A stretch of DNA of 62,144 nucleotides. It comes from Chthoniobacteraceae bacterium (lineage in GTDB: Bacteria > Verrucomicrobiota > Verrucomicrobiia > Chthoniobacterales > Chthoniobacteraceae). The notes below the pieces were generated by a model. It was given only the letters and a program-made list of their open reading frames with translations. It was not told the origin of the DNA and did not search any database. How positions within the stretch are numbered: position 1 is the stretch's first letter; every line of letters starts with the position of its first letter. Location of the stretch: the NCBI GenBank assembly GCA_947471505.1, contig CANIWM010000028.1, positions 1-62,144 of the forward strand. Direction: 5' to 3'. This document shows positions 1-62,144 of this stretch, piece by piece. The position numbers were made by a program, and so were the translations under genes.

Positions 1-602
1 GCCGCGATTTCATCCATCACATCCATCCCCGAACCGATGACACGCGCAAACACCGTGAACCCGCCGTTCTGCGCATCCAAGTTTGCCGAGTTGTCTGCGA
101 GATTCACGAACCACTGGCTCGACGCGCTGTTCGGGTCGCCGCCCAGCTTCGCCATCGCTACCGTGCCCCGTAGATTCGAAATGCCCGGCTCGTTTTGGAT
201 CGTCGCAAATGTTGGCACCGACTCCACCCCATCCGTCGCCGTCCACCGGAACCCGCCACCCTGCACGATGAACCCCGCCACCGAGCGGTGCATGAAATTA
301 TTCGCATATCGCCCCCCATCCACATAGGCCAAAAAGTTCGCCACCGTGATCGGCTTCGTCGCATCGAAAAGCTCCACATCCATCGTCTTCACCGTCGCCC
401 CGATGCGAAAGCTCACGCGCACCGCACTCCCCGTCACATCCGGGTCGCGAAACAGCGCACCCAGCTCCACCGTCTGCGCCGTCCCTCCACGGCGGAGCGC
501 AGGAGACACCGCCTGCTGGAGAATCTCCGGCGGCACATTCGCAGCATTCGCAAACGCAGAAACAAAAACGAGGATGAGGTGAAAAAGAAGACGGCTTCGC
601 AC
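1..602 (-). CDS. Cyclophilin-type peptidyl-prolyl isomerase, 3' end beyond window
   Basis: Translating the minus strand gives a secreted cyclophilin, which catalyses cis-trans isomerisation at proline bonds and usually assists folding in the periplasm. The N-terminus reads as a signal peptide (RSRLLFHLILVFVSAFANA). The cyclophilin core follows, with recognisable family motifs: FMHRSVAGFIVQGGG, GTVAMAK, SSQWFVNL and GGFTVFARV. There is no ATG; a GTG at 602 starts directly at the signal peptide, and an in-frame GTG at 608 is equally possible. The gene runs off the left edge after about 200 residues, so the C-terminus is not visible. The family assignment is firm; the start codon is not. Confidence 0.85.
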   Translation of the reverse strand, partial: MRSRLLFHLILVFVSAFANAANVPPEILQQAVSPALRRGGTAQTVELGALFRDPDVTGSAVRVSFRIGATVKTMDVELFDATKPITVANFLAYVDGGRYANNFMHRSVAGFIVQGGGFRWTATDGVESVPTFATIQNEPGISNLRGTVAMAKLGGDPNSASSQWFVNLADNSANLDAQNGGFTVFARVIGSGMDVMDEIA

Positions 603-818
603 AGCCACACACTACGGAAAAAACGTCCGCGCGCAAATGCAACTCCAACGCATCGCGAAAGCCTTCCGCGATATCCGCGTGACGGCCACAGCCCGCCCGT
701 GCGCCTAGGAAGCGCGTCACTGCGGGAGATTCATAGACCGCCACGCCTCTTCTGCCCTCCGATTGGAGTATTTCAATAACGCTTGCTCCGCCTCCGGGAC
801 CTTTGCTAACCACGCCCC

Positions 819-1937
819 ATGCTCACCGCCTGCCTTTTTCTCATCGTCTGCTTCCTCGCCTACAGCAACGGCGCTAACGACAACTTCAAAGGCGTCGCCA
901 GCCTCTACGGCTCGGGCACGGCGAAATTCCGCAGCGCGCTCGCCTGGGCCACCGTCACCGTCGCTGCGGGTAGTCTCACCGCGCTGTTTGTCGCGGGCGG
1001 GCTCCTGAAGAAATTCAGCGGCAAAGGGCTCGTCCCCGATGCCCTCACGACGAACCCGCTTTTCCTCCTCACCGTCGCTCTCGCAGCGGGCAGCACGGTC
1101 ATGCTCGCCACGCGCCTCGGCTTCCCCATTTCCACCACCCACGGGCTCACCGGCGCACTCGTCGGCGCGGGCATGGTCGCCGCGCCGGGGCGGGTCAATT
1201 TCGCCACGCTCGGCACGAATTTCGTCATGCCGCTTCTCCTCGCCCCCGTCCTTGCCGTGGTCACCGGCGCGCTCTTTTACACCGTCCTGCGCGGGATGAG
1301 ACGCGGCCTCGGGGTGAAAAAAGAAAGCTGCCTCTGCGTCGGGGCGGAAGCCGCCGGGGCGACCTTCCCTTCGCCCGAAGGAGCGCTCACCCTCAGCGCG
1401 ACGCCCCAAGTCACCGCCACCACCGGCACCACCGCCGAGTGTGCCGAGCGCTACACGGGCAGGATGCTGGGAATCAACGCAGCGACCGCCGTGGACGCTC
1501 TCCACTTTCTCAGTGCCGGAGCCGTCGGGTTCGCCCGCGGGCTCAACGACACGCCCAAGATCGCCGCTCTCCTCCTCGTCGCCGGCGGACTGCAAATCTC
1601 CTGGGGCATCATCGCCGTCGCCGTCGCCATGGCGCTCGGCGGCATTCTGCAATCCGCCCGCGTCGCCCATACCATGTCCCGAAAACTCACCGGCATGAAC
1701 CCCGGCCAGGGCTGCGCCGCGAACCTCGCCACCGCAGTCCTCGTCAGCACCGCAAACTGGAGCGGCCTGCCCGTGAGCACCACGCACGTGAGCGTCGGAG
1801 CGCTCGTCGGCCAGGGGATCGTCGCACGCCGTGTCCACTGGAAGCCCGTTGGCCAGGTCGTGCTGTCATGGGTCATCACTCTGCCATGCGCCGCCGCGAT
1901 GGCCGCGCTTGTTGCGTGGGCAGTAAGGCTCGGATAA
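819..1937 (+). CDS. PiT-family inorganic phosphate transporter
   Basis: This 372-residue integral membrane protein belongs to the PiT family, which imports phosphate (as a neutral metal-phosphate complex in bacteria) driven by proton or sodium symport. It is hydrophobic nearly throughout and shows the internal duplication typical of the family: GANDNFKGVA near residue 18 and the second copy GLNDTPKIAAL near residue 243. A hydrophilic loop around residues 165-205 separates the two halves. The length is at the short end for the family. The ATG directly precedes the first membrane segment. It is divergent from the cyclophilin and appears monocistronic; no PhoU-like partner lies next to it. Confidence 0.9.
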   Translation: MLTACLFLIVCFLAYSNGANDNFKGVASLYGSGTAKFRSALAWATVTVAAGSLTALFVAGGLLKKFSGKGLVPDALTTNPLFLLTVALAAGSTVMLATRLGFPISTTHGLTGALVGAGMVAAPGRVNFATLGTNFVMPLLLAPVLAVVTGALFYTVLRGMRRGLGVKKESCLCVGAEAAGATFPSPEGALTLSATPQVTATTGTTAECAERYTGRMLGINAATAVDALHFLSAGAVGFARGLNDTPKIAALLLVAGGLQISWGIIAVAVAMALGGILQSARVAHTMSRKLTGMNPGQGCAANLATAVLVSTANWSGLPVSTTHVSVGALVGQGIVARRVHWKPVGQVVLSWVITLPCAAAMAALVAWAVRLG

Positions 1938-2095
1938 TCGGGCAGGGTTCCGGGTGTGAGGCTCTCGTAAAATCCAGAGCGAAAAGTGACCGGAACGGAA
2001 CATTTTGTGTGTTGCCTTGTCTGCGGAAGTCGCCAAGTTTCGCAGCTAGTTGCGGGTAGCCGCATTCGCCCGAACCACCTTTTCCAAACACACCC

Positions 2096-5000
2096 ATGAA
2101 AACATCACAAGTCTTCCGTCTATTTGCGGCACTCGCTTTCTTCACTGCACTTACTCCGGCGCGCGCTGTGGTGGGCGTTGATGGCGAAGGGATCGGTGCT
2201 ATTTGGCGGATGAAGTTTAACGCTGCGGGGCTCACGGGGGCAGGGGATGCCGATGGGGATGGGAAGTCGAACGCGGATGAGGCGAAGGCGGGCACGGACC
2301 CTTGGTCGCCTACGGATATTATTAAAGTGACGGACCTCTCGCTGGTGGGCGGGAACTTGGAGGTGCGCTGGCCTTCCATCATCGGGAAGCGGTATAAAGT
2401 GCAGAGCAATACGGACCTTTCCAATGCGGCGGGATGGAGCGATGCGACGGGGTTTTTGGATGGCTCGGGGGCGGAAATTATGCAGTCTTTCCCGGCGACG
2501 GGGGCGGGGACTTTTTACCGCATCGCGGTGTATGAAAAAGACAGCGACGGAGATGGGGTGGATAATTGGGAGGAGATTCAGCTCGGTATGGACCCGGAGA
2601 ACTCGCACAGCCACGGGTTAAGCGGGCAGTCGGATTTCGCTTTTGTGACGGCGGGGCTGGCGGCGACGAATGTGGTGACGGTGGCGGCGCAGACGCCGAC
2701 GCTGGCGGAGACTTCGCTGAATCCGGGCGTGTTCTCGGTGGTGCGGTCGGGCGGGTTTGCGCCGCTGTCGGTGCATTACACGGTGAGCGGCGGGGCGACT
2801 GCGGGGGTGGACTACACGGCGCTGTCGGGGACGGTGGTGATCCCGATGTCGGCGAGCAGTGCGACGATTTCGGTGACGCCGATTGCGGATGCGGCGATTG
2901 AGTCGAGCGAGGCGCTGATCGTGACGCTGACGGCGAATGCCTCTTATACGGTGGGGCAGCCGGGGGCGGCGGGGATTTTGATCACGGATAATGTGACGGC
3001 GACGGGCGATGGGTTGCGGGCGCAGTTTTGGAATGAGGGGCCGCTTTCGGATACGGTGGCGGCGGTGTTTCCGGGGAATCCGCCGCTCTCGCGGGTGGAT
3101 GCGACGGTGGATTTTGTGTGGGCGACGGGGACGTCGCCGAGTTCGCCTGCGACGACGATCACGCACGATAATTTTTCCAGCCGTTGGTCGGGCGAAGTGT
3201 TGCCGGAGTTTGCGCAGATATACACGTTTTCTTATACGATGAACCGAGCGGGGCGGCTGTGGGTGAATGGACAACTGCTGGTAAACAATTGGCCGCCAGC
3301 GACGGTTTCGAGTGCGACCTATACGGGCGTCATCCCGCTGGAGGCAGGCAAACGCTACCCCATCGTCGTCGAGCAATACGACAACAACGGCAATGCCGAG
3401 GCGCATCTGAGCTGGTCGAGCGCGAATCAGGCGTTGCAGATTATCCCACAGTCACGGCTTTTCTCTACGGTGCCGCCGCAAATCACGAGCGCGCTGGAGT
3501 CGCTGACTTTCATCGGCGGGCCGACGTTTAATTACCAAATCACGGCAAGTGCGAACCCGACGAGCTACGGCGCGGCGAATCTGCCTCCGGGGCTGACAGT
3601 AAATACGGCGACGGGGCTCATCTCCGGCACGCCTTCGCAAGTGGGGAATTGGCAGGTGGTGCTCACGGCGACGAATGCGACGGGGAGCGGCTCGGCGATT
3701 TTGGACCTCGATATTTTGCAGACGGGTGGGGGGATTACGCGAGAGGTGTGGACCGGGATTTCTGGGACAGACGTGGCGAGCATCCCGGTTGGGACGACGG
3801 CAAATTCGACTTCGGTGCTCACTTCGCTGCAATCGCCGGTGAATGTTGCGGACGATTTCGGCGTGCGCATCCGTGGCTATGTGACGATGCCGACGACGGG
3901 AACGTATCGCTTTTTCCTCCGCGCGGATGATGCGGCGGAACTCTACGTCTCGGACGACGAAGACCCGGTGAACGCCTTCAAGCGTGCGGAGTTGCTGACG
4001 CCGACTTCCGGCGCGGACTGGACGGGCGCGGCGCAGTCGGACTTGCTGTATATGAAGGCGGGCTTCCGGTATTACATCGAGGTGCGGCATAAAGAAGGCA
4101 CGGGCGCGGACCATGTGGCAGTGGGCTGGAGCAAGCCGGGCCAAGCCGACACAGCTCCGAGCGAGGTCATCCCCGGCTATGTGCTGACGCGCTACGAAGA
4201 TGTGCCGCTCGGCGTCGCGGATGGGACGCTCTTTTATACCAATCTCGTCCCGCAAGGTGGCACGGTGACGAATGCTTACGGCACTTGCTCCATCCGCCTG
4301 AGCACGGATCAGACGGTCGCGTATGTGACGCCGAACTTTTCCGGCCTCGGCTCGGCCTTTACCGGGATGCACGTTCACGATGGGCGCTTACCTACCGGCG
4401 CAAATATCGTGTTCGACCTCGATGAACCGGGAGTCGAGCGCACTGCGGATGGCGCGTATATTTGGAACATCGTCGGCGTCGGTGCGCTCTCCGCGACGGA
4501 CTTGGCGACGGGCATCGGGACGAGTGGATATTTCAACGTCCACTCGGTGAATTACCCGAACGGCGAAATCAAAGGCTACTTCCAGCGGCTCGACGGCTCG
4601 CAGACTTTCACCCCGCCAGCAGCCGCGCCAAACTGGACGGCGGAATCCGGCGCAGCAAATACCGACGCGACGGCAGCGGCGCGCTTCCTTTCTCAGGCCA
4701 CCTTCGGCTACAACGCGACGGACATCGCCACCGTGCAAGCCGCCGCCAGCTACGATGCGTGGATTGATGCGCAGTTCGCGCTGCCTGTCTCGGATACTTA
4801 CACCGACGTGTATCGGAAGCGGAACGTTACCGACCCGAACTCGCCGACTTACAGCGGCGACTTGATGTTTAACGCGTGGTGGAAGACCTCCATTTCCGCG
4901 CAAGACCAGCTCCGGCAGCGCGTGGCGTTTGCGCTGAGCGAGCTCCTCGTCATCTCCGAAAGCGGCCCGCTCGACGACCGCTCGGATACGCTCTCCGTAT

Positions 5001-7150
5001 TCTACGATCTGCTGGCAAAGCACTCGCTCGGCGTGGATGGCGACCTCGCCAACTACCCCGGTAACTTCAAAGCCATGCTGAAAGCCGCGACCCTGCACCC
5101 CGGCATGGGCCGCTACCTCGACATGCTGCGCAACGACAAGCCGAACAAAGCCACGGGCCTCATCCCGAACGAAAACTACGCTCGCGAAATCATGCAGCTC
5201 TTTAGCATCGGGCTGAACCGCCTGCACCCCGACGGCTCGCTCGTGCTCAACAGCAAAGGGCTGCCCGTGCCGACCTACGACCAAGATGCCATCGTCGGCA
5301 TCGCTCACGTTTTCACCGGCTGGGACTATTATTACACGGGGGCGCTGCACACGACTTTCAGTTCGTCGTCGAACATGATCCAGCCGATGCGCGAGACGCC
5401 CGCACGGCATTTCACCGGGCAGAAGCGCACGCTGAACAATCGCGTGTTCCCCGGCATCACCACCGCAGGCGGCGCGGCGCTCGACCCGTATGCGACGACG
5501 ACACCCACGACCGCGCAGCTCGCGGACCCGGCCTTCCAAGCTCTGGCTGTGGTCGAAAACGACACCATCCACGACCAGCTTTTCAACCACCCGAACTGCG
5601 GCCCCTTCATCTGCCGCCAGCTCATCCAGCGCCTCGTCACCAGCACGCCGAGCACCGGCTACATCTACCGCGTCGTGTCCACGTTTAATAACAACGGCAG
5701 CGGCGTCCGGGGCGATATGCGCGCAGTGGTAAAAGCCATCCTGCTCGACTACGAAGCGCGCTCTTTAGTCGCGAAAGGGCAGCAGGGCTACGGCAAGCAA
5801 CGCGAGCCTGTCGTCCGCGTGACGAACTTCGCCCGCGCCTTCCGCCCAGTCGCCTCGTTTAGCGGAGTGTATAAGCAAGACGGCGGCGTCATCACCGTAG
5901 ATACCACGCCTTACGCCCATCGCCTCACGGGCTCGCCGAATGTGGAACTCGCATTCTCCAGCACCGCGACGCCGACACCCGCGCTCACTTCCGATAGCGG
6001 CAACTACGCGCTCTCGGGCACATTCCCGCCGACGACGACGCAGTTCAGCGTCCGCACGCGCGACATTTATCGCGGCACATGGTCGCAGGCGGGCAATACG
6101 ATCACCGTAACCGCCACGCATCCGTTTGTCGCGGGCAATCAAGTATTCATGCGCTGGCGCACCGGCGCGACGGCGGGCCTCGTGAATGGCCTCTATACGG
6201 TCGCCACTGCGACGGGCACTACGAGCTTCACCGTCACCTCGCCGGACACGGCGACTGTCACGACCCAAGCGTGCGACGTGGCATTTGTCCGTGGTAATTA
6301 CAGCGTCAGCGGCTCGGTGATGAGCCTCACCTTCACGACCAACCTCGGGCTCGCCTACGGCGAAAAAGTCTATCTCACCTTCACTCCAGTCACCGGCCAG
6401 ACCACGCTCCCTGTCACCGGAGCCCCGAGCGGCTTTTACACACTCGGCGCACCGCTGGCCTCCACGAGCCCGCTCGCGGATACGCGCCGCTACACCGCCA
6501 CGCCGGATGTCGGAACGCTCAGCACTTCCAGCCTCAGCGGACTCATGATTGGCGCTGCGCAAAACCCGATTTTGGATCGCGGAAGCCTTACCAGCGGCAC
6601 CGACATCGCCACGTCCGGCTACAGCGATTGGGGAGTCGGCAGCAGCGATACGAACCTCGCGCAGACGCCGATGCGCTCGCCCACCGTGTTCAACTTCTTC
6701 CTGCCCGATTACCAATTCCCCGGCACGCTGCAAAACAACGGCCTCATTACGCCGGAGTTTGAGCTGAGTTCCGAAACCAACGTCACTCGCCAAGCGAACT
6801 TCCTCTATGGCGGCATCTACGGGACTCACGTCAGCACCGGCCTCACCAGCTTTGGAACTCAGGACATCATGATGGATTTTGGCCCGTGGATCGGCCTGCG
6901 CCCAACGCTCACGACGTATTGGACGGACACCGTGAACCTCCGCGACCTCATCCGCGAAATGAGCAAGCTGCTCATGGCATCCTCTATGTCGCAAACGATG
7001 GAAGACGCCATCTACAACTACGTCTCCAACACCACCACGAACTACATCGCCTACACCTCTCCGACCTCGACCGAAACTCAGCGACGAGACCGCCTGCGGG
7101 CCATCCTGCACTTCATCGCCACCTCGTCCGAATACACCATCCAGAAATAA
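2096..7150 (+). CDS. Giant secreted PA14/CHRD/DUF1800 protein
   Basis: A 1684-residue exported protein. After a signal peptide (residues 1-25) come two Ca-binding TSP3-like loops (DADGDGKSNADEAKAGTDP near 51 and DSDGDGVDNWEEIQLGMDP near 148). These are followed by a Calx-beta-like repeat (about 195-300), a PA14-like domain (about 305-455), a putative Ig module (about 460-545), a second PA14-like domain (about 548-690) and a CHRD-like domain (about 700-815, with GMHVHDG and NYPNGEIKGYFQ). A DUF1800 domain fills residues 845-1680. DUF1800 proteins are almost always paired with a DUF1501 protein, which starts 5 bp downstream, so the two form an operon. The biochemical role of DUF1800 is unknown; export and carbohydrate binding by the PA14 modules are inferred. 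A bacterial-Ig-like insert appears to sit within DUF1800 around residues 1270-1470. Confidence 0.88.
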   Translation: MKTSQVFRLFAALAFFTALTPARAVVGVDGEGIGAIWRMKFNAAGLTGAGDADGDGKSNADEAKAGTDPWSPTDIIKVTDLSLVGGNLEVRWPSIIGKRYKVQSNTDLSNAAGWSDATGFLDGSGAEIMQSFPATGAGTFYRIAVYEKDSDGDGVDNWEEIQLGMDPENSHSHGLSGQSDFAFVTAGLAATNVVTVAAQTPTLAETSLNPGVFSVVRSGGFAPLSVHYTVSGGATAGVDYTALSGTVVIPMSASSATISVTPIADAAIESSEALIVTLTANASYTVGQPGAAGILITDNVTATGDGLRAQFWNEGPLSDTVAAVFPGNPPLSRVDATVDFVWATGTSPSSPATTITHDNFSSRWSGEVLPEFAQIYTFSYTMNRAGRLWVNGQLLVNNWPPATVSSATYTGVIPLEAGKRYPIVVEQYDNNGNAEAHLSWSSANQALQIIPQSRLFSTVPPQITSALESLTFIGGPTFNYQITASANPTSYGAANLPPGLTVNTATGLISGTPSQVGNWQVVLTATNATGSGSAILDLDILQTGGGITREVWTGISGTDVASIPVGTTANSTSVLTSLQSPVNVADDFGVRIRGYVTMPTTGTYRFFLRADDAAELYVSDDEDPVNAFKRAELLTPTSGADWTGAAQSDLLYMKAGFRYYIEVRHKEGTGADHVAVGWSKPGQADTAPSEVIPGYVLTRYEDVPLGVADGTLFYTNLVPQGGTVTNAYGTCSIRLSTDQTVAYVTPNFSGLGSAFTGMHVHDGRLPTGANIVFDLDEPGVERTADGAYIWNIVGVGALSATDLATGIGTSGYFNVHSVNYPNGEIKGYFQRLDGSQTFTPPAAAPNWTAESGAANTDATAAARFLSQATFGYNATDIATVQAAASYDAWIDAQFALPVSDTYTDVYRKRNVTDPNSPTYSGDLMFNAWWKTSISAQDQLRQRVAFALSELLVISESGPLDDRSDTLSVFYDLLAKHSLGVDGDLANYPGNFKAMLKAATLHPGMGRYLDMLRNDKPNKATGLIPNENYAREIMQLFSIGLNRLHPDGSLVLNSKGLPVPTYDQDAIVGIAHVFTGWDYYYTGALHTTFSSSSNMIQPMRETPARHFTGQKRTLNNRVFPGITTAGGAALDPYATTTPTTAQLADPAFQALAVVENDTIHDQLFNHPNCGPFICRQLIQRLVTSTPSTGYIYRVVSTFNNNGSGVRGDMRAVVKAILLDYEARSLVAKGQQGYGKQREPVVRVTNFARAFRPVASFSGVYKQDGGVITVDTTPYAHRLTGSPNVELAFSSTATPTPALTSDSGNYALSGTFPPTTTQFSVRTRDIYRGTWSQAGNTITVTATHPFVAGNQVFMRWRTGATAGLVNGLYTVATATGTTSFTVTSPDTATVTTQACDVAFVRGNYSVSGSVMSLTFTTNLGLAYGEKVYLTFTPVTGQTTLPVTGAPSGFYTLGAPLASTSPLADTRRYTATPDVGTLSTSSLSGLMIGAAQNPILDRGSLTSGTDIATSGYSDWGVGSSDTNLAQTPMRSPTVFNFFLPDYQFPGTLQNNGLITPEFELSSETNVTRQANFLYGGIYGTHVSTGLTSFGTQDIMMDFGPWIGLRPTLTTYWTDTVNLRDLIREMSKLLMASSMSQTMEDAIYNYVSNTTTNYIAYTSPTSTETQRRDRLRAILHFIATSSEYTIQK

Positions 7151-7155
7151 CGAAT

Positions 7156-8730
7156 ATGCGTCCTACCAATAGCAAACAAGACGACCGCCAACTCCTCCTG
7201 CGCACCCGCCGCGACTTCATCCGCCAAGCCGCCTGCGCCGCAGTCGGCACCGTCGGCATGAGTAACGCCCTGCGCGACTTCCGCTTCATCAACTCCGCGC
7301 TGGCGCAAACCGGCGGCGCTTTCACCGATTACAAAGCGATGGTCTGCATCTTCATGAGCGGCGGCAACGACTGTAATAACTTCATCATCCCACGGGGAGC
7401 AGGCTACTCGAACTACAACGCCGCCCGGCAGATTCTCGCCATCCCGCTGCAAGCCATCGAAACCGGCGACGACCCGCTCACCACCGGAGCCGTGGAAACC
7501 AACGCGCCGACCTCCATTTTCCCCATCAACAACGACGGCAACGAATACGGCTTCCACCCGAGCTGCACGGAACTCGCCAGCCTCTTCAACGCCGGCAAGC
7601 TCGCCACCATGTTCAACACCGGCCCGCTCCTTTACCCCATCACCCGCGACCAGTATCAGAAAAAAACCGTCTCCACCCCGCCTCAGCTCTTCAGCCACAG
7701 CGACCAAGTCACCCACTGGCAAACCTCCCTCCCCGATCAACCGCCCAAGACCGGCTGGGGCGGACGCGCAGCGGATAAACTCCACCCTTACCAATACGAC
7801 CTCAGCTACGTCGGCAGTACCCCAAACCAAGCCCAGATCGCCCTCTGCACCAGCCTCGCGGGAGCGAACACCTTTGAAGTCGGCAACGACGTGCAGCAAT
7901 ACCACGTCTCGACCGGTGGAGCCGTCACACTCAGCAGCCCTTACACCGCAGGCACCCCCGCCCACACCAACCGCAAAACCGCCCTGCTCGGAATGCTCAA
8001 CCAACCCAACCCCAACCTCCAAGTCGGCGCCTTCGGCGAAGTGATGAACCGCGCCATCGTCTCCGCCGACACGCTGAACACCGCCATCACCCCCACCGCA
8101 GCGACGAACTACTTCACCACCGCATTCCCCACCACCTCGCTCGGCAACCAACTCAAAATGGTCGCCCGCCTCATCGCCGGACGCGACACGCTCAAGATCA
8201 AACGGCAAATCTTCTTCGTCTCCGTCGGCGGCTACGACACCCACACCTCGCAAGTCGGCAACACCGCAAACCCCGGCAACACACTCTATGGCTCCCACGC
8301 CAATTTGCTCAACGAACTCAGCGAAGCCATCGGCGCATTCCAAGCAGGCATCGAGCAAATTGCAGCGGGTGCCTACGGCGGCGGCGACCTCGTCAACAAA
8401 GTCGTCGGCTTCACCGCCAGCGACTTCGGGCGCACCTTCCCCAGCAACGGCCAAGGCTCCGACCACGGCTGGGGCTCCCACCACATCATCTTCGGCGGCG
8501 ACGGCACCAGCACCGGCGCAGTCAAAGGCAAGCGCACCTACGGCCAATTCCCCGTCCTCCAAATCAACGGCCCCAACGACACCAGCACAGGCCGCTGGAT
8601 CCCCACCACCAGCGTGGACCAATACAGCGCCACGCTCGCCAAATGGTTCGGCATCAACTCCACCAACATGCCCTACGTCTTCCCAAATCTCGGGCGCTTC
8701 GCAGTGCCGGACTTGGGCTTCATGGCATAA
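7156..8730 (+). CDS. DUF1501 family protein with Tat-type signal
   Basis: A 524-residue partner of the preceding DUF1800 protein. The N-terminus carries a twin-arginine motif (RTRRDFIRQAACAAVG), indicating folded export by Tat. The body shows the alkaline-phosphatase/sulfatase-like features of DUF1501: FMSGGNDCNNF near residue 65, VSVGGYDTH near 355, and DFGRTFPSNGQGSDHGWG near 420. The ATG at 7156 lies 5 bp after the DUF1800 stop. A longer upstream reading frame overlaps DUF1800 and lacks a signal peptide, so it was not chosen. Substrate and reaction are not known for the family. Confidence 0.9.
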   Translation: MRPTNSKQDDRQLLLRTRRDFIRQAACAAVGTVGMSNALRDFRFINSALAQTGGAFTDYKAMVCIFMSGGNDCNNFIIPRGAGYSNYNAARQILAIPLQAIETGDDPLTTGAVETNAPTSIFPINNDGNEYGFHPSCTELASLFNAGKLATMFNTGPLLYPITRDQYQKKTVSTPPQLFSHSDQVTHWQTSLPDQPPKTGWGGRAADKLHPYQYDLSYVGSTPNQAQIALCTSLAGANTFEVGNDVQQYHVSTGGAVTLSSPYTAGTPAHTNRKTALLGMLNQPNPNLQVGAFGEVMNRAIVSADTLNTAITPTAATNYFTTAFPTTSLGNQLKMVARLIAGRDTLKIKRQIFFVSVGGYDTHTSQVGNTANPGNTLYGSHANLLNELSEAIGAFQAGIEQIAAGAYGGGDLVNKVVGFTASDFGRTFPSNGQGSDHGWGSHHIIFGGDGTSTGAVKGKRTYGQFPVLQINGPNDTSTGRWIPTTSVDQYSATLAKWFGINSTNMPYVFPNLGRFAVPDLGFMA

Positions 8731-8737
8731 GTAGTGG

Positions 8738-8782
8738 CACAGGCGCCTCGCCTGTGAAAGTCTCGTGGGCGCCCCGCCCACG
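8738..8782. repeat. Tandem pair of short GC hairpins (REP-like)
   Basis: Two perfect hairpins follow the DUF1501 stop: CACAGGCGCCTCGCCTGTG at 8738-8756 and CGTGGGCGCCCCGCCCACG at 8764-8782. Each has 8-bp arms and a 3-base loop. Twin hairpins of this kind occur between genes in many PVC genomes (recalled, not checked here). They could end the upstream transcript, but there is no T-run, so a REP-like element is as likely as a terminator. Confidence 0.6.
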
Positions 8783-8805
8783 CTCCGAAGGAGCCACAAA
8801 CCAAA

Positions 8806-9393
8806 ATGGAAAAGGAAAACAACCCCGGCCTCTGGATCGCCGCAGCCGCGCTCGCCGCGGTCCTCGTCGTCATGCTCGCGATGCCGGAGAAAAAGGCGGC
8901 GGCTCCGGTGGTTGCGACACCTACCGAAGAGGCGAAAAAGACAGCAGAGACAAATGACGCCCTTCCGCCCGAGCAACCAGCACCCGTCGCCCCAGAGCCA
9001 TCCGTCGCATTAGTCCCCGCCATCCCCTCAAAACCAGCCCTCCCCCGCGACCCCGACGACCCCATCCCACCCGTAAAACCCATCACCCCCGCCGACCGCG
9101 ACAACACCCTCCGCGTCCTCGACAACATCCAATTTGCCCTCCGCGACTACCGCAGCGCCCTTGGCGAAAACCCCGTCGGCACCAACGCCGAAATCACCAG
9201 CGCCCTCCTCGGCAACAACCGCAAACAAGCCAAAGTCCCCCTCCCCGAAGGAGCCACCCTCAACGGCCTCGGCGAACTGTGCGACCCGTGGGGCACACCC
9301 TACTTCTTCCACCAACAAAGCGCCACCCGCATGGAAATCCGCAGCGCCGGCCCCGACCACAAAATGTGGACCGCCGACGACGTGATGATGTAG
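8806..9393 (+). CDS. Membrane-anchored protein with pseudopilin-like C-terminus
   Basis: A 195-residue protein with one N-terminal membrane segment (GLWIAAAALAAVLVVMLAM, residues 8-26), a proline/alanine-rich linker to about residue 85, and a compact C-terminal region. That region ends in LCDPWGTPYFFHQQSATRMEI and SAGPDHKMWTADD, which resembles the calcium-binding end of type II secretion major pseudopilins (DPWGxPY and SxGxDG...DD). There is no prepilin peptidase site at the N-terminus, so it is not a normal pseudopilin. The upstream GAAGGAGCCACAAACC supplies a weak ribosome-binding site. Function unknown; an extracytoplasmic structural role is inferred. Confidence 0.7.
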   Translation: MEKENNPGLWIAAAALAAVLVVMLAMPEKKAAAPVVATPTEEAKKTAETNDALPPEQPAPVAPEPSVALVPAIPSKPALPRDPDDPIPPVKPITPADRDNTLRVLDNIQFALRDYRSALGENPVGTNAEITSALLGNNRKQAKVPLPEGATLNGLGELCDPWGTPYFFHQQSATRMEIRSAGPDHKMWTADDVMM

Positions 9394-9423
9394 CGCGCCG
9401 TCCCGCTTTGCCTTGAGGCCAAA

Positions 9424-9622
9424 AAGGAGCGGGGCATTCATCCCGAGCGCCGCGATGGTTGTCCGCAGATTACGCCGATTTGCGCAGATTGTGAGGTCGA
9501 TGAGTGCGGCCAGCGTGGCATCTTTTTGTCTCATTCTGGAATCCTGTAATGGACACTGAATCTGCGTAAATCTGCGCAATCTGCGGACCCAAAGCGGCGT
9601 TCGGGTTCATAGCCCCGCTTTG
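9424..9622. repeat. MITE-like element with ~65-bp imperfect terminal inverted repeats
   Basis: Two long arms face each other. The inner 30 bases (9461-9490 against the complement of 9559-9588) match at 27 of 30 positions and are built from GCAGATT words. The outer parts (about 9426-9450 against about 9595-9620) are also complementary with small gaps. The centre is about 68 bp and has no convincing gene. This looks like a small non-autonomous element or a large REP element. Its internal frames would give low-complexity peptides and were not called as genes. Confidence 0.6.
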
Positions 9623-9661
9623 TGTGTTTTAGTTGATGCTCTGCGGGAAAATGGAAAAGCG

Positions 9662-9900
9662 CACCGGAGAGCCCGAGCCCCCCGCCGGAACGAACGAACG
9701 CCGCCCCGGAACAAACGAGAGCCGCCCCGGACAGCTCGAACCCCACCACCGGGCGCACGAGACCCACCACCGGAGTCCCCCAGAAGGACCCCGGAGTAAA
9801 CGAGAAGCGCGCCGGAGTAAGCGAGAAGCGCACCGGAGCCCACGAGACCCTCCCCAGAGTAAACGAGAGGCTCGCCGGAGCGCACGAGACCCTCGCCGGA
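9662..9900. repeat. Degenerate 21-bp tandem repeat, 11 units
   Basis: Eleven units lie head to tail (unit starts 9662, 9683, 9704, 9725, 9746, 9767, 9789, 9810, 9831, 9852, 9873) plus a 7-bp partial copy. All are 21 bp except the sixth, which is 22 bp. A rough consensus is CGCCGGAGTAAACGAGAAGCG, with CCGGA near the start and ACGAGA in the middle best kept. Because 21 is a multiple of three, frames on both strands stay open and spell heptapeptide repeats. I see no signal favouring translation and treat it as non-coding. Confidence 0.8.
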
Positions 9901-10361
9901 TAGTTTTTATCCATCCCCGAGCCCTCCGGCGAGCCTCCCAAACGCACGCGGCTCCCGTGTGGTGGAGCGCTGTCGTAGCTGGGAGTGCGGAGTGCATGGC
10001 GTGTGTTACACGGGCCTTACGCAGCCGACCATTCCCGTGCGTGGGTGACTTCCCGGCTGCCGCCAGGCCGCACCTACGATGCCTCCAAGGAGGCCACCGC
10101 AGCCGTCCGCCCGTCCAGGGTGGTGAACTACTCGTCCATGTTCTTTAATCATCGTCGTGGATCGCTTTCCCGGGATTTAGACCACCCTGCGTGTCAGAGC
10201 CAAGGCTTTTTTCATTGTCCGATGCCGTTTTCGCGATTAAACCGCCCCCATGAACGCCAGAACCTGTGCTCACCCAACAAACCAGTCGCCTGTAAAGGCG
10301 CTCAGCGTAAAACCAACGGGCTTGTCGGTGCTCCAGTCGTTAGGCCTCTTACACACGTCCT
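9901..10361. other. Non-coding stretch before the HNH gene
   Basis: About 460 bp without a supportable gene. It starts with a T-run (TAGTTTTTATCC) straight after the tandem repeat. The last 100 bp contain CACCCAACAAA near 10265, a small CGCC/GGCG hairpin near 10290 and GTTAGGC at 10339-10345, which together faintly recall an integron attC site lying 17 bp before the next start codon. No promoter stands out. Confidence 0.5.
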
Positions 10362-11180
10362 ATGAAATACACGCCTGAAGAACTGACGCCTCTCTGCTTG
10401 GACGCTTACACTCGAATGCTGGAGGAGCTGCCGGAGGACATTTCTTCCCGCTTGACCAAAAGTCGGGGCGTTCAGCGCCACGGCAATCACGGAACTGTCT
10501 TGCAATTCAATGTTTGGGATCGCTGCCAGCCGGACGTCCTGCATCGCGGCTACTTCAATTACAACTTAGTTCACGACCCTGAGCACATCTTCAAGAACTC
10601 AGGGGAGTGGTATTTCCAACTGTGGATTAACGCGGTACGGCTTTATCAGAATCAAACCGAGATCAAGGCCTACCTCCAAAAAGAAATCCCTATAGTGTGC
10701 CCCTCAGCCTTTCGACAGAACTACGGTGATTACTTCACCGCCAAGATGTCGTTCAATCTTCCATCGGCTGACGCATTGCCAGATTTCATCGTTCCTCACT
10801 ACGTATCCCTTGTCTCCGCAATTCATCCCGTGCTGATGCCTATTATCGACTCGTTCACGACGACACTGACGAGAGAGGAGCGCGCGGAAGTTATCGCATC
10901 CCGAGAGCGGATTTACAGGCGCAACGCCGATCCAGGAGCCACTCAGCGCAATCGCGACTATACTCGTTCGATCCCCCCGAGTTGGCGCGCCGAACTGCTT
11001 CGCAAGCACGACTTCAAATGCGCCATGTGCGGAATTCTCCTCACCGACGGCAACATTCACATGGACCACATTACCCCATTCTCCAAAGGTGGTTTGCGCC
11101 GAATCGAAAACTTCCAGCCACTCTGCGCCCCGTGCAATCTGAAGAAGGGCAACCGAACCGAAACGCCTAAACTTTTCTGA
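10362..11180 (+). CDS. HNH endonuclease domain protein
   Basis: A 272-residue protein whose C-terminal 70 residues form an HNH nuclease with zinc-binding cysteines: KCAMCGILL, then HMDHITPFSKGG, then NFQPLCAPCNLKKGNR. The two CxxC pairs and the D-H of MDHI are intact, so metal-dependent DNA cleavage is likely. The first 190 residues are not a family I recognise and may set specificity. It stands alone between a repeat-rich gap and a hairpin. Its base composition is less GC-rich than its neighbours, which fits recent acquisition. It could be a solitary restriction-type nuclease or a cassette gene. Confidence 0.8.
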   Translation: MKYTPEELTPLCLDAYTRMLEELPEDISSRLTKSRGVQRHGNHGTVLQFNVWDRCQPDVLHRGYFNYNLVHDPEHIFKNSGEWYFQLWINAVRLYQNQTEIKAYLQKEIPIVCPSAFRQNYGDYFTAKMSFNLPSADALPDFIVPHYVSLVSAIHPVLMPIIDSFTTTLTREERAEVIASRERIYRRNADPGATQRNRDYTRSIPPSWRAELLRKHDFKCAMCGILLTDGNIHMDHITPFSKGGLRRIENFQPLCAPCNLKKGNRTETPKLF

Positions 11181-11215
11181 TGGCATCCGGGCGTGCCCCG
11201 GTGTCATCACGGTTG

Positions 11216-11246
11216 TCGCGTAAAAGGGCTTACAGCCCTCACGCGA
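11216..11246. terminator. Stem-loop after the HNH gene
   Basis: The outer arms TCGCGT and ACGCGA enclose a second helix AGGGCT/AGCCCT with a TAC loop, centred 50 bp after the HNH stop. It is a strong hairpin without a following T-run, so it may be a terminator of the HNH transcript or a repeat hairpin. Confidence 0.45.
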
Positions 11247-11427
11247 TCCACCGGTCCGGTTCTTGAGTGGGGTTGTGTGGGGCAGGGGGCGCTGGCTTTT
11301 TGCTCCGCTCGGTCGGGTTCGGAGGTTGGTTTGTGTCGCGGGGAGCACGGCGCGATGGGGTCGCGAAGAAACGCCGAAATTGAGCGCGACAATGCTCGCT
11401 TCTCTGGCAAGGTGCGCGGTCCGAACC

Positions 11428-12537
11428 ATGCCATCCGAGTATCCAGAAGACGATTCACGCACCGTGCCGTTTCAACCACCGACCAGCGAAAGCGCCGCAC
11501 GCCGGGCACCAGAGCCCAAGACGCGCTACGTGGACGTGCCGCAAACGCCGGAGCGCGCCGTAGGACCGCGCAATCTCGCGTGGGGCGTCATCTTTCTCGT
11601 CGCAGCGTTTTGCGCATACTGGTTTGCGCTCATCTTTTCCGGCCACAACGCGACACGCACGGTCATAGCCAGTCTCGGCACGTTCGGCCTCATTTGGCTG
11701 TTCTACACGATGCGCATCCTCCGCCAGCGCCACGGTGTCTTTCTCGCCCTCACCGTCGTCGTGCTCTTCGGAGCCGCGATGCCGCTCGTCGAGCGCGGGT
11801 TTAGCAGTCTGGACAATCTCGCCCGCGAGCGCCTGAGCGACGAAAAGGTGGCCCCGAAACTCGACGTTGCGCCACCAGCGCCCCCGACTAGCAAGACCGC
11901 GCCGCCCGCCCCCGTCACCCCCGACGAACCACCGCCAACGATAGAGCCCCCGAAAGTCGTGGCGAAAGCACCCGAGGACAACATCGTTCGCGAACTCATG
12001 GCTCCGCCGCCTTCCGAAGCCGCGAAGAAAGTGATCGAGATTACCGAGGACACAGAAATCAATATCGGCGGTCGGCGTTTCCTCATCAAAAAGGGCGAGA
12101 AGTATGAATTCACGACGCTTCAGGACGGAGTTTATACGTTCAAAGCGGGACAGGATACCGCCACGGTGAGCTCGGACTTTGCGATGGTGCGGTATAATTT
12201 CAAACAACTGAACGAGCTGGCGCAAAAGGAAGCGACGCGTCGCTATCCCGCCCTCGCTGAGAAATTCTCGGAGCAATACGACCAGTTTCTTTCCGCATCG
12301 AAGGACCTCCGGGTGACGCTGCCCGATTACTTCAAATCTCCCGAATGGCCGCTACGCCTCGCAGAGAAGCTCGCCGCCGCGAACGGCTGGAAATCCGTCG
12401 ATGAGCTCGACGCAGAAGCCAAAGGCGCAAAGCCCGAAGCTCCCGCGACTGAAGACGCCGCGCCCATAGCGCCGCCGTCCGCTCCCGACGTGCCGCAGGA
12501 AAACCCGCTCCCGCCGCTTCCGCCCGAGGGGAAGTAG
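11428..12537 (+). CDS. Unknown membrane protein with proline-rich linker
   Basis: A 369-residue protein I do not recognise. After about 45 hydrophilic residues come three predicted membrane segments (about 47-68, 75-95 and 100-120). A proline-rich stretch follows (PPAPPTSKTAPPAPVTPDEPP, about 145-185), then a soluble domain with NIGGRRFLIKKGEKYEF and a helical end, and finally a second proline-rich tail. The ATG at 11428 starts a plausible hydrophilic leader. The frame is open further upstream to 11263, but that extension is arginine/glycine-rich and unlikely. It converges with the glycosyltransferase, ending 1 bp before it. Confidence 0.7.
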   Translation: MPSEYPEDDSRTVPFQPPTSESAARRAPEPKTRYVDVPQTPERAVGPRNLAWGVIFLVAAFCAYWFALIFSGHNATRTVIASLGTFGLIWLFYTMRILRQRHGVFLALTVVVLFGAAMPLVERGFSSLDNLARERLSDEKVAPKLDVAPPAPPTSKTAPPAPVTPDEPPPTIEPPKVVAKAPEDNIVRELMAPPPSEAAKKVIEITEDTEINIGGRRFLIKKGEKYEFTTLQDGVYTFKAGQDTATVSSDFAMVRYNFKQLNELAQKEATRRYPALAEKFSEQYDQFLSASKDLRVTLPDYFKSPEWPLRLAEKLAAANGWKSVDELDAEAKGAKPEAPATEDAAPIAPPSAPDVPQENPLPPLPPEGK

Positions 12538-12538
12538 C

Positions 12539-13693
12539 TCACCCGACATCCGGGCGATACGTCCGCCCTTTCCACGTCACTCCTTTGCCGTGCGAGAGAC
12601 GCCAGCTATTGAGCGCGATGCCGATGAATACGGCGATGGAGGCTGGATGCAGCAGCGCCGAGAGGAGCGACATGCGCAGCCGCAGCGTCACCATCCAGCG
12701 CAGCGCCCAGACGAGCAGGGCGTTGCAAAGTGCGAGCTTCCCGGCATCCCAGGTCCACATCACCGACGGCAGCAGCCACCCAAAGAAAAGGGAGACGACA
12801 AACATCCAGAACAACACACGCTGCCGGTCGAACGCGGCGCGAAGGTTTTTGGAAAAGCCATCCCAACTTTCCCCAAACGAGCGATACATCCGCACCGTGG
12901 AGAAGCGCACCGAGTCGCAGTTGATGAGCCGCATTCCCTCGCCCATCCGCGCCGTGATTTCGCGACCGAGCGCCACGTCTTCCACGACGTGCGACTTCAC
13001 CGAAGCATGCCCGCCGATGGCGTCGTAAGCGGCTCGCGTGAAAAACATAAACTGCCCGTTTGCGCCGCCCAGCACCCGCGTCACCCGCGAGCCCAGCCGC
13101 TTCGCCAGCGCGGGCCATCGCTGAAGCAGCGCGACGAGCCAGTGATGCACCATCGTGAGTCCGACGAGCGCAATCGCGGGGACGATGAGCATTTCGCCGA
13201 TAGTCCCCGTCAAAAGTCGCGGCCAAGCGGAGAGCAAGCTCGCCCGAGTCTTCCGCGCGTGATCCACCGCCGCAGCCAGCAACCCCGGCGCGTGCGTCGT
13301 GTCGGCATCGGTAAAAAAGAGGAACTCACCGCTGCTCGCCGCCGCGAGCTGGTGGCACGCCCAGCCTTTTCCCGTCCAGCCTTCGGGCAATGTGCTCCCA
13401 CGCAGCAGCCGCGTCTTTACTCCCGGATGCTCCGCGAAAAGCCTCTCGACGAGCTCGCCTGTGCCGTCGTCCGATTGGTCGTCCATGACGATGAGTTCGT
13501 AGTTCGGGTAAGCCTGCCGTAGGAGTGAGCCCACGCAGTCCTCGATATTGCGCGCCTCATTCCGCGCGGGGACGAGCACGGAAATCATCGGCGCATCCAC
13601 CGGCACCGGCGCTGGCGCGAGGCTGCGCCACACGGCGAGATTCGCGAGCAGCGTCGCCATGCCTCCGAGCAGGAAAATCGTGATGAGCAGCAT
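12539..13693 (-). CDS. Membrane-associated family 2 glycosyltransferase (HpnB/CrtQ-like)
   Basis: A 384-residue GT-A glycosyltransferase. A membrane segment at residues 2-20 precedes the nucleotide-sugar domain: SVLVPARNEARNIEDCV, ELIVMDDQSDDGT, GWTGKGWACHQL and the metal-binding FTDADTTH. The C-terminal third has two or three further membrane segments (about 300-370). The GWTGKxWAC motif is typical of the subgroup that glycosylates lipids such as hopanoids or carotenoids (HpnB/CrtQ-like); the acceptor here is unknown. It starts 7 bp after argC and is probably co-transcribed with argC and the chorismatase/halogenase genes. Confidence 0.8.
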   Translation of the reverse strand: MLLITIFLLGGMATLLANLAVWRSLAPAPVPVDAPMISVLVPARNEARNIEDCVGSLLRQAYPNYELIVMDDQSDDGTGELVERLFAEHPGVKTRLLRGSTLPEGWTGKGWACHQLAAASSGEFLFFTDADTTHAPGLLAAAVDHARKTRASLLSAWPRLLTGTIGEMLIVPAIALVGLTMVHHWLVALLQRWPALAKRLGSRVTRVLGGANGQFMFFTRAAYDAIGGHASVKSHVVEDVALGREITARMGEGMRLINCDSVRFSTVRMYRSFGESWDGFSKNLRAAFDRQRVLFWMFVVSLFFGWLLPSVMWTWDAGKLALCNALLVWALRWMVTLRLRMSLLSALLHPASIAVFIGIALNSWRLSHGKGVTWKGRTYRPDVG

Positions 13694-13700
13694 CCCGCGC

Positions 13701-14741
13701 TTAGAAAAGCCCCGTCTCTTCGGGCCAGCCGCAGATGAGGTTCATGCACTGCACGCCTTGGCCAGCAGTGCCTTTGGTGAGGTTGTCCTCGGCGCTCAGG
13801 AGGATGACGCGGCCTGTGCGCGGGTCGTGCCGCCAGGCGATGTCCACGAAGTTTGTGGAGACGACGTTCTTGGTATCCGGCAGCGCGCCGCTGTCGCCGA
13901 GCACGCGGACGAACTTCGCTGCGCCGTAGTCTTCCGCGTAGGCGTTGGTGAAATCGAACGGCTCCACGCCTTCCGCCGGTGCCGCGTAGATGGTCGTGTG
14001 GATGCCGCGATTTACCGGGATGAGATGCGGGGTGAAATTGATCATCACCGGCTCTCCGGCAGCCAGCGAAAGCTCCTGCTCGATTTCCGAAAGATGCCGG
14101 TGTTTCGGGATGCCGTAGGCGCGGACGGATTCGTTGCACTCCGCGAAGAGGTATTCGATTTTTGCCGTCCGGCCCGCGCCGCTCACGCCGCTCATACTAA
14201 AGACGCAGATGCTCTGCGGCTTGATGAGCTGCCGCCGGATGAGCGGGATGAGAGGGACCAAAATACTCGTGGGGTAGCACCCAGGGCACGCGATGAGCGA
14301 CGCACCGGGAATCTCCGCGCGCCGAATCTCAGGCAGCCCATACACAGCCCCCGCGAGCAGTTCGGGCGCAGGGTGTTTCTGCCCGTAGAACTCTTCGTAC
14401 ACCGCCGCATCGCGCAGCCGGAAATCCGCGCTCAGGTCGATCACTTTCAATCCCGCGGCCACCAGCGGCACGGCAAACTCCGCAGACACGCCATGCGGCA
14501 GCGCGAGGAAAACGATCTTTGCGCCTGTCGCGAGGATGCTCTCCACCGTGGAGTCCGTGAACTTCAAATCCGCATAGCGCATCCCTGCAAATTTCGGGAA
14601 CACACTGCCGAGCGTCTGCCCCACGGCCTGACGCGATGTGACCGCTGCAAGCTCGATCTGCGGATGGCGGATCAGCAAGCGGACAAGCTCCTCGCCAGCA
14701 TATCCGCTGGCCCCAACGACGACGACTTTTTCGAGACTCAT
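13701..14741 (-). CDS. argC: N-acetyl-gamma-glutamyl-phosphate reductase
   Basis: A 346-residue enzyme of arginine biosynthesis that reduces N-acetylglutamyl phosphate to the semialdehyde with NADPH. The N-terminal nucleotide-binding loop GASGYAG is at residues 10-16 and the catalytic cysteine is Cys155 in ACPGCYPTS. Further family motifs include SADFRL near 105, GVSGAGR near 185 and HRHLSEIEQEL near 218. Length and start fit the family. It is not beside other arg genes but lies in a leftward run with the chorismatase upstream and the glycosyltransferase downstream. Confidence 0.95.
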   Translation of the reverse strand: MSLEKVVVVGASGYAGEELVRLLIRHPQIELAAVTSRQAVGQTLGSVFPKFAGMRYADLKFTDSTVESILATGAKIVFLALPHGVSAEFAVPLVAAGLKVIDLSADFRLRDAAVYEEFYGQKHPAPELLAGAVYGLPEIRRAEIPGASLIACPGCYPTSILVPLIPLIRRQLIKPQSICVFSMSGVSGAGRTAKIEYLFAECNESVRAYGIPKHRHLSEIEQELSLAAGEPVMINFTPHLIPVNRGIHTTIYAAPAEGVEPFDFTNAYAEDYGAAKFVRVLGDSGALPDTKNVVSTNFVDIAWRHDPRTGRVILLSAEDNLTKGTAGQGVQCMNLICGWPEETGLF

Positions 14742-14793
14742 GCGGGCGATTTACCGAGGCGGCTCGGACAAAGCGAGCAGTTGCCGCTGTTTT

Positions 14794-15681
14794 CTAATCA
14801 GCCGAGGAATAGACGGCCTCGATCTCCACAAGCAGCTCACTGCGGCAGATGTCCGCATGCAGGAACATGGTGCGCTCTATTGCGTGTGGATACGCTTTTT
14901 CAAATGCGGCGCGACATTCGGCGAGGTCGCCGGCGTTGCGGACGAAGACTTTCCACGCGCTCTGCACGTCTGCGGGCAGCGCCATTGTACGCTCCATCAC
15001 GAGGATGTTGTCGAGGGTGAGCCGGACTTGCTCGGCGAACGTCTGGCCGAGGGTGAGGTGGCCCTTGATGCTCGCCGTCCCGGCCAAAAACCAGCGCGTG
15101 CCCAACCGGGTGCCACGGGCGAAAGCGGGCGGTTGCGCGCCGTAGTCCTTCGGGTAATCGCACGCGGGGACTTGCTCGGGATTCTCGAAGTGAATGGGCG
15201 TTTCGCGGCTCGCGAAAAAGGCCAGCGCCATCTCGCCGCCGCATGTGCCGAGAGCGGACGCGGCGGGCAGGCGTGGGCGGAAGTCCGCGCCGTAGTGCTG
15301 GCGAAATGCGTCGAGCCGACCGGCGTTAAACTCGCGGTAGTTCTCTTCGCCGTCGCGGAGTTCGTTGATGCGCGGGATGTAGTTCCAAACCCGGCAGAGC
15401 TGCCGATCGCCGCCGACGCGGAACAGTTCATCGTAGAGAAACGCCGCCGCTTCTCGTGGAGAAAGTCCCGCTGGCGCGATGGCGGCACCTGCGAGAATTT
15501 CGTCGTCCTCGACGAGCTGAAACGCCCCCGCCTCGCGCGCTCGCTGCCCGCGAAAGATACACTCCTCCGCCGGACCGGAATGCAGCGGCATCGGCACTTC
15601 CAGCACGACTTCGCTTGCTGCTCGACGCACTGCGGCAGTGGTCGCGTTTGGTGAAAAGGTGAGCGAGGGCATCGTGGTCAA
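14794..15681 (-). CDS. Chorismatase (FkbO/Hyg5/XanB2-like)
   Basis: A 295-residue protein resembling the chorismatases that split chorismate into pyruvate and a benzoate or dihydrobenzoate. Recognisable blocks are CRVWNYIPRINE near residue 77, RGTRLGTRWFLAGTASIKGH near 188, and the terminal HADICRSELLVEIEAVY, whose glutamate matches the catalytic one in this family. I cannot tell which product (3-hydroxybenzoate, 4-hydroxybenzoate or a diol) is made. The start is probably TTG at 15681: it overlaps the halogenase stop as TTGA and has GGAGG 7 bases upstream, whereas the ATG at 15672 has poor spacing. The overlap argues for translational coupling. Confidence 0.8.
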   Translation of the reverse strand: MTTMPSLTFSPNATTAAVRRAASEVVLEVPMPLHSGPAEECIFRGQRAREAGAFQLVEDDEILAGAAIAPAGLSPREAAAFLYDELFRVGGDRQLCRVWNYIPRINELRDGEENYREFNAGRLDAFRQHYGADFRPRLPAASALGTCGGEMALAFFASRETPIHFENPEQVPACDYPKDYGAQPPAFARGTRLGTRWFLAGTASIKGHLTLGQTFAEQVRLTLDNILVMERTMALPADVQSAWKVFVRNAGDLAECRAAFEKAYPHAIERTMFLHADICRSELLVEIEAVYSSAD

Positions 15682-17213
15682 CTATGCACCTCCGTGGGTA
15701 TGGGTGTGATGTCCATCTCCGGAGCACGACTCGGTGCCAGCCATGTGGAGACTTCGCATTTTATCCACAGCCAGATGCCGTGGAGGATGAGACTGCGGAC
15801 TGCGAGCGATGGGACGAACGATTCCGAGAAAACGCAGTGATGCCCGACATTGCGCCGCCCCCAGATTCCCTTGCTGCGGCGGACGTCGGCGAGCTTGGCG
15901 AGTCGCCGATTGTAGAAGCGCATGAACTTGCCCACTGCGGCACCGATGGGGCCGTTGTAGGGCAGCAGCGCGAACTCTTTCTCCATGTCGCTATAGATGA
16001 GCCGCACGGGGCCGATGAAGTAAGATCCGATGTCCAAGAAAAGCGCCGCACGCATCAGCTCTGCCTCGCCGATGTATTTGTATTTATCGAGGTAGAGCGC
16101 CTCGAACCACCGCATGAAACTCGCCTGATACTGCCGCGAATAGTCCACACCACGCTCCTTCACGCATTCGCCATTCAGCGCATCGAGGAGGATGGCTCGG
16201 ACGGCGCAGACGGTATTGCCGATGAAGTCTATACCGTGGCTGTAAAGTGGGTCCATGAACCCCGCCGCGTCGCCGACTGCCACCCAGCCATCGCCCATGA
16301 CTTCCATACTGCGATACGCGAGTTGGCTGTAAATGCGCGCGTCTTCCGCCACAGCAGTCGCATTCTCCATGAGCCACGCTCCGAGCGCGTGCCCTTTCAG
16401 TGCAGCGACGAGGCGCTCGGGGATCGTCCCCAACTTCGGCGGTTCGTAAAGTCGGCGATCCCAGGTGATGCCCACGCTCACCTCCCCACCTTGCAGCGGG
16501 ATAATCCACGCCCACCAGCCGTAGCCCGTGAGGTGATTCGTCCCCGTCGCACGCACGCCCCAGACGCGGTCGCGATAGCACTCGCTCCGCTGTGCCAGTG
16601 TGCCGTCGTCCAAGTCCCGCACGCCGCGAAAGCGGCACCACATCGAGTTTGTCGGATGCTCCTTCAGGATTTCTAAAGTGCCGCGCTTTCTCGCGATGAC
16701 AGCCGCTTTCCCGCTCGCATCCACGACCCAGCCCGCCGTCACGGTGGCCGACTCACCGCCCGCCGAAATCGTCAGTCGATTCTTCCCCACGCCGCCAAAC
16801 TCAATCTCCCGCACCGTGGCCGGACGCCGCACTTCGCAGCCCGCCGCCGCTGCCAGCGCGAGGACGTGCGTATCGAGCGTCGAGCGGTCGAGCTGGAACG
16901 CCGGGAGACGCACTTGCAGTCGTGGCCCCAGCTCCGAGCACGCGGCGAAGTCGGTGTTTCCGTCCTTTTGAAACCAAAAGCGCAGGCCGTTCTTCGCGAT
17001 CTGCTCCCGCGCCATCCACGAGCCCAGCCCCAGCACTCGCGTGAGGAACGCCGCGCCGACCTCCGACGTGCTCTCGCCCACCTTAAAGTCGAACGCCTCG
17101 CTCCGCTCCACGATGAGCACCCGCGTCGCAGGCCGAGCCCGCTTGAGCAGCAGCCCCATGCTCGCTCCTGCGAGCGCACCGCCGATAATCACCACGTCAT
17201 AGTGCGATTCCAT
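15678..17213 (-). CDS. Flavin-dependent halogenase-like oxidoreductase
   Basis: A 511-residue FAD enzyme. A Rossmann loop (VVIIGGALAGAS, residues 7-18) is followed by FKVGESTSE near 43. It carries three marks of flavin-dependent halogenases: the motif WAWIIP at 234-239 (WxWxIP), a lysine at 74 in IAKNGLRFWF at the place of the catalytic lysine of PrnA, and FMDPLYSHG near 317 (FxxPxxSxG). A reduced FAD plus chloride or bromide would give HOX, which the lysine relays to an aromatic substrate. The four-base overlap with the chorismatase suggests its aromatic product may be the substrate. Alternatively it may be a halogenase-related dehydrogenase. The start could also be the ATG at 17222. Confidence 0.78.
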   Translation of the reverse strand: MESHYDVVIIGGALAGASMGLLLKRARPATRVLIVERSEAFDFKVGESTSEVGAAFLTRVLGLGSWMAREQIAKNGLRFWFQKDGNTDFAACSELGPRLQVRLPAFQLDRSTLDTHVLALAAAAGCEVRRPATVREIEFGGVGKNRLTISAGGESATVTAGWVVDASGKAAVIARKRGTLEILKEHPTNSMWCRFRGVRDLDDGTLAQRSECYRDRVWGVRATGTNHLTGYGWWAWIIPLQGGEVSVGITWDRRLYEPPKLGTIPERLVAALKGHALGAWLMENATAVAEDARIYSQLAYRSMEVMGDGWVAVGDAAGFMDPLYSHGIDFIGNTVCAVRAILLDALNGECVKERGVDYSRQYQASFMRWFEALYLDKYKYIGEAELMRAALFLDIGSYFIGPVRLIYSDMEKEFALLPYNGPIGAAVGKFMRFYNRRLAKLADVRRSKGIWGRRNVGHHCVFSESFVPSLAVRSLILHGIWLWIKCEVSTWLAPSRAPEMDITPIPTEVHS

Positions 17214-17230
17214 GAGCACCATGTTCGCCG

Positions 17231-18226
17231 TTAGTAAATCTTGATGTATGCCTTCTTCCGCAGCCGCGCCATCCACGCTTGCTCGAGTTTTTGCCGTTCC
17301 TGCTGGCCGATGCGCTGCTCGATTTCGTCGCGCACTTCTTTCAGCGGTTTTGCCGTGCCGTTCTTCTTGTCCTCGGCCAGCAGGAGGTAAAAGGCACCGT
17401 TCATCGTCAGCACCTCACTCACCTTCTTCGGCTTCAGCAAAAACACCTGCCGGTCCAACTCCCCGCTCAAGTCCCCGTGCTTCACCCAGCCCCAATCGCC
17501 GCCGTTATCCTGCGTAGAATCCTCCGAGTATATCCGCGCCAAATCCGCGAAGTCCGAGCCCGCCACGGCCTTCGCTCGGATTTCCTCAATGAGCTTTCGC
17601 TTCTTCTCCGAGTCCGTGCCGGGGTTCACTTTGATCATCCGCAGCTTCACCTGCGAATTCGTCGTCCACTCATCGCGGTGCTCGTTGTAAAACTTCTCCA
17701 CCTCCGCGAGCGACACGAGCGAGTCAGTCTTGATCTCCTTCCCTCGCATATACTTCACGATGATGTTCTCCTCCTCTATCTTTCGCAGCTTATCCTGGGT
17801 CATCCCCTGCGCTGTAATCGTGCGCAGGAACGCCGAGCGATCCCCGCCAAACCGTGTCCGCACCGTCTCGCTGATTCGCTCATCCACCATGTGTGTCGGA
17901 ATCTGCCCCTTCCCCTTTTTGAACTCCTGCAAAATCAACTGCCGGTCGATGAGCATATTCACCGCATTGAGGCGAATCTCCTTCACCTTCTCCGCGAGCG
18001 CCGGGCCGGAAAACGAAGCGCGCGCACTGTTCTCCACCGGCCCCGTGAGCTCACGCACTTGCGAAAATGTGACGATGTCCGTGTTGACCGTCGCCGCCAC
18101 GCCATCGAGAAACGCAGGGTCTTTAGTCGGCGCTTCCTCCTTTTTCGGAGCGGCAAACGCCTGCGAAACCGGAACGCCGGAGGCAAGGATGAGTGAAAGA
18201 AAGATGCGGTTTGCGAGTCGGGTCAT
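17231..18226 (-). CDS. SurA/PpiC-type peptidyl-prolyl isomerase
   Basis: A 331-residue periplasmic parvulin-type foldase. It has a signal peptide (residues 1-25, RIFLSLILASGVPVSQAFA), a SurA-like N-terminal helical region beginning FLDGVAATVNTDIVTFSQV, and one rotamase domain (about 165-280) with VKLRMIKVN, AGSDFADLARIYSEDSTQDNGGDWGWV and FLLKPKKVSEVL. SurA chaperones outer-membrane proteins; a single rotamase domain is common in this phylum. The ATG at 18226 starts directly at the signal peptide. The next gene (halogenase-like) starts about 10-18 bp downstream. Confidence 0.85.
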   Translation of the reverse strand: MTRLANRIFLSLILASGVPVSQAFAAPKKEEAPTKDPAFLDGVAATVNTDIVTFSQVRELTGPVENSARASFSGPALAEKVKEIRLNAVNMLIDRQLILQEFKKGKGQIPTHMVDERISETVRTRFGGDRSAFLRTITAQGMTQDKLRKIEEENIIVKYMRGKEIKTDSLVSLAEVEKFYNEHRDEWTTNSQVKLRMIKVNPGTDSEKKRKLIEEIRAKAVAGSDFADLARIYSEDSTQDNGGDWGWVKHGDLSGELDRQVFLLKPKKVSEVLTMNGAFYLLLAEDKKNGTAKPLKEVRDEIEQRIGQQERQKLEQAWMARLRKKAYIKIY

Positions 18227-18261
18227 TTGAACGGCTGAGACTAAGAACCGCTCCGAGAGAG

Positions 18262-19197
18262 TCAATTCCCTTCGCCGTGATTGTACACCGCACGCCATGC
18301 ATCGAATGTCCCGAGGTGGACGCCGACAACCTTCGCGATATCCGGCGTGTAGCCGCCCGCAAGGACCCAAGCGACGGGGATGCCCTGACCTTTTGCGAAG
18401 CGAAAAACCGCCTCGTCCCGCGCCTGTAGGTCGGCGTGGTCGAGCGCCAGCGGGGAATATGGGTCTTCAAAATACGGGTCTGCTCCGGCTTGGTAGAGCA
18501 GCACATCCGGCTTCCAGGCAGCGATGAGCGGCAGCGCGAGGGCCATTGTCGCCAGCATTGTCGTGCGGTCGCATCCGGCAGGCAGGGGGAAGGAGTGATG
18601 GTTCTCGCCATCCTCGTGGTGCCGCACGGACACATCGCGATAGGGCACGTTCGCCCAATAGTCGTTTCCGTAGATCGACACTTGGAACATGTGCGGACGT
18701 GTCGCCACGAGTTGCGCGGTGCCATTGCCGTAATGGAGGTCCATATCCAGCACTGCGATCCTACGGGCGCTTCCCTCGGCGAGCAGCGTATCCGCCGTCA
18801 CTGCGAGCCCATTAAAAGTGCAGAACCCCTCGCCGTGGTCCGCGCAGGAGTGGTGGAAACCGCTCACAAGCGCCGCACTCACACCCTCCGCGAGAGCCTG
18901 CCGCGCCGCCGCCAGACAACCGCCATTCGTCAGGCACACACTCGGGAACAGCTCGGGCGACCACGGGAACTTTTGCGACTCCGCCAGCGTGCGCGGTTCT
19001 CCCGAGCGGATAGCCGCGATGTATCCGGGTGTGTGGACGCGCAAAAGCTCCGGCACTCCGATGGGCTCTGGTTCCACGAGCCGGACGTCCCGCGCTCCGG
19101 CAAGCCCCGTCGCGACCAGCCCGAATTTCCGGATCGGCATCACATGCTCACCAATCGGCGCAGCGTATCGAGGATGGTAAAAGGCGGTGAGCGTCAT
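18262..19197 (-). CDS. Histone deacetylase-like amidohydrolase
   Basis: A 311-residue zinc amidohydrolase of the HDAC/acetoin-utilisation superfamily. It begins with YHPRYAAP and carries the active-site blocks HHSCADHGEGFCTFNG (His-His and the downstream region), LDMDLHYGNGT (zinc-binding Asp and His) and YQAGADPYFEDP. Bacterial members deacetylate acetyl-lysine, acetylpolyamines or related amides; the substrate here cannot be told. The start codon overlaps the stop of the upstream PQQ-propeller gene as TAATG, so translation is probably coupled. A longer frame begins at 19224 but lies inside the upstream gene. Confidence 0.88.
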   Translation of the reverse strand: MTLTAFYHPRYAAPIGEHVMPIRKFGLVATGLAGARDVRLVEPEPIGVPELLRVHTPGYIAAIRSGEPRTLAESQKFPWSPELFPSVCLTNGGCLAAARQALAEGVSAALVSGFHHSCADHGEGFCTFNGLAVTADTLLAEGSARRIAVLDMDLHYGNGTAQLVATRPHMFQVSIYGNDYWANVPYRDVSVRHHEDGENHHSFPLPAGCDRTTMLATMALALPLIAAWKPDVLLYQAGADPYFEDPYSPLALDHADLQARDEAVFRFAKGQGIPVAWVLAGGYTPDIAKVVGVHLGTFDAWRAVYNHGEGN

Positions 19198-20390
19198 TAC
19201 TTCGCTCCATCGCCGACTCGCCACAGCGCGCTGTCGGCGCGGATGAAGATTGCGCCGCCGCTGAGTGCGGGCGTGGAGAGGATGAGTTCTTCGGGCTCTT
19301 TTTTGAGTGGGAGTTGGAGCGTCGCTGTGACGCTGCCTTCGGCTGCGGTGTCCACGATTTGCAGTAGGCCTTTTTCACTCACAGCGACGAGCGTCTTGCC
19401 GGAGCCGACGGGTGAGCCGCTGAAAGAGCCGGTGAGCCGAAGTTTCCAGCCGTTATCGCCCGTCTTAGTGTCGGCGGTCGCGATGACACCTGCGCTATTG
19501 ATGCTGAAAATGCGGTCGCCTAAAACGAGCGGGCTGATGGTGGATGGGTTGATCTGCTTCGACCGCCAGACTTGCTCAGGTGCTTCGCCGTTTGACTTTG
19601 GAGCGAGCGCGGTGATGCCGTTTGAGGGGGCGTAGATGATCCCGTTTGCTACTACGCTGGAGCTCATCGTAGATGCGCCATCAGCGTAGTTCCATAGCGT
19701 GCTGCCCGTCTCAGGGTTTACGCCGAGCAGACCTTTGGACGACTGCAAAATCGCCACGCCTTTCCAAGACACCGGGCTGCACCAGTTTGCAGCCTTCGGG
19801 CGGTCGAGCTTCCACAGATTGCGCCCCGTTTTCACATCGAGGCCGAGCGCGTAGCTCTCGCTGTCGTTCTCGATCAAAGTGACCACTGTGCCGCCGATGA
19901 CGATGGGCGAGGATGCCATGCCGAGGCTGTTGCTGGCGTTCGGGTAATCCGCCGTGAGTCCGCGCACCCAGAGCAGCCCGCCGTCGAGGTCAAACGCCGC
20001 CATATCGTTGCTGCTCCACAGCGCGAAAACGCTCTTCCCATCGCTGCACGGCGTGCAAGCGGCGATGGAAGTTTTCGGGTGTGTCATCGTGCGCCCGGTC
20101 GCTTGGAGTTGGCGCTCCCACAGCTTCTTGCCGTCGGCAGCGGAGAAACAAATGACGTGCAATCGCTCCTGGGAAGGCCCGCTGGAGCAAGTGACGAACA
20201 CTTTCTCTCCCACGATGATCGGGCTGGCCAAGCCGCGCCCCGGCAACGGCGCAGTCCAGTCGAGCTTGGGCTTCGCGGGGATGACCGCGTCGGCGACGGT
20301 CCCCGTGCTCTCCGGCCCGCGAAACTGGGGCCAGTCGGCGGCGGCGAGTGAAGTCGTGGCGAGGGCGATGCTGAGAAATGTGCGGCGCAT
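19197..20390 (-). CDS. Secreted PQQ-like beta-propeller protein
   Basis: A 397-residue exported beta-propeller. The signal peptide (residues 1-18) is followed by DWPQFRGPESTG, the hallmark opening of the PQQ-like repeat proteins that are abundant in planctomycetes and verrucomicrobia. At least six blades follow (LWERQL, LLWVRGL, NLWKLDRP, TLWNYADG, GWKLRL, with WCSP and GG turns). No quinone-dehydrogenase active-site signature is evident, so it is more likely a scaffold or binding protein. It overlaps the HDAC-like gene by one base, which suggests one transcript. Confidence 0.88.
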   Translation of the reverse strand: MRRTFLSIALATTSLAAADWPQFRGPESTGTVADAVIPAKPKLDWTAPLPGRGLASPIIVGEKVFVTCSSGPSQERLHVICFSAADGKKLWERQLQATGRTMTHPKTSIAACTPCSDGKSVFALWSSNDMAAFDLDGGLLWVRGLTADYPNASNSLGMASSPIVIGGTVVTLIENDSESYALGLDVKTGRNLWKLDRPKAANWCSPVSWKGVAILQSSKGLLGVNPETGSTLWNYADGASTMSSSVVANGIIYAPSNGITALAPKSNGEAPEQVWRSKQINPSTISPLVLGDRIFSINSAGVIATADTKTGDNGWKLRLTGSFSGSPVGSGKTLVAVSEKGLLQIVDTAAEGSVTATLQLPLKKEPEELILSTPALSGGAIFIRADSALWRVGDGAK

Positions 20391-20543
20391 AAAGTTGGTG
20401 ATTTGAGAAGTTACGAATGCCTAGTGTTCGTCACCTTAGAAAGCTCGGCATTCAACCAATCAACGAATAAATCCGTATTGAGAATAGCCGAGCCCTTCGC
20501 CCGCGAATCGCTCATCGGCGCGCTGGCCGAGTTGTTTCGTGGC
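20391..20543. other. Gap between the PQQ-propeller and heme-protein genes
   Basis: About 150 bp, less GC-rich than its flanks, between two leftward genes. A minus-strand frame ending at 20411 could encode roughly 34 residues from an internal ATG, but it shares no features with known proteins and I do not call it. No clear hairpin is seen. It most likely carries the promoter of the PQQ-propeller gene. Confidence 0.35.
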
Positions 20544-23372
20544 CTACTTGCTGAAGTTCGGGTGCTTCGGATCGCCCATCGATTCGAGGAATGCGATGAG
20601 GTCGAGGATGTCGTTCTCGGTGCATGTGCTGAGCAGGCTCGGCGGCATGATGGAGACTTTCGAAAGCTCACGGGATTTGATGTCGGCTTTCTTCACCGTT
20701 TCCTTGGCCGTTGCGTCGAACGGATTCGGCAGGATGGTGACTTGGTCATCGGTTTCCTGTGCGATCCGCCCGGCGGCGACCTTGCCGTCTTTCAGCGTGA
20801 ACATCGTGCTCATGTATTGCTCGGAGACGACCTTCGAAGGCTCTGTCATCGATTCGAGAATGTCCTGTCGCTTGAAGCGCGTCGCGATTGCCGTGAGGTC
20901 GGGGCCGGCAGCGCCGCCCATGTCGCCGTAGCGATGGCAAAGCGCGCATTGCACGGCTTCAAAGGTCGCTTTTCCGCGGGCGAAATCGCGGCCTTTTCCG
21001 ACCTTGTCGAGCAGCGGTAGAATGTCGGCGGTCTTCCAGTCTTTCACGAATTTGCGCGGCTCGGCAGCGGGTTTCGCGACGGGCTTTGGTTTGCTCAAAT
21101 CACCCATCGCTGCGAGTTCGGCAGGCGTCATCGCGGCTTGCGCTTCTTTCAGCGCGTTCTTCAGCAAGTTCCCGAAGCTCGCGCCGTTGTTGTAGTTGAT
21201 GCCCGCATCCGTGAACCACTGCACGACTTGCGCTGGATGCTGTTTCACGGGGCCGGTGCTCCACCATGACAGGTAGTCGCGGCGAAGCTCTTCGCTCCAA
21301 CCGGCCTTGATGTTGCGCAGCGCCACCGCATACGTGACCTGCTCTTCCTGCGTCGGCGCAGACTTGAGCAACGCGACCGTTTTTGCGATCGCGTTGGGCG
21401 CATTCAGCGCGAGCAAAATCTGGCACAGCTCGCGATTTGCAAACTCCGACTTCGCTGGGAAGAGCGGGTCCACATCGGCGACCACGAGACTCGCGAGGTC
21501 AGCCGCAGGAACGCCCTGCCTCGCGATGGAGACTTCGATGACGCGCAGCTTGCTGAGCATTTGCTCTTCCGTGAGCTTCGCAAAAGGAAACGCTGTGAGA
21601 GCTTTGAGGATCGCGGGTTGCGTGTCGGCTGCTCCGAGTCGTGCAAGAGCCAGCAGCGCGGTGAGCGCGGCGTCCGTCTGTTTTTCCGCCAGCGCTTTTG
21701 CCTGCCATTCCGCAACCGGATTGCGCTCAATGGCCATGCGCGCGGCATAGCGGATTGCGCGGTCCGGGCTGCTCAAGTGCGGCCACGCAAATGCGACTGC
21801 TGCGGCATCCGGTTGAACATTGAACGCCTCCAGCTTGCGGCGCAGTTCGCGGGCTTCGCTGCCTTCCTTGTCGCGCAATTTATCGGCTGCGAGCGGAACT
21901 GCCGCTTCGGGGTCGGCATACGTCACACGGAAAAGATCCGCCTGCGTGCCGCGACCGCCGGTGGAGAAATACATCGCGCCGTCATCGCCGACGACCGCAT
22001 CCGTGAGATTCAGCGGCGTCTTGCCGCTCTTGCTGTGCAGCGATTTTGGTGCGACGAAATTCTCGAACGAACCGGTGTACCATCCGCCGTTCGGCTTCAA
22101 GTGAACCGCCATCAGCCGTCCGTAAGTCCAGTCGCAGATGTAAAACGCCTTTTGGTATTTCGCGGGAAATTTCGCGCCGGTGCCAAAGACCACGCCGGTC
22201 GGACATCCCACGCCGATATTCACCGCAGCCGGCACGCTGTCCGGATAATACTCCGGCCATTTCGCACTGCCTTCGCGGAAACCCTGGTCGCCGCCGCGCA
22301 CGCACTGAAACGCGCGTGTGGGCCGATACCACGGGCTGCCCCAGTCCCATTCCATGTCGCTGTCGTAGCCGAACAACTCGCCGTCCGCATTGAACGCGAT
22401 GTCGTAATTGTTGCGCTGCCCTGCCGAAAACATCTCGATGTTTTTGCCATCGAGATCCATCCGAGCGACATAGCCGCCCGGCGGTTTTGCGCCTGCGCCG
22501 AAGCCGTTGCCGTCCTCGATGCGTTTGAGCGCGAGGTCGTCCGCGTAATTACGATGCGGCGAACTCGGCGCGAGGTCCTTCGGCACGCCGGTAAAGTTTC
22601 CGCTCACCGAGTAGAGCATCTTGTCCGGCCCAAGCACGAGCCCGTGCGAACCGTGTTCGCCCGAGCCGCCCTGCCACTCGCGGAGAAATTCCACATCATC
22701 GAAACTATCGTCCTTCTTCGTGTCCTTGCAGCGATACAGCGCAAACCCGCGACTGCCTTTGCCGCTGATATAAAGCACGTCGCCCACGAACAGCATCCCC
22801 ATTGCCTCGCTCACCGGGATGTGCATCACCTCGGCATTCACGCTCTTGCCGTCCTTCAGTGTCACCCGCGTAATCGGCTGCCCGCTTTGCCCACCGAGCA
22901 ACAGCCGCCCTTTCGGGTCCTTCGCCATGCAAATCCACGAGCCATTCGTCTTTTTGTCAGCGCGCAGGACGTGCTCGATTTTGAAACCTGGGAGCGTGTC
23001 GAGGACTTCGCCGGGATTCTCAGTCAGCAACCCGGTCATCACAGGCTTCGAGCCATCCGCCGCTCCGTAGATGGCTTTTAAAATGACGAGCTTTTGCCCG
23101 GCAGGCGCAGCCAGTTCGAGCTTTCCGCCCTCGGGCACATCCTTCGACAGTTTGTCCGCGCCGATGGTGTACTCCACATGCAGCTTCTTCGGAACGCCCT
23201 CGGCGGTGTCGCCAAACTTCGTGTTGTCTGCCGAGATCGAAAGCCGCCCGTCTTTTACCTCGGCAGCCACGGCGGCGGTCACGTCCGTCGGGTCCTTCGC
23301 GGCAAAAGCAAAGTCCACAGTCACGAGACACGCGATGCTGACCGCGAGCGCGCTGCGGATGAGTTTTTTCAT
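20544..23372 (-). CDS. PVC-type c-heme dehydrogenase-like protein with HEAT repeats
   Basis: A 942-residue exported protein. After a signal peptide (MKKLIRSALAVSIACLVTVDFAFA) and a beta-rich N-terminal region comes a glucose/sorbosone-dehydrogenase-like propeller (about 110-480: GSGEHGSHGLVLGPD, RMDLDGKNIEMFSAGQRNNYDIAFN, CDWTYGRLM). An alpha-helical HEAT-like region follows (about 510-760), then a C-terminal monoheme cytochrome c: CALCH binds heme and the methionine in SIMPPSLLS is the likely distal ligand. This is the membrane-bound-dehydrogenase type seen in planctomycetes and verrucomicrobia, thought to oxidise sugars or other polyols in the periplasm. The ATG at 23372 starts directly at the signal peptide; the frame is open upstream without one. 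Confidence 0.88.
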   Translation of the reverse strand: MKKLIRSALAVSIACLVTVDFAFAAKDPTDVTAAVAAEVKDGRLSISADNTKFGDTAEGVPKKLHVEYTIGADKLSKDVPEGGKLELAAPAGQKLVILKAIYGAADGSKPVMTGLLTENPGEVLDTLPGFKIEHVLRADKKTNGSWICMAKDPKGRLLLGGQSGQPITRVTLKDGKSVNAEVMHIPVSEAMGMLFVGDVLYISGKGSRGFALYRCKDTKKDDSFDDVEFLREWQGGSGEHGSHGLVLGPDKMLYSVSGNFTGVPKDLAPSSPHRNYADDLALKRIEDGNGFGAGAKPPGGYVARMDLDGKNIEMFSAGQRNNYDIAFNADGELFGYDSDMEWDWGSPWYRPTRAFQCVRGGDQGFREGSAKWPEYYPDSVPAAVNIGVGCPTGVVFGTGAKFPAKYQKAFYICDWTYGRLMAVHLKPNGGWYTGSFENFVAPKSLHSKSGKTPLNLTDAVVGDDGAMYFSTGGRGTQADLFRVTYADPEAAVPLAADKLRDKEGSEARELRRKLEAFNVQPDAAAVAFAWPHLSSPDRAIRYAARMAIERNPVAEWQAKALAEKQTDAALTALLALARLGAADTQPAILKALTAFPFAKLTEEQMLSKLRVIEVSIARQGVPAADLASLVVADVDPLFPAKSEFANRELCQILLALNAPNAIAKTVALLKSAPTQEEQVTYAVALRNIKAGWSEELRRDYLSWWSTGPVKQHPAQVVQWFTDAGINYNNGASFGNLLKNALKEAQAAMTPAELAAMGDLSKPKPVAKPAAEPRKFVKDWKTADILPLLDKVGKGRDFARGKATFEAVQCALCHRYGDMGGAAGPDLTAIATRFKRQDILESMTEPSKVVSEQYMSTMFTLKDGKVAAGRIAQETDDQVTILPNPFDATAKETVKKADIKSRELSKVSIMPPSLLSTCTENDILDLIAFLESMGDPKHPNFSK

Positions 23373-23602
23373 AGAGGTTCGGTCCGGATGGAATGGCTGA
23401 GATGGTTTCATGGCGCAGTGCAACCATCAGGACAACGCATTCATTTGAGAGAATTGTTCGTGGCGCCGGTCAATATTTCATCCCTCGAACCAATTTCTTT
23501 GCGGAGGCGAAATGAAGGGGCAAAGAAAATGAGATGGGAATTCGTGCCGGCGTTGGCATTTCGGACCTTCTCCCGGATCCGCGCTGGTGCGTTCAATGCC
23601 GG

Positions 23603-23794
23603 TTACCTTGTCACGATAGCCATAGTCTGGGCGTCTTGGACTGCGGTGGTTTGTTTTTCAGTCCCCCGGTCGAGAGCGAAACCGAGCGACAGGCTCGCTG
23701 CGATGCCACACAGTGCGGCGATAATGTTGCGTGTGAACCACCACTCCGAAACCCCAGTGGCGTCGGCGATGGATAATGTATTTTCGTTTTTCAT
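23603..23794 (-). CDS. Small single-pass membrane protein, unknown
   Basis: A 63-residue protein with one hydrophobic segment (NIIAALCGIAASLSLGFAL, residues 23-41). GGAG precedes the ATG by 4 bases, which is unusual in this window and supports the start. It lies divergent from the esterase in an otherwise empty 560-bp gap. I do not recognise it; it could be a chance frame, but the coincidence of a ribosome-binding site and a membrane segment makes it worth keeping. Confidence 0.45.
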   Translation of the reverse strand: MKNENTLSIADATGVSEWWFTRNIIAALCGIAASLSLGFALDRGTEKQTTAVQDAQTMAIVTR

Positions 23795-23937
23795 AACGCT
23801 CCGACGTTATCGCAGCCATTGGGCCTTTGCACGTTACGTAATGGAAACGGTCGTGACGTTCTGGTGTACGTGGCGGGCAGTATTTTTTGCAAACGGCATC
23901 GCGGAAACTTTCCGAGCGCTCCTTGGTTCCAACGTCC

Positions 23938-24714
23938 ATGCAAAAACTTCTGCTCACCATCCTCGCACTGTTCGCCACCTTCTCGCTGCATGGCGCACAG
24001 CCGCGCAGAGTGGAACTCACCGTGGACGGCGTCACCCGCACGGCGCTCGTCTTTGCGCCCCCGCAGGATAGCGCGTCTGCGCCGCTCGTCTTTGGCTGGC
24101 ATGGGCACGGTGGGAGTGCGCAAAACGCTGCCCGTTCATTTCGTATCCACGAGCTTTGGCCACAGGCCATTGTGATCTACGCCGACGGTCTTCCCACCGC
24201 TGGTCGCACCGATCCGGCGGGGGAGAAGCGCGGATGGCAGCAAAAGGCCGACGATCTTGGTGGGCGCGATCTGAAGTTCTTCGATTCCCTCTTCGCTTTC
24301 GCGAAAAAGGAATACGCCGTTGACTCGACGCGCATCTACTCTACGGGCCACTCGAACGGTTCGGCCTTCACCTACCTCCTGTGGGGCTCGCGGCCCGATG
24401 TTTTCGCGGCGATTGGATCGTCTGCTGGCGGGTTCCGCCCGCTTTATGCCGGAAAGCCGATCCCAGCCCTCCACATCGCTGGAGAAAAGGATGAGATTGT
24501 CCCCTTCAGCGCGCAGAGCTTCTGCATGAGCGTCATGCGTCGTATCAATGGTTGCGCTGCGGAGTCCAAGCCGTGGGGCAACACGAAGGGCGCGCTACTC
24601 TACCCATCGGAAAAGGGGACGCCATTCGTCTCCTACATTCACGGTGGTGGCCATCTGTTCCCGAGCGAGGCACCCGAGATGCTTGTTCGCTTCTTCAAAG
24701 AGCACAGCAAATAG
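23938..24714 (+). CDS. Secreted alpha/beta-hydrolase (PHB depolymerase/feruloyl-esterase-like)
   Basis: A 258-residue exported esterase of the LpqC/polyhydroxybutyrate-depolymerase group. It has a signal peptide (MQKLLLTILALFATFSLHGA), an oxyanion-hole region GWHGHGGSAQN, the nucleophile elbow STGHSNGSAFTYLL (GHSNG, Ser near 139), an acidic residue in GEKDEIVPF and the catalytic His in HGGGHLFP. Such enzymes hydrolyse ester bonds in polymers or feruloylated sugars. The ATG at 23938 was chosen because it begins the signal peptide; the frame is open further upstream. Confidence 0.85.
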   Translation: MQKLLLTILALFATFSLHGAQPRRVELTVDGVTRTALVFAPPQDSASAPLVFGWHGHGGSAQNAARSFRIHELWPQAIVIYADGLPTAGRTDPAGEKRGWQQKADDLGGRDLKFFDSLFAFAKKEYAVDSTRIYSTGHSNGSAFTYLLWGSRPDVFAAIGSSAGGFRPLYAGKPIPALHIAGEKDEIVPFSAQSFCMSVMRRINGCAAESKPWGNTKGALLYPSEKGTPFVSYIHGGGHLFPSEAPEMLVRFFKEHSK

Positions 24715-24849
24715 CCCCAGCGGGCACTTCCTGATGAGGAGGTTTTTGATGATATAGCGCCCTCTGAACGACTTTAGGAACGAAACGCTGATGAGGAAAG
24801 AGCTTGCTTTTGATTCTAAAAATTATAGTAAAAGTCGGTCTATCTAACA

Positions 24850-25419
24850 ATGAAACGTTCACTTTTGTTGATTCTTTCTGCATTGAGTCTCTCCGCTTCG
24901 GCTGAGGAGAACGTCTTCACGCTTGGGGTTGATACGCGGTGCATCTACGGCCTCGGGCCTTGCTGGGGCAAGGTCCGCGAGCCGGTTTCCTTGGTGGATG
25001 GAGTGTCGTGGGTGTCGGATACGGCGGTGAGTACGGAGTGGACGGGGCAATTCAAAACGACCGGAGGGAAGCTCCCGGACCTCGTGGCGATGAAAGACCT
25101 GATGCACCGCTTTAATGGGGACCAGTTCACGGTGCGAGGGCTCGAGGGGACGCTGCTGGGGAAGGTGGAGAAGCGGGACGGCGGGCTCGTATTTAAACTG
25201 GATGCGGGCTCGGAGCTGCGGCTGGAGGCGCTGAAGCGGAAGGTACAGTGGAACGTGCGCGCGAAGAAGGATGTGGAGATTTCAGCGGCGGAGCAGTCGG
25301 CTTTTGTGAAGCTGAAAGTCGAGTCCACCGTCGCGGCGCGGGCTGCGAAACTCACGGGGCCGCTCCGCTCGGAGAATGGCGGCTGGGTGATGGAAGTGCG
25401 CGAATTTTGCTGGAGATAA
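24850..25419 (+). CDS. Exported protein of unknown function
   Basis: A 189-residue protein with a signal peptide (MKRSLLLILSALSLSASA) and a short beta-rich body. I do not recognise a domain. Its stop codon TAA overlaps an ATG (TAATG) and lies only a few bases before the copper-radical oxidase start, so the two are probably one operon and may act together outside the cytoplasm. The 135 bp upstream are A/T-richer than the surroundings and likely hold the operon promoter, but I cannot place the boxes with confidence. Confidence 0.7.
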   Translation: MKRSLLLILSALSLSASAEENVFTLGVDTRCIYGLGPCWGKVREPVSLVDGVSWVSDTAVSTEWTGQFKTTGGKLPDLVAMKDLMHRFNGDQFTVRGLEGTLLGKVEKRDGGLVFKLDAGSELRLEALKRKVQWNVRAKKDVEISAAEQSAFVKLKVESTVAARAAKLTGPLRSENGGWVMEVREFCWR

Positions 25420-25424
25420 TGAGC

Positions 25425-28076
25425 ATGAAAAAAGGAATCCTCTTTGCGTGTGTCGCATCTTCGCTCGCTTGGGCGGATACTCAGCCCCCGGCGGAAATTG
25501 GCCAGTGGTCGGCTTCGCAGGCGTGGCCGGATGTTGCCGTCCACGCTGCGCTGATGCCGGATGGGAAGGTGTTTTGGTTCCCTTACACGGACAAGCCGCG
25601 CATTTGGGACCCGGCGACGAACACGCATTCGCTGCTGCCGGGCGTGGGCTACAACCCTTTCTGCGCGGGGCAATCTTACCTCGCGGATGGGCGGCTGATG
25701 GTGGTGAGCGGCCACATTGGCGGCGGAGGGATCGGGGAGCCGAAAGCGAGCATCTTCGACCCAGCGACGGGCACTTGGCTGCGCGTGGCAGACATCAATG
25801 CGGGCCGCTGGTATCCGACCGTGATCACGATGCCCAACGGCGACATCACAGCGATCAGCGGGATGATCGATCAGACCTTCGGCATCAACAAAACGCCCGA
25901 AGTGTGGAACGCGGCGGCGGGAAATTGGCGGCAGCTCAGCGGTGCGAGCGACCAAGTCATCCCCATGTATCCTCGCACAGCAGTGATGCCGGACGGTCGC
26001 CTCTTCGTGGTCGGGCCAAACGTCATCACGATGATGCTCGATACGGCGGGCACGGGGAAATGGACGCGCGGGCCGTTCCGCCTCGACCGCAGCCGCGACT
26101 ACGGCGCGGGCATCCAGTATTTGCCCGACAAGTATCTCTACACCGGCGGCGGCGACCCGGCGCTGGCAACGACGGAGCTTTTTGACCTCTCGGTATCCAC
26201 TCCGACGGTGCGCTTTAGCAGTCCGATGACGGAAGGGCGGCGGCAACAGCAACTCACCATGCTGCCCGATGGGCGCGTGCTGGTCACGCACGGGAGCACG
26301 GGCTCGGGCTTTGACAATAAGGCGACCCCGCCGCTGCCTGCGGAGGTGTGGAATCCGGTGACGGAGAATTGGTCCGTCTGGGCGACGCCGAATGAGTTTC
26401 GCGGCTACCACCACACGGCGATATTGCTGCCGGACGGGCGCATCCTTTCTGCGGGCGCGGACCAGCATTTGAACGCCGAGATTTTCTCGCCGCCTTATCT
26501 TTTCGCGGGCACGCGGCCTGTGATTTCTTCGGTGCCGGGCGCGATTCCCTTTGCCAATCCTTTCACCATCATCACGCCGGATGCGGCGGCGGTGCAAAAG
26601 GTGACGCTCATCGGCCTCTCGTCGGCTACGCATTCGCTGAATACCGGGCAACGCTACGTGAGTCTCGACTTTACGCGCGGCACTGGGCAACTCACCGCGA
26701 CGGCTCCGATGAACGGCTTCGTCGTGCCGCCGGGCTACTACATGCTCTTTATCCTGAATGGGCAAAATGTCCCCAGTGTGGCGAAAATTCTGCGTTTAGG
26801 TACGAGCACGGTCGGCCCACCTCCGAGCGTGCCTGCCGCCCCAACGGCGCTGGCGGTGACGGGCAGTACCGCGAATCAGGTGGACCTTCGTTGGACCGAT
26901 GGCTCGACGAACGAAGCGGGCTTCAAAATCGAACGCCGAATCGGCACGGGCGCTTGGTCCGAGATTGGAATGGTCGGGCCGAACCTCGTGACTTTCTCCG
27001 ACACAGGGCTGACTCCGGCGACGGCTTACGGCTACCAGATCAAAGCGTTCAATACCGTCGGGCCGTCCGCATTTTCCAACACCGCCACGGTCACGACTGC
27101 CGGCCAGCTCACGACCGGCGGGCAGACGCTCCTCTCGGACGTTTTCACCGACAATGTGATTGATGCGACGAAATGGATCATCGGCACCATCGCGGGCGGT
27201 GTGGACGAAGGAGCGTCCGCGTTCGATTCCGCCATCCCGGTGCTGGAGGTCAACACGCGCTTGGAAATCACGCCGCGAGCGAGCGTCCTCGGCGACCACT
27301 TCGCGGGCTACGTCTCGAAGAACCTCTGGAACCTGACCAACGCGACCGCCAAGGTGGAAGTTCTCGGCGCTCCAGCATCCGGCGCGACGACGCAGTTCGC
27401 ACTGTGCGCCGACATGCAGAACTATCTCTCCATGTCCGTAGTCGGAACGACGCTCATCTCCGACCAAGTCTTAGCGGGCGACCGCGAGACGACGGGCGTG
27501 CCCTATAGCCCGACGCAGCATCGTTTCTGGAGCATCGTGCATGGCGATGTAAATGGCGTGCCGATGGTGTCTTTCCGCGCCAGTCCCGATGGCGTCGTGT
27601 GGACGACCCTACGCACCGAGGCACCCGAGTTCCCCGTCACCGCGCTGAAAGTGGAAATGAGCGCCGGGACCACGGAAAGCGTAGCCACGCCGGGGACGGC
27701 CATTTTCGACCGCGTGCATGTCTCCACAAATGTCGTGGTCATCACCGCACCGGCAAACCAGCCCCCCGTCTCCAGCCCCGGCGGACCGTACAACAGAATT
27801 GTGTGTCATTTAGTGTCAATTCGTAACCGCCTTATTTTGAGTCGCTTGCCAGCCGTGCGCTTTCAGATTTGCATCATGAGCCGCACGTTTCGGCATGAAG
27901 TTGAGCAGCACGGTTTCCATAGAACAGCACTGGCTTCCTGTGCGGATACTGACTCAAAGCCCCCACGGTTTCGGAGAACCGATTTCTTCACCAGACCACC
28001 GATTAAAGACCCGCGTCCGCGACTTCCCGTTGTTTTGTTCGGTCACAAACTGAAGGCGGTTCATCCATGTAAATGA
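25425..28076 (+). CDS. Galactose/glyoxal-oxidase-like copper radical enzyme, 3' end apparently truncated
   Basis: A secreted kelch-propeller oxidase. The signal peptide (MKKGILFACVASSLAWA) precedes the propeller (about 20-350) and a galactose-oxidase C-terminal domain (DUF1929, about 355-460). All copper-radical ligands are present: Cys80 in NPFCAGQSYL, Tyr130 in GRWYPTV, Tyr328-His329 in RGYHHTAIL, and His403 in THSLNTGQR. These enzymes oxidise primary alcohols or aldehydes to make H2O2. An FN3 domain (about 468-560) and a lectin-like sandwich (to about 770) follow. After NQPPVSSPGGPY, the usual start of a PKD domain, the frame runs into low-quality sequence from about 27790 and ends inside the neighbouring convergent gene. 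The start may instead be the ATG at 25419. Confidence 0.85.
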   Translation: MKKGILFACVASSLAWADTQPPAEIGQWSASQAWPDVAVHAALMPDGKVFWFPYTDKPRIWDPATNTHSLLPGVGYNPFCAGQSYLADGRLMVVSGHIGGGGIGEPKASIFDPATGTWLRVADINAGRWYPTVITMPNGDITAISGMIDQTFGINKTPEVWNAAAGNWRQLSGASDQVIPMYPRTAVMPDGRLFVVGPNVITMMLDTAGTGKWTRGPFRLDRSRDYGAGIQYLPDKYLYTGGGDPALATTELFDLSVSTPTVRFSSPMTEGRRQQQLTMLPDGRVLVTHGSTGSGFDNKATPPLPAEVWNPVTENWSVWATPNEFRGYHHTAILLPDGRILSAGADQHLNAEIFSPPYLFAGTRPVISSVPGAIPFANPFTIITPDAAAVQKVTLIGLSSATHSLNTGQRYVSLDFTRGTGQLTATAPMNGFVVPPGYYMLFILNGQNVPSVAKILRLGTSTVGPPPSVPAAPTALAVTGSTANQVDLRWTDGSTNEAGFKIERRIGTGAWSEIGMVGPNLVTFSDTGLTPATAYGYQIKAFNTVGPSAFSNTATVTTAGQLTTGGQTLLSDVFTDNVIDATKWIIGTIAGGVDEGASAFDSAIPVLEVNTRLEITPRASVLGDHFAGYVSKNLWNLTNATAKVEVLGAPASGATTQFALCADMQNYLSMSVVGTTLISDQVLAGDRETTGVPYSPTQHRFWSIVHGDVNGVPMVSFRASPDGVVWTTLRTEAPEFPVTALKVEMSAGTTESVATPGTAIFDRVHVSTNVVVITAPANQPPVSSPGGPYNRIVCHLVSIRNRLILSRLPAVRFQICIMSRTFRHEVEQHGFHRTALASCADTDSKPPRFRRTDFFTRPPIKDPRPRLPVVLFGHKLKAVHPCK

Positions 28077-29084
28077 GACCGCAACGACGACCGCCAGAAT
28101 TGTGATGCACGTCCACTTAAGGGCAGCGATGGATGTCGGACCTGCCGAAGAGGTTTCGGTGGGCTGGCACATCACGTAGATGGATTCGCAGAACGCAATC
28201 AGGTAAACCAGTATGAGCGGACTGGCCGCGAGCAATGAAAATTCACGCCCAACTCCGACGACCGACACGAAAATCAAAATAGCGAGCGTGGCGGAATATC
28301 CAATCCCCCTCCGAAGCAGTAGAATCGCTCCGTGGATAGGAAACAAGAATCCAGCAAACACCCACGGTATCGAGGCGGCGCTTGCGTGCTTCGTGTCGAA
28401 TGTCAGCGCGAACAGTAGTGGAACTGCTACTGCCAGAGAAATGAACCACGCGAGCCGGTGATCGGATTCCTGCTTTCTCTGCGCATCCACGTCATCCACG
28501 AGTTTCTTGAGCGCGTCTAGCGAGAGGTCGGGGCGCTCAATGGTGCGCTGTGTCGATCTCTCGCTCTTGGCAATTCGATAGGCAATCTCTTCCTCTGGAG
28601 TCAAAACGACGCGCTTGCTCACGTAAACCTCGCGACTTTGTTCTGCTTTACGTTCCGATTTGGGCTCAGGTTCACTGGCTGTTTCATTTGCCTTCGGGCG
28701 CTGCTTCAGGAATTCTCGGGCTCTGGCATTTACGATCAAAAATCCGATTGCTCCGACAATCGGAATCAAACCGATGAGCGACAACGAAATTGATGACCAC
28801 AATCGCCAACGAAGAGCTGAGGCAGTTTGGAACATAAACCAAGCAACCGCGATGTGGAAAAATGCAGAAAATACAAGGCCGATCTGGCCAAATGGCGCAC
28901 ACGCAACCATGAGTCCAAAACACCACAACATTGCGGTTCTCGATCCAGCAACATCCGGAGCGTTTATGGCCGAGCCTGGGACTTCAACCGGGGATTGGCA
29001 TTGAGGACAAAAGCCTGACGTTCCCGAATCTACTTCTTCGCACGATATTTGCTGCCCACAATTGCCGCATTGAAACTTGATCAT
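27954..29084 (-). CDS. Zinc-ribbon membrane protein, unknown function
   Basis: A 376-residue protein starting with a zinc ribbon (FQCGNCGQQISCEEVDSGTSGFCPQCQSPVEVP, two CxxC pairs). Two or three membrane segments follow (about 50-120), then a charged cytoplasmic linker (about 130-215), then four to five more membrane segments. Zinc-ribbon plus membrane proteins of this sort are common in verrucomicrobia and planctomycetes and have no assigned role. The ATG at 29084 starts just before the ribbon; the frame is open further upstream. Base composition is lower in GC than the left-hand genes, suggesting a boundary at the junction described for the oxidase gene. Confidence 0.75.
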   Translation of the reverse strand: MIKFQCGNCGQQISCEEVDSGTSGFCPQCQSPVEVPGSAINAPDVAGSRTAMLWCFGLMVACAPFGQIGLVFSAFFHIAVAWFMFQTASALRWRLWSSISLSLIGLIPIVGAIGFLIVNARAREFLKQRPKANETASEPEPKSERKAEQSREVYVSKRVVLTPEEEIAYRIAKSERSTQRTIERPDLSLDALKKLVDDVDAQRKQESDHRLAWFISLAVAVPLLFALTFDTKHASAASIPWVFAGFLFPIHGAILLLRRGIGYSATLAILIFVSVVGVGREFSLLAASPLILVYLIAFCESIYVMCQPTETSSAGPTSIAALKWTCITILAVVVAVSFTWMNRLQFVTEQNNGKSRTRVFNRWSGEEIGSPKPWGL

Positions 29085-29313
29085 TGGCTGCTGGGAATTT
29101 GCTTTCGTGACCGCCTCACCGGAAACGGTCAGAACGCGTATCAGCATTGGGGAGAGAGGAACTGTTCGTCGGTCCCGTGGAGATTGATGTGCTCATGTAG
29201 ATGCTTCCGAGCATGTTCCTGCGCTCTGCTTTGCCAAGCTTTTTTCGGCGGTGCTCCTTGAGGTTGCCGACTGTGCTCCGTTATCGTCACGCATCAGTTC
29301 CGACACAACCCTT
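29085..29313. other. Gap between the endonuclease and zinc-ribbon genes
   Basis: About 230 bp between two leftward genes. No gene, strong hairpin or convincing promoter was found. Confidence 0.3.
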
Positions 29314-30519
29314 TTACCTCACCACTTTAAGTCTCACGAAAAACGGGGCCGTGGACGTGGGGACTCGAAGTGTGACCTGTTCGGTTTCAAAATCAGTGAC
29401 CATAGAGCTGATGATTTCCGACGCTACAGGATCCCAAGATTGAAGGTTTTCGGAGCTTTCGCACGAAATCACCACGTCCGTCGCGTTCCTGTTTTTAGGG
29501 AAGGACAGATAGACGTAATTGCTGGCGAAACTCGATGTCACTGCGGGAGAAGGATCAACCTTCTTCGGATTGCGATTGAACGCGTATTCCAAGAGATTCA
29601 CTTGTTGGTCGCCATCGGGATCAGCTAGGTCACCGCTCTGCAAAGGATTTCCAAGTTCGATGGATGTAAAGCGGATGTTCTTCCAAGCCTGCGCCGGTGA
29701 TGTTCCATTAAAAACCATCTCTGCGTATTCCGGGTGGTCGATGAACGGATTACGGTTGTGCTGGTAGTCGGTGTAAATGCGTTGGTTCCGTTGCCGCTCT
29801 GCATCAGTCACGGGAAAATCACGATTCCACACTAAAAATGAGCTGAGCTTTCCAAATCGATAGAGTGTCGGATTTGGAGAGTCTGAAAGTTCAAGGTCGG
29901 GTGCATCAGCGTCCGTGCCATCGTAACGAACGGCCATATAAAACATGCTGCGGGCAATACGTCCTTTGTCGGTGTCGCGAGGCTCCCAAGAGTCCGTGTC
30001 ATACGTGGACGTTGGTGCTTCTGGATGAATGGACACGGGCGCGGTGGACCAATCGAAGTATTTGTTCCCGCGTGAGCTGTTCACCGACGCATCAATCGGT
30101 CGAAGATTAAAAATGTCAGTCTTCGCTCTGCTGTTCGGGTCGAGAGCAACAAGCCCGTAGGATTGCGGCCACAAATGTTCACGGTTCCATGTGCCAGTGG
30201 TTCCGTTGTCTTGATTGATCTTTAAGTCGGTGAAGCCCGAGTAAATGAGCACGACCTTGCTCGAATCGCTCGGGTCTTCATCAATGACCTTCAGCGCGTC
30301 CCATGTGTCCGTGCTCGTCGACGTGTATGGCAGGACGGTGTGAACTTTGATTGCTGCGTGAAGAGCTGCTTTCAATGGCGCACCAGTTTTTCCAATGGCT
30401 TGGTCGTAGTAAGCAGCAGGCGGTTGAAATTGGGCGAGCAGTGACGCCGCCAACGATAAAAACGCGATGGCAAAAATGCTGGAGGACTTTATGGGTGAGC
30501 GAGCGGGTGAGTGCAGCAA
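29314..30519 (-). CDS. Secreted endonuclease I family nuclease
   Basis: A His-Me finger nuclease of the endonuclease I (EndA/NucM) family, which cuts DNA non-specifically outside the cytoplasm. The catalytic block is TWNREHLWPQSYG near residue 107, followed by DIFNLRPIDASVNSSRGNKYFD and RGRIARSMFYMAVRY-type motifs. A C-terminal beta domain of about 100 residues (after DPDGDQQVNLLEYAFNRNP) is of the type that often accompanies exported PVC proteins. The N-terminus has a signal peptide (SIFAIAFLSLAASLLAQ) but no ATG; TTG at 30519 is my choice. An earlier TTG at 30651 would overlap the upstream gene by 38 bp and give a poor leader. Confidence 0.8.
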   Translation of the reverse strand: MLHSPARSPIKSSSIFAIAFLSLAASLLAQFQPPAAYYDQAIGKTGAPLKAALHAAIKVHTVLPYTSTSTDTWDALKVIDEDPSDSSKVVLIYSGFTDLKINQDNGTTGTWNREHLWPQSYGLVALDPNSRAKTDIFNLRPIDASVNSSRGNKYFDWSTAPVSIHPEAPTSTYDTDSWEPRDTDKGRIARSMFYMAVRYDGTDADAPDLELSDSPNPTLYRFGKLSSFLVWNRDFPVTDAERQRNQRIYTDYQHNRNPFIDHPEYAEMVFNGTSPAQAWKNIRFTSIELGNPLQSGDLADPDGDQQVNLLEYAFNRNPKKVDPSPAVTSSFASNYVYLSFPKNRNATDVVISCESSENLQSWDPVASEIISSMVTDFETEQVTLRVPTSTAPFFVRLKVVR

Positions 30520-30613
30520 AAGTGGGCGGGACGGTAACCGGAAAGCTTCGTCGCACAAGTGGAGGATGCCTTTTGACGTCGGTCTTGAATCGAGTGCCTG
30601 AGAGACGAGGGGC

Positions 30614-33600
30614 TCAAGCGATGACTTCGAAAGGATTGCGCGCAAGGGCAACGCTTCCGCCTTTCCCTCGGCCGGAAACCAATTTGCCGGCAGCTAGAAG
30701 GTCTTTTTTTACAGCCTCGTAAGTGGATTCGTCCCATCCGAGGCTTTGTCGGAGCGAAATGTTGCCCTTAGAGCCACCTTCAGACTCCAGGGCTGTGACC
30801 AGAGCCTGCCGCTGCTGATCCGTTACGTTGGCATCAGGAATGGAGTCAGGATGGTCCTGGTTGTCGCCGTCGCCGCCTCCATATTCGAGATGGTCATTCT
30901 CCGCGGCGCGTGGACTGAGATTGCGTTCGACGCGCAGCGTTGTCTGTTTGGCTCCAAGAGCAGCGTAATCAGACGGATTGCAGCTGAGGACGATGACCTG
31001 AAGTCCGCGATCAGCGGCGTGATCGAGCATCCGCTGCAGAATTTGCACGCGCTCCGGGTCGGAGTAGGCAAACGCGTCGTCAAACACCAACGGAAGACAA
31101 CCATCGTGAGCTGCCGCAAGCACTTCGGCCATGGCCAGCCGAACGGCGGCGGCGACTTGCTCGCAAGTGCCCCCGCTGAGAGTTGCAAATTCAAAGGCAC
31201 CGGGGCCATGCGCGGGGCGAATGAGTCGCAGGCCAGTGAACGTGTTGTTTTCGAGGTCCACGACGGCGCGCGCACCGGGACCAAAGAGACATTCGAGATA
31301 GCTGGAAATCTTGGCGGCCAGCGGTCGCGTGAATTTTTCGGCAAGCGACCTCTGCTCCGCGATGAAAAGCTCGTGAAGAAGACGAATGGCACCAGACTTT
31401 CTCTTGGCAATGGAGCGATGCTCACTTGCGGACCGCATCTGTGCTTCCGCAATCGCTACGTCCGCATGCGGATCGGATGTGCCGTCGCGATGGAGCTCGT
31501 TGCGGGCGACAGCGCGCTTTTGTTCCGATTCGTTCTTCGTGGAAGTGTGCTGGTCAATCGCGCGTTGATAGCGGACGAGGTCGCGCTCGAGCAGATCAGG
31601 TTGCAGTTCATTCAGATTGCGGCGCGTGAGAGCGAGGCAGCGCTCGGCCTCGCCTCGCGCGGCAAAGAGTTCAGCAAGACGCTGGGTTCTCGCGGTGTCA
31701 TCGCCGTGAGTCTCGAGTAGCAACCTTAGTTGTGCATCAAGGTCAGCCAAGGCACGCTTTTGATCTTCCAACCCCCGTCGGTGTTCGATGAGCCGTTCGC
31801 TGGCTTGTCGGAGAGTCCTCGCTAATGCCTCACACGTGCTGCGGGCATCAGTTTCGTTCGCCTCTGCGTCACGAAGCTGCTGCGCGCATTCCTTGGCGAG
31901 GACGTTTGCGTCCGAGAGTCCTGTCGGCGCAATAAACTCCGCGACCAATGCTGCGCGGCGCTCGACATCCGCTTCGGCGGCAGTGCAAGTATTCACAGCT
32001 TCCGCGAACTCTTGATCGATCGTCTCCGAGCCGAGGCTTTCCAGCCGGGCGTTGGCAGTCTCGATTCGTGCCTCCAGATCCTGTCGCCGCGCGGCCGCCT
32101 CACTAGCTTCAATGACCGAGGCGATACCGTGAGCGTCGAGCTTTTGTTGAAGCGCCTCCTTGGCTTCTTGCAGTTGCTGGCGTGCGTCTGCGAGGCTGGT
32201 GCCGCCACCGGGGCGGATGCGCAGGCGAATCGCGGGACCCACCACCACCACAGCGTCTTCGGTAAGAATGTGCGAATCACCCGCTGCGAGCGTGCGTTCT
32301 CCGATAATCACGGGAGCGTCGCTTGCTATCACTTCGATGCCCGCGGCCATGGCATTCAAGGCTGCGGCGGCATTGGAATACTCACCTTCCAATTTTTGCA
32401 GCGCCTTCAACTTCTGAGGAGTGATGGCCGGAATCTGGGCGAGCACGGATTCGAGCTGACTGACGCTCACGCGCAATTCGCGAACTTGATCGAGCTTCTT
32501 GCCGATCAGATCCCGCTGCGTCGCCTTCTCAATTCGTTGGATGTGCGAAGCCGCCAAGTCACTTCGCAGTCTCGCAACGCGGACCTGTGAGACCATCTGC
32601 TGGCACGCCTCGTCAGCGATGGTATCGCGCTCGCGGCAATCCGCTTCTTCGTCGGTAAGACGCTGCGTCTCCGTTTCTTTCGGAGCGAGTTCGGCTCTGG
32701 ATATCTCGATGTCTCCGCGCGCCTGCCTGATTCGCTCGTCGGCTTGAACAAGTGCGTCGTGTTTTTCAGCCGCATGGGCTGCAGCGGGTGCCTGCGCCTG
32801 TTCCTCGCCGCGCAAGACGGACACGCGGGCAAGTTTGATCTCGACCGCCTCCTGGTCTTGCCGGAGTTGAGCAAGCGCCGTCACGGACGACTGAATCATT
32901 TGCTCGGCGTCACGAAAATCGGTCACTGCTTGCTCAAGCCGCGCGAGGGTCTGCTGCGCAGTTGTGAGTGTTGAAGTCGCTGCGTTTTCGTCCGCGATTG
33001 CCCGTGCCAACTCCGATCCGGCTTTTGGTTCGCCATTCCGATTGAAGAGGGCTTCGTGTCGCTCCGCGAATTTCCGCGCAACGCGGGCGTCACACTCGGA
33101 CTGCATCGCCGCAGCCCCGCCTTCGTTTTGCAGACGTGCGAGCAGCGACGCGCATTGGGTGTTGGCGTGTTCGGTAGGATCTTCGCCAGCGCTACCCTGC
33201 CAAATCCATAGATGTGCCCACTGCTCCCGCGCTCGCTCGCCAGCGCCTCGTCCACCGCCCGTTGCTTCAACACCGAACAGCTCTGCCAAGCGCGCTTCCG
33301 CTTCATCGCCGTTCCACGTTGAGCCATTCAGCTCGGTGAGCGTTGCCGTGCCGTTTGCTCCGCTGAAGCGCTTGAGGAGGCGATAGGTATGCCCGCGTGC
33401 TTCAAAATGAACCTCAACCTCGGGCTGCCCGCCGTGAATTCGGGAAATCATGCCCTTTTGCACTTCGCCACCTGTCTTCGCCCGTAGGAACAGGGCGCGG
33501 TGCGCCGCCTCAACCAAGGTGCTCTTGCCGCATTCGTTCGGGCCGCCGATCAGAGTTCGTGCGGGATCAAATTCCATCGTTACCTCGCGATGGATGCGGT

Positions 33601-33631
33601 AGTTGCGGAGAGTAATTGAAATGAGCCGCAT
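30614..33631 (-). CDS. SbcC/Rad50-like ATPase with C-terminal winged-helix-like tail
   Basis: A 1005-residue SMC-type ATPase. The Walker A loop is GGPNECGKST (29-38). Long coiled coils fill residues 170-780, and the C-terminal half of the ATPase has the signature LSGGTCEQVAAAVRL and Walker B LPLVFDDAFAY. Rad50-like proteins work with an Mre11-type nuclease on DNA ends; that partner lies 3 bp upstream. No CxxC zinc hook is seen in the coiled coil. After a glycine/aspartate-rich linker, the last 70 residues (RQALVTALESEGG...LGWDESTYEAVKKDLLAAGKLVSGRGKGGSVAL) look like a winged helix. This is unusual for SbcC and suggests added DNA binding, as in some defence ATPases. Confidence 0.85.
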   Translation of the reverse strand: MRLISITLRNYRIHREVTMEFDPARTLIGGPNECGKSTLVEAAHRALFLRAKTGGEVQKGMISRIHGGQPEVEVHFEARGHTYRLLKRFSGANGTATLTELNGSTWNGDEAEARLAELFGVEATGGGRGAGERAREQWAHLWIWQGSAGEDPTEHANTQCASLLARLQNEGGAAAMQSECDARVARKFAERHEALFNRNGEPKAGSELARAIADENAATSTLTTAQQTLARLEQAVTDFRDAEQMIQSSVTALAQLRQDQEAVEIKLARVSVLRGEEQAQAPAAAHAAEKHDALVQADERIRQARGDIEISRAELAPKETETQRLTDEEADCRERDTIADEACQQMVSQVRVARLRSDLAASHIQRIEKATQRDLIGKKLDQVRELRVSVSQLESVLAQIPAITPQKLKALQKLEGEYSNAAAALNAMAAGIEVIASDAPVIIGERTLAAGDSHILTEDAVVVVGPAIRLRIRPGGGTSLADARQQLQEAKEALQQKLDAHGIASVIEASEAAARRQDLEARIETANARLESLGSETIDQEFAEAVNTCTAAEADVERRAALVAEFIAPTGLSDANVLAKECAQQLRDAEANETDARSTCEALARTLRQASERLIEHRRGLEDQKRALADLDAQLRLLLETHGDDTARTQRLAELFAARGEAERCLALTRRNLNELQPDLLERDLVRYQRAIDQHTSTKNESEQKRAVARNELHRDGTSDPHADVAIAEAQMRSASEHRSIAKRKSGAIRLLHELFIAEQRSLAEKFTRPLAAKISSYLECLFGPGARAVVDLENNTFTGLRLIRPAHGPGAFEFATLSGGTCEQVAAAVRLAMAEVLAAAHDGCLPLVFDDAFAYSDPERVQILQRMLDHAADRGLQVIVLSCNPSDYAALGAKQTTLRVERNLSPRAAENDHLEYGGGDGDNQDHPDSIPDANVTDQQRQALVTALESEGGSKGNISLRQSLGWDESTYEAVKKDLLAAGKLVSGRGKGGSVALARNPFEVIA

Positions 33632-33634
33632 GAG

Positions 33635-34807
33635 TCAGTTCTCCCGGCAAGCTGCGTAGAGTTCACGTAGCGCGATTCGCGCGCACGCGGCTTGTTCATT
33701 GTCCCCCGAGGCGTCGACTACGAGCTTCGTAGCTACGCGAGCGACGAGCGGATCGGAGGTCCGCTGCGTGAGGGCCTCGATCTCTTCAGGTGAAGGTGCG
33801 ATTATGGTTCGATTGCCCAGCTTCAGCCGGAGCAAACGTGCCTGCCACGACTCCAGCTTTTGTTCCAGCCGAGTTGTCGCTTCTATTCCGAGCGAACCTC
33901 CCAATTCTAGCAGCAGCAAGTCCTGCTGGGCATGTGGTCCGATCAACCTGTCGATCTCTTCCTCGAGGCGCGTCAAACCGGCATCATCAGCAAAGTCGAA
34001 TGCTACTTGATGCCAACCGAGCCGAGCTGTGCGCGCCGACGTCACTTTGGGCGCGCCGTTCCTCTCGGCGGTGACGAGTAGCACGTGTCCAGGATCGTTG
34101 CTTTCACCGCGAGCGAAGCGATCCATCTCGGGCGTCCCAGAATACCATGCCTTTGGCCCCACTTGCTTCATCCCATGCCAATCGCCGAGAGCGATGTAGT
34201 CGAAGCCACGCTCCGAAAGCCGCCCTAAATCGATCTGATTGATGGCCCCGCCCTCCCCCTCGTCATCTTCGGCCTGCGAACCGAAGCCTTGTACACTACC
34301 ATGAGCCAACACCACCCGTGGTTTGTCCCCGAAACGCTCCAGGTCCGATTCGATAGATCGAAGCCAAGTGGTAATATCAGTCGATTCATGCCGCCGAAGG
34401 AGCGGGCAAGGAAAGAGAACCGCAGTTTCCAGTTCCAGCGGTTCGGGCTTCAGCAATACGGACAAGTTTGGGGCGAGTTGGTCTCGTTCGTGTTGGAAAA
34501 ACGATTGTTCCCACAGACTTCCCGGCCCGCCGCTATCGTGGTTGCCGGGGATGACAAGCACCGGCACTTTCATCGCTCCTATTGCAGCGCAAGCTGCGGA
34601 GACAGTGGATTTGGTAGCACTCGGCGAATCGAAGACATCGCCCGCTACCAGAATGAACTCAGCGCCATTCGACTTCGCTGCCTCTGCGATCCGGTGAAGG
34701 ACGTTGATCCGTTCCTGCTGGATCAGGGTGCGTTTTTGGATGTCATCAACTCCGGCGAAGGGCTTACCAAGTTGCCAATCTGCGGTGTGGAGAAAAGTCG
34801 CAATCAT
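33635..34807 (-). CDS. SbcD/Mre11-like metallophosphoesterase
   Basis: A 390-residue calcineurin-type phosphoesterase and presumed nuclease partner of the downstream Rad50-like protein. Metal-binding motifs are HTADWQLGKPF, LVAGDVFDSP, VIPGNHDSGG, LAHGSVQGFG and ALGDWHG. In the first motif a glutamine stands where many Mre11/SbcD proteins have the second ligand histidine (DxQ rather than DxH); some related families share this, so activity is not excluded. A capping domain occupies the last 130 residues. The 3-bp gap to the ATPase gene supports a two-subunit complex. Confidence 0.85.
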   Translation of the reverse strand: MIATFLHTADWQLGKPFAGVDDIQKRTLIQQERINVLHRIAEAAKSNGAEFILVAGDVFDSPSATKSTVSAACAAIGAMKVPVLVIPGNHDSGGPGSLWEQSFFQHERDQLAPNLSVLLKPEPLELETAVLFPCPLLRRHESTDITTWLRSIESDLERFGDKPRVVLAHGSVQGFGSQAEDDEGEGGAINQIDLGRLSERGFDYIALGDWHGMKQVGPKAWYSGTPEMDRFARGESNDPGHVLLVTAERNGAPKVTSARTARLGWHQVAFDFADDAGLTRLEEEIDRLIGPHAQQDLLLLELGGSLGIEATTRLEQKLESWQARLLRLKLGNRTIIAPSPEEIEALTQRTSDPLVARVATKLVVDASGDNEQAACARIALRELYAACREN

Positions 34808-34867
34808 AGCGTTCGCCCTCCGCGTTTGGTGCTGTCAAATGTTGTTCTCATAACTCGGTAGGGGCCG

Positions 34868-37800
34868 CTATTTCACCAACTCCATCAGCTTTCCGTAGCT
34901 GTTCACCACGTCATACTTCACTTGGTCGGACGTGATCTTGGTGAAGAATTTGCGGGCGCATTCGATCTTGGCGTCTTCGATCTTCCGCAAATCCATCGAG
35001 GACATGGAGCCCTTCGTCTCGGCGATGAAGTAAACGTGCTTCACCTTGTCCTTGTTGAAGGCAATGGCCCAGTCGGGGTTGTAGTTCCCTACCGGGGTCG
35101 GGATTTGAAAGCTCTTGGGCAGCTTTGCATACACGACGACTTCGCTGCTGGCATCGAGTTCGCCAACGAAAGTGCGTTCGGTTCCGGAGTCAGTGAAGAC
35201 GTAGTCGTAGATGTGACGGTTCGCCTTGAAGCCTTTGCTGAGGTCTTCCTTTCGCTCGGTGAAAATATCAGGAGCCTCATGAACGCCGGCCGTCGTGTCG
35301 TAGGCGATGTGCTCCACGATCACGGTAGCCTTCTGTTCGTTGATCAGCGTGCCCGCCTTGAGTATAAAGTCTTCGGGGTTTGTCTTGTATTGGGCGAAGA
35401 CGGCGACGTTGATGCCGCGCAGGATGGTGGCGATGGTCTGCCGGGTGAGCTTCGTGTCCTCCGCCAGTTTTCCGATGAGGTCGTATTTTACGGCGGAGCG
35501 CGCGGAACTGGTCAGGTGGTCGGTCACGTTGGCCTTCACCACGAATGCCTCACCCTTTTTCACTGCCTCGTAGGTGGCCTCTTCTGTCTGCTCGCCGGCG
35601 GTCACCGTGTATTGGAGCGGCGTTACTTTGAGTTCCTTATCCAGCGTCTTGATGCACTTCTCGATCAGCTCGTCGGTTTTGAAATCGACGGCGTAGATGG
35701 CCTTGCGGTTGATGCGGCTCCAAAGCTCCTGGAACTCCTTCTTCTCAAAGTTCGCGTTGAGTGAGTTCACCTTGCCCTTACGGTCGTCCTCGATCTCCGG
35801 GAGCTGGGCGGCGCTGAAGACGCTGTCGATCAGTTGCAGGACCTGCTCCTTGTAGGGCTCCAGCTCTGCCGGGAGCTGAGCGAGCGTGCCTTCCTTTTTG
35901 GCCGTGTGATAGTCCTCGGTGATCCGTTCGTCGCTGTCGGAGTAATCGTTCTTCACGAGGTAGCGCTCAATGAGCTTCGCCAACTGTGGTGTCACTTTCA
36001 CTTCTCCGGTCGGGGTCTGGAGCACCTTGTCTTGGAAATACTCCGAGTTGGCCTGATTCGGGCGGGCTGAGAGCGATGCAATGGTTTCCTTCTGCAATTT
36101 GCTAACGAAGTCCTTGTAGCTCTCGTTCGCTACGACCGTCAGCACGTTCACCTGATGCACGATGGCTGGATCGTCGATGCGATCTCCGCTCTGATTACGA
36201 GAAAGCCGCATTCCGCGCCCGACCTCCTGGCGCCGGGAGATCGTGTTGTCGCTGTGCTTCAGCGTGCAGATCACGAAGACGTTCGAGTTGTCCCAGCCTT
36301 CCCGCAGCGCCGAGTGGGAGAAAAGGAACCGCACTGGCTCGGAGAAAGTCAGCAGCCGTTCCTTGTCGCGCAGGATCAGGTCGTAGGCGTCCACATCGTC
36401 CGCTTCTCCGGCGGATTCACCGCGCGTTTTCACGTCTGGGTTCACCAGCCGCTTCGTTTTCTTGTCGATGGAGAAGTAGCCGTTGTGCGTCTTGGCGGCG
36501 GAAATCCCGCGCAGGTAGCGGTTGTAGGGCGTGTCCTCCAGCGTCAGCACTTCGTTGAGCTGGTTGTTGTATTCCTCCTCGAACATCTGCGCGTATTCGC
36601 CCGCCTGCTCCCCGGCCTCGTCGTAGCTGCGATACTTCGCCACCTCGTCAATGAAGAACAGCGAGAGCACCTTAATGCCTTGGGTAAAGAGCGTCTGCTC
36701 CGTTTCAAAGTGCGCCTTGATCGCCTCGCGGATCTGGATGCGACGAAGCGCCGCTTCGTTCACATCGCCCGTGGCCTCTCCGGCACAGAGCACTACGCCG
36801 TTCGTGAAGCTGACCGTGTTTTCGATGGCATTGATGTCCGAGACCACGAAGCCGCGATACTGCTCCAGCCCATCGGAGAGGTCGTAAAGGTTGTCGTTCT
36901 TCCGAAGCATCCTGAGCACGCGCTTGATGCCGTTCTTCTGCTGGATTTCCAGCTCGGCGCGGGCTTCCGGCGGCTGCGTCGTCGCGATGCGGATGGATTC
37001 GAGATAAAGGTAGGCATTCGTCCCGGCCAAGCCCTTCACGGTGATGCCGCGCACTTTGATCTTCTTCACGAGCTTCTGGTTGTAGGCGTCGATGGCATCG
37101 AGCCGATACACCTTGTTGTGCTCCGTCTTGTGCGTGGCGGAGTAGCGCAGGATCATCAGCGGGTCGAACTCCGCCAGCTTCTCCGTCGTGGCCTTGCCCT
37201 CCATCTTCTGCGGCTCGTCCAGGATCATGATGGGCCGGTTCTTCTTGATAACGTCGATCGGTCGGCGCGACTGAAAATCATCCAGCTCCAGATAGATGCG
37301 CCGGGCATCCTCGCCGCGGGCGTTGAACGCCTGCACGTTGATGATCATCACATTGATCCCAGCGTCCGACGAAAAGCTCTCCAGATTGTGAAGCTGCTTC
37401 GAGTTATAGACGAAGTGACGGGCCTTCTTGCTGTAGGTTTCCAGAAAGTGCTCCGCCATGATCTCGAAGGACTTCAGCACGCCTTCGCGGATGGCGATGC
37501 TCGGCACCACCACGATGAACTTGCTCCACCCGTAGTCCCGGTTCAGCTCGAACATCGTCTTGATGTAGCAGTAGGTCTTGCCCGTGCCCGTCTCCATCTC
37601 GACATCGAGGTTCACGTCGCAGACGGGCGTCTTCTTCAGCTCCGGTGAAAGGGGCAGATTGTGCCGCCGCTGCACGCCTTGGAGATTTTCCAAAAGCAGC
37701 GTCTGCGGGATGGCGAGCTTGTCGTTCGCAAAGCCGTCGCCCTCCATGCCGGGGAGCGCGACCGTGCTGCCCGCCGTGGCCCGGCCTGGGTCCAGCGAAT

Positions 37801-37897
37801 ACTTGTGGCCCTGGCTCTTCGGCTGTCCGGCGAAGCAATCCACCACCGCCTTCACGGCATCCGTCTGGAATGCCTGCTGTTTGAATTTCAGCTTCAT
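34868..37897 (-). CDS. Type III restriction enzyme Res subunit
   Basis: A 1009-residue SF2 helicase-nuclease, the restriction subunit of a type III system. It has Walker [10 protein letters not shown] (TGTGKT 103-108), DEPQ 227-230 as motif II, YSATH near 251 as motif III and [17 protein letters not shown] as motif VI. The C-terminal PD-(D/E)XK nuclease is intact (NPDWAIAF with Asp942 and FIAETKGS with Glu960-Lys962). It cuts after ATP-driven communication between unmodified sites recognised by Mod. It follows mod by 3 bp. Length is normal for Res and I see no damage. Confidence 0.92.
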
Positions 37898-37900
37898 GGC

Positions 37901-39793
37901 CTACAGCGATTTGACCTCGGTTTCGGGACTGAGGAGCTTGAAGATTTGTTCCACGTTGATCTTCACGCTGTCGCTGTCGTAACTGCTGTCGCGGAAGACA
38001 GCCCGCAGCGGCTTTCGCTTGGCCAATTCCTTCACGAGGTCTTCGCTCACCTTCGGATCGAAGCAGGCGGCAAGGGCGTTGCCGTCAATGAAGAACACCT
38101 TCTTTCCGGCAATGGTCTCTCGGGTGATCGGCAGAGACAGGTCCACGCCCCAATCCACCAGCACTTGAAAGAGCAAGTCTTCGGGCGTGCGGTCGGGCTT
38201 GATGTTATCCGTGTGCGCCACGAGGTCGGTCTGCTTCACCGCATCCGGCGTGTAATACACGTCCGCCATGTTTGAAGTGTCGATCTTCAGAACGCGGAAG
38301 CCGGTGTCCAGACTTGGGGCGTTGGTTGCGTTCTCGGCTTTGATTCTTGCTCCAGCGCGGCGGATGCGTTCTTGAGCCAAATCCGAAATCGTGTCCAATC
38401 GCGCGCCGCCAGTGATTTGGGCAGGAACCTCTAGTGCCATCGGAATTTGGACGGAGATATGCCTTCGTCGTCCTCCGTCAGCCGCGTTCTGTGCCATGAC
38501 CGCGTGCGCGAGGGTTCCGCTCCCAGCGAAGAAATCGAGAACGATGTCGTCCCCTGTCTGGTCCGTCGCAATATCGAGCATCCGCCGAATTAAGCGTGTC
38601 GGTTTCGGCGTCTCGAAAACGGAGTCTGAACTTGTGAGCGGCAGAAGCTCTAGGAGCTCCTTCTTTGACTCTTGGTTGTGTCCAACGTCTTTGTAGAACC
38701 AGAGCGTTTGGGGGACACGCCCGGCTTTGACTTCGGAAAGGAATATCTTTGGCGCAGGAATATTATTTCCATCCGCCCCCCACCAAATTCGCTTATCTTT
38801 GTCCATCGCCCAGAACTTTTCTTCGCTGACTCGCCAATATGAGCCAGCGGGTGGCCCCCCTACAATGCGTCCGCTTGGGCAAGTAATTGAATAGGTCCCC
38901 TTACTGTAATAGTTCCGCGCAGCTAGGTTGTTTGGGCGCCACGGACCACGAGGGTCGTTGTCAGGATTCTTATAGACTGCATTTTGCTCTTCTGTCCGAT
39001 CCAACAGAACTGGCCTCCACGTTTCAGCATTCCGTGCGTAAACGACGATATAGTCATGGTCGGTGGAAAAGTGCTTTGCGCTGCTCTTTGGTGCGTAAAC
39101 TTTTTGCCACAAGATCGTCGCGACGAAGTTTGCTGTGCCAAAAACTTCGTCGAGCACCTCACGGAGGCGAGCGAATTCATTGTCGTCGATAGAAACAAAA
39201 ATTGCGCCGTTCTCTCCCAATAGATTTCGCGCCAGTTTCAAACGGGGATACATCATCGTTAGCCAATCTGAGTGGAATCGACCATTTCCTTCGGTATTGG
39301 CGACCATTCGATTGCCTCTCGGATCCGTTTGATTCGATCTGAGGAAATAGTTTTCCGGGTCGTCACTGAAATCATCGTCGTAAACAAAGTCATTCCCCGT
39401 GTTATAGGGAGGGTCGATGTAGATCAGCTTCACCTTCCCGAGATAGGTCTCCTGAAGCAGCTTCAACGCATCGAGGTTATCGCCTTCGATGAAGAGGTTT
39501 TGGGTGGTGTCGAATTCCACGCTCTCCTCGCGACAGGGGCGTAGGGTTTTGGCGATGGGGGTATTGGCGGCGATCAGCGCCTCGCGCTTGCCCGGCCAGT
39601 CGAGGTGATACCGTTCGCGCGGACCTTCTACGATGTGGTCGGACAGCTCCTGCCGGAGTTGGTCAAAATCAATTGCCCGGGTGAGCGTCCCTTTCTCGTC
39701 TCGAGTCTCAGTGACGCAACCGGGAAAGAGTGCAGCCAGTTTCTCGATATTCGCCGTCGTGCGGTCGGGTGTGTGCAGTTTGAGTTTGTCCAT
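37901..39793 (-). CDS. Type III DNA adenine methyltransferase Mod subunit
   Basis: A 630-residue beta-class N6-adenine methyltransferase that provides recognition and protective methylation for the downstream Res. The catalytic motif IDPPYNTGND (DPPY 127-130) precedes the AdoMet motif LDFFAGSGTLAHAV (FAGSG 422-426), the order expected for the beta class. The region between (about 180-400) should hold the target-recognition domain; it is less GC-rich than the rest of the gene, as is common where specificity is exchanged. The recognition sequence cannot be read from the protein. Confidence 0.92.
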   Translation of the reverse strand: MDKLKLHTPDRTTANIEKLAALFPGCVTETRDEKGTLTRAIDFDQLRQELSDHIVEGPRERYHLDWPGKREALIAANTPIAKTLRPCREESVEFDTTQNLFIEGDNLDALKLLQETYLGKVKLIYIDPPYNTGNDFVYDDDFSDDPENYFLRSNQTDPRGNRMVANTEGNGRFHSDWLTMMYPRLKLARNLLGENGAIFVSIDDNEFARLREVLDEVFGTANFVATILWQKVYAPKSSAKHFSTDHDYIVVYARNAETWRPVLLDRTEEQNAVYKNPDNDPRGPWRPNNLAARNYYSKGTYSITCPSGRIVGGPPAGSYWRVSEEKFWAMDKDKRIWWGADGNNIPAPKIFLSEVKAGRVPQTLWFYKDVGHNQESKKELLELLPLTSSDSVFETPKPTRLIRRMLDIATDQTGDDIVLDFFAGSGTLAHAVMAQNAADGGRRRHISVQIPMALEVPAQITGGARLDTISDLAQERIRRAGARIKAENATNAPSLDTGFRVLKIDTSNMADVYYTPDAVKQTDLVAHTDNIKPDRTPEDLLFQVLVDWGVDLSLPITRETIAGKKVFFIDGNALAACFDPKVSEDLVKELAKRKPLRAVFRDSSYDSDSVKINVEQIFKLLSPETEVKSL

Positions 39794-39805
39794 AGCAGAG
39801 TCGGT

Positions 39806-40462
39806 TCAGAGTTGTTTCAGGTTCTCGAGTTCGTGCGAGACGGAACGAAGCGCAGCATTCAGCTCCACCTTGCGGTTGAATTGTTTTTCCCGTTCGAGCC
39901 GGGCCTCCAATTGCTGACGCTCCCGCTTCTTCGCCTCAAGCGCCCGGAAGCGGGAGACGTGGTCCGCGAGGCTCTCACCTGCGCGCGGGGGCAGCGGGAT
40001 GTGGCGGCGAACGATGTGCTCGTAGAGCCCAGCGAGATCGAGCGCGACCGGGAGCGGTGGACGCTCGGCGGCCAGCGGTTGCGGCTCCGTCTGAAAGCTG
40101 GCCTCGATGACCCACTTCGACGAATCCGCATCGCTGGGGCGCTTGTAAGAAGCAGCAAAGCGGATTTGGTCGCCGTGGGTGAACTGAAAGAGCAGCGGAA
40201 ATGGGATGGCTCGATCCATCGCCTGGAGCACCGCCTCGTCGAGTTCCGGCGTCCTGAGCGCGATCTCAAAGACTTCAATTTCGGTGATGCCGTGCCGGGC
40301 GGGAAGATTGGTCGTTTCCGGGGAGAGTTTGTATTTCCAAAGAATCTCCCCGACCTCGGACACGAAGAGTTCCCTGATCCGCTTCGAGGGCTTGGCGTGC
40401 GCGTAGATTTTGTTCTTCGGAACCACGCGGTTGAACTCGGCTTGTTTCGGGTAGGCAAACAT
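39806..40462 (-). CDS. DUF4391 family protein
   Basis: A 218-residue protein matching DUF4391 by pattern: it begins FAYPKQAEFNRVVPKNKIYA and has EVGEILWKYKLSPETTNLPA, EIEVFEIALR and FPLLFQFTHGDQIRFAASYKR, then a coiled-coil C-terminus (about 165-215). From memory, members usually lie between an SNF2-type helicase and a type III mod gene, exactly as here. The function is unknown; a structural or nuclease-accessory role in the complex is inference. Gaps of 6 bp to the helicase and 12 bp to mod place it in the operon. Confidence 0.75.
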   Translation of the reverse strand: MFAYPKQAEFNRVVPKNKIYAHAKPSKRIRELFVSEVGEILWKYKLSPETTNLPARHGITEIEVFEIALRTPELDEAVLQAMDRAIPFPLLFQFTHGDQIRFAASYKRPSDADSSKWVIEASFQTEPQPLAAERPPLPVALDLAGLYEHIVRRHIPLPPRAGESLADHVSRFRALEAKKRERQQLEARLEREKQFNRKVELNAALRSVSHELENLKQL

Positions 40463-40468
40463 GCGGCA

Positions 40469-43400
40469 TCAGGCACGTGGCTGAACGACGAGGAAGGCGA
40501 TCAACTCGAAGTCGCCGAGTCCATTGATCGTGTTCAGCAAGGCGGTGGTCTTGCCTCCGGTGAAGAGGCTGTCGATGTCCTTCTCCTCCTTCAGCGCAAT
40601 CATGGACTGGATGCCCTTTTGCAAGAGGGCCGAGTAGGCGTCCATGCGGCGGCCGTCCTTGGTGGCGTCGTTGAACGCCTGATACACCTCGGGCATCGCC
40701 ACGCTCCGGTCCTTGCAGGCGGCGCGAGCGAGGTCGAGGAGGCGCTTGGCCTCGGTGTGATTGACGATCACGCTGCCGTCCTGCGCGACATAGACGAGGT
40801 AGTAGGGATGCAGGCGGTTCTGCCGGTTGATGTTCACGCCATCGTTGCGGTTCCGCAGGGCGAAGATGACGCCGGGCACGAGGCCGCGCTCGGGAGCTGC
40901 GGGGACGACGGCGTGCATTCCGTTCGGCAGGCTGGCGAGGTCGCCGTGTGTCTTCACGTAGTTCACGAGGTCCATGCGGAAATCGTTCAGCCCGAGATCG
41001 GTGATGGAGATGCCGGTCTTGAGGTCTTCCAGCTCGATGACTTCCTCTTGAAGCCGGCGAAGCTGCTCGCGGCGGTAGGTGACATCGTTGGCCTTGGCAT
41101 CGAGTGGATTGTCGTCGCCAGTGGCGGTGACGTCGGCGATGACCATGCGGCTTTCGACGCGCTCCTTGAGGTTGATGTATTCGTCGAGCGTGATGTCCGG
41201 CCAGTAGTTCACGAGCTGGATGAACTTGTTCTGCGAGCCTATGCGATCAATGCGGCCAAATCGCTGGATAATGCGGACCGGGTTCCAGTGGATGTCGTAG
41301 TTGATGAGGTAGTCGCAGTCCTGGAGATTCTGGCCCTCGGAAATGCAGTCGGTGCCGATGAGGAGATCAATCTCGCCGGGCTCCTTGGGCAGGATGACCG
41401 CTTTCTCCTTCGAGCGCGGCGAGAAGAGCGTGAGCAGCGATTGGAAGTCGTAGCTCTTTTTCAGCGTGCTCTTCGGGCTGGCGGCGCCGGTAACTTTGCC
41501 GGAATGAAGTCCCGCACTTTCCAAAAAGTAGGGCGCGATGTGCTCGTAGAGATAATCCGCGGTGTCCGCGAAGGCGGTGAAGATGAGGACCTTCTTGTTC
41601 CCCGCATTGATGGGCGAGGCCAGCTTGCTGAGGATCGTCGTCTTTATGTGCTGGAGCTTCGCGTCGTCGGACGGCGTGATTTTCCGCATCTCGGCGAGCA
41701 GGGCTTCGAGGATGGCGAGGTCGGCGCGCAGCTCGTGCTCCCAGCGGGGGAGGTCCATGTCCGAAAGGTTGATCTGCACCTTGTTGCCGATCTGCGCGTC
41801 ATCCGGGTCGGGTATGTCGTCGTCCTGGTCTGGCTCCACGTCGGCGAAGGCGGGAGACACATCGGCAAAGGTGGCGTCGCGCCCTGTCTTCTTGAACGCG
41901 GCGATTTTTTCCAGCGTGCGCTCGTGATTGTCCGCGAGACTCTTGAGGGTGAGGCGGAAGGAATGCACTGAGCTTTCGAGCCGCTTGAGCAGGTTCACGG
42001 TCATGAGCGCTTGGATTCCCTTTTCGCGTCCAGATTGCCCGAGGTTCCCGTGGCCAACCTCGTCGCCCGGATCGTAAAGCTCCTGGTATTTCGACAGACG
42101 GCTCGGTTGCACGTAGGTGAGCGGCGCATACACGGCCAGCGTGAGCATACTCAACTGCTCGAAAATCTCGTTGAAGCCGATGACGTCCTTGCGGTGGGTA
42201 AGCTGGCAATGGAAAGAGAGCGGTTTCAGTCGCTCCGGGAACGTGCCGATGTCCTTCGTATCGTAGTAGGTCTGGATGTGGCGGCGGGAGCGCGCAATCG
42301 TCACGCTGTCGAGCACCTCGAAGAAATCGAAATCGAGCGTGTTGAGAATCGCGGCGGCGGTGCGCTCTTCAGGCGGAAGTGTGGACCAAGCGTTGAACGC
42401 GGCTTGGGCACGACGAAAGATTTCGTCGATGTGCTTTTCGGATTTGAGCTTCGTGCTGAGGTTTTCCGGGTCGCCTTCGTAAGCGAGCGCGAGCTGGTTT
42501 TTCAGGTCGGCGAAGCGGTTGTTCACCGGCGTCGCGGAGAGCATGAGCACTTTCGTTTTCACGCCCTGCCGGACGACTTGATTCAGGAGGCGCTGATACC
42601 GCGTCTCGCGCTCCTCAAAGGCGGTGTTGTTGCGGAAGTTGTGCGACTCATCAATGACCACGAGGTCGTAGTTGCCCCAGTTCACGCGGTTCAGCGCCAG
42701 GCCGAAAGAATAGCCGCTCTCGCGGAGCAGATCAGTGTGGCACAGCACGTCGTAGCCGAAGCGGTCCTTGGCGAAGATGTTCGTGACGAGGTTGCCTTTG
42801 TAGGTGAGCCAGTTGTCTGCGAGCTTCTTCGGGCAGAGGACGAGGACGGACTTGTTTCGCAGCTCGTAGTATTTGACCACGGCCAGCGCGGTGAACGTCT
42901 TCCCAAGTCCCACGCTGTCGGCGAGGATGCAGCCGTTGTAAGTCTCCAGCTTGTTGATGATGCCGGTGGCGGCGTCCCGCTGGAAGTTGAAGAGCTTTTT
43001 CCAAACGAGACTGTCTTCGTAGCCGGTGCGGTCGTTCGGCAAAACATCCTCGCTGATGTCCTCCAGGAACTCGCTGAAGATGTTGTAGAGCATCAGGAAG
43101 TAGATGCGCTGCGGCGAATTCTCCTGATACACGGACGCGATGTGCTCGCAGAGCTTCGCGGTCACGTCTTCAAGCTTTTCGGGGTCGTTCCAAATCTGAT
43201 CGAACAACGAGAGGTAGGTCGTTGTGAGCGGCTGCTCATCCATCCGGTTCACGAAATTGGAAACGGCATTGCCTTTCTCGTAGCCGAGATCCACCGCGGT
43301 GAACCCGTGCAGCGGGAGATAAACGGATTCCTTTCCATCTGCGCTGACGCCCGCGAACTGTTGCATCGGGGCGCGCCCGCGATTCGAGCGAAAAACAGCC

Positions 43401-43747
43401 TTGTTCCGCATCCACTCCGCACACTCTTTGGCGATGGCCCGTTGGGTCAGTTCATTGCGAAGGCGCACCTCGAACTCGCTGCCGTAAAGACTGCGTTCAC
43501 GTTCGAGCTTCGGGATGTGGAATTCGCGGTGCTCCTTCTTCAGCCGGTCGGTGACTTCACCGGGGACGAACGTGGGCGACGTGAAAATAAACTGAAGCGA
43601 CTCGATCTTCTCCAACTCGGCCTTGAGGGCTTCAAAGGCGTAGATGGAGAAGCACGACGCCGCGATCTTGAGCTTCGCTCCGGGCGTGATTGTCTGCTTC
43701 AGGCTGTCACCGAGCAGGTGGTTGATGTTGTCGATTATTTCCATCAT
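40469..43747 (-). CDS. PLD-like plus SNF2-family helicase of the R-M island
   Basis: A 1092-residue helicase-type ATPase. The first 170 residues look like the phospholipase-D-like domain often joined to this helicase group. The SNF2 motor follows: Walker A ADSVGLGKT (GLGKT 280-284), DESH 366-369, LSATP 403-407, then the second lobe with KVLIFTAFADTADYL, LLIGTDCISEGQNLQ and IIQRFGRIDRIG. An acidic linker (DVEPDQDDDIPDPDDAQ near 645) lies between the lobes. It probably translocates on double-stranded DNA and, with DUF4391 and Mod/Res, extends a type III system. The second of two adjacent ATG codons (43744) may also serve as the start. Confidence 0.85.
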   Translation of the reverse strand: MMEIIDNINHLLGDSLKQTITPGAKLKIAASCFSIYAFEALKAELEKIESLQFIFTSPTFVPGEVTDRLKKEHREFHIPKLERERSLYGSEFEVRLRNELTQRAIAKECAEWMRNKAVFRSNRGRAPMQQFAGVSADGKESVYLPLHGFTAVDLGYEKGNAVSNFVNRMDEQPLTTTYLSLFDQIWNDPEKLEDVTAKLCEHIASVYQENSPQRIYFLMLYNIFSEFLEDISEDVLPNDRTGYEDSLVWKKLFNFQRDAATGIINKLETYNGCILADSVGLGKTFTALAVVKYYELRNKSVLVLCPKKLADNWLTYKGNLVTNIFAKDRFGYDVLCHTDLLRESGYSFGLALNRVNWGNYDLVVIDESHNFRNNTAFEERETRYQRLLNQVVRQGVKTKVLMLSATPVNNRFADLKNQLALAYEGDPENLSTKLKSEKHIDEIFRRAQAAFNAWSTLPPEERTAAAILNTLDFDFFEVLDSVTIARSRRHIQTYYDTKDIGTFPERLKPLSFHCQLTHRKDVIGFNEIFEQLSMLTLAVYAPLTYVQPSRLSKYQELYDPGDEVGHGNLGQSGREKGIQALMTVNLLKRLESSVHSFRLTLKSLADNHERTLEKIAAFKKTGRDATFADVSPAFADVEPDQDDDIPDPDDAQIGNKVQINLSDMDLPRWEHELRADLAILEALLAEMRKITPSDDAKLQHIKTTILSKLASPINAGNKKVLIFTAFADTADYLYEHIAPYFLESAGLHSGKVTGAASPKSTLKKSYDFQSLLTLFSPRSKEKAVILPKEPGEIDLLIGTDCISEGQNLQDCDYLINYDIHWNPVRIIQRFGRIDRIGSQNKFIQLVNYWPDITLDEYINLKERVESRMVIADVTATGDDNPLDAKANDVTYRREQLRRLQEEVIELEDLKTGISITDLGLNDFRMDLVNYVKTHGDLASLPNGMHAVVPAAPERGLVPGVIFALRNRNDGVNINRQNRLHPYYLVYVAQDGSVIVNHTEAKRLLDLARAACKDRSVAMPEVYQAFNDATKDGRRMDAYSALLQKGIQSMIALKEEKDIDSLFTGGKTTALLNTINGLGDFELIAFLVVQPRA

Positions 43748-43781
43748 GCGTTCGGCTCTCGATAGATAGATAGCCAGTCCA

Positions 43782-44768
43782 TCACTCGAGGGTCTTCAGT
43801 TCATCGACGATCAGGTAACGAGGATTTTGATCGCGGTCGAATTCGGCGAGGCCCTTGGCCCATACCCGTTTCTTGCCATGCGTTTTGACGATCTCTTCGT
43901 GCTCGGGGCGATACTGGCATCTGACGGAACGCACTTGCCAGTCCTGAATCCCGCGTAGTTCAAAGCGCATGGTTTCATAGTCCACCGCCATGAGGCTGCC
44001 GCAAACCTCCGCCAAATCCTCCGGGATGCGCGTCTCTTTTAGCGCCTCGGTTGCGCGGCTCCATTCCTCTTTCCCCATGTCGAGAGGGTGTCCATCTGGA
44101 ACCATTCGGCCCCCGACTTCAACACTCTCAATCTTGGGCTCCTTGAGAGGGATGAACCGCCGAGCCGCATGAAGAGCAGCGTCAATCAAAGCAACGTCAA
44201 TTGCAGGGCGGCCCCGCGCAAAATCGTTGATACGTTCCCGGGGACGTTCATCTTGGAGTGAAGCGGAAACAACCCCCATGAGTTCCATCGAGTCTTTTAC
44301 GGCCTGAAATAGCGGATCGGAGAATCCACGAAGCATCCGAACATCATCGTCAGACTGCTCGGGTTGCGGCAGTCGAAAGCCGAACATCAGCTTCGGATTC
44401 GCCACGGTGACGTCGAGGTCCATGTCACCTTTCCAACGGAAACTTTTGGCTGACAGATTCGGGTGCGTCTTAGTGACGTGGACGAGTTCCTTGCGCAGGT
44501 TGTCGAATATCCTGTGCATACGTCTTAACGGGCAGAAGCCGTGTTTCACCAGCGAGCCGTGATATTGGAGAACCAAGTCTGACTCATCCAACGCGACCGC
44601 GATCGGCATTCTCTCCAGGTAGAGTTCGTGGAGCGCCGAGTAGTGCCCTTCAAAAAGATGCCCAGCGTTCGATTCGTTCGTGCCTTCGCCGGCCAAGAAC
44701 CGTCGTAGTTCTGCAATCTCGGAATGCACCGATCGCGCCTTGTTCAGTGTTCGTTGCTCCCAACTCAT
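43782..44768 (-). CDS. Unknown protein in R-M island
   Basis: A 328-residue soluble protein I do not recognise. It begins helical (EQRTLNKARSVHSEIAELRRFLAG), carries no signal peptide or membrane segment, and ends in a beta-rich part (RFELRGIQDWQVRSVRCQYRPEHEEIVKTHGKKRVWAKGLAEF). Its start overlaps the end of the DUF6932-like gene by 4 bp (ATGA) and the SNF2 gene starts 34 bp downstream, so it is embedded in the defence operon. It may be a regulator or sensor; this is inference from position only. Confidence 0.65.
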   Translation of the reverse strand: MSWEQRTLNKARSVHSEIAELRRFLAGEGTNESNAGHLFEGHYSALHELYLERMPIAVALDESDLVLQYHGSLVKHGFCPLRRMHRIFDNLRKELVHVTKTHPNLSAKSFRWKGDMDLDVTVANPKLMFGFRLPQPEQSDDDVRMLRGFSDPLFQAVKDSMELMGVVSASLQDERPRERINDFARGRPAIDVALIDAALHAARRFIPLKEPKIESVEVGGRMVPDGHPLDMGKEEWSRATEALKETRIPEDLAEVCGSLMAVDYETMRFELRGIQDWQVRSVRCQYRPEHEEIVKTHGKKRVWAKGLAEFDRDQNPRYLIVDELKTLE

Positions 44769-45208
44769 AGCCGGATTTTGATGTAGCCTTTGCGCAGATC
44801 AGACGGTGCCTCTCGGAGCCGAATTTCCGGGTCTGGCGTCTGGAACTCGTCGTGGAAATTGTGTTCCGCCGGTCGGAAAGGAGCGAAGTATCGAACCCTC
44901 ACGCTGAATTCGTCAAAGGCGGGAATCTTGAAGACATCGAGCCCGCTCTTCTTTACCAGATCGACAGTGAGTTCGATGCCCACCTCTACGTGCGAAACAT
45001 CGTCGGCGGCACTGAGGAACCGCCCGTCCAAATAGACCTCGGCGACGGCAGTGTTGGTCTTCAGCCAACCGACAAAATCAAGGAACGATTGCCACAACTC
45101 CCGTCGAGCCGGTTTGACACCGAAGCAGCCTGGCAGTTCATCAATTCTGACGACATGCACGGTGGGCGGGACGGGCAGAAACCCGTGTTCGGTGAGCGTA
45201 GGCAGCAT
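44765..45208 (-). CDS. DUF6932-like protein (degenerate nucleotidyltransferase fold?)
   Basis: A 147-residue protein whose outline fits DUF6932: LPTLTEHGFLPVP, then RRELWQSFLDFVGWLK, then VYLDGRFLSAADDVSHVEVGIEL. In relatives the last block is a DGSF...DVD nucleotidyltransferase-like signature. Here GSF is GRF and the second aspartate pair is HVEV, so catalysis is doubtful. It starts immediately after the RHH gene stop (TAAATG) and overlaps the next gene by 4 bp. An RHH regulator plus a nucleotidyltransferase-like protein recalls toxin-antitoxin pairs, but this is inference. Confidence 0.6.
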   Translation of the reverse strand: MLPTLTEHGFLPVPPTVHVVRIDELPGCFGVKPARRELWQSFLDFVGWLKTNTAVAEVYLDGRFLSAADDVSHVEVGIELTVDLVKKSGLDVFKIPAFDEFSVRVRYFAPFRPAEHNFHDEFQTPDPEIRLREAPSDLRKGYIKIRL

Positions 45209-45484
45209 TTATCGAGTTGTCTTTGCGGCCTTCGCGGGCTTCCGCGCCTCCCGTTGACTCAGCTTTTGTTCGTGGCCCTCGATGAACTCTGCAATGGCAT
45301 GTTCAATCTCGGAATCTGACGGCCCCACCTTCTGCAACCACTCGCGGAGAAGCTGGTCAACCAACTGAGACAGGGAACGCCCTTTTTGTGCCGCGAGCGC
45401 GCGACATCGCATGAGGAGATCCGGCTCAATGGTGAGGGCCACATTTTTCCGGTGCTTGTCAGGATTGGTGCGCGGGCGAGGCAT
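45209..45484 (-). CDS. Ribbon-helix-helix regulator heading the defence operon
   Basis: A 91-residue RHH-fold protein: NVALTIEPDLLMRCRALAAQKGRSLSQLVDQLLREWLQ gives the beta strand and two helices of Arc/CopG-type DNA-binding proteins, after a basic MPRPRTNPDKHRKN leader. Such dimers or tetramers bind short palindromes and repress their own promoter. It is divergent from a second RHH protein with the same MPRPR start, and a well-formed promoter (-35 TTGCCG, 17-bp spacer, -10 TATAAA) lies just before it. The -10 ends only 8 bp from the ATG, so the transcript may be leaderless. Confidence 0.8.
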   Translation of the reverse strand: MPRPRTNPDKHRKNVALTIEPDLLMRCRALAAQKGRSLSQLVDQLLREWLQKVGPSDSEIEHAIAEFIEGHEQKLSQREARKPAKAAKTTR

Positions 45485-45576
45485 GATGGGTTTTTATACG
45501 TGTATTAACACAGATCGGCAAGAAATACTTGCCTGTATTTTTACCATGGTAATAATGCGGGCACAAAACAACGCAT
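45485..45576. promoter_or_regulatory. Divergent back-to-back promoters with palindromic operators
   Basis: Leftward: -35 TTGCCG (complement of 45516-45521), 17-bp spacer, -10 TATAAA (complement of 45493-45498). Rightward: -35 TTGCCT (45529-45534), 16-bp spacer, -10 AATAAT (45551-45556). Both -35 boxes lie in the arms of one inverted repeat, GGCAAGaaataCTTGCC (45517-45533). A perfect palindrome TTACCATGGTAA (45541-45552) covers the rightward spacer and touches its -10. Both promoters drive RHH-protein genes, so these palindromes are the likely operators and could form a switch between the defence operon and the replication module. Confidence 0.65.
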
Positions 45577-45777
45577 ATGCCGAGACCTCGCTCTGGCCGC
45601 ACAGGCCGCAACATCACGCTCTATTTGGATCAAAAAACGCTCGAAGCGGCTCAGAAGCACGCCTTTCGGCGGAACACATCGCTCTCTGATCTCGTCAATC
45701 GGTTGCTCGTCGCGGAACTCAACACTCGTGGGGGGTTGGCCCATCAGCACCCACGGCGCATCGGAGCAATGGCATGA
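45577..45777 (+). CDS. Ribbon-helix-helix regulator heading the replication module
   Basis: A 66-residue RHH protein: NITLYLDQKTLEAAQKHAFRRNTSLSDLVNRLLVAELN forms the strand-helix-helix unit after a basic MPRPRSGRTGR leader. It resembles the divergent regulator (same MPRPR start and SLSxLVxxLL helix), suggesting either paralogues or two rival repressors of one control region. The ATG is followed 200 bp later by a stop overlapping the next small gene (ATGA). Confidence 0.75.
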   Translation: MPRPRSGRTGRNITLYLDQKTLEAAQKHAFRRNTSLSDLVNRLLVAELNTRGGLAHQHPRRIGAMA

Positions 45778-45941
45778 AAAGCAGGCGCACTCCAAAGAAC
45801 CACGCCCCCGAAAGCACCGAGCTGAGTCCCGAAACGGAACCGCGATTTCAACAGCTCAACGACATCGCGCTTGGTGGCGACGAGGACAACGCCGCCTGCG
45901 CCATAGCAGACCTCGCCCGCGAGTTCCCCCAAAAAAACTGA
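45774..45941 (+). CDS. Small protein coupled to the RHH regulator
   Basis: A 55-residue frame starting MKSRRTPKNHAPESTEL and ending IADLAREFPQKN, whose ATG overlaps the RHH stop by 4 bp. It is acidic in its second half with a short predicted helix. I do not recognise it. Coupling and codon use like the neighbours favour a real gene, but it could be a chance frame. Confidence 0.45.
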   Translation: MKSRRTPKNHAPESTELSPETEPRFQQLNDIALGGDEDNAACAIADLAREFPQKN

Positions 45942-46032
45942 ATCCTTTCGCCTCCGGTTCGCTCCTCGCGCGCCGGATCGGAGGCATCATCAAATTGCGT
46001 GAGGGAAACACCAAAAAAAACATAACAAAACC

Positions 46033-46764
46033 ATGAAACTCAGTAAAAATAACAAGTCGTTTGAACCGTGCCCGGAATTTTCGGGCCTCGCCGTCGTCGT
46101 CGATGTGACGCCGCTCAAGAAAGTCGAAACTGCCTACGGGCCGAAGGAGACTTTTAAAATTGTCTTTGAAACGCCGCTCCTTCGCGAGGATGGGACGCCA
46201 TATAGTGTCTGGAGCCGGGGGTTCACGCCTTCCTTGCACGAAAAAGCGGCCTTCGCTCAGTTCCTTCGCAAGTGGTTTGGACGCGCGCTCACTGCCGCAG
46301 AGGAGGCGGAGTTCGACACCGAAGCACTGCTCGGGAAGACGGCAGAAATCACCGTCGTCCACGAGGAAGGAAAAACCGGGGAAACCTACGCGAACATCGC
46401 GCTCATCCGCCCGGACAAAACGGGCAAGGCGATGAAGCCAAGCGGCAAGTTCAAGCGCTTGAAAGATCGCGAACAGACCAACGGAGCGCCAGACGCCGAG
46501 TATCGCCGGACTGAACAATCGGAGGATGCGGGTGAGACGGACGATTGGCGGCGCACGAAGGTTCACATCGGCAAACACAAAGGGCTCGACCTTGGCGATC
46601 TGGACACCGTTGCGGTGAAGGCACTCATCGAGCACTGGCTGCCGGAGGTGAAACTCAAGTCGAAGCTCTTGGCCGACGACCGCCGACTCATCGCGGCGCT
46701 CGAAGCGGCGCAAAAAGCACTCACTGCCGATGGCGAAGTGGACCCCGACAACATCCCTTACTAA
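46033..46764 (+). CDS. Phage-type protein, putative ssDNA-binding
   Basis: A 243-residue protein. The N-terminal half (FSGLAVVVDVTPLKKVETAYGPKETFKIVFETPL, with a following GKTAEITVVHEE strand) looks like the OB-fold-type ssDNA-binding proteins found beside phage exonucleases. The C-terminal half contains KVHIGKHKGLDLGDLD, a short GKxKG element seen in some exonuclease-associated domains. The leader is A-rich (AAAAAAAACATAACAAAACC) without a Shine-Dalgarno site. The next gene, a recombination-type nuclease, starts 15 bp downstream. The assignment rests on pattern and context. Confidence 0.55.
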   Translation: MKLSKNNKSFEPCPEFSGLAVVVDVTPLKKVETAYGPKETFKIVFETPLLREDGTPYSVWSRGFTPSLHEKAAFAQFLRKWFGRALTAAEEAEFDTEALLGKTAEITVVHEEGKTGETYANIALIRPDKTGKAMKPSGKFKRLKDREQTNGAPDAEYRRTEQSEDAGETDDWRRTKVHIGKHKGLDLGDLDTVAVKALIEHWLPEVKLKSKLLADDRRLIAALEAAQKALTADGEVDPDNIPY

Positions 46765-46779
46765 CCGGAACCCAACGCC

Positions 46780-47607
46780 ATGATTCTTATCAAACGCGAA
46801 TCCGCGTCGCACTGGTATCTGCGCGACGGCACTCCATTCCACGAAACCGAGCGCGCTGACGGCAAAGGTCTGCGCTCGGTCACCCTCCGCGATGCGCGTA
46901 AAGTTCGCGCATTTCCGAGTGTCACGAACATCCTCAGCATCCTCGCCAAGCCCGGCCTTGATGCTTGGCGCATCGAACAGGGCATTCTCGCAGCGCTCAC
47001 GTTGCCGCGTCCGGAAGAGGAAAGCCTCGACGCCTTCGCCAAGCGTGTTGTCACCGACATGTCGGAGCAGGTCGCCCAAGCCGCCGATCTCGGCAGCGCC
47101 ATTCACGCCGCGTGCGAAGTTTACGCGACCTCGAAGGCATTGCCGGAAAGCCCGGAAGTCGCCGCGTTGTTCGCCCCGGTGCGCGAATGGTTTGATCGGG
47201 ACGTCGAGCGGATTGACTGCATCGAGCGTGTCGTCACTCACCCCGAGTGGGGCTACGGCGGGCGAGTGGACATGGTGGCCAAGCTCAAGAGCACGGGCTC
47301 TTGGGCCGTCGTGGATTTCAAAACGCAGAAGATGAAGCGCGATGCGAAAGGCGCGTTGAAGCCGACGTTCTACGAAACGTGGCCGCTTCAGCTTGAGGCC
47401 TACCGCCAGGCGATCCTCGTCGAGGCTGCGCGCAAGCAACCTCAGGACATCGTCTCGCTGGTCATCAGCTCCATCGAGCCGGTGCCGGTGGTGCCGAAGG
47501 TCTGGCCTCGCGAAGAGCAAACGGCCTACTACCACGCCTTCATCAACGCCCGCAATTTGTGGGTCTGGATGAAGGGATACTGCCCCATCGAATCAACCGC
47601 TGCCTGA
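46780..47607 (+). CDS. PD-(D/E)XK exonuclease, Cas4/RecB-like, phage type
   Basis: A 275-residue nuclease of the RecB/Cas4 superfamily as found in phage recombination or replication modules. Core motifs are SVTNILSILAKPGLDAWRIEQG near the start, the histidine in AADLGSAIHAACE, GGRVDMVAKL (metal-binding Asp) and WAVVDFKTQK (Asp and Lys of the core), then QLEAYRQAI, the QxxxY motif. It probably resects DNA ends to single strands for annealing, with the upstream ssDNA-binding-like protein as partner. Confidence 0.8.
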   Translation: MILIKRESASHWYLRDGTPFHETERADGKGLRSVTLRDARKVRAFPSVTNILSILAKPGLDAWRIEQGILAALTLPRPEEESLDAFAKRVVTDMSEQVAQAADLGSAIHAACEVYATSKALPESPEVAALFAPVREWFDRDVERIDCIERVVTHPEWGYGGRVDMVAKLKSTGSWAVVDFKTQKMKRDAKGALKPTFYETWPLQLEAYRQAILVEAARKQPQDIVSLVISSIEPVPVVPKVWPREEQTAYYHAFINARNLWVWMKGYCPIESTAA

Positions 47608-47612
47608 CCGAC

Positions 47613-47816
47613 ATGGCTGAAACCGACATCGAAATCCGGGAGGGCATCACATTCGAATGGCTCGATGCTCCATCAACGCCGAATCGAAGGTGGCGTGCCC
47701 GGATGTCTCGCGAAGTCTTCGCAACTCTTGTGAAGGAAAAACTCGGACCAGACCGCGGCGATTCCTTCCTCAAGCCTCAATCGGCACACCGCAAAAAACG
47801 GAACGCTCAAACATGA
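47613..47816 (+). CDS. Small protein of replication module, unknown
   Basis: A 67-residue protein beginning MAETDIEIREGITFEWLD with a basic C-terminus (SAHRKKRNAQT). It starts 5 bp after the exonuclease stop and overlaps the next gene by 4 bp. I do not recognise it. Confidence 0.55.
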   Translation: MAETDIEIREGITFEWLDAPSTPNRRWRARMSREVFATLVKEKLGPDRGDSFLKPQSAHRKKRNAQT

Positions 47817-47971
47817 TGAAATCTATTCTTCTTACGCAGCTCCATCACCCGCCAGTCGGACCACGGGCTCACTCACGCAACCGCCGCCGATACACCTGGC
47901 CGTGGCGCATTCTCTTCCTGCTTGTCGGCTTTGCGCTCGGCTGGGCTGTGCGCGGCTTCATACCGCTATGA
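47813..47971 (+). CDS. Small single-pass membrane protein
   Basis: A 52-residue protein with a basic N-terminal part (HSRNRRRYTW) and one membrane segment near the C-terminus (WRILFLLVGFALGWAV), so it probably sits with its N-terminus inside the cell. It overlaps its neighbours by ATGA at both ends, which supports expression. Function unknown. Confidence 0.55.
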   Translation: MMKSILLTQLHHPPVGPRAHSRNRRRYTWPWRILFLLVGFALGWAVRGFIPL

Positions 47972-49206
47972 TCGACGACGGCACCACATTCGAGCGGCTG
48001 GTGAACGCGGGCGAAAACGTCTGCCTCACCGGCCCGGGCGGCACCGGAAAGAGCTTCCGAACTCGGCGGATGATCGCGGGTAATCCCGCTCGTTTCGCTG
48101 TCACGGCCTCGACCGGCATCGCCGCACTCAACATCGGCGGACTCACCCTCCACCGATGGAGCGGCATGATGCTCGGGCCACAGAACGGCGAAACCAACGA
48201 GGACTATCTCGCGCACCTCATGGCGGACAAACGCTTCAGCGTGCGTGCGGGCTTTAACCGCATCCGCAGCGTAGAAACGCTCGTCATTGACGAGGTTTCA
48301 ATGCTCAACGGGCGGACGCTCGATTTCCTAGACTTCCTCGCTCGGAGACTGCGCGGAAATGATCGTCCATTCGGCGGCATTCAGATGATCGTCACGGGCG
48401 ATTTTTGCCAGCTCCCGCCGGTCAAAAAGGACCCGCGTGCGCCCTACGACTGGGCGTTTGAATCCCGCTCGTGGAGGGAGGCGGACTTCCAAGTGGTTCA
48501 CCTCACCAAAATCCACCGGCAAAACGACGCTAATTTCATCCGTGCCCTTTCCGAGTTTCGCTTTGGCCGCGTCACCGGCCAAAACGCCCGCCTGCTACGC
48601 TCGCGCGTCGCCAAGTTTCCCGACGCCAACCTCACGAGGCTCTTCACGCACAACGCGCAGGTGGACAAGTGGAACGCTTACCGGCTTGGCGAAATCGACA
48701 GCGAGCCGGAGGTCTTCGACGCCGAGCTTAGCGGCCCGGAACACCAGCAGCAGTTTCTCATCAACAATCTGCTCACCCCACAGCAGCTCGAACTCAAGCG
48801 CGGTGCGCGTGTCATGTTCACGGTCAACAGCAGCGAGGGCGGCTTCGTCAACGGGCAGACCGGCATCGTAACGGACTTCGCTTGGGGACGGATCATGGTC
48901 GAATCCGAGGGGCGACAAATTTCCGTCGAGCCCTTCGCTTGGCCCTACGACAGCCGCGATAAAAACAGCGCCACCTTCCGGCAATTCCCGCTGCGGCTCT
49001 CATTTTCGGTCACCATTCATAAAGCCCAAGGACTCACCCTCGATTCCGCCTACATCGATGTGCGTGCGGCGCGCGAACCTGGGCAGGCTTACGTGGCACT
49101 CTCGCGGCTGCGTGGACTTTCTGGATTGCACCTCAAGGACTGGTTCTCCGGCGTCTTCGTCAGCAAAGCGGCCACCGATTTCTACGCACACCTCAACGGC
49201 AACTGA
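47968..49206 (+). CDS. PIF1/RecD-like SF1 helicase
   Basis: A 412-residue SF1B helicase: Walker A CLTGPGGTGKSF (about 19-30), TASTGIAAL, VIDEVSML as motif II, IVTGDFCQLPPV as motif III, ARVMFTVNSSEGGFVNGQTGIV, and the C-terminal VTIHKAQGLTLDSAYIDV and YVALSRLRGLSGL. It unwinds DNA 5' to 3' and is a usual member of phage and mobile-element replication modules. Its start overlaps the small membrane protein (ATGA) and its stop overlaps the polymerase fusion gene (TGATG), so the three are translationally linked. Confidence 0.9.
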   Translation: MIDDGTTFERLVNAGENVCLTGPGGTGKSFRTRRMIAGNPARFAVTASTGIAALNIGGLTLHRWSGMMLGPQNGETNEDYLAHLMADKRFSVRAGFNRIRSVETLVIDEVSMLNGRTLDFLDFLARRLRGNDRPFGGIQMIVTGDFCQLPPVKKDPRAPYDWAFESRSWREADFQVVHLTKIHRQNDANFIRALSEFRFGRVTGQNARLLRSRVAKFPDANLTRLFTHNAQVDKWNAYRLGEIDSEPEVFDAELSGPEHQQQFLINNLLTPQQLELKRGARVMFTVNSSEGGFVNGQTGIVTDFAWGRIMVESEGRQISVEPFAWPYDSRDKNSATFRQFPLRLSFSVTIHKAQGLTLDSAYIDVRAAREPGQAYVALSRLRGLSGLHLKDWFSGVFVSKAATDFYAHLNGN

Positions 49207-52200
49207 TGGACTGGAACGCGATCAAACTTTTCTACCTCGACTGCCGCAGCTTCAAGGCGACGGCGGAGCGATTTGGCGTGGCCATCGAAGCTCTCAAGAA
49301 ACGCGCACAGCGCCAGCGGTGGAGGGACATCGAGGGGACATCGCAGAGCGCAGAGGGGACAAATGTCCCCTCGACGGAAGGCACTGAGGAGACATGCACC
49401 GCTGGTGAGGGGACATCGCAAACCGAAAATGTCCCCTCTACGACCGCAAATGTCCCCTCGATGTCCCCTGACGCCCCGGCGGATGTCCCCTCTACGAGCG
49501 CAAATGTCCCCCCGATGTCCCCTCACGCATCGGCGGATGTCCCCTCCACGGATTCAAATGTCCCCTCCGATGTCCCCTCTGCCGCTGCTGATGTCCCCTC
49601 AATCTTCACCCCCGACGTCACGACCTACCCGAACGCGATGTCGCCGGGGTCACCGGCTGTGGACACCATCGCGTCCGTCCTCGACGCGATTCAGTCCGGC
49701 CAGTTCCGCTCGGAAATCGAGGAACTGCGGCGCGTGCTTGGGCGCGATGGCAAGACGGCTTACGACCGCGCGAAGACCAGGCTCCCGGCGTTCTGCGTTT
49801 CCGGCACGACCGCCGACCGCAAGCGCCTCCTCAAGCACACGGGCCTGCTGCAAATCGATTTCGACGGACTCAACGGGACGCTCGCCGCCGCGCGGCAAAA
49901 AATCTCTGGCGATCCGCACGTTGCCGCCGCGTTCGTCTCACCAAGCGGTGACGGGCTCAAAGTGCTGCTCCGCATTGATGGCTCGCGGCACGACGAAAGC
50001 GTGCGCGCCGCCGCCAAATACTTCGCCGACACCTACGGCCTCAAACACGACCCGCAGGTAAAGGAGCCGACGAGGCTCTGCTTCGTCTCGCACGACCCCG
50101 ACCTTTTACGCAACGCCGAGGCCACGGTGTTTCCCATCGCCGAAGACCAAAGCAGCGTGCCCAAGAACGGTCGCGGTCGCCCGAAAAAGGAGCGCGCGTG
50201 GTGGGCGGTGTTCAAGGGCGCACTCAGCACGCTCGATCTCGCCGCAATCTTTAGGGAAGCGGCGATGCTCGGCGAATGTCTCGATCCCGATACCGGCAAA
50301 TGGGCCGTGCGCTGTCCGTGGGCCGAGGAACACGGCAACGGTGGCACCGACTGGAAGGCGAACGCGAGCGACACGGTGATTTTCGCCGAACGCGATTTCC
50401 CCGCCTTCAAGTGCCTCCACGGCCACTGCGCGGAGCGGAAGATCGAGGACATCTGCACTTGGTTTGAAGCGCGCAAGCCCGGCTGCGTGGACGCGCACTG
50501 CGCCGAGCGCCGCGTATGGGAGGAAGGGCAAACGAACGCCGCCGGGCGTCCGCGCACCCTGCTTCCCGCCGATGACCGCCCGGATTCCGTCTTCGCCGAT
50601 GAGCTGGGCGTCGTGCTTGAACCGAAGCGCGAATGGTTCCTGAAATCGGATGCCGTCGTCTCCGTCGAATTGCGACGCCTCAGCGAAAAAGTCCGTGCAC
50701 TCGCCTTCCGCACGATCCAACCGGTCGAGGCGCGCACCGCCATCGAGAAGCACGTCGAAACGGGCTTCCTCGCGCTCGAACGCGACTCCGGCGATCTCGT
50801 CTTTCGCTCCCGCACGATGACGCGCGAGTGCGCCGGTGGATTGCTCGCTGCGCCGCAGTTCAAAGAGCGCCTGCCCGTCATCCTCCGCATCCTCAACGTG
50901 AGTCTGCCCATTCGCACCGAGAGCGGCGGCATCGTCTTCCCGAAGCCCGGCTACGACCCGCGCTTTCACACCTACACCGATCCGAACTCGCCCGAACTGC
51001 GGCTCATGTCGCTCGACGAAGCGCGCCAGTGGCTCCTCGATTTGCACGAGGGCTTCTGCCTCAAAGATGAGCAGAGCACCACGCACCAGATCGCCCGCCT
51101 GTTCACGCCATTCTGCCGCGGACTCATGGGCTGGGACGCTCGCTTTCCTGTCTGGGCCTTTATGGCGAACCGCCCACGCTCCGGGAAAGACTACCTCGCC
51201 GGTGTGACCCAGCTTCTCTACGAGGGCTGGACCTGCGAGGACGCGCCGCTCGGAATCGACAGCGAAGAAACGCGCAAACGCATCACGGCGGCACTGGTCG
51301 CGGGGCGGCGCACGATGCACTTCGCCAACTGCCAGGGCTACATTCAGGACGCCGTGTTCATCGGCTCGATCACGAGCAAGACGTTCGCCGCCCGCGCGCT
51401 CGGTAGCACCGACGCCAAGGCCGACCTCATCCTGCCAAACGAGCTGGAGTTCAGCTTGTCGGCGAACGAAGGGCTGACGTTCCGCACCGACCTCGAACCG
51501 CGCACGCGCAAGATCGCCCTCGAGTTCGGCGAGGAAAACGCCAACGGCCGCGTGTTCAAAAATCCGCGCCTTCACGATTGGGTAAGCGCGCATCGTGGCC
51601 AGCTCCTGAGCGCGGTCGGCGCGTTCGTGCGGAACTGGATGGACGCGGGCTGTCCGTCCGGGCCGACACCCTTCAATTCATACCCCGAATGGGCCGCAGT
51701 TGTCGGCGGCATCCTCCACGCCGGCGGCCTAGGCGATCCGTGCCTGCCCCACCAGGACGACGGGCTCGAAGTCGGCGGCGACCGCGAGGACCGCGCGATG
51801 CGGGCGCTCTACGCGCTCTGCTTCGAGGCGCATCCCGAGCAGTGGATCGACAAGGGCATGGTCTTCGAGTTGGTCGCCAACAGCGACGACAACGACGCCC
51901 TCGGCTGGTTCGGCAGTTTCGCCGAGAGCGAGGCACGTGGCACCAAGACCAAGATCGGCCTTCTGCTTCGCAAATTCCGCGGCCGTGAGATGAGCGGCGT
52001 GATGCTCGAAATTGATGCGAGCGGCGGGCGCTCCGACCGCCGACAACTTCGTTTCGCACGCCGCCAAGCGACGCGTGGCTACCAAATCGCCGATCTTTTC
52101 AACCTCCACCGTGGAGACGTTGGAGACGTTGGAGACGTTGCCCCCATCCGTCAGACCGCAGACAAATTAATTCATCCCTCAAATGGGACACACAATTACA

Positions 52201-53981
52201 CATCCATGAGTACACCAACTAGGGCAAACGTCTCCAACGTCTCCAACCTCCCAACCGGCCCGGTGCCGCGACTTCTGCGCGGAGCAAACGCGCTGCGCGA
52301 GATCGCGGGCTTCGTGCGTGAGGCCGGTTTGGTCGCGCTCGACATCGAAACATTCGGCGCGCGGAAGACCGACGCACTTGATCCGTGGCGCGGTGAGATT
52401 CGGCTGTTGAGTCTGTGCGTCGAAGGGCACGAGCCGTGGCTGCTCGACCTTCAGGCGACGGGCTACGACCTTGGACCGCTCGGGGCGGCGCTGGCCGATG
52501 CGGAGGTCATTGCCCACAACGCGAAGTTTGATGCGCTGTGGCTGCGTGTGAAGTGCGGCGTCAAATTGCCGCGAGTGTTCTGCACGCTGACCGCAGCGCG
52601 GCTGCTCGTCGCCGGCACGCGGCCCGGCAACGATCTCGACCGCTGCCTAGAACGCTACCTCGGCATCGCGCCGGGTGACGATCACAGCACCTCGGATTGG
52701 GGCGGGATGTTCCTGACCGACGACCAGCTCGCCTACGCTGGGCGCGACGTGCGTCACCTGCACGCGCTCCGGGGCAAACTCATGGACGAGATCGCCGCCG
52801 CTGCGCTCGATGCCGTGGCCCAGCTCGAAATGCAGTTGCTCCCCGTCATCGTGGAGATGGAAGCTGCGGGCCTCGCCGTGGACCGCGCCAAGCTCGATGC
52901 GATCCGCGCCGCCGGTGTTGCCGAATCTTCGGCGCGTGCGGCGGAGCTGCGGATCGCGCTCAACGAACCGGCGCTCAACGTGTCGAGCCCGCAGCAGCTC
53001 CAAGCGGCGCTTCAACGGGCCGGAGTCACCGTCGCCAGCACGAACGAGGAAACGCTCAAGGAAAGCGGCGACACGCGGTTCGTGCCGCTCGTGCTCGCGT
53101 ATCGCGGAGCGGAAAAGCAGGCGCAACAGGCGGTCGCGCTCATCGAGAGCATCTCCAAAGACGGACGCATCCACGGTCGCTTCGAGCCGACTGGCACCGC
53201 GACCGGCCGTTTCAGCAGCCGTGAACCAAACCTCCAAAACATCGGGCGAGGCCCGTTGCGCGAGTGCTTCATCGCGCCCGAGGGCACCAAGCTCGTCGTC
53301 GCCGACTACTCACAAATCGAACTGCGCGCGGCAGCGGCCATCGCCGGTGAGACGAAAATGATCGAGGCGTATCAGCGCGGCGAAGACCTCCATCGCGGCA
53401 CGGCGGCAGCGGTGCTCGGAAAGACGATGGAGACGGTGACGAAGGAAGACCGCCAGCTTTCGAAGGCTATAAATTTTGGATTACTTTACGGTCAGTCCGC
53501 ACCCGGCCTGGTGAAATACGCCGCCTCCAGCTACGGCGTGACGTTGCCCGAGGACGACGCGAAGGAAATCCGGGCCAAGTTTTTCCGCACCTACGGCAGC
53601 CTTCGCCAGTGGCATGGCGAAAGTCATCGCCGCGCCGAGCAAGGCGTGCGCGAAATCCGCACCGTGCTCGGTCGTCGTCGACTCGTCCCGCAGGAGGCAT
53701 CCGCGTGGGAACGATTCACCGCACTGGTCAACACGCCCGTTCAAGGCGGCTGCGCGGATGGGATGAAACGCGCCCTTGTTCAGCTTGCCACCGCGCTGCC
53801 GCCATCCGCACGCATCGTCAGCACGGTGCATGACGAGATCATCGTCGAGGCACCGGAGCACGAAGCCGAGGACATCCGCCGCACGGTGGAGGCGGTCATG
53901 ATCGAGGCGATGGCGGCGCTGTTCCCGCAGGTTCCGGTCGAGGTTGAATCAAACGTGTGCGCGAGCTGGGGAGACAAATAA
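49206..53981 (+). CDS. HTH / primase-like / ATPase / family A DNA polymerase fusion
   Basis: A 1591-residue replisome fusion. Residues 1-45 form an HTH-like unit. Residues 43-132 are a repeat-coded NVPS linker. Residues about 150-310 resemble the BT4734/VirE-N primase-like domain. Next is a Cys/His element (FKCLHGHCAER, Cys403-Cys408), then a D5-like ATPase region with a non-canonical P-loop NRPRSGKD (Lys661). After a linker at about 970-1010 come the proofreading exonuclease (ALDIETF, Asp1046 and Glu1048) and a complete family A polymerase: motif A VADYSQIELR (Asp1367), motif B RQLSKAINFGLLYG (1416-1429), motif C TVHDEI (Asp1543). Primase, motor and polymerase are normally separate proteins. 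An internal ATG at 52206 could also give the polymerase alone. Confidence 0.88.
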   Translation: MDWNAIKLFYLDCRSFKATAERFGVAIEALKKRAQRQRWRDIEGTSQSAEGTNVPSTEGTEETCTAGEGTSQTENVPSTTANVPSMSPDAPADVPSTSANVPPMSPHASADVPSTDSNVPSDVPSAAADVPSIFTPDVTTYPNAMSPGSPAVDTIASVLDAIQSGQFRSEIEELRRVLGRDGKTAYDRAKTRLPAFCVSGTTADRKRLLKHTGLLQIDFDGLNGTLAAARQKISGDPHVAAAFVSPSGDGLKVLLRIDGSRHDESVRAAAKYFADTYGLKHDPQVKEPTRLCFVSHDPDLLRNAEATVFPIAEDQSSVPKNGRGRPKKERAWWAVFKGALSTLDLAAIFREAAMLGECLDPDTGKWAVRCPWAEEHGNGGTDWKANASDTVIFAERDFPAFKCLHGHCAERKIEDICTWFEARKPGCVDAHCAERRVWEEGQTNAAGRPRTLLPADDRPDSVFADELGVVLEPKREWFLKSDAVVSVELRRLSEKVRALAFRTIQPVEARTAIEKHVETGFLALERDSGDLVFRSRTMTRECAGGLLAAPQFKERLPVILRILNVSLPIRTESGGIVFPKPGYDPRFHTYTDPNSPELRLMSLDEARQWLLDLHEGFCLKDEQSTTHQIARLFTPFCRGLMGWDARFPVWAFMANRPRSGKDYLAGVTQLLYEGWTCEDAPLGIDSEETRKRITAALVAGRRTMHFANCQGYIQDAVFIGSITSKTFAARALGSTDAKADLILPNELEFSLSANEGLTFRTDLEPRTRKIALEFGEENANGRVFKNPRLHDWVSAHRGQLLSAVGAFVRNWMDAGCPSGPTPFNSYPEWAAVVGGILHAGGLGDPCLPHQDDGLEVGGDREDRAMRALYALCFEAHPEQWIDKGMVFELVANSDDNDALGWFGSFAESEARGTKTKIGLLLRKFRGREMSGVMLEIDASGGRSDRRQLRFARRQATRGYQIADLFNLHRGDVGDVGDVAPIRQTADKLIHPSNGTHNYTSMSTPTRANVSNVSNLPTGPVPRLLRGANALREIAGFVREAGLVALDIETFGARKTDALDPWRGEIRLLSLCVEGHEPWLLDLQATGYDLGPLGAALADAEVIAHNAKFDALWLRVKCGVKLPRVFCTLTAARLLVAGTRPGNDLDRCLERYLGIAPGDDHSTSDWGGMFLTDDQLAYAGRDVRHLHALRGKLMDEIAAAALDAVAQLEMQLLPVIVEMEAAGLAVDRAKLDAIRAAGVAESSARAAELRIALNEPALNVSSPQQLQAALQRAGVTVASTNEETLKESGDTRFVPLVLAYRGAEKQAQQAVALIESISKDGRIHGRFEPTGTATGRFSSREPNLQNIGRGPLRECFIAPEGTKLVVADYSQIELRAAAAIAGETKMIEAYQRGEDLHRGTAAAVLGKTMETVTKEDRQLSKAINFGLLYGQSAPGLVKYAASSYGVTLPEDDAKEIRAKFFRTYGSLRQWHGESHRRAEQGVREIRTVLGRRRLVPQEASAWERFTALVNTPVQGGCADGMKRALVQLATALPPSARIVSTVHDEIIVEAPEHEAEDIRRTVEAVMIEAMAALFPQVPVEVESNVCASWGDK
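49332..49600. repeat. Iteron-like array of TGTCCCCTC words inside the fusion gene
   Basis: Exact TGTCCCCTC starts at 49364, 49430, 49451, 49484, 49516, 49538, 49559, 49571 and 49592. The complement GAGGGGACA starts at 49332, 49353 and 49407. One-mismatch copies start at 49386 (inverted), 49462 and 49505. Start-to-start distances are all 11-12 or 21-23 bp. Part of this comes from a 54-bp tandem duplication (49451, 49505, 49559). The word is read as NVPS/DVPS, MSP or EGT depending on phase and strand, so the DNA rather than the peptide is conserved. It resembles an in-gene replication origin. Confidence 0.8.
52113..52247. repeat. GGAGACGTT inverted repeat with A/T-richer centre inside the fusion gene
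   Basis: Three tandem GGAGACGTT (52113, 52122, 52131) face two AACGTCTCC (52227, 52236). The arms 52119-52139 and 52227-52247 are perfectly complementary over 21 bp with an 87-bp loop. The loop is A/T-richer than the gene (for example ACAAATTAATTCATCC) and contains an in-frame ATG at 52206. The array encodes the linker (GDVGDVGDV and NVSNVSN) between the ATPase and polymerase parts. Confidence 0.75.
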
Positions 53982-54541
53982 TGGACGACGACTACACCAA
54001 ACGCCAGACGCGCAAAGACGCAGCCCACGCGCACGAATACCGCGAATGGATTGCCTCGCTTCCGCCCGACGAGCGGCGGCGCATGGCAGAGCTGGGCCTC
54101 GCCGAGCCGTTGCGCGAAGTGGATGGCTACGGCTGGGGCGACAGCGATGCTGCGGATTTCCCCGAGGCGTCCGAAAAACCCAAGCTGCCACTCGAAGCCG
54201 AGGAACTGCCGGAGAAAGTCGCCGCCATCGAAAACGAGACGGTGCTCGATATTCTGCGCCGTCTCATCGGCGAGTTGCTCGCGGAGCGCAACGCCCGCCT
54301 CAGCCTTGAGTGCCTCGCGCTCGCCACCGGCTTTTCGTACCTCGGCGGCACGATGACCGACATCGCCCGGCGGCACTGCGTCACTCGCGCGGCGGTGAGC
54401 AAACGCTGCGTGGAGCTGATCGAGCGACTGAATCTGCATCCCTCGCGTGCGATGCGCTCTTTGACAGCCCGCCGCGCTTATCAAGCAGCCCAGATCTCAA
54501 CCCGCAAAAGCTATGAACAATTTGGAAACCATCACACCTAA
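53981..54541 (+). CDS. HTH protein of the replication module
   Basis: A 186-residue protein. The N-terminal half is charged and helical. The second half contains GGTMTDIARRHCVTRAAVSKRCVELIERL, a helix-turn-helix of the sigma-region-4 or small-terminase type. The ATG overlaps the polymerase stop by one base (TAATG). It ends inside the next gene, overlapping it by 29 bp. It could be a late regulator or a DNA-packaging adaptor; the sequence does not decide. Confidence 0.6.
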   Translation: MDDDYTKRQTRKDAAHAHEYREWIASLPPDERRRMAELGLAEPLREVDGYGWGDSDAADFPEASEKPKLPLEAEELPEKVAAIENETVLDILRRLIGELLAERNARLSLECLALATGFSYLGGTMTDIARRHCVTRAAVSKRCVELIERLNLHPSRAMRSLTARRAYQAAQISTRKSYEQFGNHHT

Positions 54542-55178
54542 AGCCCGCATCGGAACGCTCGGCCTAGAGATCGCCGAAGACATGACTTTCGAGGAGTGGA
54601 ACCAGTTCGCTCCGCATTTCGGTGACGCGGCACTCGCGCTCGGCTTCGCCATTGGCGACTGGCTCCTTTACGGCGAACGCTTCGATCCGCAGCGCGTGTT
54701 GCCGGGGTTTGAAAATATGCCGGGAAAAGTTCCGCACGAGCGATACCAACAGGCGCTGCTCGCCACCCGTCTCGACATCACCACGCTGCAAAATTACGCC
54801 TACGTCGCGCGCAATGTCCCGCGTTCGGTGCGGCACGAACTGCTCTCTTTCGACCATCACCGCGCGCTCGCCCGGCTGGACGCGGCAGATCAGCGGGAAT
54901 GGATCGCCACGTCCCTCGCCGAGAACGATGCCGGTCGACGCATGAGCGTGCGCCGATTGCGACGCTCCATCGAGGTCGGGCGTGTGCTCACCAGCGCGGA
55001 GTTGCAAGCCGACCCTGCGGACGCCGGAATCGTGAACCACATCCCGTTCGTGAACCGGCTCGTCGGCTGGTGGGGGCGGATGCGAGCCGAGGGCTGGCTC
55101 AAAACCGCGACCAAAGAGCAACGCGCAGCGCTCAAACGCGACCTTCAACCAATCATCGAAATCATCAACGAACTATGA
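54513..55178 (+). CDS. Phage/plasmid-type protein with GDWL-YGE / LSF-HH pattern
   Basis: A 221-residue helical protein. It carries the pattern MTFEEWNQF, AIGDWLLYGERF, TTLQNYAYVARNVPRSVRHELLSFDHHRALARLD and MSVRRLRRSI. This recurs in uncharacterised phage, plasmid and LmbU-like proteins that are thought to bind DNA. I cannot name a function. The start lies within the previous gene (29-bp overlap) and the stop overlaps the following gene by 4 bp. Confidence 0.6.
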   Translation: MNNLETITPKARIGTLGLEIAEDMTFEEWNQFAPHFGDAALALGFAIGDWLLYGERFDPQRVLPGFENMPGKVPHERYQQALLATRLDITTLQNYAYVARNVPRSVRHELLSFDHHRALARLDAADQREWIATSLAENDAGRRMSVRRLRRSIEVGRVLTSAELQADPADAGIVNHIPFVNRLVGWWGRMRAEGWLKTATKEQRAALKRDLQPIIEIINEL

Positions 55179-55423
55179 CCGCAGACATCAACGAACTCGA
55201 ACAACAGAAAGCCATCGACCACATCCGCGAACTGATGAGCGCCCACTGGCGCGAAGCCCAGGACGCACAGGACGACGATGGTAAATTCGGCATCGGTTTC
55301 AAAGTCACCTTCGACCGGGGCAATTCACCGACAAAACTCAAAGTCACGTGCCGGATCTCGAAAACGTTCAGCGACGAAATCGAAAGTGAAGTCGAAGACC
55401 CGCAGCAGCCGAAGCTGCTGTAA
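55175..55423 (+). CDS. Small protein of replication module, unknown
   Basis: An 82-residue protein: a helical N-terminus (INELEQQKAIDHIRELMSAHWREAQDA) is followed by a beta-rich part (FGIGFKVTFDRGNSPTKLKVTCRISKTF) and an acidic tail. Start and upstream stop overlap as ATGA. I do not recognise it; small phage proteins with this helix-then-strand layout are common. Confidence 0.55.
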   Translation: MTADINELEQQKAIDHIRELMSAHWREAQDAQDDDGKFGIGFKVTFDRGNSPTKLKVTCRISKTFSDEIESEVEDPQQPKLL

Positions 55424-55487
55424 CGCGCCAATGTTCTCACTGGCCGACTCACACGCCACTGGCGACCGTTGACGCGCGGCGCAGGCC

Positions 55488-55844
55488 ATGCCTCGTCTTC
55501 GTTATCGCGCCAAAACTCCGCCCTCTCGCATCGAAGCCAAATTCGCGCTCTACTGGCGGTCGCTCGGCGGCCCGGAGTTGGAGCGCGAGTTTCGCTTTCA
55601 CTCCGAGCGCAAATGGCGTGCAGACTTCGCCCACATCGCCAGCCGCACGCTCATCGAAATCGAAGGCGGCATCTTTGTGGAAGGCGGCGGGCGGCATAAT
55701 CGCGCCGCCGGTTTCATCGCCGACGCCGAGAAGTATTTTGAAGCATTCCTCGCAGACTGGACCGTCGTCCGCCTCACCTCCACGCAAATCACCGCGCCCA
55801 ATGTCGAGCGACTCATCCGCCGCGTGCTCCACGTAGAAACGTGA
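55488..55844 (+). CDS. Small PD-(D/E)XK endonuclease (VRR-NUC/DUF559-like)
   Basis: A 118-residue nuclease-like protein. WRADFAHIASRTLIEIEGG supplies the Asp and the Glu-x-Glu of a PD-(D/E)XK core, followed by GRHNRAAGFIADAEKYFEAFLADWTVVRLTSTQI, the helix and strand typical of Holliday-junction-resolvase or very-short-patch-type folds. In phage modules such proteins resolve or debranch DNA. It ends just before a hairpin and faces the terminase-like gene. Confidence 0.75.
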   Translation: MPRLRYRAKTPPSRIEAKFALYWRSLGGPELEREFRFHSERKWRADFAHIASRTLIEIEGGIFVEGGGRHNRAAGFIADAEKYFEAFLADWTVVRLTSTQITAPNVERLIRRVLHVET

Positions 55845-55848
55845 TGAT

Positions 55849-55872
55849 GTTCGCACATGAGCATGTGCGAAC
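55849..55872. terminator. Hairpin between convergent genes
   Basis: A perfect stem GTTCGCACAT / ATGTGCGAAC with a GAGC loop lies between the convergent nuclease and terminase-like genes, 4 bp after one stop and 18 bp before the other. There is no T-run, so it may be a bidirectional terminator of modest strength or a protein-binding palindrome. Confidence 0.5.
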
Positions 55873-55890
55873 GTGAGCATCCGACTTCAA

Positions 55891-56496
55891 TCACCCCACG
55901 CCACCGCCGGACGTGTGGAGCAGCGTGAACACTTCATCCAACGCCTTGGCGCACTCCGCTTGAATCGCCGTGGCATCCAGCCCAGAGAGCACCGGCGGCA
56001 ACTCCATCTCGAACTTGTGGCGAAACATATCTTTGGCCCGCGCCACCAGCTCAGTCCATGAAGTCCGCACTTCCTCCATCGCGACGTATTCGCCCTTCTT
56101 CACGGCCAGACGCAGTTCGCGCTCCTCGACTTCCGCCAAGAGCTTTCGCGCACGCAGGGCCGTCTCCACATCCGTGGCAGCCGCTTCGCCCTCCAGCCCG
56201 TTGCGCTCCATGAACTCGCGCCACGCCGCCACTTCATGAAACCCGTTCGCCGCTGCCTTCGGCGCGTCCTTGCGCTTGCGCCAGTTTTGGAGCGCACGTC
56301 GCGTCACCCCAAGTGCCTTGGCCAATTCGACGAAGTTTTCCGCCACGGTGACGGCATTGCCCGCACTGGCAGCCATGCCCTGAAGCATCGCACGTTCGGA
56401 ACGATTGAGTTTGCCGCCACCCTGCACTCGCTGAACGAGGTTGGCAAAATCTCGATTGAGCAGCTTCTTGGCGATGTCAGGCGGTATGGTGTCCAT
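55891..56496 (-). CDS. Terminase small subunit-like DNA-packaging protein
   Basis: A 201-residue protein resembling Nu1-type small terminases. It has an HTH (TVAENFVELAKALGVTRRALQNWRKRKDAPKAAANGFHEVAAWREFM) and then a helical part, ALRARKLLAEVEERELRLAVKKGEYVAMEEVRTSWTELVARAKDMF. Small terminases recognise packaging sites for a large subunit, but no large terminase lies in this window. It points against the replication module and has a palindromic AGTGGGAACG operator-like site just upstream. This fits a phage remnant or a satellite that redirects packaging. Confidence 0.7.
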   Translation of the reverse strand: MDTIPPDIAKKLLNRDFANLVQRVQGGGKLNRSERAMLQGMAASAGNAVTVAENFVELAKALGVTRRALQNWRKRKDAPKAAANGFHEVAAWREFMERNGLEGEAAATDVETALRARKLLAEVEERELRLAVKKGEYVAMEEVRTSWTELVARAKDMFRHKFEMELPPVLSGLDATAIQAECAKALDEVFTLLHTSGGGVG

Positions 56497-56528
56497 GCTT
56501 GAAATGCACCGTCAACCACCTGACGAAA

Positions 56529-56697
56529 AGTGGGAACGAAGTGGGAACGTTCCCACTATCGCACGCGCCTGTGAAAACACCTTCCAAGCCCATTTTATTC
56601 GCACGCAAACGCCTCTCTATAAGATAGATGGGCGATGCATTGAAGGAGCGTTTGCAGCCGGTTTTTGAACGAATGCCCCCCTAAAAAAGTGGGAACG
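56529..56697. promoter_or_regulatory. AGTGGGAACG direct repeats and 18-bp palindrome
   Basis: AGTGGGAACG occurs at 56529-56538, at 56540-56549 as the left half of the perfect palindrome AGTGGGAACGTTCCCACT (56540-56557), and again at 56688-56697. The first cluster is 33-61 bp upstream of the terminase-like start, where an operator would be expected. The single distant copy could allow looping. Confidence 0.6.
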
Positions 56698-56984
56698 TAA
56701 AAAATGGCTTCCTCATAGAATTGAGGTGATGGTCCCCCTTCCCAAATGTAAGTCGCTCTCCCGTAAAAGATTGCTTGTGTGGGCGGTAAGAACTCCCCCT
56801 CGGCTTCGCTCGGATGCGTGCCTCACATCCATAACAGAAGGCGTGTTCGTAGCGAACGCAGGCCCAAAGTTACAAACATGCCGGAAACAGCAGAGGGCCA
56901 TTGGGAATCTGCATGGGACCACGAACGCCCGTTTTGTGCATATTTTTGCTGTCGCAGCGCCGCGAAGATTTGTAGAAACACTGC
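56698..56984. other. Gap before the second SbcCD-like operon
   Basis: About 290 bp of mixed composition, A/T-richer near 56935-56950, without a recognisable tRNA, attachment-site repeat or gene. It probably holds the promoter of the rightward phosphoesterase/ATPase operon and may include the right boundary of the mobile module. Confidence 0.35.
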
Positions 56985-58268
56985 GTGCGTATTCTCTGCA
57001 CCGCAGATCTTCACATTGGCCGAGTTTCCTCGCGCTTGCGAGAGGGAACGGATTCGACCGCGTTCACCACCCGCGCCGCGTGGCTGCGTGTGGTAGATCT
57101 GGCTCTGACGGAGAAAGTCGACGCGGTCGCAGTGGCAGGTGACGTAATCGACGCGAGTGGTAATTATTTCGAGGCATTTGGCCCACTCGAGACGGGATTG
57201 CGCAGATTGTCGGGCGCAGGGATCGAGACATTCCTCGTCGCTGGAAATCACGACTTCGATTCGTTGCCGCGTTTCTGCGACCAATTCCGAGACCCTCGTG
57301 TCCATCTACTCGGCCGCGGCGGAGTGTGGCAGCGCCATACACTCGCACGCGAAGGTGTCCCGCGGCTCCACATCGACGGCTGGTCCTTTCGCGCAGCCGA
57401 TCATCGTGCGAACCCGCTGCTCGGCTATCGCTGCGAGCGCGACGCCACGCCGGTGCTAGGTCTGCTCCATTCGGACGTAGAGGGCGCTTACAGCTCATAC
57501 GCGCCGTGCTCTCCCGCGGAGTTGCTGTCCGCCGGTCCGACGCTGTGGTTGCTCGGCCACATTCACCGGACAAATCAATGGAGCACGAGTTCCGCCATCG
57601 CATTTTACCCCGGCTCTCCGCAGGCGCTTGATCCGGGCGAACGCGGCGTGCATGGCGCATGGGTCATCGACTGGCCGCCTGGAAGCCCGCCCGCACTGCG
57701 GCACTGTCCTCTTTCAACAATGCGTTATGAGACGCTGGCGCTGGGTTTAGACGGATGCGACGACGAGCCCATGATCGAGGCCGCGTTGCACGGCTTGCTG
57801 GAAGAAAAATTACGCGCGGGCGCTGCCGAAGCCGGGCCGCTCGCACTGCTGACCTGCCGTGTACGGCTGCAAGGGCGCACAAAGCGGCACTCTCACCTCG
57901 CGCGTCACGGCTGGCCGCGCATCGATCAGCTCTGCCGCACCGCGCAAGGCGTCACCGCAGTAATCGAGCGCGTCGAGGTGGACACGCGTCCCGTGCTCGA
58001 TCTCGACGTGCTCTCGCAGGGGACCAGTCCGCCATCGTTTCTGGCGCGGCTGCTCCTCGCACTCGAGCGTGGCGAAAATCATCCGCTGCTCGGTGCAGCG
58101 CAGCAGCACATCGAGACCGCCTTCCGCAAGATGTCCGTCGACGGCGACAGCGAGCCCGGCGGTGAGGCCGCACCGACGCAGGAAATTCCCGACGCTGCGC
58201 GCGTGCGAGCGCTTCTCCTCACACAAGGCCACCGAATGCTCGGTCAGCTCGTCGATCCCGCGCCATGA
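56985..58268 (+). CDS. YhaO/SbcD-like DNA repair phosphoesterase
   Basis: A 427-residue Mre11-type metallophosphoesterase. All metal motifs are standard: CTADLHIGR (DLH), VAGDVIDAS, VAGNHDFDS, GLLHSDVEG and LLGHIHRTN. The C-terminal half is a capping region. It begins with GTG. The downstream Rad50-like gene overlaps by 4 bp (ATGA), as expected for obligate partners. Unlike the pair at 30.6-34.8 kb, this one keeps the histidine of the first motif, and the two proteins differ widely in sequence. Confidence 0.88.
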   Translation: MRILCTADLHIGRVSSRLREGTDSTAFTTRAAWLRVVDLALTEKVDAVAVAGDVIDASGNYFEAFGPLETGLRRLSGAGIETFLVAGNHDFDSLPRFCDQFRDPRVHLLGRGGVWQRHTLAREGVPRLHIDGWSFRAADHRANPLLGYRCERDATPVLGLLHSDVEGAYSSYAPCSPAELLSAGPTLWLLGHIHRTNQWSTSSAIAFYPGSPQALDPGERGVHGAWVIDWPPGSPPALRHCPLSTMRYETLALGLDGCDDEPMIEAALHGLLEEKLRAGAAEAGPLALLTCRVRLQGRTKRHSHLARHGWPRIDQLCRTAQGVTAVIERVEVDTRPVLDLDVLSQGTSPPSFLARLLLALERGENHPLLGAAQQHIETAFRKMSVDGDSEPGGEAAPTQEIPDAARVRALLLTQGHRMLGQLVDPAP

Positions 58269-61200
58269 CGACGCGCGCGTTGCACTTTCTTGAAGTCGAT
58301 CTGCGGCGAGCGCCCGGCTGCGCGCGGGGCTGGCGGCTGCGCAATCTCAGTCCCGGCATTAACGTCATCGTCGGCCCGAACGCGTCTGGTAAAACAACTA
58401 CCGCGCGCGCACTGACGACGGTGCTGTGGCCAGCTACCGCCGAACCGCGCACGGAAATCGTTGCGAGCTTTTCGCTGGAGGGTGCGACATGGCATGCGGA
58501 GATCGACGGAGGGCACGCTATATTTCAGCGCGAAGGCCAGCCAGCCGAGCGTCCACCAATGCCTGCGGCAGAGACAATGCGCGGACGCTGCAACGTCGCG
58601 CTGCACGACCTGCTGAAAACTGGTGATGACGAAATCGCCCGCGAGATACTCCGCGAGGCTGCGGGAGGTTTCGACATAGACGCGGTGGCCAGAGAACTCG
58701 GATTCGACGAGAGAGCACGGTTCGCGAGCGGCATTGTTGATGAGTTCCACGCCTCGCAGCGACAGGTGCAAGGGATCGAACAGGACTTGCGCGCTGTTGC
58801 AACGGAATCTGCTCGGCTCGGGGACCTCGCGAATCGAATCGATGCGGCGAAACTTGCGCGGGATCGGGCCGGGCTCGTCGCGCAGGCGATCGAAAAGCGC
58901 CGTCACCTCGCGGCACACGATGCGGCAAAGGCGGAGCTGGCGCGCTTTGATGCGCGCCTCGAAAAAGTCGCGGGCAACGAGCTGATACAATTCGAAGAAA
59001 AACAGCGGACGCTGGAGGCGCTGCGCGAACAGGCGGACGCCGCGCGAGACGCCATCGCCGGGGCAGACGCAGAAATCGCGGAATGCCATCTGCCGGATGG
59101 CGGTATTCCAGAGGCTCAACTCACCGAACTTCACCTGCGGCTGGACGTCCTTCGTTCAAAAGATGTCGAACTCGACAGGCTTAAGTATGACGCCGCCGCA
59201 GCGCAGGCGCGCGAGGAACAAGCCCGTCAGGTGCTCGGCGCAGACGAGCAATGTGCTGCGCTCGACCTCCCGGCATTGGGCGAGATTGCCGCATTTTCTC
59301 GCGAATGGGACGATTTGCACTTCGATCAGACCGCCGCGCAGCACTGGCGCGAATGGCTCGGCGAACCGGGCGAGTCCGTTTCGATCGACGCGCTTCGCGA
59401 AGCCGCGTTTGTGCTCGGGCAATGGCTCCGCTCACCGACCGCGCCTCCAGATGGCCCGCGTTGGCTGCTTCCGGCCCTGCTCGCGCTCGGGGCGCTCATC
59501 GCACTTGGCAGCGTCTCGCTCGCGCTTACTGGCGTGCGCGCGGCATGGATTGGATTCCTGCTGGGACTCGCCGTTCTCGCCGTTGCATTTGCACTGCGCG
59601 CGAGAGTCGCGGCATCTCCGTCGCCGATGTTCCCAAGCGGAGGGGTCGAGCCGCCACACGCCTGGGAGACTGGGGCGGTGCAGGAGCGGCTCGAGGAGAT
59701 TCAGCGCGCGGTCGCCGCAGGACTAGTCGCGGAGGAAAGACGCCGCGCACTCGACGCGCGCGAACCGGAGCGCGAGCGACTCGCAGTGCGCCGTCAGCAG
59801 CTTGAAGCGCAGCGCCGCACGCTAAGCGAGGAACTCGGACGCGAGTTCGATCCGCGTCTTTTCACCACCTTCGTCCAGCAACTCGCTGCATGGCGCGAGG
59901 CGCGCGCCGAGTCAGCAACACTCGTCGCAAAGATCGCGGAAATCGAGGTAGCGCGGGATACCGCGATGGCTGCGATTCGCGAAACTCTCGCGCCCTTTGA
60001 GGCGACGGCACCTCGCGATCTCGCGGCAGCGGCGGCTTCCATCGACCATTTGGGTGCGCGCGCGCAACGCTGGCGCACTGCGCGACAGGAAGCTATGGCA
60101 CGGCAGCGCGAGCTCGGACAATTCGGGCGGCAGAGCGCGCGCATCGAGGGCGAGATCGCCGCGATCTTCGCGGTCGCGCAGGTTTCCGACGCAACAGCGC
60201 TCACGCGACTGCTGGAGGGCTTCGATAATTTCAAGGCTGCCCGCAACGCGGAGAATGCGCATCGAGGGCTGAGCAATGAAGCGGCGAAGTTCTTTTGCGA
60301 GCACGCCGGACTTGAATCCCCGCCGGTGGAGGCACTCGAGCTCGAACGCGAGGAGGCGGCGGCGCTCGGCCGGAGCGTCGAAGCGCTGGTCGAGGAGAAG
60401 GCGTCCATCGAAACGAAGATCGACGGGGCGAAGCGGCGCACGGCGCTCGAAGATGCGGTTGCCAGACGCGAGGTGTGCAAGCGCACGCTGCTCGACGATC
60501 GCGACGCGAAGCTCGATGCGCTGGGGGGCCAACTCATCGCGACGCACCTGCGCGAGCAGATGAGCGAGCGAGCAATGGGGCCGGTGTTCGATCGCGCACG
60601 CGAGTTCTTTGGTGGATTCACGGCGCATGCATGGGAACTGGTACCGCCGGATGAGGATGGTGTCTTTCGCGCACGCGACACCGTCGCGGGCGGGGCGAGC
60701 CGCGGCCTGGACGAGCTTTCGAGCGGCACACGCGTGCAACTGCTGCTCGCAGTGCGCGCTGCGTTTGTCGCCGGCGAGGAGCGCGCGTTCGATGTGCAGC
60801 TTCCGTTGTTCCTTGATGAGACGCTCGCCAATAGCGACGACCGACGGGCACAGCAAATCATCGAGGCTATCGCTGAACTCGCCCGCGACGGACGACAGAT
60901 ATTCTACTTCACTGCGCAGGCGGACGAGGTTGCCAAATGGCGCGAATTCTTTTCAGCACACTCGGAGGTTCCGCACCACATCGCCGATCTCGCGGTGGCG
61001 CGTGGCGAGGCCGCGACTCCAGACTTCGAGCGCATCGCCCAGCCGCCGCCGATCTCGGCGCCGCCGCCCGGCGAGCTTTCCTATGATGAATATAGCCTGC
61101 TTGTGGGAGTCCCGCAGTTCGATCCACAAAGTTCGATCGGCGCGGTGCATCTGTGGCACATGTGTGAGGACACCGCGACACTCCACGGGCTGCTCGCGAT

Positions 61201-61648
61201 GGGTTTCGAGCGCTGGGGACAGATCGAGGACGTGCTGCGGCACAACGGCGAGAAGCTGATTGGCAGCTCCGCGCGGCTGCGTGCGAATGCGCGGTTGATC
61301 GAGGAACTCTGCCTCTGCTGGCAGCACGGACGCGGTCGTGCGCTCGTGCGCGAGGCGCTGACCGAGGCAGGTGTGAGCGGAAATTTCATCGACCGTGTAT
61401 GGAAGGTCGCCTGCAATCTTGGTCGCGACGCGCAGCGACTGCTTAACGCGATGAATCGCGGTGAAATCCCGCGTTTGCAAAAGGCTACGATTGAACGGTT
61501 TCGGGAGTATTGTGAAGAGAGCGGCTACGTCTCACGCGAAACTCCACTTGATGCAGCGGTGATCCGCGGAAGGATCCAGGCGCTGGCGATCGAGCTCGGT
61601 GTCGATATGGCGCGAGTCGATGCGCTGCTGGCGAAAATCTTGGCGTGA
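58265..61648 (+). CDS. YhaN/SbcC-like ATPase with membrane hairpin and extra C-terminal domain
   Basis: A 1127-residue Rad50/SMC-type ATPase: Walker A IVGPNASGKTT (about 36-46), a long coiled coil, and the C-terminal lobe with LDELSSGTRVQLLLAVRAAF and LPLFLDETLANSD. Two adjacent hydrophobic segments (about 398-450) interrupt the coiled coil, as in YhaN-type proteins, which suggests membrane attachment. After the ATPase the protein continues for about 200 helical residues (from ELSYDEYSLLVGVPQF to the end). I do not recognise this extension; part of it (HLWHMCEDTATLHGLLAMGFERW) resembles neither ATPase nor coiled coil. With its upstream partner it probably processes DNA ends. Confidence 0.85.
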   Translation: MTTRALHFLEVDLRRAPGCARGWRLRNLSPGINVIVGPNASGKTTTARALTTVLWPATAEPRTEIVASFSLEGATWHAEIDGGHAIFQREGQPAERPPMPAAETMRGRCNVALHDLLKTGDDEIAREILREAAGGFDIDAVARELGFDERARFASGIVDEFHASQRQVQGIEQDLRAVATESARLGDLANRIDAAKLARDRAGLVAQAIEKRRHLAAHDAAKAELARFDARLEKVAGNELIQFEEKQRTLEALREQADAARDAIAGADAEIAECHLPDGGIPEAQLTELHLRLDVLRSKDVELDRLKYDAAAAQAREEQARQVLGADEQCAALDLPALGEIAAFSREWDDLHFDQTAAQHWREWLGEPGESVSIDALREAAFVLGQWLRSPTAPPDGPRWLLPALLALGALIALGSVSLALTGVRAAWIGFLLGLAVLAVAFALRARVAASPSPMFPSGGVEPPHAWETGAVQERLEEIQRAVAAGLVAEERRRALDAREPERERLAVRRQQLEAQRRTLSEELGREFDPRLFTTFVQQLAAWREARAESATLVAKIAEIEVARDTAMAAIRETLAPFEATAPRDLAAAAASIDHLGARAQRWRTARQEAMARQRELGQFGRQSARIEGEIAAIFAVAQVSDATALTRLLEGFDNFKAARNAENAHRGLSNEAAKFFCEHAGLESPPVEALELEREEAAALGRSVEALVEEKASIETKIDGAKRRTALEDAVARREVCKRTLLDDRDAKLDALGGQLIATHLREQMSERAMGPVFDRAREFFGGFTAHAWELVPPDEDGVFRARDTVAGGASRGLDELSSGTRVQLLLAVRAAFVAGEERAFDVQLPLFLDETLANSDDRRAQQIIEAIAELARDGRQIFYFTAQADEVAKWREFFSAHSEVPHHIADLAVARGEAATPDFERIAQPPPISAPPPGELSYDEYSLLVGVPQFDPQSSIGAVHLWHMCEDTATLHGLLAMGFERWGQIEDVLRHNGEKLIGSSARLRANARLIEELCLCWQHGRGRALVREALTEAGVSGNFIDRVWKVACNLGRDAQRLLNAMNRGEIPRLQKATIERFREYCEESGYVSRETPLDAAVIRGRIQALAIELGVDMARVDALLAKILA

Positions 61649-61747
61649 GCTATCCGGCGAGCTGAAAGCATCCACAGAGTTTTCCGGGAATCGTGGGTTG
61701 TCGGCGCATTGGAACCTCCGTCTCGAAAGGACCGAATTCCGCATCTA

Positions 61748-62144
61748 TCAGGCTGATGTGGCCTTCGTGTGCATCTCTATCCCAAGCCAGTCTGTGATTG
61801 CCGCAAGTGCTTTGGTGGATACTGGCTGGTTCCCGGCGGCGGCGACTTCATCGAGTGTCCAAATACCGTTTTTTTGACGCAAAGATACGGTCGCACGCTC
61901 CGGGCTGATCATGCGATAAATGAAAATCTTCCCGTCGGTAATATTCCACGCAAGTGAAGCAACACAGTTCCTTTGCTCCCGTGCTTCCTCACAGAGTTCG
62001 ACGATATTGCGGATGGGGATGATCCCGTCACAGCCGCGCACGGGTGGCTCTGCAAATTCGATGTCCTTCCTTTCGGAATGAACAAACTCCAGCACACGCC
62101 GGGCGAGTTTGTCATGCGCCGAAACCAGACTCTCTACATTTTGA
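61748..62144 (-). CDS. PcfJ-like protein, 5' end beyond window
   Basis: The visible 131 C-terminal residues read leftward from the window edge without a start codon, so the gene continues to the right. The blocks CEEAREQRNCVASLAWNITDGKIFIYRM, RATVSLRQKNGIWTLDEVAAAGNQPVS and ALAAITDWLG fit the C-terminal part of PcfJ-like proteins (a Cys after a histidine/asparagine, a strand, then a GxxN motif). These occur on plasmids and phages with unknown function. A GTG at 62095 could act as a start but would cut into the conserved region. Confidence 0.5.
   Translation of the reverse strand, partial: QNVESLVSAHDKLARRVLEFVHSERKDIEFAEPPVRGCDGIIPIRNIVELCEEAREQRNCVASLAWNITDGKIFIYRMISPERATVSLRQKNGIWTLDEVAAAGNQPVSTKALAAITDWLGIEMHTKATSA

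Follow-up and report, generated by a model that had tools for sequence, protein, structure and literature searches.

In phage lambda, the iterons of ori lie inside gene O and are bound by dimers of the O protein through its N-terminal DNA-binding domain (PMC5043065, PMC6022878). Likewise, the oriL of phage SPP1 lies in gene 38, where repeats within the initiator gene are bound by its product, the replisome organizer gp38 (PMC6316719). Iteron origins inside genes are already known. In mobile elements, AEP primases can be fused to HTH or winged-helix domains (e.g., PolpTN2-like proteins), and the DNA-binding domain is suspected to find the origin (PMC5862659). In the open-access literature that we searched, which excludes most subscription papers, we found no fusion of a site reader to a replicase, no array behind the HTH in every member of a group and no transfer of helix and array, as a pair, from one backbone to an unrelated one. 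The same search returned no description of the replication origins of Verrucomicrobiota phages, Akkermansia phages included.

The DNA analysed here (the window, 62,144 nucleotides from a Chthoniobacteraceae bacterium) carries the gene of a 1591-aa replication protein that begins with an HTH (Table 1). AlphaFold2 models residues 1–40 as three helices, with a mean pLDDT of 88–94 in blocks of 10 residues, and a fold search with this N-terminal HTH yields weak matches, mostly to HTH DNA-binding domains; a weak match to Sigma70_r4_2 was also obtained. A central helicase-like region is inferred from phage families of unknown function. Profile searches with the protein gave no match to the lambda O family, its recognised domains being the BT4734-like primase and polymerase A. 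The surrounding replication module is phage-derived since it comprises genes for a PIF1/Dda helicase and a PD-(D/E)XK exonuclease, phage genes whose function is unknown and a gene resembling those of terminase small subunits. No structural genes other than the latter were recognised around the module, and the element may therefore be incomplete, possibly a remnant.

Table 1. Coordinates of the replication module and of the features of the 1591-aa gene in the window
Feature	Position	Strand	Remarks
Conserved module gene	46033–46764	+	Function unknown; 59% identical in L121
PD-(D/E)XK exonuclease gene	46780–47607	+	74% identical in L121
PIF1/Dda-like helicase gene	47902–49206	+	Same replication module; 66% identical in L121
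Replication protein, 1591 aa	49206–53981	+	HTH, array-encoded linker, BT4734-like primase domain, inferred central helicase-like region, 3'-5' exonuclease, family-A DNA polymerase
N-terminal HTH, residues 3–37	49212–49316	+	Helices 3–13, 16–23, 27–37; presumed array reader
Recognition helix, residues 27–37	49284–49316	+	IEALKKRAQRQ; covaries with word between relatives
Array, 15 copies of TGTCCCCTC	49332–49600	.	11 on +, 4 inverted; presumed iterons / in-gene origin
BT4734-like_N (PF08800), residues 189–300	49770–50105	+	Primase-type domain; profile match
DNA_pol_A_exo1, residues 1028–1196	52287–52793	+	3'-5' exonuclease; profile match
DNA_pol_A, residues 1251–1590	52956–53975	+	Family-A polymerase; profile match
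Phage gene	53957–54541	+	Directly follows displaced array in HTH-less relatives
Terminase small subunit-like gene	55891–56496	-	Marks module as phage-derived

The array codes for the linker between the HTH and the primase domain. It consists of 12 exact and three one-mismatch copies of TGTCCCCTC or its inverse GAGGGGACA: nine exact copies on the plus strand (49364, 49430, 49451, 49484, 49516, 49538, 49559, 49571, 49592), three exact inverted copies (49332, 49353, 49407) and the one-mismatch copies at 49386 (inverted), 49462 and 49505 (both plus). The rest of the window contains only three more one-mismatch matches, and dinucleotide shuffles of the whole window give about 12.5 matches per 62 kb, i.e., an expectation of about 0.05 per 269 bp. 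The 6.07-Mb genome contains ATGTCCCCT 27 times: 12 copies are inside the array and the others are single and scattered. The sites follow each other at one per one or two helical turns. Their centres keep a period of 10.9 bp (resultant 0.96; p=0.0003 when compared with random spacings), although a 54-bp direct repeat starting at 49429 (copies 91% and 67%) makes the sites non-independent. This repeat accounts for part of the regularity of the array, not for the inverted copies, which lie outside it.

The array is genuine and under selection as DNA, because synonymous recoding that kept the peptide and drew on the gene's own synonymous codons left a mean of 0.15 exact copies (maximum 3 in 5000) compared with the 12 observed, and because the valine codons of the array are GTC in 9 of 9 cases as against 41 of 93 in the rest of the gene. 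The word is translated in three ways, as N/DVPS, MSP and EGT. A model had previously read this locus without database searches, and what this sequence-only reading described held on recount, all of its counts and positions included: an HTH-like N-terminus ahead of the array, in a primase-polymerase gene; nine plus-strand, three inverted and three one-mismatch copies; spacings of 21, 11, 22 bp and so on, near one or two turns of B-DNA; a 54-bp tandem duplication with the inverted copies of 49332–49407 outside it; and the readings NVPS, MSP and EGT. Its claim that selection acts on the DNA is supported, and further strengthened by the comparison with relatives. It had proposed a genome-wide count of the word, and the rarity of the word elsewhere speaks in its favour. 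It had also held that homologues keeping the peptide and losing the word would refute it; the opposite is seen in L125, a relative with the same word, which keeps the word in other frames and not the peptide.

Using the HTH as query, we searched whole genomes and viral contigs for relatives. Twelve further distinct genes were found in which a relative of the HTH heads a long replication protein, and in all 13 genes, window included, the group signature xDWxxVRxFYLxCRSYKxTAExFG... is N-terminal and an in-gene array lies directly behind the HTH, with 5–15 exact copies of a 7-mer within 450 bp. The words of the 12 others are TGTCCCC, TGCACCT, TGTAGCC, TG[AC]TACC, TGAACCC, TGAACAC, TGCATTG, GCATACC and T[GT]CACCC. 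By comparison, no array was found behind any of 78 stand-alone HTH genes, whose proteins end in the HTH (no 7-mer in more than 4 copies in 450 bp), nor at the 5' end of any of 25 HTH-less primase relatives (none in more than 4 copies there). Phasing at about 10.8–11.1 bp is found at p<0.05 in nine further arrays and is not significant in those of L121, L064 and L240. The backbones behind HTH and array are of the BT4734-like/PolA (window), Prim-Pol plus exonuclease (L121), DUF5906 (L125 group) and AAA_25 (L240) types. A scan of viral contigs with the full-length protein found only one distant polymerase, and GenBank phage records yielded no relative of the L125 protein. The Akkermansia genome G185, with contig JAUNQN010000021.1, is of the same class as the window genome.

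Elsewhere, the window's own genome encodes a stand-alone protein that has the same HTH at its C-terminal end, without an array behind it (L003/L097, contig C108, 17142–17294). Such C-terminal HTH proteins, on contig C108 as elsewhere, were considered as readers or array carriers and rejected, as no arrays lie behind them. In HTH-less relatives of the primase, different 7-bp words (GTGTCCC, GTGTCCG, CCCCCGA, TGCGCCT, TGCGGCT, TCCCTAT) form arrays at the primase gene's 3' end or just downstream of it (L207 7140–7405, L208 7140–7408, L212 7140–7415, L078 7277–7537, L079 8281–8521, L080 8248–8437, L081 7230–7503), and their reader is unknown. The phage gene at 53957–54541 was rejected for this role since its HTH helix does not vary with the word. 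Further word clusters occur near primase relatives, in L231 (5205–5559) and in L071 (3538–3936 and 4659–5057), with CTCCACC in nine copies and CCTCTCA and CGACCTC in eight each.

Most array words have the form TGNNNCC, and they differ between genes together with the recognition helix (Table 2). Word distance is predicted by recognition-helix distance (Mantel r=0.29, p=0.006; r=0.38, p=0.0008 with an alternative register of the L121 word), but not by the distance between protein bodies (r=0.13, p=0.31). For the two L121 registers the relation persists in partial tests given the body (p=0.007/0.001) or helices 1 and 2 (p=0.0013/0.0001). In addition, the same helix goes with the same word in front of differing bodies: MRAYREKW with TGTAGCC in L225 and L278, and NRAIRG with TGATACC in L237 and L271. 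A KKRxQR helix and the word TGTCCCC are common to the window and L125, whose bodies are unrelated. In these 13 genes the words track the recognition helix rather than the remainder of the protein. Thirteen genes are a small sample, without full independence among them, and the arrays were examined with the pattern in mind; the 8-mers, for their part, were returned by an automatic search.

Table 2. Recognition helices and array words of HTH-headed replication genes
Gene	Recognition helix	Word
Window	IEALKKRAQRQRW	TGTCCCCT
L125	PDTIKKRCQRENW	TGTCCCCT
L225	PQTIKMRAYREKW	TGTAGCCT
L278	AQTVKMRAYREKW	TGTAGCCT
L237	IAQVKNRAIRGKW	TGATACCT
L271	IAQIKNRAIRGNW	TGATACCT
L236	MVQVKNRAIRGNW	TG[CA]TACCT
L234	AQTVKTRCRREKW	TGAACCCT
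L284	PDTIRTRCRREQW	TGAACACT
L064	ENTIKAKVRRGNW	TGCACCT
L126	ISTLNARAYREKW	TGCATTG
L121	IGSIKARAHREKW	GCATACC
L240	LETVRTRAKRW	T[GT]CACCCT

Recognition helix and array are also exchanged together between relatives. L125 and L126, phages from different metagenomes, are 96% identical on both sides of one divergent block of about 210 bp (L125 6077–6288), the only one in the stretch, which begins at the recognition helix and finishes where the array does; the two proteins share identical helices 1 and 2. A binding specificity changed together with its sites would be expected to look like this, binding data being absent.

We propose that the 1591-aa protein serves a prophage or phage-derived island as its replication initiator-replicase. 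The HTH at its N-terminus would recognise the TGTCCCCTC sites in its own gene, directly behind the HTH codons, and many copies of the protein would line up along one face of the helix, with a site about every 10.9 bp or every two turns. The bound copies would tether the primase and polymerase parts of the same protein at the array, which would be the origin of the element. The design would be that of lambda ori in gene O, except that initiator and replicase are here one fused protein. HTH and array move and change as one cassette, relatives having swapped recognition helix and array together. That the HTH reads the array, as the sequence-only reading suspected, is very likely, and the idea is strengthened by the finding that every HTH-headed relative has an array of its own whose word changes with the recognition helix. 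The constant pairing, the covariation and the cassette swap all bear on this point; it nevertheless remains an inference from comparison, with no binding data. Since the reader belongs to a primase-polymerase or primase-helicase, its simplest role is to gather the enzyme at the array, i.e., at an origin. A lambda-O-like in-gene origin, also suggested by the earlier reading, is supported by the comparison and likely, and we hold the explanation as a whole to be probable in the absence of any binding or replication experiment. The sequences themselves show the array, its constraint at the DNA level, its phasing, its regular pairing with this HTH, the covariation of helix and word and the cassette swap; physical binding, assembly of a nucleoprotein complex and firing at or beside the array are all inferred.

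The window array resembles the lambda system in the position of the sites inside the initiator's own gene, in its presumed N-terminal reader, in its symmetrical sites and in domains joined by a linker. However, lambda O has a P-binding, helicase-recruiting domain where the reader is here fused to primase and polymerase or to helicase enzymes, and lambda has four 19-bp repeats where these arrays have 8–24 copies of 7–9-bp words in mixed orientation. Lambda also has an A+T-rich element, and none was found near the window array: the 150 bp downstream are 67% GC and no 50-bp stretch falls below 48% GC from 400 bp upstream to 900 bp downstream of the HTH start, the lowest value (48%) being reached 210 bp upstream of the HTH. 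Nor does the GC skew switch at the array; as an origin mark it is uninformative. The lack of an A+T-rich region and of a skew signal counts against origin activity. SPP1 oriL likewise has its repeats inside the initiator's own gene, where binding by the product is only presumed for the window; it differs by its A+T-rich unwinding element and its separate loader (gp39) and helicase (gp40), and no sequence relation of the window system to oriL or gp38 was found. PolpTN2-like fusions share the joining of a primase to a DNA-binding domain, but their origin recognition is speculative and no site is known, whereas here the sites lie in the gene and covary with the HTH.

The main rival explanation is that the HTH reads the array for autoregulation, the bound protein repressing or blocking transcription of its own gene while replication starts elsewhere. 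Phage and plasmid initiators are often autoregulated, and all the evidence linking HTH and word fits any DNA-binding role. However, 8 to 24 sites placed 120–400 bp inside the coding region far exceed what an operator needs, and a repressor has no need of being joined to primase, helicase or polymerase parts. We thus consider this unlikely as the sole function, while both roles could conceivably coexist. A more remote idea is that the same HTH reads the array as a partition, copy-control, packaging or recombination site. It can invoke a distant likeness of the HTH to those of terminase small subunits (weak matches to phrog_2606 and Terminase_5), but the reader forms one protein with replication enzymes, the terminase small subunit has a gene of its own and no partition gene was recognised in the module, all of which makes it very improbable.

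It is about as hard to maintain that another protein, from the host or the phage, reads the array and that its place behind the HTH is a coincidence. The arrays of HTH-less relatives do have a reader other than a fused HTH, but the association of 13/13 versus 0/78 and 0/25, the covariation of helix and word and the cassette swap all stand against it. Finally, the repeat could be one of peptide, a linker grown by tandem duplication with the DNA word as a by-product. The 54-bp duplication exists and the spacings of the L121 array are mostly multiples of 3. Yet the window array has three readings and copies on both strands, half of its spacings are not multiples of 3, equal words lie in other frames in L125, and words are exchanged together with the recognition helix; with the recoding result added, this explanation can be all but dismissed.

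If the preferred reading of a self-read in-gene origin is taken further, HTH and array would form an exchangeable cassette of origin specificity, mounted on at least four replication backbones in Verrucomicrobiota phages, with recognition helix and 7–9-bp word co-evolving by a readable code. Taking these points jointly, we lean towards this bolder view; if true, each phage lineage would own an orthogonal origin. The matched pairs of HTH and word, near-isogenic swap included, provide a ready natural series for the study of origin recognition, of origin immunity between related phages and of the protein-DNA code of a minimal 40-residue HTH. They also suggest a rule for locating origins, namely to search behind the HTH of fused primase genes.

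As to the surroundings of the replication module, two SbcD/SbcC-like gene pairs (nuclease plus AAA/coiled-coil; 30614–34807 and 56985–61648) flank it, as judged by eye. By Pfam matches, the stretch 34868–43747 holds a type III restriction-modification pair (endonuclease 34868–37897, methylase 37901–39793) adjoining an SNF2-type helicase (40469–43747).
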